Below are positions 1-64,000 of a stretch of 64,000 bases of DNA, in pieces. A program made the position numbers and the translations under genes. Position 1 is the first letter of the stretch, and each line of letters begins with the position of its first letter. Under the pieces are notes generated by a model, which saw only the letters and a program-made list of their open reading frames with translations, searched no databases and had not been told where the DNA came from. Origin of the DNA: Owenia fusiformis (taxonomy: Eukaryota > Annelida > Polychaeta > Sabellida > Oweniidae); the NCBI GenBank assembly GCA_903813345.2, contig CAIIXF020000006.1:33827524-33891523 (forward strand), read 5' to 3'.

Positions 1-23
1 CCATAACACAGTAAATAAAAATG

Positions 24-1248
24 AAACTAATAGTGATAGACCTTTTTTCACCCATATGAAGCTGAGATGATAACAACCAAGTTCTGATGGTATTGTTTCT
101 GGCATTCAAATGGTTCATTTTTATGGCGTAGCAAAAACATGTTAGATTTGACCAACTTGATGTTTCAGTCCATCCTGAATAGCAAAGTTGTCAATTAGGA
201 GGACACATTCATTTCTTCAAATATCTCTGATCTTGGTAGTAATTGCTAATTTTTAGTATCTGTTTATTTTGGAGTGGCTTTCATAAACTTTGTCCCTCAT
301 GTGACCCCAAAGATAGCAATCTTAGAGGTTCTTGTCAGGTGAGTGTGGGGCCCACTCAAGGTCACATCTCCTACTGAACTGGCAATGAGGACGTTTTAAT
401 GACATCACTCTTGAGGAACAATGGTTCAGCAGGATAGAGCAAGTCCAAACACTTGAAACCAAAAGTTAGAATGGCCGGAGCAATGGTTTGAAGATTGAAT
501 GATCAGTATGAGATGTGATCTACCCTGCGCGCAGAGTCTAGTTAAACTACACTCTGCCTAGTAGAGACCATATTACAGTTTAGTAGCCCCGCCCCCTCGA
601 CGGGTACCGGTGTCAGTTTGGGTAATTAATTACTTCTGACCAACGCGCTGACCTTTCTTCCAACAATCAGCGAGCTTGAAGAAACATACGGCAAATGCGT
701 GCTAATTAAATATGCGCGTGTCATTGGTCAATTCCGGGCTCAACGATGACGTCAGAAGGAATGACCATATATAGAACGTCGGTCAAATTTGGCCGACGAA
801 CACTGATTGGCGCGGTGACTTCACAGGTTTATTTTAGTTTGAAAGAGTGAAGACAAAGCTCTCTTTTAAGAAGTGAAGTCAAACGAATGCAAAGGGTAGA
901 TGTGATCCCGAGTGGAGACCACAATCACCCGACTTGAACTCCTCAGATTTCTATCCGTGAGGTAATATGAAGGACAATGTCTATGAAAACAGCACCCAGA
1001 CAATCAGAGACTGAGCAATAACTGCATAAATCAGAGATATCCAAAGAAAGGAATGTGTACTCCTAATTGACAACTTTGCGCAGCACATTCAGTAGTGTCC
1101 AAAACATCTAGTTGGTCAAATCGAACATATTTTTTGCTAGGCCATAAAAATGAACCATTTGGATACCAGAAACAATACTTTCAGACCTTGGTTGATATCA
1201 TCTGAGCTTGATATGGGGGCAAAATAAAAGGTGTATAACTATTAGTTT
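24..1248. mobile_element. Decayed mariner/Tc1-type element in foldback arrangement
   Basis: The sequence at about 24-176 reappears as its diverged reverse complement at about 1085-1248, giving terminal inverted repeats of about 150 bp. Both arms continue into decayed transposase code. On the - strand of the left arm (about 290-360) there is a WAPHSPD motif followed by CYLWGHMRDKVY. On the + strand of the right arm (about 912-990) there is SPDLN followed by NMKDNVYE. These resemble the last catalytic Asp region of IS630/Tc1/mariner transposases. Both copies have stop codons, so the element is not autonomous. Two inverted copies of the same 3' domain suggest a head-to-head or foldback derivative. 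The exact ends are uncertain. Confidence 0.65.
521..898. mobile_element. Nested MITE with 9-bp target-site duplication
   Basis: The insertion starts with taccct and ends with agggta, a 6-bp inverted terminus. It is flanked by a perfect direct repeat gatgtgatc at 512-520 and 899-907, which reads as a target-site duplication. It lies between the two arms of the mariner-type foldback element, so it inserted later. No coding capacity is seen. Its right end (about 846-898) resembles, in reverse complement, a segment at 49141-49205. The duplication length fits Mutator- or hAT-type transposition; the family is not decided. Confidence 0.6.
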
Positions 1249-3330
1249 TAACCCTTAGAGCGCTGATTTGTTTTGGAAGTGCATTCCATGGAGACTGACT
1301 TGTTTGGGGATTGATTCCTTTTTTCAGACATGCATATAGAACCTGATCATACCAGAAGTATGATGCATGTGCATGTATCATATGGATGCAGTATGGTAGC
1401 TAAGATAGTAAAAATGCCATGAAAAAGCATTTAAGAGTTTATGAAGGGGTCATCTAACCCTATACATTGACTTGAAGTCAAAGTTTATGACAGAGATTTG
1501 TCTGAAAATTTTCAAAAAATTCTAATGACCATTTACCCACATATCAATGATATTTCCTTCATTTTTAACAAATTAAAATGATAGATTTCCCTCTAATATC
1601 ATCACCTGATCATACATTTTGATCGATTTCCTCATATTTGATAAATATTCTTCAATTTAATCCCAAAAATGAAAAAAAGGTTCACTTCCGGTCACTTCTG
1701 GTTTCAAACTTCCGGTCAATATTTCAAAATAAAAAGTTAAAAAATATTTTTGTTTCATTAATAATTGTGTCTATTTAACTTATTTTGTAAAAATATGATG
1801 TATGAATGTTAACAACACCATCACCATCAACTATCAAAAACATCACATTTTGAGAAGAATAGCGGCAAATTATTTAATTTAAAGACTTCTGACCTTTTGC
1901 AAACACTTTCAACATTATCAAGCGAGTAAACTTGCCATCGTCTATCAGGAATGTGACGTCAAAGCAAGTAAACTCGCTCAGCGCACATCAAGGGTTAATT
2001 TTATTAACTGTGGTATGGGTTGCATTTATTTTGGGTTATCCTGTAGCTTTTGTTTTTTATTCCTTATTATTCTTTGTCTCATTGTTATTAGTATTTGTCT
2101 CATTCTCTTAAGTTACTGTTAGGGACCTGGATTGGACTTGGTTGGGTATTGTATCACCTGAGTGATAGCGTAGCCTCGTGACATCATCTCTTAAAATATG
2201 CTTGAAACATTTATATATATCAGGGTCATGATTATTCAACAATTTGGACAAAAAACTGCATGTACTGATAAACATTGAAAAACAGACTCGCCAGACAGTT
2301 TTTCAAAGTTTGCCATTTTATCTGGTCAGATTGTGCATTTTGAATCACACCTACTTTTATCGGGACACTTCAGATTCTGTTGTTCAAGACACTCAAATGC
2401 AGTGTACCAAAGACGAAAGACAATACCCCCAGCTTGCATTGTGACAATTTTGGGTAATTGCAATCAAAAGTCTAGGGAATCAGCAATCTAGAAGCTCCAG
2501 GAACACCAACCAGTCATCAGTACAATGTAGAGCTGTTATTAAGAGGTCTTGAAATGTTCAAGATGTGTGTTTTCATTCTCTTGATGTTACATTACTGCTG
2601 AAGTATTATTGACAGGGGTCCTATTGTTGACATACTTATAACAGAAACAAGGACTCTGTACGTACATATTTGGAATCAACAAATTCAAGTTTGATTGTGT
2701 ACAGACCCCTAGACAAGATTGATACAGGCCAGGGTACCTGAGTGAGGAAATGTACATGAATGCTATTGGTAGTTGGCAGGTATTATTGGCAGTTGTCAGT
2801 GTGCTTAGATATGATAAATGGTGCCCGTCATTTGGTCAATTAACTTACATGTAAAAATAACCCTTTTTCTGTTTTGAAACTGTTCATTGAAAGGATCTTA
2901 TCTGAAAAAAGTTACCCTCTTAGTTCTCTTAATCCTTGTAAAGTCCTTGAAAATTGCATTATACCCCCCCCCCCCCCCTACAGCATTATGATGCATTACA
3001 CACTATATTATATGAGCACCTGCCCTCTTATACCAATATTATTATTATATGCTGTAATCCAAACCCTTCATGCAGTAACCCTTTGATAAAATATCTTTGA
3101 AGCAAATACGTTTCATCGTTTCCTTGTATTTTATTGTGTACTAATCTAACAACTTTAAATGTAACTTCAGCAATGGTGCTGCTACCCAAGGAGTATCTCA
3201 GGCTTGTTTGTTTGCTTGAATTTAACAGCTATAAGTTTTTCTTTTGGACCTCTTGTGGCTAGCTTTATTTGTCAAAATTATATTAGTGTTTTATTGGTTG
3301 ATTTAGATATTATATAGACATAATTTTTGG
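1249..3330. other. No gene recognised (upstream or intron sequence)
   Basis: This is AT-rich sequence with no exon I can support. It contains a run of C at about 2965-2978. Short open frames here show no family resemblance. The missing 5' exons of the CECR2 gene might lie upstream of the window; I found no DDT-domain-like exon here. Confidence 0.4.
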
Positions 3331-4160
3331 CTCACACAGTGAGCCTATGGGATCGACCAGGCGTCGGTTCGTTGGTCCGTCCGTGGTCCGTCCGTCCGTC
3401 AACATTGGCCGCACAAATTAAAACTGCTATTCGGATTGAGTCATAGCCATATTCATTTTATGCATATCCATAATGCCTATTTGACCTATCATCGCCATTT
3501 CCCAAGTTCGCCCAGTTTCCGAGAAATTGCGGATTTTGACGTCAAAAAGTCAAATTTTCTGTAAATACTAGACACTTTGTTGAAGTAGAACTTTCAAATA
3601 ACTTTTAGTAGTTGCTGTATATGCAACTTATGTCCTCTGAAGATTTCAAAGCTCTTGGAATTACAGTTTTTGGTGTTTACTCTATAAAATTTGACAAAAA
3701 GCTTGATGTCAGCATCAAATTTTTACCGTTTTTGAGATATTTGACGTCAAAAAACAGTAAAAATAAGTTATTTTTCAACTTGCTTCAATTTGACCAAATT
3801 TATTTTTGAAAATCATCTACAAGTTGCCAGGAATCTACAAGTTGCCAGTTCAAATCTGACATTGGTTTTAGGATTTGACCTTTAGTTGACCTTCAGTGAC
3901 CTTCGAAAGGTCAAAAAAGTTGATTTTTCAAATTGATTTTTGGATGTAAATTTTGGTCAGCTTAATCACAAAAGACCTTACTGAGCTCTGACTAAGTAAA
4001 ATTTTCAAGGTCAAAGGTCATCAAACTAGGTCACACAACTGTGCTATCTAAGTTTCTCAAAGTTCGAGACTACAAATCCAAATCAATATTTTTGTTTGAA
4101 AGTCAGGATATACATTCCTCTGAAGGTTCCAAACTGTGTGAGCACAGGACCGTGGGTCCT
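3331..4160. repeat. Dispersed repeat, about 0.83 kb
   Basis: It begins with a small palindrome ggctcacacagtgagcc at about 3331-3347, followed by tandem GTCCGTC runs, and ends near 4140 with tgtgtgagcacagg, whose reverse complement matches the start (gctcacacagt). A degraded reverse-orientation relative lies at 36250-36600 and shares the segment around agatttgaa and acttgtagatgattttgaaa. No open reading frame suggests a transposase, so it is probably a non-autonomous DNA element. Confidence 0.5.
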
Positions 4161-5422
4161 TCATTCTGACTTTGGTTTGCATCTGTAACGATTGTCACAC
4201 TTTTATAAGGTGGTGACATCTTACCATCTTATTGCATTATCCAGGTTTTCCTTTGCCCTTCATGATTGAAACTAAATCATGAAATGTAACTTTAAATTCA
4301 GAAAAATCAAGAAAAATATCATCAGAAAATACTGACTGTTGCTTAGAAAAGGATCAAAAAGCAGTGGAGCTAATTTAAATTCTGGATTAAATGCTTTCAT
4401 AATGATATAAATTTTGTAACATTTGTACCAAAAGATGTAAATTATGAACTTTAATAAAAGAGAAAGGGTTCAAAAATCTCTTGACAAATGAAAACCATAA
4501 AGCAGAAGATCCTTATTAGGGGATTGAACCATAAAATGATGAAATTGAATTTGTAACATTTGTTCATGTCAAAATAACTAACATATGGTCTGAAAGTGAG
4601 TGATTGTAGGTTCCCAGGAAGATTGCAGAGTTTTAACAGTTTCAATCATGATGTATTAGTATAATCCTATTAGCGGACGAAACTTGGAAACCTTATGTAA
4701 AATCTCACTGTTTAATTCATTTTCTATTATTGGTTCAGAATTGAATAAATAGTCCATTAGAAAATTGAATGTATGTAATCACACTAATATAGTATGAGGT
4801 GGATTCAATTATCTCCTAATTGACTTTCATGTGCTTTTCCTGTTTTTAATCTAAAAAGGCAATATAGAAATTAGAGTAGCGTTAATGACTGGAATGCTTC
4901 AACGTGTGATAAGACAAAATCAATGAATATTGTGTGACATCTTTGATTAATTGAAAATAATTACAATTTGCATCTGTGATGATGATTATTTGAATTCTTT
5001 GAATGATAAAAAGTTAGAGTGATATAAAAGTGAAAAATTGGTGATGAGTATCAACATTTCTCTTATTCTGTGATTTATTACCCTTTGGCTCTCTTGTGTA
5101 CAACTAGACTCTGTGATGAAATCTTTGGCTTTTATAGGGAATATAAGTTGAACATACTTAACCTTGTCTTTGGTACTTTCTTAGACAGAGAACACTGAAA
5201 TCCTCAATTTATACGTTTTGCAATCATTCCACTAACTGCTAAATGCACCATCTATATGAGTAATTTGATGTCAAAAGTTTCAGTCTTGTATTTAGGAGAC
5301 ATTTTTGAGTCCAATATCAATTTTCCAAGTTAGCTCAATGAAGACTTGTAGAACTTGATATTTAGAGCCAGATCTCTAAGTAACTATGACAACTCTTATG
5401 TTTGTTACTCTGTGTGTTTCAG
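4161..5422. other. Intron-like sequence upstream of the first visible CECR2 exon
   Basis: No coding exon or structured repeat is seen. The segment ends in the polypyrimidine tract and AG (tgtgtgtttcag) of the first recognised CECR2 exon. It is presumably part of a long CECR2 intron. Confidence 0.45.
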
Positions 5423-8400
5423 GAGAAGGCAATCAGAAGGAGACAATTGGAATCCCAGGCTAAGAGGACCTCAAGGAGACTTGAAGCAAAGAAACTAGCA
5501 CAAGCTGAAGCCGTGAGTAGATTTACTTTGGTAAATTATGAAAATCTTCCTGTTGGTAGAATGAAGGTGAGAGTTAAGTGAGATGTTTGAATTAAAAAAA
5601 CGAAAATATGTTTTTGCGTGTTTCTCCTTGAAAAAGGTGACATTTTTGGACCTAGCCAAAAGTCATCTCTGATCAAGGGTTACTTCCTTCCATCTGGCCT
5701 ATGGTGCAGCAAAGCCCAATGTGAAAAAATTGCTCTGGGAGTCAAAATCTTTAAGATGCAAGATTTCCCAATTGAATTCAAATAATGGGAGAAGGGAGTA
5801 GGCCACTCCTATTGCTGATCCTGAATGATGTTATGTATTGTATCTCCAGAATGCAGCAGCTAAGCACGAAGATGAAGGGGCTAACACAGAAGAAGATGAT
5901 GCTGAGAGACAACGTGAACTTGAGCAACAGAGACAGGAGAGACTCAAGGCTAAAGAAGGTACACACCTTTCATTACTGTCTAACACAATTGAAATGATTG
6001 GGGCAATTTGGGTCAATGCATCTTTGGTTTAATCAGCCTATGAAATGATTAGAATGGTTCAGGGGGCTATACACTAGCCTAAGTTTAACATACTCAAACA
6101 AAAACAATTCCTTTCTTCAAAAATGTCATATTATTTGTCTGTTTTTCTAAAAATGTTTGCTTTTATTCATTTCAGAGCGAGCCAAAAGAGTTCAAATGCG
6201 TGAAAATCGAGCTTACCTTTTATCTCAGGGTAAAGAACTACCTCCAGAACTAGTCAACTTTGAGAGACAGATATCTAAGAAGAAAACTATCCCGTAAGTT
6301 TTATACTAGACTTTTCTTATAAAGGCTTGGAATGAATCTTGATTGGACATCATGTAGTACAATTGTAACTGTAGTACAATTGCAACTGTTGTACAATTGC
6401 AACTGTAGTACAATTACAACTGTAGTACAATTGTAACTGTACTACAGTTGCAACTGTAGTACAATCCGAATCGTAACTGTAAGACTTACATGAATAATTG
6501 TTTGTCAGTTATTTATTTTGTTTATGTTCTATTTTTAGAGAGGGTGGGGTTGATCCAGATCTTTATGCTGGCATGTATAAGGGTAAGTTCCTTAAAAATA
6601 CATTACTTTGAAAATGATTTTTATTACACAATAAAGTTGATTTAGAGAAGGAACATATTCGATTCAGGAAGCATGTTGTCAATCAGCTGCAGTGAAGACT
6701 AGAGAATGCAAAATGTTGGAATTTTAAGCAATCTTTTCAAAGGCCATGCACATGTTTCCCTCACCAACCTACTTTTATTAGTTGCCCTTTAAATGTGTAT
6801 TTATTTATATATATATGTATTTGTATCACATAGAACTATATATTCTTGATCCATTTGGATATGAATGTATGATAAAGGTAGACTACCCTGAGTCAACCAA
6901 GTCCTCGTGAAGCTGTTTCATTTCCTGTTGGTATTTTTCCAGTGTTAGACAACATGAGATTCATGTTGGTATTTTTCCCGTGTTAGACAACATGAGATTC
7001 ATGTTGGTATTTTGCAGTGTTGGTTAACATGAGATCCATGTTGGTATTTTTCCAGTTTAGACAACATGAGATTCATGTTGGTATTTTTCCCGTATTAGAC
7101 AACATGAGATCCATGTTGGTACTTTTCCAGTGTTAGACATCATGAGATTCATGTTGTTTGTTGGTATTTTTCAGTTTTAGACAACATGAGAAATCACGAT
7201 GATGCTTGGCCTTTTTGGGAACCTGTGCAAGAATCTATAGCACCTGGCTATTCTGAAATTATAGAGGTAAGTCAAATATCATTACATTGAGGTTGATATT
7301 GGATATGGCAATAATAGCTTTCTGATGGTGTCCTCAATTTGTGGTTAGCCATTTTCAATCATGACAAAATAATGCATAGGCATGCTATGATATTTGTATC
7401 ATGTAACATGTCATTCTTCAACTAATCAAGTCATTGCAAAATATTTGACCTTTCTGTTTATTTTCAGTCATATTGGACGTATTCTTTTTTGTGTATCCCT
7501 GTAAAAATTGTAGCATTGCATCGCCAATTTTTATGAGGAAAAAGTATATAAAGTTGACAATAGTTAACAATATAATCATTATTGTCAAAATTGATGTGTT
7601 CCCTTTTTAATGAGGTGCAAGAAATTTCACCATCATTGAATAAAATGTTTCTAAATTTCAGACTCCAATGGATATGTCAAGCATTGAGAAGAAGCTGAAT
7701 GACAAGGCCTACCTGAGCAAGATGCAATTCTTAGATGATTTCCAACTGATGTTTGAGAACTGCAGGGAATACAATGGAGTGGAAAGTGGTACGTCTTTGC
7801 CCAGTTATTGTTTTTGTTAAAATTTCATATGAATTCAATATTCAGAAGTATTAAGCAGCCGAGAAACGCTATGTGCCTACTTTATGTGATATCCATTAAT
7901 TACTTTGATATTTCTTTGAGTCTGACTGTCACAGTGCCACATAATATTTTAAAATCTGATCTTACTCAAGATTATTTCAAAATCTTGGATGTTATTCTAA
8001 ACCCTGATCAGTGATCTTATTCTACCTGCAGATCTGATGATTCCATTTTCAAGATCTTATTTTCAAGTCTGATTTGTTTCTGAAACCTATTCTTATTCTA
8101 ATAAGCTATAAAATCTTATGTTATTTCAGACTATTCCAAGATGTCAACCAACCTGGAGAAGCACCTGACCAAGATCACTAAGAAGTACATAGTTGAAGAT
8201 GACAATGATTCTGGTGAAGAGTTCATAGTATCAAGTGAAAGGTACAACACTAACTTGTATACAGTATATTTCATATAAAAAAACAACAGCACCCTGCCCT
8301 CTATACAGCATAAATCTGCTTTTTATCCAAAATGTGTCACATATCATTTTGAACAGATTCTATCTCTGGAGTTATCAGAGAATTTTCAACTTTGTATAAT

Positions 8401-11400
8401 TTAATTTCACAGAATTCTATCCCATTGTTTATAATTCATATAAGCACTCAAGTGTTCGTATTAAGGCGATATTTAGTGCTGGCAAATTTTCAATACAAGT
8501 TTTTCCCCTCAGTTTTATCAACCACCCAATATGGCCACCCACTTGTAGAAATCAACATTTATTTACATACTTATCTACTGTCTAGCAGCATCATTCACAT
8601 CTGAATCTATAGAAATATATACCATATATATTTATTCTTACTAAATTGAATTTACTTCACCATATTAGATTGCCCAATTTTTGTTTACATATACTGTTTA
8701 GGTTTACCAAGCACACTCCTAGGTCCCATAGTAAGAGAACGGTCAAGACTGTGCAATATGGAGAAGATGAGGTATGTTCAATATGGGCTTAATTCTTAGT
8801 ATCAATTTGCATTATGAATCATCGTTTAGATATTATGGGTTTATAAGCCTTTTGCATGTTTCTATTTTTGCTCTGTTTGAAATATGATTTCGTCTTTTCC
8901 CTTTTGAATCTTGTGTTTACCTATTGATATAATATACTTTACAAGAGGTACAATGGTACATTCTACTATTTTGATGAGCTAGTTATGAAATGAACTCGTG
9001 TTTAGGATGATGGCTACCCATGCTCATCGCACATTTAACCTTCTTTAATGAAATGCTCTATTTTCTTTTCAGGAGTTCAGCCAGTCAGGACGCAGGAGAC
9101 GACGCAGGAAAAACTCAGACTCTGACAACGAGTACACTCCCAACCAATCAAAATCTTTGAATAAAACAGTGATGGAGAATCCTGAAGAATGGTTGGAGGA
9201 ATTTGCTGCATCCCCAAGCACCAAGCTCCGAAATATTCCAAAACCAAAGGGCAGCTACTCTGAATTTACATCTGATAGTGATGCTGATTCTGTTAACAGC
9301 CAACCAGGGGGGATGCCCCAGGTACATCAATTGAACCAGCCCCAGAATGTAATCAGACAACGATTCCACCATCAGTATCAAATGATTCGACCACAGGGTT
9401 CCAATCCGGACCCTCGGTTTCAGAATCCCGCTGGGTACAATCCTCAAAATCCAGTTGGGAGTATACCTCATCGTATGCCTGGAGTACGCCAGATTCAGCG
9501 AGTCCATCCGAATAATGCAAGGCAACCTTCACAGATCATCAGAGGCCTTCAAGGACAATCCCTCCCTCAGCCTTCACCCAATCCACCAGTTTATCAGCAG
9601 AACCCTCGACTTCTTACAATGAAAGTTTTGCCTAATATACCTCAGGTGAAAACAACTATTGGAACAGCCACTACAGATGTCACTACCAGTTCACAAAATA
9701 CTGCTCTATCTGGTACTGTCACTCCTCAGATTATGCCAAATAATGTGGTTCAAAGCATGAGGCCAAATATGGCACAAGCAAATATGGGACAAAATATTAG
9801 GCCAAATTTACAACATGGAGGTTTAAATCAAGCTCAGTATATTCTCCAACCAAATATTGTACAAAATTCTCCTCATGCGCAAAGAATTATTGGTCAATAT
9901 ATGCAGCAGGGGAATGTCAGACCAAACATACAACTTGGAAATATCAGACCAAATATGTCTCAAGGAAATATGGTACAGGTGCTGCCTCAGGGAAATATGG
10001 GTCAAAATATGCCACACGGACAGAATATGGGTCCAAATATACCACAAGGACAGAATATGGGTCCAAATATGCCACAAGGACAGAGTGTTGGTCCAAATTT
10101 ACCACAAGGACAGAATATGGGTGAAAACGTGCCTCAGGGAAATATGGGCCAAAATATGTCACAAGGACAGAACATAGGTCTAAATATGCCACAAGGACAG
10201 AATATGGGTCAAAATATGCCACAAGGACAGAATATGAATCAAAATATGCCTCAGGGAAATATGGGTCAACAGCAAACACACAGAGGTATGGTACAGGCAA
10301 TGTTACAAAACATTGGAGCTAACAATACTACAAACACCAGCATGAATCAATCTCCTAATAACATGAATCAAGCCACTGGTTCAAGTTCGTCTCAGATGCA
10401 GCCATCACATGCTGGGATGCTCCCAAATATGATGCAGGCAAAGCAGATGTACATTGCCAGAGGCCAGCATCCTCAACAAGGTGGGATGCTGCCTAGCATG
10501 GTCCATCAAGGCAATATGCCGCCTCAGGAACAGCCAATGGGCAATATGTTAGAGCAGGCCATGTTACAGGCTGGTATAGAGGATCCAACAGAGCAGAGCC
10601 AAACACCAGGAAATCCCATCCAAATGGGAGGAATGATGCAGATGTTGAGAGACAACACAAACCCCTCTGAACAAAGTTTGCTACAATTATTACAAGATCC
10701 GACATCCCCTGTTAAATCTACTGGCCAAATGGTGCAACAACCTCAACAAATGATGGGGCAACCCCAACAAATGCCAGGTCAACCCCAACAAATGCCAGGT
10801 CAACTCCAACAAATGCCAGGTCAACTCCAACAAATGCTAGGTCAACCCCAACAAATGCCAGGCCAATTCCAGAAAATCCCAGATCAACCCCAGCAAATGC
10901 AAGGTCAACCCCAACAAATGCCAGGTCAACTCCAGAAAATCATAGATCAACCCCAGCAAATGCAAGGTCAACCCCAACAAATGCCAGGTCAACTCCAGAA
11001 AATCCCAGATCAACCCCAGCAAATGCAAGGTCAACCCCAACAAATGCCAGGTCAACTTCAGAAAATCATAGATCAACCCCAGCAAATGCAAGGTCAACCC
11101 CAACAAATGCAAGGTCAACCCCAGCAAATGCAAGGTCAACCTCAGCAAATGCAAGGTCAGCCCCAGCAAATTCAAGGTCAAACTCAGCAAACGCAAGGTC
11201 AACCCCAGCAAATGCAAGGTCAGCCCCAGCAAATTCAAGGTCAAACCCAGCAGAGATCAGCCAATCAAAAATCCAGCACTGCTTGGTTTCAGAGTCAGCA
11301 CCCTGGATTTACCAGGCCTCCAATGTCTCCAATAGTCCCCACTCGGAATCCCATACTGATGAAGAATCAAATAAATCAACCAGCAGGGTCCAATCCAAGA

Positions 11401-14400
11401 ATTCAGAAGCAATATGTTGTAGAAAAGATTAAAGGACAGTGGAAAGCCCAGGAGGTAAAAGGAACACAAGCTCAAACATTAAACTCCTCTCAACAAATGA
11501 GCCAATCAATGAATAATGGTACAGTCACACAGATGTCTTCTCAGCCACAATTAAGGATGCAATCTATGGCACAGCTTCAAACTCCTATGTCACAACATCA
11601 AACTCCTATGTCACAACATCAAACCCCCATGTCACAACATCAAACTTCTATGTCACAAAATCAAATTCCTATGTCACAAAATCAAACTCCTATGTCACAA
11701 AATCAAACTCCTATGTCACAGCATCAAGTTCCTTTCTCACAGCCTCAATCTGCAGTGTTGCAGGATCAAATTCCTTCCTCACAACAAACCCCTGTGTCAC
11801 ATCAGCAACCCCAAACATCACAAATCCAAGACCAAGTCAATATCATTTCATCTTCAGCAATTAACCAGCCTCATGGGGCAATCAGTCCTGCCCCTAAGGA
11901 TGCACCTCCAAAGCTAAATAGCCCAGAGTCTTTACCCCAGGGTCTTAATCCCACTACAGTGGCCACTTCAAGTGCAACAACCACAGGGAAGCCCACCTCA
12001 GAGGGTGATTTTGCAAACAGCAGCCACCAGGCCTTTCTCAGTCAGTTCTTAGACTTTGCTTCTCAGAAGAAGGAGCATGAGAGGGGAGAGGGAGATGCAG
12101 GTGCCTTGCAACTTGGGGGGCCAGTGAAAAGAAGGAGGTCATCAGGATCAAATAGTATTCAAAATTCCCCTATGGAACCTCACAAGACCCCTGAAAAGGC
12201 AGGACCCCCTGCCAAGAGAATCTGGAGGCCTGGGTTCTCTCCTGATGGGCCGAAAACAGAGACAGAATTAAAAGTGGCACAAACTATTGAAAAAGTCCGC
12301 ATGCAGATTAACATGGAGCAGCAAAGCAAAGTATCACAGCCTTTGAAATTTAAAAGCCTCGCTACTGATGAAAACGATGTGAATCACTTTGCTAATGACA
12401 ACAAAGAAGCTACAGATGATACCGATAATGTCTCAGTTATTAATGGTGAAAGAGAAAACCAGTTACCATCTGGAGAGGAGGTAAGAGAGAAGTCTCCAGG
12501 GGTTATTGATGAGAACAACACTGAGACTAGCAATGCAGTTGAACAAAACAATGAAGTTCAGAGCAATGTCTACAGTGAATCCAAATCTAATGTTATTGGT
12601 GTGGCAGGAACATCTGAAAGTCGACCAACTGCCTCTGTACAGCCTATTGTTTTTACCCAGAATGCACCAGCAAGTACCCATAATGCAATGCTGACCTCCC
12701 AGGGTGCAACAGCACAAGGAACATTGGTACCCAGCAACCATTCAGTATACCAGCAGTACCTACAGGTATGTAGTATCTTTCAAGTATGTTGGACATCACA
12801 TGACCCATATGTATACGTAGAAAATGTTAATAATCCTTGATCTGCACACAATTAAAAGGATAATGTTAATCCTATTTCGTCAATCAATTCTATGTTTGTT
12901 TTGAGTTGGTTGGGTTTAGAGAATAACTGCATACTTTGATTATTGCTGTCTTAAATTTGAACAAGGCATCTAAATCTATGACATTTTTGTACACATGTAG
13001 ACGGTCTTCAAGATTATCATGTTAGTTCCACTATCTTCCACTCTATTTTGACCACCATGACATTTCTTCTTGCATTTCAGCGTGAGCGAGATATCCAGCA
13101 ACAGCAGATGTCGCTACAGATCCTACAGCACCAGAGGATACAACAGGAGGTTGCTGCCCAGCAAGCCCAACAGGCCCTCCTTCAACAACGCATGGCTGGC
13201 TATCCAGCTCAGGTAGGTCTTTTAACAAGGTTTCATTACATCAGACTTTCTCCTGGTTGTTAGAATTTGCTTGTTTTGAAGAATTTTGCAAAAAATAATA
13301 ATTATAATTCTCAATAATTGTGCCTGTTGTTTTTATGTGTTGTATTGCCTTTTATCAGATAATTATTTTTGACTCCAAGGGTTCCAACTTAAGTATTCCA
13401 TCTTCAAGCATTTTGTTCAATGCTTATCCTGTCTGAACATTTCTATTACAAGGAATGCATGGATGAACTGCAAGGAGAATGGTTGATATTCATTCAGCAC
13501 ACATTGGATGAAAAAAGTCCCTATTGTCTGGCTATAAAGTCAATAGCAATCCAAGATTTCAACTTATATCTTGATCACCTCTAGTGTGTTTTTGAATTTT
13601 TTTACCCACGATTCAAATTCTGGGATGATAAATGGTAGCAGTTTGATTTTGAATTTTGTAATCATGACATGATTATGAGTTATGATGGCAAATATCGAGA
13701 TGGAACCCTGGGAGCCAATCCTCCTTGCTTTGATTGGCTAATATACATTATTCTCATTCAGATATTATTCAGCCAAAATAAATATTAAAATGTCACATTT
13801 CAAATACATTGTAGAAAGCTCCATGTAGCAAATAAACAACAGTTCTAGCATGATTTTATAGATGACAGAAATGACAGAGATTTTTGTTTTGAGACGGTTT
13901 TAAGGTTAATAAACTAAAAAATATAATTCATAAATAAAAGTATACTAATGGCAAATTGACATGAGCTTGAGTGAGATATTGAAGGTTTATAGTTTTTGAA
14001 ATGTTTCTCAAATTTACTTTTATTTGATTTTAGCTTGTTGGTCATGGATCAAATAGCCCTGATCCCAAGATGATGTATCGGTTACCTAGCAACCAGACCC
14101 CAGGGGTGCCACCTAGGGGATTTCACCCACAACAGTTTAATGGAGCCAGTCAGGATCCTTACATAAATGGTAAATTAATATATTATGTCAAATAGTACAG
14201 TTTTTTAAATGCAAACATGGTGTGTTTAGCTATTGATTTTGTAAATGATTAACAATGTTATGCATCCTTTTGTAGTGTCCAATGATGATAACATCTACAG
14301 TTGATGATAATGAAAAACAAAAATTACACTCTAATTTTTTTTCTGAGGACATAACTCTTAATGCATAACATCAAAATGACAACAAAATAAATTTTGAAAA

Positions 14401-14580
14401 TTCCCAGGAATGCTGGATATCGGTAGTAATTCATGTCCTGTCTAATTTAGAAATGACCGCTATGCAAACATTTGCCACTTCATAAGACGTTCAATGGGAT
14501 TTGCTACACCCTGGTGTTGCCGTTGTAAATTGTTTTAAATTTATCTAATTTCAGGCCCACAACGACCACCTTTTCAGTGA
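5423..14580 (+). CDS. CECR2-like bromodomain chromatin-remodelling protein, 3' part (12 exons)
   Basis: Exons: 5423-5512, 5850-5958, 6176-6293, 6539-6582, 7175-7266, 7662-7788, 8130-8241, 8702-8771, 9073-12765, 13081-13212, 14034-14169, 14555-14580. All joins are GT-AG and the frame holds through 4749 nt to TGA, giving 1582 residues; the 5' exons are outside the window. Residues 1-110 form a charged coiled coil including GKELPPEL. A bromodomain follows at about 118-214, with WPF, the PMD motif and the acetyl-lysine-binding Asn in CREYN (residue 189). Basic stretches RRRRRRK (about 260) and KRRRSS (about 1271) look like nuclear signals. Residues 255-1485 come from one 3693-nt exon rich in Q, N, M and P. 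CECR2 is known to pair with ISWI ATPases (CERF complex). The order ELPPEL, bromodomain, long disordered tail matches CECR2 rather than other bromodomain proteins. The N-terminal DDT region is not seen. Confidence 0.9.
6354..6479 (+). repeat. 17-bp minisatellite in a CECR2 intron
   Basis: About seven copies of gtagtacaattgcaact stand in tandem, with substitutions at the g/t/c positions. The unit is largely self-complementary (gtac, caattg), and one copy pair reads nearly as a palindrome, so the RNA could form hairpins. It lies 60 bp after the donor of exon 6176-6293. Confidence 0.85.
6926..7174 (+). repeat. 38-bp minisatellite built from a CECR2 3' splice site
   Basis: Units start at 6926, 6964, 7002, 7039, 7076 and 7114 (37-38 bp). 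Each contains tgttggtatttttccag followed by tgttagacaacatgagat. The seventh, most 3' copy is the genuine acceptor of the exon at 7175, whose first bases (ttttagacaacatgaga) match the second half of the unit. The minisatellite is therefore a tandem expansion of an intron-exon boundary. Four of the six upstream copies keep the AG; two have cag changed to ccg. Splicing to any retained decoy would run into a stop codon. Confidence 0.88.
9900..10266 (+). repeat. Coding minisatellite 1 in CECR2 (QNMGxNMPQG units)
   Basis: Within the large CECR2 exon, about ten degenerate copies of a 10-residue unit of the type [10 protein letters not shown] are encoded by a 30-nt repeat (cagaatatgggtccaaatat then gccacaagga). 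Unit length varies slightly, but the frame is kept. It corresponds to about residues 531-652 of the visible protein and is predicted to be disordered. Confidence 0.85.
10735..11256 (+). repeat. Coding minisatellite 2 in CECR2 (QPQQMPG heptads)
   Basis: About 25 in-frame copies of a 21-nt unit (caa ccc caa caa atg cca ggt) encode QPQQMPG or QPQQMQG. A 63-nt higher-order unit of three heptads (xQKIPD or xQKIID, then QPQQMQG, then QPQQMPG) repeats between 10861 and 11100, with IPD and IID alternating. It corresponds to about residues 809-982. The complementary strand gives a long Leu-rich open frame, which is only a mirror of the repeat. Confidence 0.9.
11585..11745 (+). repeat. Coding minisatellite 3 in CECR2 (MSQHQTP heptads)
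   Basis: About eight tandem 21-nt units (atgtcacaacatcaaactcct with variants) encode [14 protein letters not shown] or MSQHQVP. This is a third, independent in-frame heptad expansion in the same exon, with no obvious sequence kinship to the QPQQMPG array. Confidence 0.88.
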
Positions 14581-15267
14581 TGTACCTGAATGACCTCTAC
14601 CAGATGAGGCATGACAATAGGATTTCAGGCCAACATATACCAACGTTTCAACAACCTGTCTGGGTGACATTAGAGACAAAGGCTTAATTAATGCCATGTT
14701 TACAAACTACACTCTCTCATTAGTGAAATAAAAATGGACAAAAATACATCTTGCACAAAAAAGCCTTTGTAGCAGTACACATGAAAGACAATATAATGAA
14801 CAGAATATAAATTTACGGATCGTTGAACAACACAGTGATAAAGCATTGATACATTAGAAGTGAATGTGCATTGTGCACCCACTTGAGTAAATATTGTTCA
14901 AAGTATACCTTAAATATGAAACAATGGAATTTACTGTGAATCGTATAATAGGACAAACAGCCATGAAGTTGACAATCTAAATAGCATAGAAAAATATATT
15001 CATGCACATCATTTGAAGAGAAATTTTAAAGAGAAATGAAATGTTACAAAAACATCTTATTGCTTCATTTAAGTGAAACACTCTGCACTGACTTAACATA
15101 GAATAGGTACCTTGTTATATGCTTTGGATTTGTCAGATCTAAGTGTTGCACTTTGCTGGGAACCAATGCTGAATTGCTGTAGCAGAAACAATCTTAAAAA
15201 CTCAGGGTTTGTAGTTTAGTTATTTACAATTTGCAATTCTTAAATATTTTTATAGTTCTGCCAATCA

Positions 15268-15288
15268 AATAAATGAAGTGAAAATAAA
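15268..15288 (+). terminator. Polyadenylation signals of CECR2
   Basis: Two AATAAA hexamers (15268-15273 and 15283-15288) lie about 690 bp after the CECR2 stop codon. The 14581-15300 stretch would be the 3' UTR; nothing coding is seen in it. Confidence 0.6.
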
Positions 15289-15372
15289 ATCTTTAAATTA
15301 TTTTCCAACATTTATGTTTTGTCTTGTGAATGAATTTCCAGGGGCATTATCTCTCCGGTATTACAAAGATAT

Positions 15373-15399
15373 TTTATTCTATTAATCTAAAGATTTATT
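15373..15399 (-). terminator. Polyadenylation signals of P450 gene A
   Basis: On the - strand, AATAAA occurs at 15399-15394 and 15378-15373, about 100-120 bp past gene A's stop codon. These signals face the CECR2 signals about 85 bp away, so the two genes converge almost end to end. Confidence 0.55.
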
Positions 15400-15495
15400 T
15401 ATCTGTCCTGTCTAATTCGAATATTTTGCAGAACTCCGATGTCATAGGATGGTTCATTATTAATTTGTCTTCATCATTCATGCTTCTCTAGCTAG

Positions 15496-18400
15496 TTAAT
15501 CCATTAAACGTCTCTCAACTTTCAGGTAAATCCCATTTTTAGCTCGAAGCTCACCATCATCCTGTCCTAGCTGGATTGGATCCTGGAAATATTTTGTAAA
15601 GGTAGAATGAGTAAATCTGACTCATTGATTTGGATTTTTACACAGGCTTGTCAAAATTGATCAAATGAGACCTATGCCCATGTATTGACCAAAAATAAAA
15701 TATGTCATGGTTTGAATACTTTACTATCAAGCCCAAATATTCATTCCCATTTTCTAAATGAACTTATATATTCTTGAAATAAATTCTGTATATGATCTTA
15801 GAAATATGAATTAGACCTACCTCTGTCTTCTCACAGGGTATTATTCTCAGTTTCTGTAAAATTTTAACTAGGCAGAATTTCACCTCAATCTGGCCAAGTC
15901 TTGATGCAATGCAAGACCTGGGGCCAAGTCCAAATGGTTGAAAATAGTATGGGTTGCGCTTTGCCTTTTCCTCAGCAGAGAATCTGTCATTGAAAAATTA
16001 ATACAATTGTATGTCAATCTGGGAAATTCATTTATACCAGATATTTTTTGTGGTTTGTCGATAAATAAAAGTTATGGAGAAAATACAAGGACTTCATAGA
16101 AACCAATCTGTAAATTGATATTTTGCCTGGAAAAGTTTGGAAATTTTATTCTGAAAAGATTGTAGTGCCCCGAATCGGTAACACCTGGCTGATAAATCTT
16201 GCACCAGTTTTAATGCTAAGTGGAAGTAATCTAAAGAATCAAATATATGGCTACCTTTCAGGGATGAATTTTTCAGGGTCAGGATATATATCAGCATCAT
16301 GATGCATGGCATATACAGGGATTGTTACTATGGCATCCTTTGGAATAGTTATCCCTTCAATTGTGATAGTTGCGTTACATTGGCGCTCCAACCTATTTAC
16401 ACCAATGAGAGAAATGACTGTTTGTCATGTTTTAAAATTGAAAATAGTTGAATAAACAAACAAAAATAAATCAACTCATTATGAACGAACTAAATTGTTT
16501 AAGATGGGGAATGATTAAAAACATTTTGAAACTGAATGCTCCATCTTGTACAATACTTGTACACTAGATATCATACCATAAATATTTTGAGGTGTAAGTT
16601 TTGGTCTCCATTTAAAATTGTTCTTCAACATTGTTTATTTGTGCGTAATATCATTGTATGAGATGCTGGGGATTTTAAATATACCATCTCTTTCAGTTTT
16701 TAATAACTTACCCTTATGGTACTTACATATGCTAATGGTATTTAACATCTTTTTATATGATCAGACAATAGGGACATAAGGGAAGTTGTCATGTAGTTAC
16801 ATGTTTTTAAGAGGACTTTTCCTTGAATGTGAAATATTATATCACCCCAGGGATTACTGTCACCTTCAAGTTGCTTTCCCAGGGACTGCATTGCAACTTT
16901 TTTCCTTAAAGCTTTATACCCACCTGGGCAAGTAATTCCTTATCCCCACTAGACCTTAACTAAACACATTCACGTTCAAGTTCTCTTGGAAACATGTAGC
17001 TAAATACCTTCCAATTAGGAGAATTTTACCTGGAATCTGAAGGGAATAATCGTTGACTTTCTTCTATCACACTCTCTAAGTAAGTCATTTTTGAGAGCAT
17101 ATCATATGTTATATTGTCCTAAATGAAACATATAATTTTTCATTTTTTCATTTAATCAATCAGTATAGCAATCAAGAACAGATGGTTAGAAAATGAAACA
17201 CGAGTTGTGAATAAAAATTGGAATTGGAATTGAAATTGATAATAATCATATAAATTGGCGAAGCAAAACTTATTTGAAACTCTTTGGGCCCTAAAACTAT
17301 CTGCAGTTTGGAATTAAGTACTGGAGCAAATATAAAAATGTGATAATAGTCAAATAGGTCTAATACCTCTATGGGCAATGTAACCATCAACATTTTGGAT
17401 CAAAGCATAGGAGCAAATATGAAAAGTATTAATAACTAATGCAAAAGTCAAGTTTATGGCAATAATTAATCCTCCGATCATAGGGTTTCAAGCAATAATT
17501 GTGACTTTTATGGCATCTATGAATGATGTACGCTCTCCTCCATAAGTTTGGCAAACTGATGTCTCATTTTGGAACACTTATCAAAGCCTGTTGGTGATTT
17601 AAGTAGAATTTATTAAACTCATTCTGAGCAACTGTAATAAAGGAACGAAATAAAGATCCAAACAATAAACAAGTTTTAACACATTATCAAATGAAGACTT
17701 CCAGTTGCCAAACTTATGGAGGAGAGTGTATACCTAACAAAGTATTCTGTAAGATTTAATTGTTTCCCTTCATATAAGCCAGGTATGCCCATGTATGTGT
17801 TTGGTAAGTGTATGCCTAACAAAGTATTCTGTAAGATTTAATTGTTTCCCTTCATATAAGCCAGGTATGCCCATGTATGTGTTTGGTAAGTGTATGCCTA
17901 ACAAAGTATTCTGTAAGATTTAATTGTTTCCCTTCATATAAGCCAGGTATGCCCATGTATGTGTTTGGTAAGTGTATGCCTAACAAAGTATTATGTAAGA
18001 TTTAATTGTTTCCCTTCATATAAGCCAGGTATGCCCATGTATGTGTTTGGTAAGTGTATGCCTAACAAAGTATTATGTAAGATTTAATTGTTTCCCTTCA
18101 TATAAGCCAGGTATGCCCATGTATGTGTTTGGTAAGTGTATGCCTAACAAAGTATTATGTAAGATTTAATTGTTTCCCTTCATATAAGCCAGGTATGCCC
18201 ATGTATGTGTTTGGTAAGTGTATGCCTAACAAAGTATTATGTAAGATTTAATTGTTTCCCTTCATATAAGCCAGGTATGCCCATGTATGTGTTTGGTAAG
18301 TGTATGCCTAACAAAGTATTATGTAAGATTTAATTGTTTCCTTTCATATAAGCCAGGTATGCCCATGTATGTGTTTGGTAAGTGTATGCCTAACAAAGTA

Positions 18401-21400
18401 TTATGTAAGATTTAATTGTTTCCCTTCATATAAGCCAGGTATGCCCATGTATGTGTTTGGTAAGTGTATGCCTAACAAAGTATTCTGTAAGATTTAATTG
18501 TTTCCCTTCATATAAGCCAGGTATGCCCATGTATGTGTTTGGTAAGTGTATGCCTAACAAAGTATTATGTAAGATTTAATTGTTTCCCTTCATATAAGCC
18601 AGGTATGCCCATGTATGTGTTTGGTAAGTGTATGCCTAACAAAGTATTATGTAAGATTTAATTGTTTCCCTTCATATAAGCCAGGTATGCCCATGTATGT
18701 GTTTGGTAAGTGTATGCCTAACAAAGTATTCTGTAAGATTTAATTGTTTCCCTTCATATAAGCCAGGTATGCCCATGTATGTGCGTGGTAAGTGTATGCC
18801 TAACAAAGTATTCTGTAAGATTTAATTGTCTCTCCTTCATATAAGCCAGGTATGCCCATGTATGTGCGTGGTAAGTGTATGCCTAACAAAGTATTCTGTA
18901 AGATTTAATTGTTTCCCTTCATATAAGCCAGGTATGCCCATGTATGTGTTTGGTAAGTGTATGCCTAACAAAGTATTCTGTAAGATTTAATTGTTTCCCT
19001 TCATATAAGCCAGGTATGCCCATGTATGTGTTTGGTAAGTGTATGCCTAACAAAGTATTCTGTAAGATTTAATTGTTTCCCTTCATATAAGCCAGGTATG
19101 CCCATGTATGTGCGTGGTAAGTGTATGCCTAACAAAGTATTCTGTAAGATTTAATTGTCTCTCCTTCATATAAGCCAGGTATGCCCATGTATGTGCGTGG
19201 TAAGTGTATGCCTAACAAAGTATTCTGTAAGATTTAATTGTTTCCCTTCATATAAGCCAGGTATGCCCATGTATGTGTTTGGTAAGTGTATGCCTAACAA
19301 AGTATTCTGTAAGATTTAATTGTTTCCCTTCATATAAGCCAGGTATGCCCATGTATGTGTTTGGTAAGTGTATGCCTAACAAAGTATTCTGTAAGATTTA
19401 ATTGTTTCCCTTCATATAAGCCAGGTATGCCCATGTATGTGTTTGGTAAGTGTATGCCTAACAAAGTATTCTGTAAGATTTAATTGTTTCCCTTCATATA
19501 AGCCAGGTATGCCCATGTATGTGTTTGGTAAGTGTATGCCTAACAAAGTATTCTGTAAGATTTAATTGTTTCCCTTCATATAAGCCAGGTATGCCCATGT
19601 ATGTGTGTGGTAAGTGTATGCCTAACAAAGTATTCTGTAAGATTTAATTGTTTCCCTTCATATAAGCCAGGTATGCCCATGTATGTGTTTGGTAAGTGTA
19701 TGCCTTACAAAGTATTCTGTAAGATTTAATTGTTTCCCTTCATATAAGCCAGGTATGCCCATGTATGTGTGTGGTAAGTGTATGCCTAACAAAGTATTAT
19801 GTAAGATTTAATTGTTTCCCTTCATATAAGCCAGGTATGCCCATGTATGTGTTTGGTAAGTGTATGCCTAACAAAGTATTATGTAAGATTTAATTGTCTC
19901 TCCTTCATATTAGATAGATATGCCCATGTATGTGTTTGGTAAGTGTATGCCTAACAAAGTATTCTGTACGATTTAATTGTTTCCCTTCATATAAGCCAGG
20001 TATGCCCATGTATGTGTTTTGTAAGTGTATGCCTAACAAAGTATTATGTAAGATTTAATTGTCTCTCCTTCATATTAGATAGATATGCCCATGTATGTGT
20101 TTGGTAAGTGTATGCCTAACAAAGTATTCTGTAAGATTTAATTGTTTCCCTTCATATAAGCCAGGTATGCCCATGTATGTGTTTGGTAAGTGTATGCCTA
20201 ACAAAGTATTCTGTAAGATTTAATTGTTTCCCTTCATATAAGCCAGGTATGCCCATGTATGTGTTTGGTAAGTGTATGCCTAACAAAGTATTCTGTAAGA
20301 TTTAATTGTTTCCCTTCATATAAGCCAGGTATGCCCATGTATGTGTTTGGTAAGTGTATGCCTAACAAAGTATTATGTAAGATTTAATTGTTTCCCTTCA
20401 TATAAGCCAGGTATGCCCATGTATGTGTTTGGTAAGTGTATGCCTAACAAAGTATTATGTAAGATTTAATTGTTTCCCTTCATATAAGCCAGGTATGCCC
20501 ATGTATGTGTTTGGTAAGTGTATGCCTAACAAAGTATTCTGTAAGATTTAATTGTTTCCCTTCATATAAGCCAGGTATGCCCATGTATGTGCGTGGTAAG
20601 TGTATGCCTAACAAAGTATTCTGTAAGATTTAATTGTCTCTCCTTCATATAAGCCAGGTATGCCCATGTATGTGCGTGGTAAGTGTATGCCTAACAAAGT
20701 ATTCTGTAAGATTTAATTGTTTCCCTTCATATAAGCCAGGTATGCCCATGTATGTGTTTGGTAAGTGTATGCCTAACAAAGTATTCTGTAAGATTTAATT
20801 GTTTCCCTTCATATAAGCCAGGTATGCCCATGTATGTGTTTGGTAAGTGTATGCCTAACAAAGTATTCTGTAAGATTTAATTGTTTCCCTTCATATAAGC
20901 CAGGTATGCCCATGTATGTGCGTGGTAAGTGTATGCCTAACAAAGTATTCTGTAAGATTTAATTGTCTCTCCTTCATATAAGCCAGGTATGCCCATGTAT
21001 GTGCGTGGTAAGTGTATGCCTAACAAAGTATTCTGTAAGATTTAATTGTTTCCCTTCATATAAGCCAGGTATGCCCATGTATGTGTTTGGTAAGTGTATG
21101 CCTAACAAAGTATTCTGTAAGATTTAATTGTTTCCCTTCATATAAGCCAGGTATGCCCATGTATGTGTTTGGTAAGTGTATGCCTAACAAAGTATTCTGT
21201 AAGATTTAATTGTTTCCCTTCATATAAGCCAGGTATGCCCATGTATGTGTTTGGTAAGTGTATGCCTAACAAAGTATTCTGTAAGATTTAATTGTTTCCC
21301 TTCATATAAGCCAGGTATGCCCATGTATGTGTTTGGTAAGTGTATGCCTAACAAAGTATTCTGTAAGATTTAATTGTTTCCCTTCATATAAGCCAGGTAT

Positions 21401-24400
21401 GCCCATGTATGTGTGTGGTAAGTGTATGCCTAACAAAGTATTCTGTAAGATTTAATTGTTTCCCTTCATATAAGCCAGGTATGCCCATGTATGTGTTTGG
21501 TAAGTGTATGCCTTACAAAGTATTCTGTAAGATTTAATTGTTTCCCTTCATATAAGCCAGGTATGCCCATGTATGTGTGTGGTAAGTGTATGCCTAACAA
21601 AGTATTATGTAAGATTTAATTGTTTCCCTTCATATAAGCCAGGTATGCCCATGTATGTGTTTGGTAAGTGTATGCCTAACAAAGTATTATGTAAGATTTA
21701 ATTGTCTCTCCTTCATATTAGATAGATATGCCCATGTATGTGTTTGGTAAGTGTATGCCTAACAAAGTATTCTGTACGATTTAATTGTTTCCCTTCATAT
21801 AAGCCAGGTATGCCCATGTATGTGTTTTGTAAGTGTATGCCTAACAAAGTATTATGTAAGATTTAATTGTCTCTCCTTCATATTAGATAGATATGCCCAT
21901 GTATGTGTTTGGTAAGTGTATGCCTAACAAAGTATTCTGTAAGATTTAATTGTTTCCCTTCATATAAGCCAGGTATGCCCATGTATGTGTTTGGTAAGTG
22001 TATGCCTAACAAAGTATTCTGTAAGATTTAATTGTTTCCCTTCATATAAGCCAGGTATGCCCATGTATGTGTTTGGTAAGTGTATGCCTAACAAAGTATT
22101 CTGTAAGATTTAATTGTTTCCCTTCATATAAGCCAGGTATGCCCATGTATGTGTTTGGTAAGTGTATGCCTAACAAAGTATTATGTAAGATTTAATTGTT
22201 TCCCTTCATATAAGCCAGGTATGCCCATGTATGTGTTTGGTAAGTGTATGCCTAACAAAGTATTATGTAAGATTTAATTGTTTCCCTTCATATAAGCCAG
22301 GTATGCCCATGTATGTGTTTGGTAAGTGTATGCCTAACAAAGTATTCTGTAAGATTTAATTGTTTCCCTTCATATAAGCCAGGTATGCCCATGTATGTGC
22401 GTGGTAAGTGTATGCCTAACAAAGTATTCTGTAAGATTTAATTGTCTCTCCTTCATATAAGCCAGGTATGCCCATGTATGTGCGTGGTAAGTGTATGCCT
22501 AACAAAGTATTCTGTAAGATTTAATTGTTTCCCTTCATATAAGCCAGGTATGCCCATGTATGTGTTTGGTAAGTGTATGCCTAACAAAGTATTCTGTAAG
22601 ATTTAATTGTTTCCCTTCATATAAGCCAGGTATGCCCATGTATGTGTTTGGTAAGTGTATGCCTAACAAAGTATTCTGTAAGATTTAATTGTTTCCCTTC
22701 ATATAAGCCAGGTATGCCCATGTATGTGCGTGGTAAGTGTATGCCTAACAAAGTATTCTGTAAGATTTAATTGTCTCTCCTTCATATAAGCCAGGTATGC
22801 CCATGTATGTGCGTGGTAAGTGTATGCCTAACAAAGTATTCTGTAAGATTTAATTGTTTCCCTTCATATAAGCCAGGTATGCCCATGTATGTGTTTGGTA
22901 AGTGTATGCCTAACAAAGTATTCTGTAAGATTTAATTGTTTCCCTTCATATAAGCCAGGTATGCCCATGTATGTGTTTGGTAAGTGTATGCCTAACAAAG
23001 TATTCTGTAAGATTTAATTGTTTCCCTTCATATAAGCCAGGTATGCCCATGTATGTGTTTGGTAAGTGTATGCCTAACAAAGTATTCTGTAAGATTTAAT
23101 TGTTTCCCTTCATATAAGCCAGGTATGCCCATGTATGTGTTTGGTAAGTGTATGCCTAACAAAGTATTCTGTAAGATTTAATTGTTTCCCTTCATATAAG
23201 CCAGGTATGCCCATGTATGTGTGTGGTAAGTGTATGCCTAACAAAGTATTCTGTAAGATTTAATTGTTTCCCTTCATATAAGCCAGGTATGCCCATGTAT
23301 GTGTTTGGTAAGTGTATGCCTTACAAAGTATTCTGTAAGATTTAATTGTTTCCCTTCATATAAGCCAGGTATGCCCATGTATGTGTGTGGTAAGTGTATG
23401 CCTAACAAAGTATTATGTAAGATTTAATTGTTTCCCTTCATATAAGCCAGGTATGCCCATGTATGTGTTTGGTAAGTGTATGCCTAACAAAGTATTATGT
23501 AAGATTTAATTGTCTCTCCTTCATATTAGATAGATATGCCCATGTATGTGTTTGGTAAGTGTATGCCTAACAAAGTATTCTGTACGATTTAATTGTTTCC
23601 CTTCATATAAGCCAGGTATGCCCATGTATGTGTTTTGTAAGTGTATGCCTAACAAAGTATTATGTAAGATTTAATTGTCTCTCCTTCATATTAGATAGAT
23701 ATGCCCATGTATGTGTTTGGTAAGTGTATGCCTAACAAAGTATTCTGTAAGATTTAATTGTTTCCCTTCATATAAGCCAGGTATGCCCATGTATGTGTTT
23801 GGTAAGTGTATGCCTAACAAAGTATTATGTAAGATTTAATTGTTTCCCTTCATATAAGCCAGGTATGCCCATGTATGTGTTTGGTAAGTGTATGCCTAAC
23901 AAAGTATTATGTAAGATTTAATTGTCTCTCCTTCATATTAGATAGATATGCCCATGTATGTGTGTGGTAAGTGTATGCCTAACAAAGTATTCTGTAAGAT
24001 TTAATTGTTTCCCTTCATATAAGCCAGGTATGCCCATGTATGTGTTTGGTAAGTGTATGCCTAACAAAGTATTCTGTAAGATTTAATTGTTTCCCTTCAT
24101 ATAAGCCAGGTATGCCCATGTATGTGTTTGGTAAGTGTATGCCTAACAAAGTATTCTGTAAGATTTGATTGTTTCCCTTCATATAAGCCAGGTATGCCCA
24201 TGTATGTGTGTGGTAAGTGTATGCCTAACAAAGTATTCTGTAAGATTTAATTGTTTCCCTTCATATAAGCCAGGTATGCCCATGTATGTGTGTGGTAAGT
24301 GTATGCCTAACAAAGTATTCTGTAAGATTTAATTGTCTCTCCTTCATATAAGCCAGGTATGCCCATGTATGTGTTTGGTAAGTGTATGCCTAACAAAGTA

Positions 24401-27400
24401 TTCTGTAAGATTTAATTGTTTCCCTTCATATAAGCCAGGTATGCCCATGTATGTGTTTGGTAAGTGTATGCCTAACAAAGTATTATGTAAGATTTAATTG
24501 TCTCTCCTTCATATTAGATAGATATGCCCATGTATGTGTTTGGTAAGTGTATGCCTAACAAAGTATTCTGTAAGATTTAATTGTCTCTCCTTCATATAAG
24601 CCAGGTATGCCCATGTATGTGTTTGGTAAGTGTATGCCTAACAAAGTATTATGTAAGATTTAATTGTTTCCCTTCATATAAGCCAGGTATGCCCATGTAT
24701 GTGTGTGGTAAGTGTATGCCTAACAAAGTATTCTGTAAGATTTAATTGTTTCCCTTCATATAAGCCAGGTATGCCCATGTATGTGTTTGGTAAGTGTATG
24801 CCTAACAAAGTATTCTGTAAGATTTAATTGTTTCCCTTCATATAAGCCAGGTATGCCCATGTATGTGTTTGGTAAGTGTATGCCTAACAAAGTATTATGT
24901 AAGATTTAATTGTTTCCCTTCATATAAGCCAGGTATGCCCATGTATGTGTGTGGTAAGTGTATGCCTAACAAAGTATTCTGTAAGATTTAATTGTTTCCC
25001 TTCATATAAGCCAGGTATGCCCATGTATGTGTTTGGTAAGTGTATGCCTAACAAAGTATTATGTAAGATTTAATTGTCTCTCCTTCATATAAGCCAGGTA
25101 TGCCCATGTATGTGTGTTGTAAGTGTATGCCTAACAAAGTATTCTGTAAGATTTAATTGTTTCCCTTCATATAAGCCAGGTATGCCCATGTACTGTATGT
25201 GTGTGGTAAGTGTATGCCTAACAAAGTATTCTGTAAGATTTAATTGTTTCCCTTCATATAAGCCAGGTATGCCCATGTATGTGTGTGGTAAGTGTATGCC
25301 TAACAAAGTATTCTGTAAGATTTAATTGTCTCTCCTTCATATAAGCCAGGTATGCCCATGTATGTGTTTGGTAAGTGTATGCCTAACAAAGTATTCTGTA
25401 AGATTTAATTGTTTCCCTTCATATAAGCCAGGTATGCCCATGTATGTGTTTGGTAAGTGTATGCCTAACAAAGTATTCTGTAAGATTTAATTGTTTCCCT
25501 TCATATAAGCCAGGTATGCCCATGTATGTGTGTGGTAAGTGTATGCCTAACAAAGTATTATGTAAGATTTAATTGTTTCCCTTCATATAAGCCAGGTATG
25601 CCCATGTATGTGTTTGGTAAGTGTATGCCTAACAAAGTATTCTGTAAGATTTAATTGTTTCCCTTCATATAAGCCAGGTATGCCCATGTATGTGTTTGGT
25701 AAGTGTATGCCTAACAAAGTATTATGTAAGATTTAATTGTCTCTCCTTCATATTAGATAGATATGCCCATGTATGTGTTTGGTAAGTGTATGCCTAACAA
25801 AGTATTCTGTAAGATTTAATTGTTTCCCTTCATATTAGCCAGGTATGCCCATGTATGTGTTTGGTAAGTGTATGCCTAACAAAGTATTCTGTAAGATTTA
25901 ATTGTCTCTCCTTCATATTAGATAGATATGCCCATGTATGTGTGTGGTAAGTGTATGCCTAACAAAGTATTATGTAAGATTTAATTGTTTCCCTTCATAT
26001 AAGCCAGGTATGCCCATGTATGTGTTTGGTAAGTGTATGCCTAACAAAGTATTATGTAAGATTTAATTGTTTCCCTTCATATAAGCCAGGTATGCCCATG
26101 TATGTGTTTGGTAAGTGTATGCCTAACAAAGTATTCTGTAAGATTTAATTGTTTCCCTTCATATAAGCCAGGTATGCCCATGTATGTGTGTGGTAAGTGT
26201 ATGCCTAACAAAGTATTCTGTAAGATTTAATTGTTTCCCTTCATATAAGCCAGGTATGCCCATGTATGTGTTTGGTAAGTGTATGCCTAACAAAGTATTC
26301 TGTAAGATTTAATTGTTTCCCTTCATATAAGCCAGGTATGCCCATGTATGTGTTTGGTAAGTGTATGCCTAACAAAGTATTCTGTAAGATTTAATTGTTT
26401 CCCTTCATATAAGCCAGGTATGCCCATGTATGTGTGTGGTAAGTGTATGCCTAACAAAGTATTCTGTAAGATTTAATTGTTTCCCTTCATATAAGCCAGG
26501 TATGCCCATGTATGTGTTTGGTAAGTGTATGCCTAACAAAGTATTATGTAAGATTTAATTGTTTCCCTTCATATAAGCCAGGTATGCCCATGTATGTGTT
26601 TGGTAAGTGTATGCCTAACAAAGTATTATGTAAGATTTAATTGTCTCTCCTTCATATTAGATAGATATGCCCATGTATGTGTTTGGTAAGTGTATGCCTA
26701 ACAAAGTATTCTGTACGATTTAATTGTTTCCCTTCATATAAGCCAGGTATGCCCATGTATGTGTTTTGTAAGTGTATGCCTAACAAAGTATTATGTAAGA
26801 TTTAATTGTCTCTCCTTTATTTAGATAGATATGCCCATGTATGTGTGTGGTAAGTGTATGCCTAACAAAGTATTCTGTAAGATTTAATTGTTTCCCTTCA
26901 TATAAGCCAGGTATGCCCATGTATGTGTTTGGTAAGTGTATGCCTAACAAAGTATTCTGTAAGATTTAATTGTTTCCCTTCATATAAGCCAGGTATGCCC
27001 ATGTATGTGTGTGGTAAGTGTATGCCTAACAAAGTATTCTGTAAGATTTAATTGTTTCCCTTCATATAAGCCAGGTATGCCCATGTATGTGTGTGGTAAG
27101 TGTATGCCTAACAAAGTATTCTGTAAGATTTAATTGTTTCCCTTCATATAAGCCAGGTATGCCCATGTATGTGTGTGGTAAGTGTATGCCTAACAAAGTA
27201 TTATGTAAGATTTAATTGTTTCCCTTCATATTAGATAGATATGCCCATGTATGTGTTTGGTAAGTGTATGCCTAACAAAGTATTCTGTAAGATTTAATTG
27301 TTTCCCTTCATATAAGCCAGGTATGCCCATGTATGTGTTTGGTAAGTGTATGCCTAACAAAGTATTCTGTAAGATTTAATTGTTTCCCTTCATATAAGCC

Positions 27401-30400
27401 AGGTATGCCCATGTATGTGTTTGGTAAGTGTATGCCTAACAAAGTATTCTGTAAGATTTAATTGTTTCCCTTTATATAAGCCAGGTATGCCCATGTATGT
27501 GTGTGGTAAGTGTATGCCTAACAAAGTATTCTGTAAGATTTAATTGTCTCTCCTTCATATTAGATAGATATGCCCATGTATGTGTGTGGTAGGTGTAAAT
27601 GTTTGGTAATTGTAAACTGTAACGTACATAGGGCAATGTGCCTTACCTCACCATCCGTGACTTCCATAACCTCTTCATAAACCTTTTCTTGGATGTCCTG
27701 GTGAAGAGCCATTTCATAAGCAGCCCAGCTAATTGTAGTAGAGACTGAGTCATATCCAGCAAGGATAAATATGATCGCATTTGCCAAAATCACATCATCT
27801 TTAAGTCCTATTATCAAGATGTGGAAACCATGAATGATGCTTATAAATAACCGTGGTATTTTCCCAATAAATACGGCAATAATATTTTCATCAAAAAATG
27901 ATAATTTGTGAAAAAATATTTTACAAGAGATATGAAAACATGAAAGTTTAGATATCCATAATGTTCAATTTGAATTTAATCAAAATAGACCAGGATCTAA
28001 TAAATATTTCAGTTAGATGAATCACAACCTGGTGCATTTTATGGGACTTCAATAAACATAAAACTCAAATGGGGAAGATGTTACATTGCAAGGTAGACAC
28101 TTACTTTTATCTTCATCCTCAACATCTTGGGCCTTCAGCATGAGACTCAGAAAGTCATTATGTTTCTGTAAAAGTGTATTTTTGTAACTTGCATTTTAAT
28201 AATAACATGGTACTGAAGAATTTAAGCACCAGACTCATTGTACTAAGTAGGCGGGATGTGCTGCCCCGAATGACTCTGGATATCGGACCTCTGGAGTCAT
28301 GGCAAATCTCAGATATATAAATATGGACATGTACTTACATTTGGATCAGCCTTTCTATTTGCTATTGCCTGAGCCATAATGTTTTTAAAGAATGCATTTG
28401 TCTCTTGTGGAATTGCTCCCATCCCAGACTTTATAACCAATGGAGCCAAAGCAGGTGCAAGCACAGCAACTAAAGTCACCAATTTTGATTGAGAGTGTTA
28501 TTTTTGGTAAAGGTATTATAACATTAATATACCAATTTGCAAATTTGAAAATGGAAAAAGTCATGGTTTGTTCTTTGTCTCAACCATTAACCGTTTAATA
28601 ACAAATATTTTATACATTCTTTTCAGTGTTCCATTTTTTACTTTGTTCCTTTAATTCTTCTTTCCCCTCTAGTCATTGTGCAAGCATACATGATCGTGTT
28701 TTTTTCATATGCGATAGGTGGACTTTTCCAAGTACCATCGATATTTAATGTTTAAATATGTTTCTGAATGTTTACACAGAATTTGATTACACGTAGTGTG
28801 TGTTCTTTATCCTTTGGACAAAGGACATATACAGGGTGTCCGGAAAGTAAAGATACAAATGCTCTAATTTCAAGAGATTTACCTGTTATGAGATGAAATT
28901 GCTCCAGAATGTAGAATTACATTATAACAATATATACTGCAACTGTTATGACTTTCAGTTTGAAAATGAAAAAGTTATGGTTGTTATGGTAACGGGAGTT
29001 GAGGGTAAGTGGAGCAACGTCACAACTGTGTTCTACAAATCTCTTTCCTACTCATATGATCTTGGCACTCCACCATCTATTCCTATATTATATCAAATTA
29101 TGTACCACAACAGCATAGGGATTAGTAATGTAACATTATTTGATCATTTCATATTACTGCTATCATTGAATATTCAGTATTTTCCCCATTATCTATACAT
29201 TCTTGGTGCATCTTGACCGGCGGTTGAAAGACCTGACAAAACCGCTGCTGTCCATCTCTCAGATTGCTGATAACATTTGCTTCCAGCTGAGTCTAATTTT
29301 TATGTTTACCTTTTTACAAATATTTCTTTCAAATGGTCATTAAGGTAGAAGTCTAAATAGGCTTTATCAGGTGAATGTGGGGCATTGTATAGAAAGGTTT
29401 AATGTCAAGACACTCCATTGTAAGATTTGTTTTTTTGCTTTGTGAATTGGTGCATTGTGGAGATGCAATATTGACTTTCCTACTTATGGCCAGGGACCAT
29501 TCTTCTAGGCACTTGTATAATATTTCCTTCATTATACTGGTAAGTGACATAACATAGTTCTGATATGTAGCAATGACATCATTATATAATAGAAAACACT
29601 ATGGCAGCAATAATACATTGATGAATAAAAAAACATAGATAGAAAATACAACAAAAAACACTGTTTCAAATGGTTGTCTTTTAGCAATTTTTCACTTCTT
29701 AGCGTTGTTCTGGAACTGCTCCGCATACCCCTCACATCCATAACCATAACAACCATAACTTAAACACATTAAGACTATATGGGATGAAAGTTGGTAGATA
29801 TATTGTAATGTTGTTCCTCTACAATCTGTACCAATTTCATTTCAAAAAACCCAAATTTCTTAAAATAAGAGCATTTGTATCTTTACTTTCCGGACACCCT
29901 GTATGTCTTGTTTCGAAAAAAGGGAATTCTTCAAATATCCTGAAGATGACATACTTATCCCTGCGGCGACTCTGAAAAATCCAGCTTGAGAAAACTCAGC
30001 AGAATGGGTAATAAACTCAGACTTTGGATTATTCTGAACTTGTGCATCTATTCCAAACCCAATCGCTGCAACTATATCCAAAGTGCATTTTCCAACCAAA
30101 CTGGAAATGGAAGAAACATGTGGTGTGATCTCAAAGGAGATGCCACCATTTATTGATACAACTCAAATTTTAGGCACTATATTTATACTGTAAATAATAA
30201 TCCAAAAACAATGTGAAAGTAGTTTGTACTTCTTAAAGGTGAAAATTAAAGATGCAATCAGAACTAGAAAATTCAAATTACTCTTTGAATTCAAACATGT
30301 CATCAGCGTCCGCTCTTTCTCCCATCTTTTCTAATAGGGTATTGTTATACATGTTTAAACTTTCCATCATCTGCAACACATAAAATACAATACTCAATTT

Positions 30401-33400
30401 GCACCATATGAGCAAAATTAGATAGTGCTAGCACCAGTGACAAAAGGCATTGAATTGCATTGGAATGAACATGACAAAGCACAGCAAGAAAAAGAAACAT
30501 TTCAGAGTCCAAACAATCAGATGGAACACGAAGCTCAAATATCCTTTAACTACTGTATTATATAAAATTATTAAACAGTTAAAACCCATCACAAAGTCGC
30601 CATAGTCCACAAAACACAATAATTCAGTTTAACAGCAAAAGTTTGAAATTCTAAATGATTGTGTTTCTTGTTTACATGAAGCTTTATACCCGTTTAATCT
30701 TGCCACTAGTGAATGCTTGGGTCATCACATTTCTTGTTTACATGAAGCTTTATACCCGTTTAATCTTGCCACTAGTGAATGCTTGGGTCATCACATTTCT
30801 TGTTGTTTTCCACTCATCATCAACTAAGTCTGTTAACATCTTGTCAATGATTGGTCCAAAAACTGCTGGCATTTTCTAAAACAAGAGAGGCTATTTGACT
30901 CATCTCTACATAAAGCCAATGCTAGTTACTTTATATGATTCTACATGTTGATTACAGAGAAGGAAATGATCTTCATGGCATTTTCATGTGCAACATGTTG
31001 CATTCATGCAATTTATTTCATATTCCAACTAGCCCTACCACTTACTCTTCTATTTTGGAAATTTGAGAATTCTTTGACCAAAACAGTTTTAAGTAGATCT
31101 CCATCAGCAATAGCTAAATTAGGGACACTTCCATCAAAGAAGCTGCAAAAACATTACTGGAACATTTATCATGTTTATAATGGTATGTGCAAATGTAAGA
31201 ACACAACAACAATCAACCCGCTCCATTTGTCCCAAAAAAGGTTTGTACGCCTAGCAACAAACAGTGATTACAGAGCTCATTCCACCCCACTTTTTGAAAT
31301 GTTAAAATTACTCAATGTCTTTGATATTAATAAGCAAGTCAAATGTATATTTATGTTTAAATGGAAAATGACTTGGATAATTATAGGAGTATATACCCCC
31401 GTCTTTTTACAATGGTGCACGAAAGAAATCCCTATAATACCAGAAATAGAACGACTTATGACAAACCCAAAGCTCGAACAAATTATGGCAGATCATCTTT
31501 ATCCTTTTCAATACCACAACTTTGGAACAATCTACCAGAAAGACTTAAAGAAATAAAAAGTATCTATATATTTAAAAAGGAACTGAAAAAACTGTTTTTG
31601 GAGAGCTATTAATTCACTTGAAATTTTGTTTTGTTTTCTCCTCACTGCCCTCGCCATCACTCCCACCCCTTCTCTTGTGTATTCCTTTTTGTCCTCTTCT
31701 ATTACTGGACATAACATATCTCTCAGTTTATCAGATTCTTATTTTTATAATCAAACACAGTTTTGATTCTTTTGGTTTGTTTGATATTTATTTATTTTTG
31801 ACATAGCCTGCTGTTTACAGCTTCCATCTATCAACCTCTCATCATGTATGTTTGTATTCAATGGGTCTCTTCTCAGATGTGACAAGCAAAAAATGAACAT
31901 TTGTATGGTTGAATGCAAAGACAAGTCCCCAACTGCACATTAACAGGTATGACAACACACAACTTTTATTGTAAAAATTTGTTGGGAATATACACTTTTT
32001 AAGTGTCACCCACTCATACATTGTATATTTGTGTGAATTTAAAAAAGGAAATAAACATAAAACGTTTAATTTACAATGTGTTTAATCCCAGGGCTAAATC
32101 TGATACTAACATAGACATAACATTTTATGATGGTCTCAGGTCTAATGTAAGATGAGGTCCAAAGAAGAACACAAAATTGTTCTCTAAAATCTGATTAGCT
32201 TATTGGTTGTATATGCCAACAAATGTTACAGAATTACACCTTTTAAAATACAGAATGAAGAATTAATATTTTACATTTAGAAAAAAATCTTTGTGTGTTA
32301 CATTTAAGTGTTTTCCAAAGTTACATACATACGATATTTAGTTTATATTTCCTTTATTGTTTTAAATTAAACTTACCCATATACTTTGTTATTCTTATAC
32401 CGTTCATACATTACCACATCTGCATCTACAAAGCCCTGGAAAATAAATCATGTTGCATTGGTATTCACTTACAGTATTTATTTCTTCAAAATGGAATGAA
32501 ATGGCCACACATTTATTAAGGTTCATTTTTTAAAAAGATATATTAAGTTTTTAGTTTTTTATTATGATATGTGTTTTCAATATGTTGCCCTTTGTGTTCT
32601 ACCTTAACAATGTTCTGATATAATGATTGAGGAATGGTCAACATACTTAAAATGGTCATGAATGAAGACTAACATACCCCTAAAATGATATTTAGAATGA
32701 TTTGTGTAGTCAAACGTAAATGAACTGAATGACCTTAGTTTTAATCCATATGTAACTTTATTATGTGTTCATAATTGACAAAAGTAACTATTTCCATATT
32801 ATTTTCAATGAAACCTTTGGGGGCACCTTTAGGTGCATTAGTTAATGGATCCTTTGCCAGATCAGCTTGGGATATTGTTAAGGTCCTTCAACTTCCTTAA
32901 ATAGAAACATTCAAGCAAATTCACCCAGGGAAATGGTTTAAGTCCTGTAATTAGGGCCTACCTTAAATATGAACACCCAGGTTGTGCCAATTATGGGAAA
33001 TGGAGTAGGTCCTTTAATACCTTGCGCTGACCAATAGCCAAAGTTCCATGTAAGGTATCTAAAACATTTTAAATCAAATTAATTACATTGCATTCCCATT
33101 TGCTATCAATATTTTAATTAAAACTTTTGAGGGTCCCTCTTTTGATTTTCAGGACCCCCACCCCAATAATGCCCAACCTCTTTGACAAAATTGATCCTTA
33201 TTCCTTAGCCTAAAGATAATACATTTCTCACCCAAACTCCATTAACTGATGAATGAGTTTACGTTACACAAAACATGTATTTTTAGGGATTGTTTATATT
33301 GTAGATTCTTAAAAACGTGCAGTTAAATACTGGCAATAGCGATGATCAGAAAACAAAAATTTGGGGATTTTATTTTAGAGTCACCCTATAATTTACATGC

Positions 33401-33499
33401 AATCAGATAAGAATGATTAACTTACACATAGAGCGCAGTTAATACACATACTATGACCAATAGTATATCTGAGACCTCCACTAGCCCAAGAATATTCAT
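15496..33499 (-). CDS. Cytochrome P450, CYP3 clan, gene A (complete, 503 aa, 14 exons)
   Basis: Exons 1-14 on the - strand: 33499-33426, 33058-32962, 32435-32377, 31142-31046, 30875-30756, 30370-30282, 30100-29955, 28469-28339, 28165-28105, 27807-27647, 17118-17030, 16392-16255, 15983-15821, 15582-15496. They sum to 1512 nt with GT-AG joins. Features: an N-terminal membrane anchor (about residues 10-29), hinge KGPTPFP, C-helix DDEWK, I-helix AGYDS (308-312), ExxR (ESQR, 365-368), FIPER, and the haem loop [10 protein letters not shown] with Cys445. Length and motifs match CYP3A-like microsomal monooxygenases, which oxidise lipophilic substrates with P450 reductase; the substrate cannot be inferred. 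Oddities: Ser312 replaces the usual I-helix Thr, Ala447 replaces the Gly of FxxGxRxCxG, and intron 10 is 10.5 kb because of a satellite-like array. It is the most diverged of the three copies and ends VERRLMD. Confidence 0.93.
17531..17728. mobile_element. MITE with TA duplication bordering the 82-bp array
   Basis: Terminal inverted repeats of about 28 bp (cgctctcctccataagtttg at the left, its near-exact reverse complement at the right) are flanked by TA at 17529-17530 and 17729-17730. It has no coding capacity. This fits a Tc1/mariner-type MITE. The first array unit starts immediately at its right end, inside gene A intron 10. Confidence 0.75.
17731..27597 (+). repeat. 82-bp tandem array, about 120 copies, in P450 gene A intron 10
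   Basis: The unit is 82 bp (for example starts at 17811, 17893, 17975). A minority 83-bp variant carries tctctcc for ttccc, in many copies with ttagatagat for taagccaggt. Other variable sites are tattctg/tattatg and gtgtttgg/gtgcgtgg/gtgtgtgg. From about 18404 to 23827 the array consists of three head-to-tail 1808-bp higher-order repeats (22 units: 18 of 82 bp and 4 of 83 bp) that look identical by eye. Outside this core the variants are shuffled. The array begins at a MITE and ends about 50 bp from the exon 10 donor of gene A, so it accounts for most of that intron. Confidence 0.95.
28832..29901 (-). mobile_element. Mariner-like element, decayed, in gene A intron 7
   Basis: Ends cagggtgtccggaaagtaaa and its reverse complement form inverted repeats of about 35 bp or more, with TA at 28830-28831 and 29902-29903 (classic TA target). 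Inner sequence is also partly inverted (ttatggttgttatgg at both sides). On the - strand near 29350-29395 there is an APHSPD motif followed by YLDFYLNDHLKE, resembling the third catalytic Asp region of mariner transposases. It is 1070 bp long, with frames broken. Confidence 0.8.
30664..30795 (-). repeat. 66-bp tandem duplication of the exon 5 end and donor of gene A
   Basis: Two identical 66-bp units (30664-30729, 30730-30795) each contain the last coding bases of exon 5 (encoding TSGKIKR) and the donor with following intron bases. The inner donor at 30755 gives an exon that matches genes B and C. Using the outer copied donor would insert GTA TAA, a stop, directly after KIKR. The exon boundary was set at 30756 on this basis. 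Confidence 0.85.
31150..31615 (+). mobile_element. LINE fragment (CR1/L2-like ORF2 C-terminus), broken
   Basis: Antisense to gene A, inside intron 3 next to exon 4. The + strand encodes RFVRLATNSDYRAHSTPLFE and then, in another frame, YNTRN and QLWNNLPERLKEI, followed by FKKELKKLF. This is the usual C-terminal tail of Jockey-superfamily (CR1/L2-type) non-LTR retrotransposons. A frameshift near 31360 separates the two halves. It is a 5'-truncated relic and the boundaries are approximate. Confidence 0.75.
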
Positions 33500-33694
33500 C
33501 TTCTTTCTGAAAAACACATTCAACAGACCCATAGCCAGGGGGAGGGTTTGAGCTGAGTTTGAGTTCTTTCAAAATCATGCAGTTTTTCAGAATGGCTCAG
33601 TTTCTTTCAAAATCATGCAGTTTTTCACCATTCAATTTCACTTTTCAATTGATTTTGGCCATTTTTGGGCCAAAGTTGTCAAAAGTGACCCCCT

Positions 33695-35505
33695 GGTTTA
33701 TACCATTTTGCTGAAATAATACAATATTGTTCTGTTATTGTGTATATCCCATCCCACACTGTTGTATACATTGCTGTTATGCATATCGTGTTTATACCAC
33801 TTTGCTGTAATAATACAATATTGTTCCGTTATTGTGTATATCACATCCCAACCTGATGTATACATTGCTGTTATGTATATCGTGTTTATACCACTTTGCT
33901 GTAATAATACAATATTGTTCCGTTATTGTGTATATCACATCCCACCCTGATGTATACATTGCTGTTATGTATATCGTGTTTATACCACTTTGCTGTAATA
34001 ATACAATATTGTTCCGTTATTGTGTATATCACATCCCACCCTGATGTATACATTGCTGTTATGTATATCGTGTTTATACCACTTTGCTGTAATAATACAA
34101 TATTGTTCCGTTATTGTGTATATCACATCCCACCCTGATGTATACATTGCTGTTATGTATATCGTGTTTATACCATTTTGCTGAAATAATACAATATTGT
34201 TCTGTTATTGTGTATATCCCATCCTACCCTGTTGTATACATTGCTGTTATGCATATCGTGTTTATACCACTTTGCTTTAATAATACAATATTGTTCCGTT
34301 ATTGTGTATATCCCATCCTACCCTGTTGTATACATTGCTGTTATGTATATCGTGTTTATACCACTTTGCTGTAATAATACAATATTGTTCCGTTATTGTG
34401 TATATCCCATCCCACCCTGTTGTATACATTGCTGTTATGTATATCGTTTTTATACCACTTTGCTGTAATAATACAATATTGTTCCGTTATTGTGTATATC
34501 ACATCCCAACCTGATGTATACATTGCTGTTATGTATATCGTGTTTATACCACTTTGCTGTAATAATACAATATTGTTCCGTTATTGTGTATATCACATCC
34601 CAACCTGATGTATACATTGCTGTTATGTATATCGTGTTTATACCACTTTGCTGTAATAATACAATATTGTTCCGTTATTGTGTATATCACATCCCACCCT
34701 GATGTATAGTACATTGCTGCTATGTATATCGTGTTTATACCACTTTGCTGTAATAATACAATATTGTTTCGTTATTGTGTATATCCCGTCCCACCCTGAT
34801 GTATACATTGCTGTTATGTATATTGTGTTTATACCACTTTGCTGTAATAATGCAATATTGTTCCGTTATTTTGTATATCCCATCCCACCCTGATGTATAC
34901 ATTGCTGTTATGTATATTGTGTTTATACCACTTTGCTGTAATAATGCAATATTGTTCCGTTATTTTGTATATCCCATCCCACCCTGATGTATACATTGCT
35001 GTTATGTATATCGTGTTTATACCACTTTGCTGTAATAATACAATATTGTTCCGTTATTGTGTATATCACATCCCACCCTGATGTATAGTACATTGCTGCT
35101 ATGTATATCGTGTTTATACCACTTTGCTGTAATAATACAATATTGTTCCGTTATTGTGTATATCACATCCCACCCTGATGTATAGTACATTGCTGCTATG
35201 TATATCGTGTTTATACCACTTTGCTGTAATAATACAATATTGTTTCGTTATTGTGTATATCCCGTCCCACCCTGATGTATACATTGCTGTTATGTATATT
35301 GTGTTTATACCACTTTGCTGTAATAATGCAATATTGTTCCGTTATTTTGTATATCCCATCCCACCCTGTTGTATACATTGTTGTCTTGTATATTGTGTTT
35401 ATACCACTTTGCTGTAATAATACAATATTGTTCACAATGTTAAGTTATTGTGTATATCACATCCCACCCTGTTGTATACATTGCTGTTATGTATATTGTG
35501 TTAAT
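33695..35505. repeat. 94-bp tandem array, about 19 copies, in the 5' flank of gene A
   Basis: The unit is 94 bp (the same motif recurs at 33738, 33832, 33926). Some 97-bp units carry gatgtatagtacattgctgc. A five-unit higher-order block of 476 bp repeats (marker tgtttcgttattg at 34765 and 35241). Each unit gives spurious 70-87 aa open frames on the + strand. The array begins about 195 bp upstream of gene A's ATG, so it occupies the promoter side of the gene. Confidence 0.93.
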
Positions 35506-36249
35506 AACTTTAGGTCCCCACTGCATGTACTGTGTACAATGTTTCTGTGTAGATTCATATATTGTATACAATGATGTTCTGTTATTGTTTATATTCCACA
35601 CAGCTGTATACAATGCTGAAGAGTTGTATAACATGAATGTGTATAATTAGTCAGGCATAACATACAGCAGATATGTATTAACAGACTTACCCTTTAATTT
35701 AGCCTAGTAATTACTATCATATTGTAAGATAAGTGAACTTAGCCTTTGGACTACTCTATTTATTTCATGTTGGATCATAATTATAGTCATTTTAGACCAA
35801 ATCAGTTTGCAAACATCCACTTTGTCGTGCAGTTTACTTTCCTACCTGGTGCTGGTATTGCAACACATTTCTAATCTATTTTTGTCATTTGCTTTTAGCA
35901 TTATCAGAATATTTAGATTGGTTTAAGTGGGCTGCCCTACATAGATTAAATGTGTGTTGATTCATGTATTACTAATATTTCTAAAGCAGCAGTATACTGG
36001 TCCAATGGGGTTAAATGTATGGCATATCATACAATGTCAAGCTCAAGTGCCAACTAGATTCCCAAAAATCTAAAAGGATGAGAATCCTAAACCCCTTCTA
36101 TCAGCCCATAAGAAATTGGACATGAAATAAGAACATGATCACTACATCATGGAAAAATGTAAAATATGGGTAAATGTTTCTGTATACATATGTACATCTA
36201 TAGGTAAAGTATGCATAACTACAATGCAATACAATATAGTACAACAAGG
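35506..36249. other. A-B spacer, no feature recognised
   Basis: AT-rich sequence between the 94-bp array and a degraded dispersed repeat. No exon, RNA gene or structured repeat could be supported. Confidence 0.4.
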
Positions 36250-36600
36250 CATTAACATGACAATATGTCACCAACTAGTTGCTCACAATATTATTAGTTC
36301 AATCTTAAGTTAGATTTGAATTTCTGAGAACTTGTAGATGATTTTGAAAAAAGATTGGTCAATTTGAAGTCCAAAATACCTTTTTTGACCTTGAGAACAT
36401 CAATGAAGGTCAAATCTCAAATCTAAAGTCAGATTTGAACTTCTGAGAACTTGGAGATGATTTTGAAAAAACTGAAGTCAGTCTTAAACAGTTTAAGTTA
36501 TTGAAAGTTTTAAGAATATGTTACAGACGCCAACCAACAACCAACTGCCGTCACAAAAAACGGAAACCATAACAATATGTCACCATTTTTTGGTGGTGAC
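36250..36600 (-). repeat. Degraded relative of the 3331-4160 dispersed repeat
   Basis: The reverse complement shares blocks with 3331-4160, including agatttgaacttctgagaac-like and agatgattttgaaaaa segments and the gacgccaacc end. The flanks both carry acaatatgtcacca (about 36261 and 36572), possibly a target-site duplication or part of the inverted ends. Confidence 0.4.
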
Positions 36601-37371
36601 ATAATAAAATACAATACACAATATATATAGACAGACTGTTTCTGTAGCTTTATATGTCATTTTTGCAAGTTTGATTCATTCAGTATATTTATGCATATTT
36701 TTTGACTCATATATTTTTTCCATCATAATTGATATATAATTCTTCCACTATAAATGAACATGTGTACAATGTTTTGATTAACAAACAAAGTAATATTCAT
36801 GCCCAAAAATTATGGAGATTAGCTATTTTTTAAATCCTGGAGTCTTGTCAGCCTATTTATGTACATGTGGATGTATCCATTTTATAACACCAGAATATAC
36901 ATGTAATTTATCAATCAAACTATAAGTGCTTTTATTCTTTGTATTTATACATGTAGTTTTTATTTCATTTCATGATACTACATATACAGCAGGTAACAAT
37001 CAATTATAGTTTAATTGTATGTCATTTGGTTTAAAAAGTACAATAACTTGAAGTAAAAATTTATTAGATTTTTTACTATTTTTGGAAGGATTATACAGGA
37101 CCCAGTTTAGAGAAACCAGCCTAAACACTTGCATGTACACCTTTTTGGAAACATCTTTACCTTTTTTACAAACCCATTTTGGTAATACTGAGATCTGATT
37201 GGTCAAAGTGTAATGCCAAGCTATTTGTGTAAATTATTAGAAATTAATTGTCATTGCAATTTTATCTATCTCTATTTCAATACTTAAATGTGAAAAGGCA
37301 TTAAGTACTATGTCATTGATTGCTCAACAATTTGTGTTTTCATGGTTTACATCGTGGCAAATATAAAGATT
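36601..37371. other. A-B spacer and 3' flank of gene B
   Basis: No gene is seen. About 37170-37290 is closely similar to about 51860-51980 downstream of gene C, including aatgccaagctatttgtgta. The duplication that produced genes B and C therefore extends at least 300 bp past the stop codon. Confidence 0.55.
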
Positions 37372-37377
37372 TATTAC
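37372..37377 (-). terminator. Polyadenylation signal of P450 gene B
   Basis: AATAAA on the - strand, about 90 bp after gene B's stop codon. Confidence 0.5.
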
Positions 37378-37464
37378 AAAAGAATCAGTATTTACAAGGT
37401 AGAAGAAATGTGATCAGAATGTCTTGCAACATATACACATTCACATGTCTTTTGATTCATTACT

Positions 37465-40400
37465 TTAACGTCTCTGAACCTTCAGGTATATGCCATTCTT
37501 TGCATGCATCTGACCAGTCTTGATAAGCGTTACTGGATCCTGAAAATATTTGGTTAAATCAGGGTTAGTAAATCAGTCTAAAAAGGTGTGATCCTTTAAC
37601 ATGCAGACTTGCAAACTATGTCTTTGACCAAATATGTCAGAATTTGATTTGAAAAATCACACTGCAAATTGGTCATGGCTGATCTACACACATTATTGAG
37701 TTATTTTGTGAATGAAATAAATATACAATACCTCTGTCTTCTCACTGGGTAGAAGCCTTAATTTCTGTATAATTTTGGCGAGACACAATTTCACCTCAAC
37801 CTGGGCCAATCGCATTGCAATGCAAGACCTGGGGCCAAGTCCAAATGGTTGAAAGAAATATGGGTTGCGCTTAGCCTTTTCTTCTGCCGAGAATCTAGAA
37901 TTCAAAACAAGATGTAATTCTAATTGGTATAATTGTGATATTTAAATGCTAAAAGGCAACGTCTAAGTTTCTATCTATGAGTTCATCCCTCGGAAAAGTT
38001 ATCCTACTGAACACGGTATGTTGGTCAAGATTTGATATAGAGAAGTCAACGCCATTCACTCACTCAAGTACTAGCTTTCAGATTTGTGAAGCAAATAACC
38101 TACCTTTCAGGGATGAATTTTTCTGGGTCGGGGTATATATCAGCATCATGGTGTATTCCATACACAGGGATTGTTACTATGGCATCCTTTGGAATTGTTA
38201 TTCCTTCAATCGTAATAGTCTCAGTACATTGGCGCTCCAACCTGACCAATCAATGTCATATTCATGAACATAATTATATATTGGTAATAAAACAATGCTA
38301 CTTGGGATTTATCTACCGTTTATTAATTTAATATTTTTGATATTGTTGCAATTTTACCTGGGTGCAGATGGGAATAATCTTTGACTTTCTTCAATCACAC
38401 TTTCTAAGTAGGTCAACTTTTGTAACATCTCATAAGTTATTTCCTCCTAAAAGAATACATTGATGTAATAAATGTTATTGTAATTGTTCGATATCATTTT
38501 TGGTATGTAATCAGCATTATTTCTACCCCTATATACGTCTGCTGTTTTCATTCCAGACAATGCGTTGCTTTAGGCAATATATTTTGAATCACTAACTAAA
38601 ACAAATATATTAAAGTATTCCAAAATAGTTCAACGTCAGGAAGAAGGAAGAACACCTTTATTTATGGAACGCCTGTCTACAAGGGGCAGTTTTCAAAAGA
38701 ATCAAATAATTTTCAACTGACTTACATGTTAACGATCCCTCTCTGTACGGGGCACTGTCAACTGGGAACAAGGAACTGTGGTTTATGGCAAAGTTTCAAA
38801 ATGCACATGGAAAAGTGATTACACTTTACATTCCATTGTTTTTCAAAGGTGTGAATGGATTGAGTCAATATCTGATTCTTGAAAGCTTGGATTAAAATGA
38901 ATGAGATAAGGATAAGCTAATGTTAACAGGACAGAACATCTCACCCACTGTTTAATTATTACCTCGCAATTATAATCTGTTTTTATTAACTGTCATAACA
39001 CTAATGCTTTCTTTCAACAAACACAGTGACAAAGTTTGACTGCAACTGATGAGATAATCTAGGGATTGACACAATTGGGTTTTTTGGACGTAATAGAAAT
39101 GTATTTGTGTCAACTTGGGCCAAATCTCTTTAATTTTTTAATGATCCAAACTTGAATATTAATGCAATAAAACCTTGCAACATCTTTCTATACATCACAG
39201 CAGTAATTCATCATCAACATATTAACAGAGGCAGAATAAAATGCTCGTAAGAATAAAACATGCATATTCAGCATTTTTTTAGTTGACCAAGAGTATGGAC
39301 TCTTTCTATGTGAAACACCTGTCAAGAAGGAACAGTTTTGTCCAGTGCAGAGAGTGTTCCTTGTTCGAAGGTTTTACTGTATATGCTTAGTATTATTTTA
39401 TCCATAACAAATATTCAAACACTACTAAGAGACACCGAATTGACAATATCAATATGTTTTAGTTGTGACTTCAAGTCTTACCTCACCATCTGTGACTTCC
39501 ATAACCTCTTCATAAACCTTTTCTTGGATGTCCTGGTGAAGAGCCATTTCATAAGCAGCCCAGCTAATCGTAGTAGAGACTGTGTCATATCCAGCAAGGA
39601 TAAATATGATTGCATTTGCCAAAATCACTTCATTTGAGAGTCCTGTAAGTTGTAAGAGACAATGGTAAACCTATTTTGGTTATTCTTCAAAATAATATAG
39701 TCATTCTGTATGAACGAAGGGGTGGTTTCCTTTTGATGTGATTGTGATATTGCTTCCTGGGTGATTTGTGAGGGCATTGGATATTACTTTTGTTTGCGTT
39801 AGTTAATAGTTTGGGATGCTTCAATAGTCTAGACGTGTATTGAGTATTGTTTGCAAAGTATATATTTTAACTAATGCCAGAGATGAATTTGCGTTAATAA
39901 TAAATGTCCCCCAAGAGTATCACCAGCCCAAAAAAACAATATCCAAAAACCTTAAAAGCTAGTTCAAACGAAGTACTTCAAGTACAATCAAAAACATAAG
40001 GAATAAAAAATCAAGATGCAATTTTGCAGCTTACTTTTGTCTTCGTCCTCAACATCCTGAGTCTTCAGCATAATATTCAGGAAATCATTATTTTTCTAAA
40101 AAATAAACAAGTTTGTATACAGCTGAAATATGAGTCAGGAATATAAAAAGGGGTTTTCATCATGATTATTAAATGCCATGCTTTATTAATTTCATGTTTG
40201 TACAATACTTACGTTTGAATCAGCCTTTTTATTTGCTATGGCTTGGGTCATTATGTTCTTAAAGAACGCATCAGATTCGGCTGAAATTGCTCCCATTTTA
40301 GATTTCACAACCAATGGGCCCAACACAGGTGTCACTATTGCAACTTAAATTTAATCAATTATACCAGTATAGAAGACAGTTTGCACGTTTTAAAGGAAAA

Positions 40401-43400
40401 ATCGGCTACGAACTTAGCGAGGTATGAGGAAAATTCTTTCAAATGAATTGAAACAGTGTACATATACTCTAAGAGCGAGGAGGAAAATTCTTAATAAATG
40501 GAGTATAGTTGGTTTGGCAGCATTTTCAGTTAGAGGGAAGTCTTGGATGAAAATTCTACCTAGGTGATAGCTTCACAGAGTGGTACATAATTCTTTTTTT
40601 TCAGGGGTTAGCCCCCCACCCCCCCCAAAACACCCCACCCCCGGAAAATAATTTTTTCAATCTCAATAATTTTAGATATCTTGATGTTTGTAAGTTACAT
40701 ACATAGACATTATATATATGAATCATTTGCAAAATAAATAATGCCAATCACTCCTACAGAACTTGGAAAATACTACAAAGTATGTACCCCAGGGGGCAAA
40801 TTCGTGACCCATTTTCTTACTATTTAGAGCCTCACTTTTCAATCAGACACTGGAAGACATTGAAAAATTTCATGTGAAGTGCCCAGTAGCAGGGCTATAA
40901 GCCCTGAAAGGTTCAAACTAATTGAATTAGTAGGAGCCGAGAAAAAAATTGTTGATTTTTTGAAAAATTTGACATTTTTGAGAGGGTTGATTTTATGTAT
41001 GACTATAGTTGATGCCTATGGTTTCCAGATCTACCCCTCTTTGATGATAAATATGGTTTTGAAGTATGGAACTAAGATGTAAAAATAATTAAAATGGGTT
41101 TTAAGGAAGTTTCATGTTTTAAACAAGTTCAAAATTCCAAGAATTGTACAATATCAGGTCTGAATTTACAAATTTTAGGCAAGACCTTGGATGAGCCTTA
41201 GATTTTTTACATCTGTCCCCCTTTGATGATATTTATGGTTTTGTAGTATGGAACTGAGATGTACAAAATAATTTAGATGGGTTTTAAGAAGGTTTAAGAA
41301 TTTTACAAGTTCAAAATTTGAAGAATTGTACAATATCAGGTCTGAATTTACGAATTTCAGGCAAGACCTTGGATGAGCCTTATATTATTTTTACATTTCT
41401 CCCTCTTTGATGATATGTATGGTTTTGTAGTGTGAAACTAATTAGTAAAAAATAATTAAGATGGATTTGAAGAAAGTTTAAGGATTTTAAATGAGTCCAA
41501 AATTTGAAGAATTGTACAATATCAGGTCTGAATTTATGAATTTCAGGTATGACCTTGGATGACCCTTATATCTTTTAAATCCTTCCCTCTTTGATGGTAT
41601 TTATGGTTTTTATAGTGTGGAACTAAGATGTAAAATATAATTTAGATGAATTCTAAGAAGGTTTAAGGATTTTTAACAAGTTCAAAATTTGAAGAATTGT
41701 ACAATATCAGGTCTGAATTTACGAATTTCAGGTAAGACCTTGGATGGCTCTTATGTTTTTACATCTGTCACTCTTTGATGATATGTATTGTTTTGTAGTG
41801 TGGAACTAAGATGTAAAAAATGGTTTAGATGGTTTTGAAGAGTGTTTAGGGATTCCAATGAGTCCAAAATTTGAAGAATTGTACAATATCAGGTCTGAAT
41901 TCTCGAATTACAGGTATGACCTTGGACGACTCTTTTGTTTTTTACATCTGTTCCTCTTTGATGATATTTATGGTTTTATAGTGTGAAACTAAGATGTAAA
42001 ATATAATTTAGATGAATTTTAAGAGATTTAAGGATTTTAACAACTTCCAAATTTGAAGAATTGTACAATATCAGGTCTGAATTTGCAAATTTTAGGTAAG
42101 ACCTTGGATGGCTCTTATGTTTTACATCTGTCACTCTTTGATGATATGTATTGTTTTGTAATGTGGAACTAAGATGGTTAAAATGATTAAGATGGTTTTG
42201 AAGAGTGTTAAGGGATTTTAATCAGTCCAAAATTTAAAAAAATTATACAATATCAGGTCTGAATTTTCGAATTATAGGCATGACCTTGGACGACTCTTTT
42301 ATTTTTTACATCTGTCCCTCTTTAATGACAGTTATAGTTTTATGGTATGGAACTAAGATGTAAAATATAGTTTAGATGAATTTTAAGAAGGTTTAAGGAT
42401 TCTAACAAGTTCAAAATTTGAAGAATTGTACAATATCAGGTCTGAATTTGCAAATTTTAGGTAAGACCTTGGATGAGCCTTATATATTTTTTTACACCTA
42501 TCACTCTTTGATGATATGTATGGTTTTGTAGTGTGGAACTAAGATGTAGAAAATAATTTAGATGCATTTAAAGAAGGTTTAAGGGTTTTAATTTGAAGAA
42601 TTGTTCAATATCAGGTCTGCAATAAATGAATTTCAGGTATAACCTTGTTTAGCCCATATAATTTTAACACCTATCCCCTTTCCATGATTTGGTTTAGTTG
42701 TGTGGAAATATGTATAATTTACATCGATTTTAAAGAAACTTAACATTTTAAACAAGTTCAAAATCTTGGCGTATTGTATAATATCAGATCTGAAATTAAA
42801 GAATTTCAAGTATAATCTTGGTTAGCCCATATGATTTTAACACCTATCCCCTTTTCATGATATATTTGGTTTAGTTGTGTGGAAATATGTATAACATAAT
42901 TTACATCGATCTTAAAGAAGCTTAAAATTTTAAACAAGTTCAAAATCTTAGCGTATTGTACAATATCAGATCTGAAATTAATGAATTTAAAGTATAACCT
43001 TGCTTCGCCCTTATATTTTTAACATCTATCCTTTTTTGATGATATATATGATTTTGTAATGTGGAGCTAATATATAAAACATAATCAAGAGGGGTGCTTA
43101 AGAAGTTTAAGGTTTTAAATAAGTTCAATTTTTCACAAATTGTACAATATCAGAGCTGATATTAATGAATTTTAGGTATTATGTTTTTTACATCTATCCC
43201 TTTTTGATGTAATATATGCTTTAGTAGTGTCGAACTAAGATGTAAAACAAAATTTAGGCAGGTTTAAAGAAGTTTAAGGTTTTAAACAAGTTCAAATTTT
43301 GACGAATTGTACAATATCAGAGCTGATATTAATGAATATTGGGTATTTAGGTGAGCCTCATGTTTTTTACATCTATCCCTTTTTAGGTATAACTGTGAAT

Positions 43401-46400
43401 GGCCCTTATTCTTTTTTTACATATATCTCTCTATGATAACATATATGGTTTTGTAGTATGAAACTAAGATGTAAAACATAATTTAGATGGGTTTTAAGGA
43501 GGTTTAAGGTTTTAAACCTGTTCAAAACTTGACAAATTGTACAATATCATATCTTCTGACATTAACGAATTTCAGGTATGTATCTCTCTATGATGATATA
43601 TATGGTTTAGTAGTATGGAACTTAGATGTAAACATAATTCAAATGGGCTTTAAGGAAGTTTAAAGGCAGAATCAGATCTATGGGTGTGACAAAATTACAA
43701 GCAACATGTACAGTTCATGTACCAATCTATTCCTTACAATCTCAAATACAATATCTCCAAAAAGATTCACGATGTGTTAAGTTTAAAAGCAGAATCAGAT
43801 CTATGGGTGTGACAAAATTACAAGCAACATGTACAATTCATGTACTAATCTATTCCTTACAATCTCAAATACAATATCTCCAAAAGATTCACAATGTGTT
43901 AAAAATTGATGAAGTAATAATGGATTCAAAAAGCAAAAATGGGTGAAAAATGTTTAAATTCTCCCAAAATAATAAGAATGGTAACCATTCTTATGGAAAA
44001 AATACATTATTGTAGAAATCTTTGGTTTTCCTGAAATAAAGGATGCACTTTGGGGATTATAAGCAAATAGACATGAAAAGGAATGACATAAGCCAGAAAT
44101 ATTCAAAAAGGTCCATGTGCAGTATGGCAAGTGATTTTAGACGGTGATAAATTTCACCATGAGTACTTTCTGTGCATAAATACAGTGGTTTTTATTAAAA
44201 AAATGTTTTCTTTCAAGTGAAGTCCCCATGAAAAATTATAAATTGGGACCCCATGTCAACAATTTTTTCTAAATGTTTAGAGCCAACCAAGGTTATACTT
44301 GAAATGTAGTGTTAATTGCTGAATTAATATTGTACAATGCGCCAAGATTTTGAACATGTGAAAATCCTTAAACCTTCTTAAAATCCATCTTAATTGTTTT
44401 TTACATCTTTTTTACATCTTAGTTCTACACTACAAAACCATACATATCTTCAAAGAGGGACAAATGTAAACAATATATGGCTCATCAAAGGTCTTACCTG
44501 AAATTCGTAAATTCAGACCGGATATTATACAATTTTTCAAATTTTGAACATGTGAAAATCCTTAAACCTTCTTAAAATCCATCTTAATTGTTTTTTTACA
44601 TCTTAGTTCCACACTACAATACCATACATATCTTCAAAGAGGAACAAATGTAAACAATATATGGCTCACCAAAGGTCTTACCTGAAATTCGTAAATTCAG
44701 ACCGGATATTATACAATTTTTCAAATTTTGAACTTGTTAAAATCCTTAAAGTCCTTAAACGTTCTTAAAATTCATCTAAATTATATTTTACATTTTAGTT
44801 CGTTACTATAAAAGCATAAATATCATTAAAGAGGGACAGATATAAAAAACATAAGGGTCATCCAAGGTCATACCTTAAATTCGTAAATTCAGACCTGATA
44901 TTGTACAATTCTTCAAATTTTGGACTCATTAAATTCCTTAAACCTTCTTCAACACCATCTAGGTTATTTCTTACATATTAGTTTCACACTACAAAACCAT
45001 AAATATCATCAAAGAGGGACAGATGTGAAAAATATATGGCTCACCAAAGGTCTTACCTAAAATTCGTAAATTCAGACCTGATATTGTACAATTCTTCAAA
45101 TTTTGAACTTGTTAAAATCCTTAAACCTTCTTAAAAACCATCTAAATTATTTTGTACATTTTAGTTCCACACTACAAAGCCATAAATATCATCAAAGGGG
45201 GACGGATGTAAAAAATCTAAGGCTCATCCAAGGTCTTACCTAAAATTTGTAAACTCAGACCTGATATTGTACAATTCTTTGAATTTTGAACTTGTTTATA
45301 CATTAACCTTCCTTAAAACCCATTTTAATTATTTTTTACATCTTAGTTCCATACTTCAAAACCATATTTATCATCAAAGAGGGATAGATCTGGAAACCAT
45401 AGGCATCAGCTATAGTCATACACAAAATCACCCCTTTCAAAAATGTCAAATTTTTCAAAAAATCAACAATTTTTTTCTCGGCTCCTACTAATTCAATTAG
45501 TTTGAACCTTTCAGGGCTTATAGCCCTGCTACTGGGCACTTCACATGAAATTTTTCAATGTCTTCCAGTGTCTGATTGAAAAGTGAGGCTCTAAATAGTA
45601 AGAAAATGGGTCACGAATTTGCCCCCTGGGGTACATACTTTGTAGTATTTTCCAATTCTGTAGGAGTGATTGGCATTATTTATTTTGCAAATGATTCATA
45701 TATATAATGTCTATGTATGTAACTTAAAAACATCAAGATATCTAAAATGATTGAAGATGAAAAAATTATTTTCCGGGGTGGGGTGTTTTTGGGGGGTGGG
45801 GGGCTAAACCCTGAAAAAAAAGAATTATGTACCACTCTGTGAAGCTATCACCTAGGTAGAATTTTCATCCAAGACTTCCCTCTAACTGAAAATGCTGCCA
45901 AACCAACTATACTCCATTTATTAAGAATTTTCCTCCTCGCTCTTAGAGTAATATGTATTTTTACAAAATGAAATGGTAGAAATGAAGCTGTAATACAAAT
46001 GTCAGTCTGAGCAAGAATATTGTCCCATACAAAGAGAAAATCTGGATTTGAGAACTCAATTGTGTTATGAAAATGGTATTCTTACTTAGACCTGCCATAA
46101 GTCTGGCAAAATTAAGTTGAAAAAAATCAGCAGTCTGAGCAACAAATTCAGACTTTGGATTATTCTGAACTTGTGCGTCTATCCCAAATCCAACAGCTGC
46201 CACCATATCCAACGTACATTTTCCCACCAAACTGGAGAAAATGAGATCGAATGAGTATGATAAAATATTTAAAAATGACAAAAAGGAATCAGCAAGGAAA
46301 ATGTAAACAAATATAAGTTGATATTATTAGGAGTGGTATTTGATCAGCATTAGTCAATTACAAATAGCCTAATTAAAAAACCTCCAAATTACTCTTTGAA

Positions 46401-48160
46401 TTCGAACATCTCATCAGCGTCCGCTCTTTCTCCCATCTTTTCAGAGAGAATGTTGGTATACATGTTCAAACCTTCCATCATCTGTTAATGTATAAAAATA
46501 ATGCTTCATAACATACAAGGATTCAACTGACAACATCCCTAAAAATATATAATAATTATGTTTTAGGTTGATGTTATCAAAGAATGTATATATGAATTTT
46601 TACCCTTTTAATCTTTCCACTAGTGAAAGTCTGGCTCATAACATTTCTTGTCCTTTTCCACTCGTCATCAACCAAATGCGTTAACATTTTTTCAACAGAT
46701 TTTCCAAACACTGGGGCCATTTGCTGAAAAGAGATTATTGAGACACTAAACACATATACATTGCTTGTATATTTCCGGAATTCCATGCCGACTTGCATTT
46801 ATAGTAAAACATTCTTATATTGTTAAATTTTATAGTGTCTTTTAATTGGTCAGAAAGTGACATACATATGGTGTTAATAAAGTCTCAACAATGCATTACA
46901 ATAGAAAGTCTGTGTAACGTGTGAAAGAGGCTTTATGAAAACCATGCAATGTGGAATGTCTATTACAGTATATGCGGATACTTACTCTTCTATTTTGGAA
47001 ACGTGAGAATTCTTTGACCAAAACAGTTTTAAGTAGATCTCCATCAGCAATAACTAAATTAGGAGTGCTCCCATCAAATAAGCTGCAAATATAGTGTTGG
47101 ATAGATCACCCGTGTCATCAGTGTGAACAACTGTTTGAAGCCATGATGAATGTGAGGACAAAGCCCAGAAAAATTGTATTGTATTGATACACCGCTATTT
47201 AAAACAACATTTTTTGTATATTCCTTAGGCACTAAGTAAGTAAAATAGCGCATAAACCATTTAATTGTTGAGATCTTGAAAGTTGCAAAACCATGTTGAG
47301 TTTTTGAAAATTCAGGGTGTTCTCGCTGCTATTAGGGTTATCTCACATTATTAGTTATTACAGTTTAATATCAGTAAAATGTTTAAAGATTATCATTATA
47401 CATCACTAACTAATAGCAGTCAGAATCTCTTCTTAGCTTGCACAAATGTTGATGTTTTCCATTTTGGTGACTTACCCATATACTTTGTCTTTCTTATAGC
47501 GTTCATACAACGTCACATCTCCCTCTATTACACCCTGGAAAATATATAATTGTTGTATTGCAGGTTCAAGCATAAACGATTAAAATGGGAAGATCAAAAA
47601 TTGTCAGAAGCACGATTAAAAAGTTCTAAGTTGGTAATAAAGGAACAAGTATTATCACAATAACAAAATTGCAGGGCATTTCATTCATATTGCAGGTAAA
47701 AAAACAATACTCTAAAATCAAAAATAGTTGCGGATGCTCCATCTGCAAAACTGCTAAATAGCGTTACCTTAGATATTGCCAGCCAAATTGTGCCAATTAT
47801 CGGAAATGGAGTAGGTCCTTTAATACCTTGCGCTGACCAATAGCCAAAGTTCCATGTAAGGTATCTTAAACAAACATTTATACACTACATTATATAGCAT
47901 TTTAAAAAGAAAAGGTTGCGGTGATTAGACAAAAGCAACAAAATGTTGACATTCCACATCTTGGTAATATAATGTATTAAGTTATTTCTAAATAAGGATT
48001 GAGCCCGGGGATTGAGGCTCCATTTGTTATGTCACCCTGTAGTGTTGTAATTATATCAAACCAAATAATATTAATGATTAACTTACATGTAGAGCGCGAT
48101 TAATACACCTACTATGATCAATAGTGTATCTGAAACCTCTACTAGCCCAAGGATATTCAT
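37465..48160 (-). CDS. Cytochrome P450, CYP3 clan, gene B (complete, 499 aa, 14 exons)
   Basis: Exons 1-14: 48160-48087, 47864-47768, 47534-47476, 47082-46986, 46723-46604, 46481-46393, 46231-46086, 40343-40213, 40095-40035, 39642-39482, 38446-38358, 38241-38104, 37894-37732, 37539-37465. They total 1500 nt, and all exon lengths except the last equal those of gene A. Features: N-terminal anchor [22 protein letters not shown] hinge, I-helix AGYDT (the normal Thr), ESQR as ExxR, haem loop [14 protein letters not shown] with Cys445, and C-terminus LKVQRR. It is a CYP3A-like microsomal monooxygenase with unknown substrate. Intron 7 is 5.7 kb owing to a foldback element. A mariner-like element starts 65 bp upstream of the ATG. 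It is the close duplicate of gene C. Confidence 0.95.
40466..45953. mobile_element. Large foldback element in gene B intron 7
   Basis: The first about 600 bp (tactctaagagcgaggagga onwards) recur as a near-identical reverse complement at the right end (about 45350-45953). Inside, both arms contain tandem copies of a unit of about 183 bp marked by gaattgtacaatatcaggtc (left arm at 41141, 41323, 41509, 41694, 41876, 42058 and onward; inverted in the right arm at about 44330-45290). The left arm has about 13 units and the right about 6. The centre (43650-44230) is a different, non-inverted sequence. No transposase is seen. The architecture resembles Drosophila Foldback/Galileo elements; no clear target duplication was found. 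Confidence 0.85.
43655..44120 (+). repeat. Dispersed repeat in the loop of the foldback element
   Basis: It starts with ggcagaatcagatctatggg and contains a tandem duplication of about 120 bp (first copy about 43661, second about 43787). The same sequence, diverged, lies at 57885-58220 in gene C intron 6, in the same orientation. Small frames here (88 aa) have no recognisable similarity. Confidence 0.7.
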
Positions 48161-48225
48161 CTAATTGGCTCTGGAGATGTGAGACACGAGCAACGATAAC
48201 CAACTGCAAAGAGAATTATGTTCTA

Positions 48226-49420
48226 CTCGGGGTGATCAATAAGTAATGGACGCATTTTTACACGAACACTTTTTATAGACCAATCTTTTTGTTTTTTTTA
48301 CCAGTGATACATCATTTAATTATCTATCAAATCTGAAAATTTGAAAACAAAACATGTAATACATGTTGATATATCTTTATTTCCGTGAAGGGGGTACAGG
48401 TACCCTGGGACCGACATTTACGTCACATATTCTGAAGTTTATTTTTAGTGAATTTTGCATATTTCAGTTTGAACTTTTGATTTTTTGGATTTGAACTTTT
48501 TGATATGCCACAAGTGTTGTGTTGTTTGAAATATTATGCTGCCTGGTAACATATAAAAGGTAATGTTAATGGTCATGCAGGGTTTGGATTTCACTAAAGC
48601 ATTGTGGCAGAAGGGGTTGCTGAGAGAAGGGAACACCCTACTCCATATGAACAATGCACCTGCCCACAGATCTCAAAATGTTCAGGATACAATATCCCTG
48701 GACCTGAACATGAAGTCCTTGGTCCATGCACACTTAAGTCCAGATCTGGCCGATTACAATACTCTTAAATCGTGACACTGTTGAATTATTTCTTTCGAGA
48801 GGACGTAGGTTTAATGACACTGATGAAATAAAACAAGCTGTGCAACTGCAGCTTGCTACCATGTCAGAGAATGGATTCGGCTTTGTCTTTCAATCTTGGA
48901 TTAGAGGTTGGGAAAGTAGGTTTAGCACTTATAACATATGTAGAGGGTCCTGTGGAATGAACCTGGTGACGTAATTGTCGGTCCCGGTGTGAAAGAAATG
49001 ATGGTCCCCCAGGGATAATGGTCCCCTTTCTTAACGGCCCTTACTGGCCCTGATTGCGTATAAGATAATGAGGGAAAGAGTTGTATTTAGGTCACCATAT
49101 AAATCAATGGAGAGTAGGACCATAATTTGATAGGACCTCCTACCCTTTTACACCGGCACCATTTGCATTCGTTCGACTTCACTTCTTAAAAGAGAGCTTC
49201 GTCTATACCTAGACTCTTCTTGCAGGGTACGGTCTCGGGGTACCTATACCTCCTTTCCAAAAATAAAGATATATCAAAATAACATGTTTTGTTTTCAAAG
49301 AGCTGATATGATCATGCGCTTTCAATAATCTATTGAATGCCCATGATATGATGCATTAAAGAGATTGGTCTATAAAAAGCATCCGTATAAAAAGCGTCTA
49401 TTATTTTTTGATCACCCCTC
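48226..49420 (+). mobile_element. Mariner-like transposon, decayed, upstream of gene B
   Basis: Terminal inverted repeats of about 60 bp (ggggtgatcaataagtaatg at the left; the right end is its imperfect reverse complement) are flanked by TA at 48224-48225 and 49421-49422. On the + strand at about 48560-48990 a transposase remnant contains NNAPAHRS, LSPDLADYN and, in a shifted frame, RGRRFNDTDEIKQAVQ. These correspond to the second and third catalytic Asp regions of mariner transposases. Frameshifts make it inactive. It ends 65 bp from gene B's start codon and probably replaced or displaced its proximal promoter. Confidence 0.85.
49141..49229. mobile_element. Short MITE-like segment related to 521-898
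   Basis: It begins taccct and ends agggta, like the MITE at 521-898. Its interior (ttgcattcgttcgacttcac, then ttcttaaaagagagctt) matches the reverse complement of that element's end. No clear target duplication is seen. It is nested in the mariner-like element. Confidence 0.4.
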
Positions 49421-49796
49421 TATTTCTAATATCAAATTTTGGTGTCTTATTTTGGTAATAGCCTTTCACAAAATCAGGCTGATTCAATCTAGAAGATTAG
49501 AAAAGGATTAGATAGATAGGATTGATATATAGAACGTAGATATTCAAACTTACATGTTTGCAGGCAAGTTGTGATGTAGTTATGCGATTTGTAGCAGTAC
49601 TATGATAAGTTACAAGTAGATAAATATATTTTGTATGAAGCTAGATATCCATATTAACCTTTAGACTTACCGTTCACTCAAAAGGCTTCATTCAATTCAG
49701 CTTTAACCACTTGTATTTGACAATGCTTATAAATTAGTTCTAATGTGCCTCTAATAGTTGTACATGCAATACAGACTGATATTTCAACACATTTAC

Positions 49797-51358
49797 TTAC
49801 CCTACTATCACACCAAACTAGTTCTCACTACGTTCTTGAAAACGGGCTTCAACTGTGTACGAACGGACTGGACGTAGTTAGAACCGTTTGGAGTCTATTT
49901 ACAAACTTCACGTACTCGAACGAGTAGGTCCTCTAGAACATGCTCGCGCTCAAAATGTTCTCTTGGTCGTCACGTTCTACAATTACACCCTATGCAGACA
50001 GAGCCTGTGGGAAATATTGGGTGGGGAGCAAATGAGCGGAGGGTGCGGAGCTAACGGTCATTTTTGAATTTAAATTTGGGATATTTCTGGAACTAAGCCG
50101 TTTTGGGACTTCAAATATACCAAGATATGTGTATTTGACACCAAATATCAATAAAATTGTGAAAATAGTAGTGGAATTCATTTTATAGCGACGCAGTATG
50201 CCTTAAACATTTCCCAGACCTATATATTTTGAGACTATCCTTTTAATACTACGTCCCCAGCATTCATAAAAAATGGTGTTCAAGATACACTACCCATGCA
50301 AATTATTTTTGCATCTTGGAAGCCAGGCAGTATCTGTGTGATTTTATAAAAATTCGAAAATGTTCTTCAGATATGAGCCCCCTCTAAATATTGGGTGCGG
50401 AGCTACGTTTATGGAGCTGCTCCGCACCCAATATTTAGAGGGGGCTCATATCTGAAAAAACATTTCCGAATTTTTATAAACTCACACAGATACTGCCTGG
50501 CTTCCAAGATGCAAAAATAATTTGTATAGATAGTGTACCTTGAACACCATTTTTTATGAATGCTGGGGACTCAGTAGTAAAAGGATAATTTCAAAATATA
50601 TAGGTCTGGGAAAGGTTTAAGGCACACTGCGTCGCTATAGAATGAATTGCGCTACTATTTTCACAATTGTATTGATATTTGGTGTCAAATACACATATCT
50701 TGGTATATTTGAAGTCCCAAAACGGCTTAGTTCCAGAAATATCCTAAATTTAAATTCAAAAATGACCGTTAGCTCCGCACCCTCCGCTCATTTGCTCCCC
50801 ACCCAATATTTTCCACAGGCTCTGTCTGCATAGGGTGAATTAGGACGAGTGACAACCTACTAACGACGAGCTGGACGTACTACGAACGGAGCCGTCGTAC
50901 TTCAATCCTACTAGGGACGTTTTTACAACGAGTTGAACTGTCTGAGGACGTATTGAGAACGAGGTTCTTCAAAGCTGGTTTTAAACGGTCTGCGAACGGA
51001 ATGGACATAGCTACAACGTTCTACGGTCTGTTTACGAACTTCATGGACTTTCCCGGACGGGGAATGTGATTTAGAATTTTGAATCGATTCAAAATTACAT
51101 GGCGACCATACCGTTCTGTAATCAGGTCATGATGACCTTAGCTTCTGACTAAGGAACGCGTTATACGACGTTCCACACCGACGTGGTGCGACCTGGACGA
51201 ACTGCGAATGAGATGGACGTATTGAAGACTGTTTATGAACGAAGTAGCTAATTATTTTAGACATATTTCCCGACCTAAGCCAGATTGAGCCCGTTTTACG
51301 ACGTTTTCGTAGGACTGGCAAGAACGGGTAAGAACTAGTTTGGTGTGATAGGGGGTAA
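49797..51358. mobile_element. DNA transposon with subterminal motif arrays
   Basis: Inverted ends ttaccc.ctatcacaccaaactagttct occur at 49797 and, reversed, at 51358. Between the ends and the nested palindrome lie dense short motifs in both orientations (gaacgga, ggacgta, acgaac, gttct), as in subterminal transposase-binding repeats. No coding region is recognised, so it is non-autonomous. The family is unknown. Confidence 0.6.
49986..50837. mobile_element. Near-perfect 0.85-kb palindromic element
   Basis: Arms of about 410 bp are almost exact reverse complements about a centre near 50412, where a spacer of only a few bases separates gtgcggagct and agctgctccgcac. Ends read caccctatgcagacagagcc and the reverse. 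AATTA flanks it at 49981-49985 and 50838-50842 (5-bp target duplication). It is nested inside the 49797-51358 element. The matching 63-aa frames in the two arms are only mirror images. Confidence 0.85.
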
Positions 51359-52004
51359 TATACGCATAGTTAATACGGATGATATCAACAAATACAACGC
51401 AGAATTCTAAAGGACACCAGAAATAAAATATACACAATTATCATGGAAATGTCCCCATGGTCTACATGGTGACCCAAAAATCAGAACCCTCTAAAAGTGT
51501 AATAATTTCTTAAATACCTATCCCATCAATCCATTTTTCATGTACATAAACTAAGAATCTATGTATGATCATTTGATTTCAAGTTTGTTACACAAAATTG
51601 ATTATTTGTGATATCATGGATGATCTTAAAATGTGTACAATATTCGGAAAATAAACATTGAGATCATTTTGCAGGGAATAACGACTAAGCAATTGATTCG
51701 GTGAGTTGACTCTGTCTGGGAAAACGATGAACAATCTGCAATGGGTGGATCAAAAACAGAATACATCGTAACTGCAAGTGCTATATTTATTTTACAACTT
51801 TTTGGGACTCATACAGGGCTCACTTGGGAAATTTGGGAAATACGTTTTCCCTTATTAACTTTTTTTGGTAATATTGAGATCTGATTGGTCGTGTAATGCC
51901 AAGCTATTTGTGTAAATTATCGGAATTAATGATCATTGCAATCTCTCTATTTCAATACATTGAAATGTCTTTGTGTAATGTTATATGATGGTTCAAAAGA
52001 ATCT
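51359..52004. other. B-C spacer and 3' flank of gene C
   Basis: No gene is seen. About 51860-51980 matches the sequence downstream of gene B (37170-37290). Confidence 0.5.
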
Positions 52005-52010
52005 TTTATT
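52005..52010 (-). terminator. Polyadenylation signal of P450 gene C
   Basis: AATAAA on the - strand, about 75 bp after the stop codon of gene C. Confidence 0.5.
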
Positions 52011-52081
52011 TACAAGATTGAAGAATAAGTTGAGAATGTCTAGCAGCATATTTACTTTAAATTGCTAGTTGATTCATTATT

Positions 52082-55000
52082 TTAACGTCTCTGAACCTTT
52101 AGGTATAAACCATTCTTTGCATGCATCTGGCCACTCTTGACAAGCGTAACTGGATCCTGAAAAGTAAATCACTATAATGAATATGGCAATTCTAGACAGA
52201 AAGTGATGAAATCATAATAAAATTATAATTCCCCACGTCTGCTTCACAAACATTCTTGAATTATTTTGTTGATGAAATAGATATAAATTACCTCCGTCTT
52301 CTCACTGGGTAGAATCTGCAATTTCTGAATCATTTTGGAGAGGCACAACTTTACCTCGACCTGGGCCAATCGCATTGCAATACAAGATCTAGGGCCAAGT
52401 CCAAAGGGTTGATAATAGTAAGGGTTGCGCTTAGCCTTTTCTTCAGCAGAAAATCTGGAATTCCAAAGTATCTATCCATAAGTTCATCCATCGAAAAGGT
52501 TATCCCACTTAACAAGTTGTACTGGTCAAAAATATATAGAGAACTCATCCATCGCCATATAATCATTCATCTGACTATCCATTTGGCAGTCTGAATCATA
52601 ATTCAAATACTAGCAGTCAGATTTGTGAAGCAAATAACCTACCTTTCAGGAATGAATTTTTCAGGGTCGGGGTATATATCAGCATCATGGTGTATTCCAT
52701 ACACAGGGATTGTTACAATGGCATCCTTTGGAATAGTTATCCCTTCAATTGTAATAGTCTCAGTACATTGACGCTCCAACCTGGCCAAAATAAATGTCAT
52801 ATTCATGAGCTAAACATATGAGTAAGCCATGTTACTTGTAGTACTAATGATTGGTATTCATTTATTTTTTATATTGTTGCAATTTTACCTAGGTGCAGAT
52901 GGGAACAATCTTTGACTTTCTTCAATCACACTTTCTAAGTATGTCATTTTTTGTAACATCTCATACGTTATTTCCTCCTAAAAAGAATATAATAAATGTA
53001 GATGTCATAACTGTTATTGTAATTCTCATTTTTGGTATCTTATCATCGTTCTTTCTACCCCTACTCATTATTAAGTCAGTGATTTTCATTTTAGTCAATT
53101 GGATTTTGAATCACTAACTAAAACAAGTAGGTATACACTTAGTATTATGTATTATGACTGGACTAACAGAGACTGAATAAATCTGACATCTAGAGGTTTA
53201 ATTTTAAGTCAGTTTAATGAATATTACTATGGTTTAGTTGTGACTTCAAGTCTTACCTCACCATCTGTGACTTCCATAACCTCTTCATAAACCTTTTCTT
53301 GGATGTCCTGGTGAAGAGCCATTTCATAAGCAGCCCAGCTAATCGTAGTAGAGACTGTGTCATATCCAGCAAGGATAAATATGATTGCATTTGCCAAAAT
53401 CACATCATTTGAGAGTCCTTAAAGAATTAATTGTGAATACACAGTCCTAGGTCTGCTGTTGAATATATAAGCACAAATGCCAAAGGGAAGGGTGACTAAA
53501 AACTTTAAAGAAACCCAACAAGAAAAGCAAACTGTAAGTGTAAATCTGTCATAAGAAAAGTAGACCCTACATATCCCAAAACCATAATCTAACGTGAAAA
53601 GAAACAATGTCTAACATCCCCCTCCCCCCTCCAATCGAGAACCAATACCACAATCCAGGACCAGAACACCAAGGGACATTTCATTCATACTGAAGCATTA
53701 CAATACATGTTGAAGAAAAATTGAAAAAATTGATAGCCAATACTCATAACATCAAAAATAGTTGTAGATACTGGTACTCATAAAAGATAGAGTATTCAGT
53801 CTCAAATGATGTGGGATAGATAAAATCCAGTCTCGAAGTCCATAGGCAATTCAAAGGGTCAACATCCGTTCGCAAAGCCGTCATCATAATCCGTAAAACA
53901 CAACAATTCACAATGGTCATCAGGAGAAAACTATGGCTATTTTCGATCCCTATTTCTCAACCTATTTAGGGCGTTCTTCAAAATATATTGTTATGGATTC
54001 TGCATTACATGAACAAAGGGGTGGAAATATTATGTGTAAAAATAAGTGTCATTCAAGAGTACAACCAGTTGAAAAGAAATATAAAAATACTGAGAAATTA
54101 GTACGAGGGCAAATTGAAAAACATAAGGAATATAGAAATCAATATTTTGCAGCTTACTTTTGTCTTCGTCCTCAACATCCTGAGTCTTCAGCATAATATT
54201 CAGGAAATCATTATTTTTCTGAAAAATAAACAAGTTTGTATACAGCTGAAATATGAGTCAGAAATATAAAGCAACAAAATTTTTTTCATCATGATAATTG
54301 AATGCCACGATTTATTAATTCATGAATGAACATGTACAATACTTACGTTTGAATCAGCCTTTTTATTTGCTATGGCTTGAGTCATTATGTTCTTAAAGAA
54401 TGCATCACATTCGGCTGAAATTGCTCCCATTTTAGATTTTACTACCAATGGGCCCAACACAGGTGTCACTATAGCAACTAAAATTTTAAAAATCATTGAT
54501 ACCAGTAAAACATCATACAAAACAGTTTGCATGTTTTCAAGTAAAATTATGTCACAAGCATAGCCAGGTATGAGAAAATTTACCAAATACACTCAAATAT
54601 TGCACATATCAGTCAAGTCAAGTAAGTCAACATTCGAAAATATATCTGAATATATCCGAATAAAATGTTTTATTGTAAAATTATTAAAAGAACATGATGG
54701 GGAGTTAGCAAAGTACACAAACATTAGATACCATAACCAAATTCTTCTAAAAAATGGCTCATGGACAAAAATAAATGATATCAGTACAAAGTCATTGTAT
54801 AATATACTTTTAAAAGAAAAAGCCGAAAGCACAGTAATGGAAATTTATTGGAGTTCATTGTTTAAGACACCAAATACAACACAGTTTTATAGATCTATTT
54901 ATATGTCAACATTTATAAACATTGTTGACAAAAATATGCTGAATTTAACTATAAATTGATTCATAACATATTGGCATGTGGTAAACTTGTGAGTAAGTGG

Positions 55001-58000
55001 AATAATAACATTTCGAAACTGTGTTTATATTGCAATGAAACTCATGACATCAAGCATATGATATTTGAGTGTCGATTACTAGGAAATCTTTGGGTCAATG
55101 TTGGGAAGATTCTAAAATGTAATATTCAATGGAAAAATATAATATTAGGGTTTTATATGAATGAAGGAAATATTCAAGAATTTAGAAATATTGTCACAAC
55201 GGTGGTCAGCTATAGCATTTATGTAAATTGGAGTAAACACTCAGAGGATTATGAAGGACTTAAGGATGTAAATTTTAACCATCAAGCCTTTCTATATTTA
55301 TCCAAGTATGTTTATAATATGAGACATATGAAGAAGAAAAATAATGAAGTGCTGCACCTTTTAGAGGACTGCATTAATAATTTTGACTTGTTATATTAAC
55401 ATATAGTAGATGTAGATCATAGTATATGTAGATATACTTTTTTCACATCTTTATAGACATGTACTTGCTGTGTTTCTTTTTTATGTCTTTATAGGTTTAT
55501 TTTATTCTTTTTTACATCTTATAGATTAGATGTGAGATTACTGCAGGTTTATGTACTTACTGTAGCCTTATAATTTATATTATCACACCTTACTTAACCT
55601 TTGTATTCTTGATTAAATGTATATGTAAATATGTTTTGATTTTGAAAAAAAAAAAAAAACATTCGAAAATAAAAATCTCAAAAATCGTATATCTTTACTT
55701 TCCAAAATAATTTGTGAGGTGGTTATTAAGATGATAATACACATTTTAACGTATTAATTTTGAGTACATCTCGAATCCATTCTCAACAAAGCGTTCTCGA
55801 AATAAGTATTCGAAATGTTTGAGTTCGGGATGATAAAAGTACGTTAAGATATACCGCTCCTTAACAAACTCCTTTGGGAACAAGATTTAGAATCAAATGC
55901 ATATTCTTCTTATTTACTCCCTGAAACATGCCCATGAATGTTGTATAAGTAAATATCTCCGTTTAAAAAAATGAAAACGTTGTTCTCTACAGGTTCCATT
56001 TTGTATAATTGAAAAACAAAATTGAACATTTTGCTTTTCTAAATTGATAAGTTTCTTGGAATACAACTTAACCGTAAACGATTTAAGTCATTAATAATAT
56101 TTCATTTAGTGAATCCATACTGAATAGACAGTAACTGGGTCAATGTTTTGTGTTCAACCTTGTTTTCATGACTTTTAAACATGAGTCGACGATTATGTAG
56201 GAAATTTCATTTCCAAATGTAAACGTGTCAACTCCTGTTTTTGCACAATATCTAGCCTTTTATAATGATAGATCGCCAAAATCTGCATGTACCTATCAAT
56301 GAGGCGATATGTTTTTAAATTTATAGATGTAAGCTATAAACTCAAACAAAAATTCAAACCACCCGCTCTATTATTTTGATTACACAAGACGAAATTTCAA
56401 CTCCCGGGGAGCACTTTGGTACCACTTTGAAGAAAGATTCTTGAAAAATCGTTCGAATTTTCACAAAATGTTTTACGTAATTTTATTGCTTTGTTTAAGC
56501 CTCGACTTATAGCATACTCAAATCCGATACCATAATTATAAATAAATATGAAACATTCAACATACCAGGTTAAATGATAAACCGTTTCGAGAATTGATGA
56601 TTTGAGTTAATTGTGGATATTTATGTAAATGTAAGTCGGCATGTATTCGACAGTTAATGTACACACATGATGTATGCATCAACGTGTGACTTGAATATCA
56701 ATTCGTGACTATCACATTTGGCTTTCAAAAATTAAGTTGGAAGTTACAGTGGTAGGAGATTAACGAAAACGTCAATCACATCCAAATATCCGAACGACGT
56801 CAAGTATTAACAATACACTTTTCGTGCATCTCGAACAAGGCAAGGTTCTGTGATCCAGCAATGTGCATTTCGAAAGAAAAAATTCACAAATATCAACAAA
56901 TTTTATTGAGTAGGATATTACATTCGAAATCAAAACTTTCAAATTATTATTTTTAACCAAGAATTGTAAGAACTTGAAACATGTTGTGAGTTTTTCAAAC
57001 GGCATATCCTCATTCACGTTCTTTGACAAGGATGAATCCATTAGAAAATATGGATTTTCTTGATTATTCTTCAAAACTACCCTTGAAATATAAGTATGTA
57101 GGATATTACAGTGTAAATTGACACGCATTTATTTGCTCCATATCACGAACAAATAAATGCAGTACCAGCTTGCAATATTTGAAAACAGAAAGTTCATTCT
57201 GTATGTAAACAAGAAAAAATACATTTATGGTTGGTTCATAATGAAAAATGACGAATAACATACAGCTTTTGAAGTAGGGGTATACAGGGACACAGTGGAA
57301 AATCAGAAATTTAGGTCATATCCCAAAGATTGCTTCACCAATATGTAACAGAACATCAAAATTATCATTTACACGTTTTCTGATAGGTTTATTGAAAATA
57401 ATAAACCAGAGGTTTACTTCAATCGTGGCACCATTCTTAGTAAATGCTGATGAACAAACGAATATCGAATGTTGACTTAGTTACTTGGCTTGACCGATAT
57501 GTGCTTTTACAAAATAAAATGGCAAAATGGAAGCTTGAGTATAGATCACAGTCAGATCAAGAATATCGTCCTGTTCAGAAAGAAAATTTCATTGTGCTCT
57601 GAAAATGGCATTCTTACTTAGAGCTGCAATGACTCTGGCGGAACTAACGTTAAAGAATTCAGCAGTATGGGGAACAAATTCAGACTTTGGATTATTCTGG
57701 ATTTGTGCGTCTATCCCAAATCCAACAGCTGCCACCATGTCCAACGTACATTTTCCCACTAAACTGGAAAAAGGTGTAAAATGTTTTAAAATGAAAGAAA
57801 GGGAATCAGCTAGGAAAGTGTAAACACTTATCTGATGACGTGTATTGTTGCCAAAACTTCACAACGTTAATTCAAAGTGAGATATTAAAGGCAGAATCTG
57901 ATCTATAGGAGGTGACAAAATTACAAGCAACATGTATAATTGACCTACTACTCTATTCCTTACACTATCAAATACAATATCTCCCAAAAGATTCACAATA

Positions 58001-61000
58001 TGTTATATATTGGTGAAGTTATTAATGATTCAAAGTGCGAAAATGGGTGAAAAATGTTTAAATTCTCCCAAATAGTAAGAATGGTAACCATTCTTATAGA
58101 AAAATAATACATAACATTATTGTAAAAATCTTTAGTTTTCCTGGAATAAAGTACATGCTCTTTTGTGATTTTTAGAAAATAGACATGACAAGGAATGACA
58201 TGAGCCAAAAATATTCTAGAATTGAAACAATTTTTTGTTTAGCCTGCTTGCTATATCTGATTCTCTCTTTAAATATGAGTTGTAGTTGGTCAGCATTGGT
58301 CAATTAGAAAAATCAAAATCTTCTAATCACTCTTTGAATTCAAACATCTCATCTGCGTCTGCTCTCTCTCCCATCTTTTCCAAGAGAATATTGTTATACG
58401 TGTTTAAACCATCCATCATCTGTAAATGTAGAAAAATAATGTTCCATAACATATAGGGATTCGACTGACAAGACAGGGGTGGTTCTTGAAATCAAGTAAT
58501 ATTGGTCCCAGCATTGAAATTTTGAGCCCAATATCCTAAGAATTATGTCCAAGATTAAAAAAGAATGGCCAGTTTGTTATATAAATTGTACAATCTATGT
58601 GAAGAGGAGCAAACTTTTAGCCCCAATTTCTCCAGGGCCCACCTTAACCCCTATACCCTCCGCGCCAATGTCCGCCACTGCAACATCCCTTAAATATAAT
58701 AAATATAGTTTGAAATTATCAATGAATGTATATACTTAAGAATGTTTACCCGTTTAATCTTTCCACTAGTGAAAGTCTGGCTCATAACATTCCTTGTCTT
58801 TTTCCACTCATCATCAACCAAATTTGTTAACATTTTTTCAACAGCTTTTCCAAACACTGGGGGCAATTGCTGAAACAAGATCATTTAGATATTGTTACAC
58901 TCATGTAAAATGCTCATATGTTTCCATTAACATTTGTGAATGATGTCAAATGAAACATAGACAAGGGATTTTTTCAAAATGATTGACTATGCTGACAGTA
59001 AAAGATCCGTCTCTTGATTGGCCAGATATATACAGATTGTCCATCTTTACAATTACGTACAAAGTCTGTGAGGGTCGTGGGTTCAATCCCCACTGGACTG
59101 AACTGACTTTTCACATCAGCCTTTGGCGCAGGATTTAATTTTGTGTTATCATTGACCCAAAGAGACTTTATAGATACCTGGTCTGTATACAGTGTGGAAT
59201 GTCCATCTACTTGTGGTCACATTTGCTCCGATCTACAGGTTTGTAGAAAAAACCGGGTACCGGGTAGTAAATCCTCCGTGCTGGCTTCAAACTTGGTACC
59301 CGGTACCCGGTCGAAAAAACCGGGATCCCAAAAAACGAAAAATACGAATATTTAACATAAATATCATTAGAAAACGTGTAAGATTTGTTTTGAATTTATA
59401 AAAATGTATGTAACTTCCTTCAAAATTGAGCTAGAAGCTTCAAATAAAAAGCATTTTAAGGCTCTTTTCTTCCTCTATCATTACGGTCATATTTTCATTG
59501 GTTATGGGGGGGGGGGCAGGGGTGCGATCGCACCACAACTGCCCCTCCTGGCTACGCCTAAGACACTGTAAGACGATTTGAAAAACATGACAAATCAACC
59601 TTCCTCTTTTTTCAATAGTTCGTATGTTGGTACGTAATTGTTTTGATTATGATTTAAATCTGTAAATAGCTATCGTTAGTTTAGCAGAGATGTGACGTGT
59701 GTTAATTTACACGATGCAACGTATAAGATTTTGACTATAATCATAATTTAAGTTATCCCAATTTTCGACGAAACGTCCACTGAAGCAGTGCATTAATTGT
59801 TACATCTTACAATGTCACAGGCGTAGCCAGGAGGGGGTGCGATCGCACCCCCCCCCCTCCATAACCAATGAAAATATGACCATGATGATAGAGGAAGAAA
59901 AGAGCCTTAAATGCTTTTTATTTGAAGCTTCTAGCTCAATTTTGAAGGAATTTACATACATTTTTGTAAATTCAAAACAAATCTTACACATTTTCTAATG
60001 ATATTTATGTTAAATATTCGTATTTTTCGTTTTTTGGGTACCCGGTTTTTTCGACCAGGTACCGGGTACCACGTTTGAACCCAGCATGGGGGATTTACTA
60101 CCCGGTACCCGGGTTTTTTCTACAAACCCTCCGATCTACACCCGGATCTACAACATCGGAGCTCGACCAGTACTGAAAATTGGAGCAAATGTGACCATGG
60201 CGTGAATGTAAATACTTACTCTTCTATTTTGGAAGCTGGAGAATTCTTTGACCAAAACAGTTTTAAGAAGATCTCCATCAACAATAGCTAGATTAGGAGT
60301 GCTTCCATCAAATAAGCTGCAAATAGGGTGGGATTGATATTGCAAAAATACGGCTTTGTATAAAAAACCTCCTACCTCATACCCACCTACGTGGAACATG
60401 ATACAGTCATTGAAGGTTTCAATTTTAAAATTATGAAATCTCAAAATAGCTCAAATTATTAACATTTCTACAATTCCGGCTTTATTTTATGACAAGACAG
60501 ATGACAGATCCATAAATAAAGGCATATGGATGCATTTTAATGTATAATGACCCGAAGGCGCCCCAGGGGAATAAATAACTAACGACCGCGAGCACAGGTC
60601 AAAGAAGCCAGATAAGAAATTATTGAAAGAAAGAGTGCTAAATTCGATGCCCCGAGTGGGAATCGAATCCAGCTGGAATGTAGTAGCAACTTGCTATCAA
60701 GGGTCGTTACAAATGCATCTATAATTCATCATAAACTAAGATTTAATAGACTAAGATTGAACCCTTCAAAGACTGTATAATGCCCCACGTACGTGGGTTG
60801 GTGGGTATGAGGTAGGAGGTTTTTAATACAAAGCCCAAAAATACAGATGCTAATCAAATAATTCATCCCTGCAAAAAAATCAGTAAAATCGCAAGGTCAG
60901 AAGGTAGAACACAAACAGAGAATGAAATTTGAAGAAGTGAAATATGTTGAGGTCTTTTGATCACATGATAATACATCAACCAGTCTAATTCTAGCAATGG

Positions 61001-62090
61001 AATTCTAGCAATGAGGAATGAATATATTTGTAATATTTTTTGTTTGAATGAAACTGTTCTGAAATATTGATGTTTTCTTACTCGAGTCTCTAGCCAATAC
61101 AGTGGCCTTAGAAGAAGGTAAATGTTTTCCATTTTGGTGACTTACCCATATACTTTGTCTTTCTTATAACGTTCATACAATATCCTATCTCCCTCTACTA
61201 TACCCTGTAAAAAATATATCATGGTTGTATTCTCGTTGCATATGAACAAAGTATACAACAAGTGTCAGGACCATGGGCAGGCACGTAGCCAGAATTTTCC
61301 AAGGGGGGGGGTCACTTTTCCAAAAGGTTCTAGGGGGGGGTCACTTCGGCAAAGGACGATTCTCGGTTTGGAGAACAGTCTCCTGGGCTAATAATTTTTT
61401 TCATGAAAAATATAGAAATATTACCCAAATTAAACTATGAATATTCAAAAGGGGACATTTAAATCTACAAGATATAACAAATTGGTCTGAAGCAGGGATA
61501 ATGCTCAATTAGACTGATTCAATAAAATACAAGTCTTGATTTTGGGGAAAGAAGTTCATCAGTGTACTGCGCTAATATTTTTTTGCGAAAAATCTAAAAA
61601 TATTACCCAAATTAAATTATGACTATTCAAAAGAAGACATTCAAATCTATATTATGTAAAAAAATCAAATTTGTCCGAAGCAGGGATAATGCTCATTTAG
61701 ATTGAAGAACTTCGTTCTCCAAACCGAGAATCGTCCTTTGGCCAAAAATCTCTCAAAAATAGTCAGAATGGTGAAAAACTGCATGATTTTTAAAGAAATT
61801 TTGACAAGGGGGGGGAGGTTCGCCCGAATCCCACTGGCTACGAGCCTGATGGTTAAAAGGAAAATTCTAAAAGTACAATTGGTCATAAGGGAATGACTAA
61901 TATTACAATCACTTACTAATGGGTTACTGAAAGTAAAGAAGGAAAAGCAATACTCTAAAATATTCCATTCACAAAACTGTTAAATAGCATTACCTTAGAT
62001 ACTGACAGCCAAAAGGTGCCAATTATGGGAAATGGAGTAGGTCCTTTAATACCTTGTGCTGACCAATAGCCAAAGTTCCATGTAAGGTAT
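52082..62090 (-). CDS. Cytochrome P450, CYP3 clan, gene C (partial, exons 2-14)
   Basis: Exons 2-14: 62090-61994, 61204-61146, 60316-60220, 58869-58750, 58419-58331, 57763-57618, 54477-54347, 54218-54158, 53417-53257, 52977-52889, 52780-52643, 52454-52292, 52156-52082. All lengths equal those of gene B, and the frame is open from the phase-2 start of exon 2 to TAA. Exon 1 (membrane anchor) lies beyond 64000; the last five bases of the window, cttac, are its donor by alignment with gene B. Conserved features: [38 protein letters not shown], and C-terminus LKVQRR. It is nearest to gene B in protein, introns and 3' flank. Substrate unknown; microsomal monooxygenase inferred from family. Confidence 0.93.
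54643..55657 (+). mobile_element. 5'-truncated LINE in gene C intron 7
   Basis: A perfect 14-bp duplication aacattcgaaaata flanks it (54629-54642 and 55658-55671), and it ends in a run of about 16 A. The + strand encodes a retrotransposon ORF2 C-terminus in two frames: to about 54958, then from about 54956 a 147-codon frame with [18 protein letters not shown], a CxxC...H...C knuckle of the reverse-transcriptase zinc-binding type (L1/Tx1-like). One frameshift breaks it, so the copy is dead. It is antisense to gene C. Confidence 0.88.
55672..57617. other. Gene C intron 7, remainder
   Basis: AT-rich, with many attcg/cgaat motifs in both orientations. No transposase or exon is recognised. A 118-codon open frame on the - strand (56772-57128) has no family resemblance and no splice context. 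Confidence 0.4.
57885..58220 (+). repeat. Second copy of the dispersed repeat, gene C intron 6
   Basis: It begins ggcagaatctgatctatagg and parallels 43655-44120 throughout, including gtaaccattcttat. Only one copy of the start is present here, whereas the foldback loop has two. Confidence 0.7.
59238..60128. mobile_element. Inverted-repeat DNA element with 12-bp flanking duplication
   Basis: Ends ggtttgtagaaaaaaccggg and its reverse complement; the arms are long (about 300 bp) with diverged inner parts. Flanks carry ctccgatctaca at 59226-59237 and 60129-60140. Inside each arm is gggtgcgatcgcacc, a local palindrome beside a C or G homopolymer. No coding region. It lies in gene C intron 4 and may be of Mutator-like type. 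Confidence 0.75.
60352..60835. mobile_element. MITE with 9-bp target duplication, gene C intron 3
   Basis: Inverted ends of about 45 bp (ggctttgtataaaaaacctc onward) and the perfect direct flank caaaaatac at 60343-60351 and 60836-60844. The interior holds a tRNA B-box-like string on the - strand (ggattcgattccc near 60660), without a full tRNA fold. The 9-bp duplication fits Mutator-like transposition. Confidence 0.8.
61277..61850. mobile_element. Inverted-repeat element with G-run ends, gene C intron 2
   Basis: Ends caggcacgtagccag and the reverse complement of caggctcgtagccag, next to runs of 8-9 G/C. An inner inverted pair aaaggacgattctcggtttg (about 61354 and reversed about 61735). Non-coding. 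Confidence 0.65.
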
Positions 62091-62164
62091 CTAAAACAAA
62101 GATTTACACCAAATTATTTGTAATTTCAAAAGTAAAGTAAAGGGTGGTTATCATTAAATATATA

Positions 62165-63127
62165 GTAGCCCGGACAAAATTGTTCAGTGGTCACTTTTTC
62201 TTTAATAACTTTTTGAACTTTCAGTATTATCAAAATTCTGACATAAAAAAATATTTAAGGAACATCTCTTATTTTATTGATATTATAGGCGTTCATAGTA
62301 TGAGTGACGCAAATACATAATTCACCATTTTGCCTCATATTAGTTCAAAATGGCGGCATCCATATTTCGTGAATTTGAATGTTCAGTTGAAAGTTGATAT
62401 TTAAAGATCGTCAGGCCATATGTCATATAATGCAGCAACTGACCAATCATCAAATACAAGAAGTCAATTCCCTCAAAAGGTATATGAAATCAACTCTATT
62501 GAAATGTTCTGAGTTGTGTTCAAGAGGATGTGAAAAGGTGTCCCCCTCCCCAATGTGCGGGGTGTTATGAGAGTCGGTCCTCAATCTTTTCAAGATCTCC
62601 AATCAGCCATCTCAGAGGCCATTGAAAAGCTGCGCACGTGACTAGGAAAGACATTACAAACTGTGGCAGTATGACCCTATAGTTGCACAGGTTGCACAAG
62701 TCTTGCGACCTTACCAATATACTCATACAATGTACAAACATTTTTAAGTACTGGTATACATACAAGTCAATTTAAAACAAAAGGTTATAAATGCAGTCAT
62801 TACCTCGTACCAAAGCAGCAGTCTGCATGATGTCGTAGGCCTATGACATTTCTTAAATATTAACTTTCAACTGAACATTCAAATCCACAAAACATGGATG
62901 CCGCCATTTTTGAAAAAATATGAGACAAAATGATGAATTATGTATTTGCGTCACTCATACTATGAATGCCTACAATATCAATAACTTAAGAAATGTTCCT
63001 TAAATATTGTTTTATATGTCAGAATTTTACTCTAGTTTTCAAATATGTGATCAGACTTTGACAATAATGAAAATTGAAAAAAGTTATCAAAGAAAAAGTG
63101 ACCATTGAACAATTCTGTCCGGGCTAC
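62165..63127. mobile_element. TA-flanked inverted-repeat transposon, gene C intron 1
   Basis: Ends gtagcccggacaaaattgtt and its reverse complement with TA at 62163-62164 and 63128-63129. The inverted arms extend about 260 bp, including gccgccatttt. The centre (about 62540-62740) reads weakly like a Tc1/mariner transposase C-terminus on the + strand (SFQDLQSAISEAIEKL) but with stops. Confidence 0.75.
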
Positions 63128-63129
63128 TA

Positions 63130-64000
63130 TTATATTGACTGAGCCTTAGTGTCAGCCTTGGTGATATTTTCCGAGGCCAATATCATATTTTCTCGACGAA
63201 AAAATCATATTCCACCACGACCATCAATAACCGATTCATTCCATAATATTTTTCTGATTGAATTGATTTTTTCTGATTGACTCCATTTATCATCACCCTA
63301 TGGCGTATATGGTAGTGACATAAAATGATATAATTTGATTCAACTTTGAACTTTTTTCAAGTATTAAAATAGAACGAAAAATGTGAAAATCAAGAGAAAT
63401 CCCCGGGAATAGTTCTGATATGGGATGTGATACAGGATTTCGTGGCCGATACGAGATCCAATACGGGGATTTTTTGAAAATCAATTCGATAATTCTATTC
63501 CTGTTTATTTCCCAGGGAAAATATGCCATTATTGAATAAAATGGTATAATCTTTGGTGTTAAAGTTGTTTTTGGACCATTTTTCTAAAAAATTATAATAT
63601 TTGAGTTTTAAGTATGTTGTTGTAAACGATTTGTGTCATCTTGTGAAATAATTTAGTAGAGGTCTATTCAGATCATTGTATTTTTGGTATTTTTGTGATA
63701 ATCGATGAAAACGAATAGTTCCTATTGGAATATGATATCCCAGTTAAGTCAATGGGGCACATCCCCATGTTAAGTCAATAACCCTTGCTGAGCTTAATGC
63801 CCTGATTCCTCATTGTAAGTATCATTTAACATTGTAATCATCATTTTACAACTAAAATTTAATTTTTACCATGGGGATATTTGCCCCATATTGCAACCCG
63901 TCCTTTTAACACAATCAAGTTATTTCTCAATAAAGTAGATGCTCCATTTTTATTTCACCCTGTAGTATTGTAGTAATGTAAAACCAAATAATTAACTTAC
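63130..64000 (-). other. Gene C intron 1, distal part
   Basis: No exon inside. The last 40 bases match the gene B sequence just before its exon 1 donor, so 63996-64000 (cttac) is the donor GTAAG of gene C exon 1. Confidence 0.7.

Follow-up and report, generated by a model that had tools for sequence, protein, structure and literature searches.

An array of 120 units of 82 bp in the polychaete Owenia fusiformis is very probably an intronic minisatellite, satellite-like in character, of a P450 gene; its splice signals would be inherited from the founder, and no function is required to account for them. The array lies in a window of 64,000 nucleotides (contig CAIIXF020000006.1, positions 33,827,524 to 33,891,523), the whole stretch of DNA that was analysed, and all coordinates below are those of the window. 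On the + strand, antisense to the host transcript, the unit resembles a very short exon between an acceptor and a donor. They probably arose as a by-product of the founder, and nothing that we can read in the DNA indicates that the array is spliced.

Results

The array and its higher-order structure

Tandem Repeats Finder located a single array at 17725-27597 (period 82, 120.1 copies, 96% matches), and an anchor-based parse resolved it into 120 units at 17731-27597, in agreement with the preliminary description. Spacings between successive units (n = 119) are 82 bp in 97 cases, 83 bp in 21 and 87 bp in one. High-identity units arranged head to tail, as in a minisatellite, were thus found, and so was the duplication of multi-unit blocks.

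17731-27597, unstranded: 82-bp minisatellite array, 120 units (Tandem Repeats Finder, anchor parse and unit census)
18404-23826, unstranded: 1808-bp (22-unit) higher-order block, three times in tandem (self-match and unit-type order)

The three 1808-bp blocks are identical, the final copy being shorter by one base. The array matches itself exactly over 3615 bp at a shift of 1808 and over 1807 bp at a shift of 3616, and the order of unit types also supports repetition of a 22-unit block. The 3615-bp self-match implies that whole blocks of units were duplicated, although some of this block repetition could be an artefact of assembly. No stop-to-stop frame of at least 110 amino acids lies wholly within the unspliced array; one minus-strand frame (27560-27964) extends from a P450 exon into the last unit. 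The gene cluster has other tandem arrays as well, one of 94 bp (x 19) and two of about 182 bp (x 13 and x 5; Tandem Repeats Finder).

The host gene and its intron

Judged by its sequence, the host is a minus-strand gene for a CYP3-like P450, an animal detoxification enzyme. The exons of this gene (gene A) match two paralogues (genes B and C) by tblastx, which confirms the earlier placement of the host on the strand opposite to the splice-like signals. Pfam p450 matched all seven stretches in one scan and, in another, one P450 stretch of two.

15821-15983, minus: gene A exon with the heme-binding motif (boundaries estimated; best solved chains CYP3A4/3A7)
17030-17118, minus: gene A exon carrying the K-helix motif (ESQR), on the 3' side of the host intron (motif and tblastx)
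17119-27646, minus: host intron of gene A, 10,528 nt (exon boundary estimates)
27598-27646, minus: first 49 nt of the host intron, in which the array's edge recurs as a decayed 17-bp repeat
27647-27807, minus: gene A exon carrying the I-helix motif (AGYDS), on the 5' side of the host intron (tblastx; Pfam p450 9.1e-13 for 27644-27808)

The region of the heme-motif exon (15806-15994) gave E = 7.4e-11 in one scan and Pfam p450 at 7.6e-14 in another. Counterpart introns are estimated at 1035 nt in gene B and 279 nt in gene C; the host intron is about 10 times and nearly 40 times as long, and the exons of gene A are still recognisable. Elsewhere in gene A an exon-donor boundary has been duplicated (66 bp x 2.1, at 30664-30804). 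We infer that a convergent bromodomain gene ends near 14.7 kb.

Splice-like layout of the + strand unit

A census of all units found AG, exactly 21 nt and then GTAAGT on the + strand in 118 of 120, as had been claimed for each unit. One of the two exceptions has a 26-nt segment, the result of a frame-shifting 5-bp insertion; the other is the last unit, which keeps the 21 nt and has GTAGGT in place of GTAAGT. The segments fall into the following types.

17783-17803, plus: 21-nt segment of the first unit (AG before, GTAAGT after), recurring in each unit (sequence and census)
GTATGCCCATGTATGTGTTTG: 70 units
GTA-type, ending GTGTG: 18 units
GTA-type, ending GCGTG: 12 units
GTA-type, ending GTTTT: 4 units
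GTA-type, ending GTGTT: 1 unit
ATA-type, ending GTTTG: 10 units
ATA-type, ending GTGTG: 3 units

Codon 6 is TGT or TGC and codon 7 is TTG, GTG or TTT, as described before, save for one unit with GTT. Frame 0 of every segment type is free of stops. The Cys-rich heptad VCPCMCL to which the preliminary description drew attention is open and is one of three open frames of the repeated main 21-mer (VCPCMCL, YAHVCVW, MPMYVFG); in the repeated ATA-type 21-mer one of the three is closed.

Scored with matrices of consensus frequencies, on which all bit values here depend, the consensus unit has an acceptor of 9.4 bits, a donor of 9.5 bits at CAG/GTATGC (the slash marks the junction) and, 21 nt downstream, a donor of 8.3 bits at TTG/GTAAGT. 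Its strongest donor thus sits at the acceptor itself, in the common AG/GT; GT directly follows the acceptor AG in 106 of the 120 units, and AT, which leaves no donor, in the other 14. A second AG stands 4 nt upstream of the acceptor (ATAAG/CCAG). The 83-bp ATA-type unit does keep its AG in place, as previously stated, but there the upstream AG scores better (7.3 against 5.8 bits) and would yield a segment of 25 nt, not 21. On the sense strand of the host the best donor of the unit reaches -0.3 bits, and no acceptor-donor pair enclosing 3n nucleotides (6-60 nt) is found. As the sense strand lacks a good donor, the array need not disturb splicing of the host.

Is the layout above chance?

We took as statistic the summed score of the best acceptor, an exon of 3n nucleotides (6-60 nt) and a donor. 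Of 5000 dinucleotide shuffles, the shuffled control suggested earlier, 8 attained the unit's score on one strand, as did 14 of 5000 real 82-mers from the window outside arrays; on either strand the counts were 9 and 16 of 5000, respectively. GTAAGT alone was present in 682 of 5000 shuffles and 118 of 5000 real 82-mers. On both strands of the window outside 17500-27700, two pairs 9-60 nt apart had both sites at least as strong, and neither was of length 3n. The layout was picked post hoc and the copies share one founder, so these figures concern one unit: a motif repeated 120 times within an array is one observation, not 120. With that reading, the resemblance to splice sites is real and exceeds chance expectation for a single unit. 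Since a random unit would seldom show such a layout, the founder may derive from a truly spliced sequence.

The flanking element and the origin of the array

The left edge of the array abuts an element whose structure leads us to infer a MITE.

17529-17730, unstranded: MITE-like element, its right end abutting the first array unit (imperfect inverted repeats of 43 nt, 81% complementary; TA at both ends)

Rfam gave no match at gathering score over the whole window; at 17500-18300 four sub-threshold miRNA-family matches, far under their cut-offs, all fell on the hairpin of this element. The unit's best match elsewhere in the window covers 28 bp (E = 0.020). Among introns of the paralogues the matches are weak, the best being 40 columns in the gene B intron (75%, E = 0.086). 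With outside matches so weak there is no clear single-copy ancestor, although the gene B match makes an ancestor in situ possible. An exact 40-base piece of the unit had no match in bacterial and archaeal contigs, nor an exact 23-base piece in viral contigs, results that are little informative for an animal sequence.

A founder segment beside the end of the MITE-like element may have been duplicated between short RGTGTA matches (AGTGTA at 17725-17730, GGTGTA at 27592-27597), a model whose support is one 6-nt match. This founder would already have held the pyrimidine tract, CAG/GTATGC, the 21 nt and TTG/GTAAGT, all of them copied along with the units as the array expanded by unequal exchange or multi-unit duplication. 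The suggestion that one ancestral splice-like unit was copied many times, which the preliminary description had set beside its microexon hypothesis, is in our judgement the better explanation.

Compatible with this founder model, the array might have arrived with a larger mobile element of the MITE or Helitron/HINE type, or be a repeat internal to one. Satellite-like arrays within oyster HINE elements are known, as far as the available text of PMC7492417 goes, and here the array adjoins a MITE-like element. It lies outside both inverted repeats, however, which are to its left, so that element ends do not enclose it; no copy of the terminal repeat occurs in the right flank, and no second copy of the element was found within the window. 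We regard such an origin as very unlikely. The satellite-like repeats of Crassostrea gigas resemble the array in their high-identity head-to-tail units within euchromatin or introns; in the sections of PMC7492417 that describe them the units measure 140-180 bp and the longest array among 13 clusters studied has 29 units, as against 82 bp and 120 units here, with no enclosing mobile element found.

A different kinship would be with the mirages of the amphioxus Adh3 and globin genes, minisatellite-like duplications of a host exon-intron boundary. According to the portion of PMC3087553 available, many mirage units retain AG/GT signals and normal splicing is apparently unaffected. The likeness is plain: tandem units with splice signals within a gene, the units beginning 49 nt from an exon, in a gene that contains the boundary duplication at 30664-30804 noted above. 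Mirages nevertheless duplicate a boundary of their host, whereas our unit has no match among the P450 exons of the window, and its signals run antisense to the gene. As a candidate mirage the array was rejected, its unit spanning no host exon-intron boundary in the window, and we hold this descent to be highly improbable.

Could the units be spliced?

The preliminary description proposed that splicing of a + strand transcript joins one unit to the next and gives a Cys-rich heptad-repeat RNA; the product could also be a protein, and the locus would then be like a giant micro-exon gene. The strength and regularity of the sites favour this: an acceptor of 9.4 and a donor of 8.3 bits, 21 nt apart, lie above the medians (5.5 and 7.1 bits) for the top-scoring sites close to the ends of P450 exons, the layout is kept in 118 of 120 units, and frame 0 is stop-free in all segment types. 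Yet the array is antisense to the host P450, one unit carries the frame-shifting insertion, and the sites face a competing AG 4 nt upstream and a stronger donor at the acceptor itself. The implied introns of 61 nt are short beside the shortest, 101 nt, among the 34 P450 introns estimated here. Substituted columns number 4 of 21 in the segment and 12 of 61 outside it (Fisher p = 1.0, in a test that excludes indel columns and has low power, the units being related), and exon constraint above that of introns was not found. Pfam gave no match in the three + frames of 12701-17802 and 27601-32102. We therefore set this proposal aside as the least probable of all. Schistosome micro-exon genes likewise have many short exons in succession; in the part of PMC10526429 that treats them these exons are 3-81 bp, with introns of up to 5 kbp, and code for protein, whereas the array has near-identical spacers of 61 nt and is known from sequence alone.

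Recursive splicing offers a second use for the same signals. Each + strand unit would combine a ratchet point, its acceptor and donor sharing one AG/GT, with a cryptic exon of 21 nt whose own donor is weaker, about 120 times over, and splicing would cut down an antisense transcript by 82 nt at a time. The consensus unit has the pyrimidine tract, the acceptor and both donors (9.4, 9.5 and 8.3 bits), AG/GT is kept in 106 units, and none of the 385 other AGGT sites in the window jointly reaches 9 bits as acceptor and 8 bits as donor. A ratchet-point donor stronger than the exon donor is also the order described for flies and mammals in the available text of PMC8605326, and the resemblance to a ratchet point with an RS-exon extends to the tract, the shared AG/GT and the short exon. 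Against this, the signals do not lie on the strand of the host intron, in which ratchet points would have a use and where sense orientation is expected; 14 of 120 units have AG/AT and no donor, 82-nt steps have no evident use, and the ratchet-point motif is described as ultraconserved in that same text. The array further differs in its some 120 repeats, antisense to the host, and in being known here as DNA only. We consider this reading very unlikely. Highly improbable, too, is its fuller form, in which the + strand array would be about 120 recursive-splicing modules, perhaps reached by antisense transcription that runs on from the convergent bromodomain gene; a long antisense RNA would then be shortened in 82-nt steps or give microexon repeats or circles, with the short exon kept in the 14 units that lack the AG/GT donor.

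Discussion

An intronic array of antisense splice-like units was not among the literature matches listed, the nearest being the amphioxus globin paper, to judge from the text available (PMC3087553). Satellites in introns have precedent in Mytilus HSP70, by a title cited in PMC7492417. In a model in which introns are gained when AGGT segments duplicate in tandem, as outlined in the accessible part of PMC4974935, a unit with AGGT and a pyrimidine tract could likewise be spliced out from unit to unit; that model concerns exonic, sense duplications, whereas our array sits in an intron as it is, with its signals in antisense.

As a minisatellite the array is ordinary, though long for one intron. 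Its unit is an unusually strong composite splice site, and the locus is consequently well suited to asking whether antisense satellite transcripts splice stepwise.

Genomic context of the array

The 82-bp array lies within a group of three tandem P450 genes (A, B and C), recognized by minus-strand motifs, by Pfam and by comparing three stretches of the window with one another by tblastx. The Pfam p450 family was matched in 7/7 stretches of one scan, and also at 27560-27961; no Pfam family was found in the gene B stretch 45961-46323. The closest solved chains to the heme exon of gene A are CYP3A4/3A7 (E 7.4e-11). The array sits in the gene A intron running from the I-helix exon (donor 27646) to the K-helix exon (acceptor 17118), the latter placed in the predicted gene by motif and tblastx. 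P450 intron boundaries were taken as the top-scoring splice sites close to the tblastx ends, and are hence estimates; by this measure the host intron has 10,528 nt, and its counterparts 1035 nt (gene B) and 279 nt (gene C).

Other features of the window

7174-14687, + strand: bromodomain gene (Pfam 3e-10)
28829-29904: element of about 1.08 kb with inverted repeats (162 bp, 78%), in another gene A intron
33696-35506: array of 94 bp x 19, immediately 5' of the first exon block found for gene A
54929-55399, + strand: zf-RVT remnant, a weak match (2e-05) that at 25.6 bits stays under the curated cut-off of 27.5, probably a LINE fragment

The bromodomain gene, which we take to be CECR2-like, is convergent with gene A and contains a long open frame that is rich in Gln and has repeats of 21 and 30 bp. 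Its matches include CECR2, with BRD4 and polybromo-1 ranking higher, and short open frames suggest that it ends near 14687. The inverted repeats of the 28829-29904 element begin CAGGGTGTCCGGAAAGTAAAG after TA at both ends. One intron of gene B holds two arrays of units of about 182 bp (41035-43347 and 44408-45396), about 1.1 kb apart, whose consensus units, judged by eye, look alike in opposite orientation; the two arrays may represent the ends of a single element. Within gene A, an identical 66-bp x 2.1 tandem duplication (30664-30804) covers the 3' end and donor of an exon, with a donor-like site that recurs unchanged after 66 bp.

Structure and growth of the array

Tandem Repeats Finder reported a single period-82 array at 17725-27597 (120.1 copies, 96% matches), and parsing on an internal anchor gave 120 units. 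The 119 spacings were 82 nt (97), 83 nt (21) and 87 nt (1), and the units comprise 22 distinct sequences, the commonest accounting for 45. A census of all units bore out the + strand layout of AG, a 21-nt segment and GTAAGT in 118/120; one exception carries a 5-bp insertion within the segment, and the other, the last unit, has GTAGGT.

In the order of unit types, one 22-unit string occurs three times. Exact self-matches extend over 3615 bp at shift 1808 and 1807 bp at shift 3616, and 18404-23826 consists of three copies without a difference. Unless these identical copies are a product of the assembly, the array has expanded through duplication of several units at a time, the copies being either recent or homogenised.

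The left edge of the array adjoins a MITE-like element (17529-17730), whose inverted repeats are imperfect and which has TA at either end. The last six bases of this element, TA included, are AGTGTA, which also joins successive units in the consensus, and the final six bases of the array (27592-27597) are GGTGTA. These short matches would mark the limits of the founder duplication; being a single case, the agreement may be fortuitous. A decayed repeat of a 17-bp stretch is present at the right edge. An origin from a mobile element could be compatible with the minisatellite explanation, so that confidence in one need not lower that in the other.

Strength of the splice-like signals

Scored against consensus splice-site matrices, the + strand acceptor of the consensus unit reaches 9.4 bits, and the donor 21 nt downstream 8.3 bits; medians for the best-scoring sites by P450 exon ends are 5.5 (acceptor) and 7.1 bits (donor). 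With an exon of 3n length, the summed score was matched on one strand by 8/5000 dinucleotide-preserving shuffles and 14/5000 real window 82-mers, and on either strand by 9/5000 and 16/5000, respectively. Four further tandem units from the window, each scored on its first copy and two of them being one family, fell far short, with a best sum of 8.5 vs 17.6 for the 82-bp unit. Since so few controls, and none of these four, match the score, the resemblance is uncommon for a single unit. The 120 copies nevertheless represent one event, and the feature was chosen post hoc among many possible ones, so that a rate of about 0.2-0.3% per unit is not compelling evidence of function.

The preliminary description had put forward, as a hypothesis, that the segments are microexons spliced from unit to unit on the + strand, yielding a Cys-rich heptad-repeat RNA. 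The sequence does not support this. Gene A is transcribed from the opposite strand, on which no donor in the unit scores above -0.3 bits and acceptor-donor pairs of 3n length (6-60 nt) are absent; a sample of 4000 82-mers contained about 16% equally poor on one strand, so this is not itself unusual. The segment shows no particular constraint, with 4/21 substituted columns inside it vs 12/61 elsewhere (p = 1.0; indel columns left out, and the test weakened by the relatedness of the units). The 61-nt intron would be shorter than every estimated P450 intron (n=34; 101 to 10,528 nt). There are also rival sites: another AG lies 4 nt upstream, weaker than the proposed one in the commonest unit (3.2 vs 9.4 bits) but stronger in the 83-bp variant whose segment begins ATA (7.3 vs 5.8 bits), where its use would give a 25-nt segment, and the unit's strongest donor (9.5 bits, CAG/GTATGC) falls at the acceptor itself. 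Finally, the main 21-mer is open in all three frames, so that the Cys-rich frame is a choice.

The same signals can be read as one putative recursive-splicing ratchet point and short RS-exon per unit; in that arrangement, acceptor and donor have an AG/GT in common, and the donor of the short exon that comes next is weaker (PMC8605326). This layout fits the sequence better than microexons do. The AG/GT juncture is kept in 106/120 units, and an acceptor of at least 9 together with a donor of at least 8 was found at 0/385 AGGT sites on the two strands outside 17500-27700. However, 14/120 units have AG/AT instead, and these signals, too, are on the wrong strand for gene A.

Comparison with known systems

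In appearance the array comes closest to the amphioxus mirage, described as minisatellite-like duplications of intron-exon boundaries in which many units keep AG/GT and regular splicing is apparently undisturbed (PMC3087553). The array lacks the boundary duplication that defines mirages, as no exon of the host within the window is matched by its unit; the 66-bp duplication in gene A, in contrast, does cross an exon-donor boundary and is mirage-like. In intron gain by AGGT tandem duplication, units of this kind are reported to be spliceable when in sense (PMC4974935). Satellite-like arrays dispersed through gene-rich DNA have been described; for 13 oyster clusters, the account gives units mostly of 140-180 bp and a longest array of 29 monomers (PMC7492417). 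The array in gene A is an intronic minisatellite, and on the antisense strand its unit is unusually strong as a splice-like sequence.
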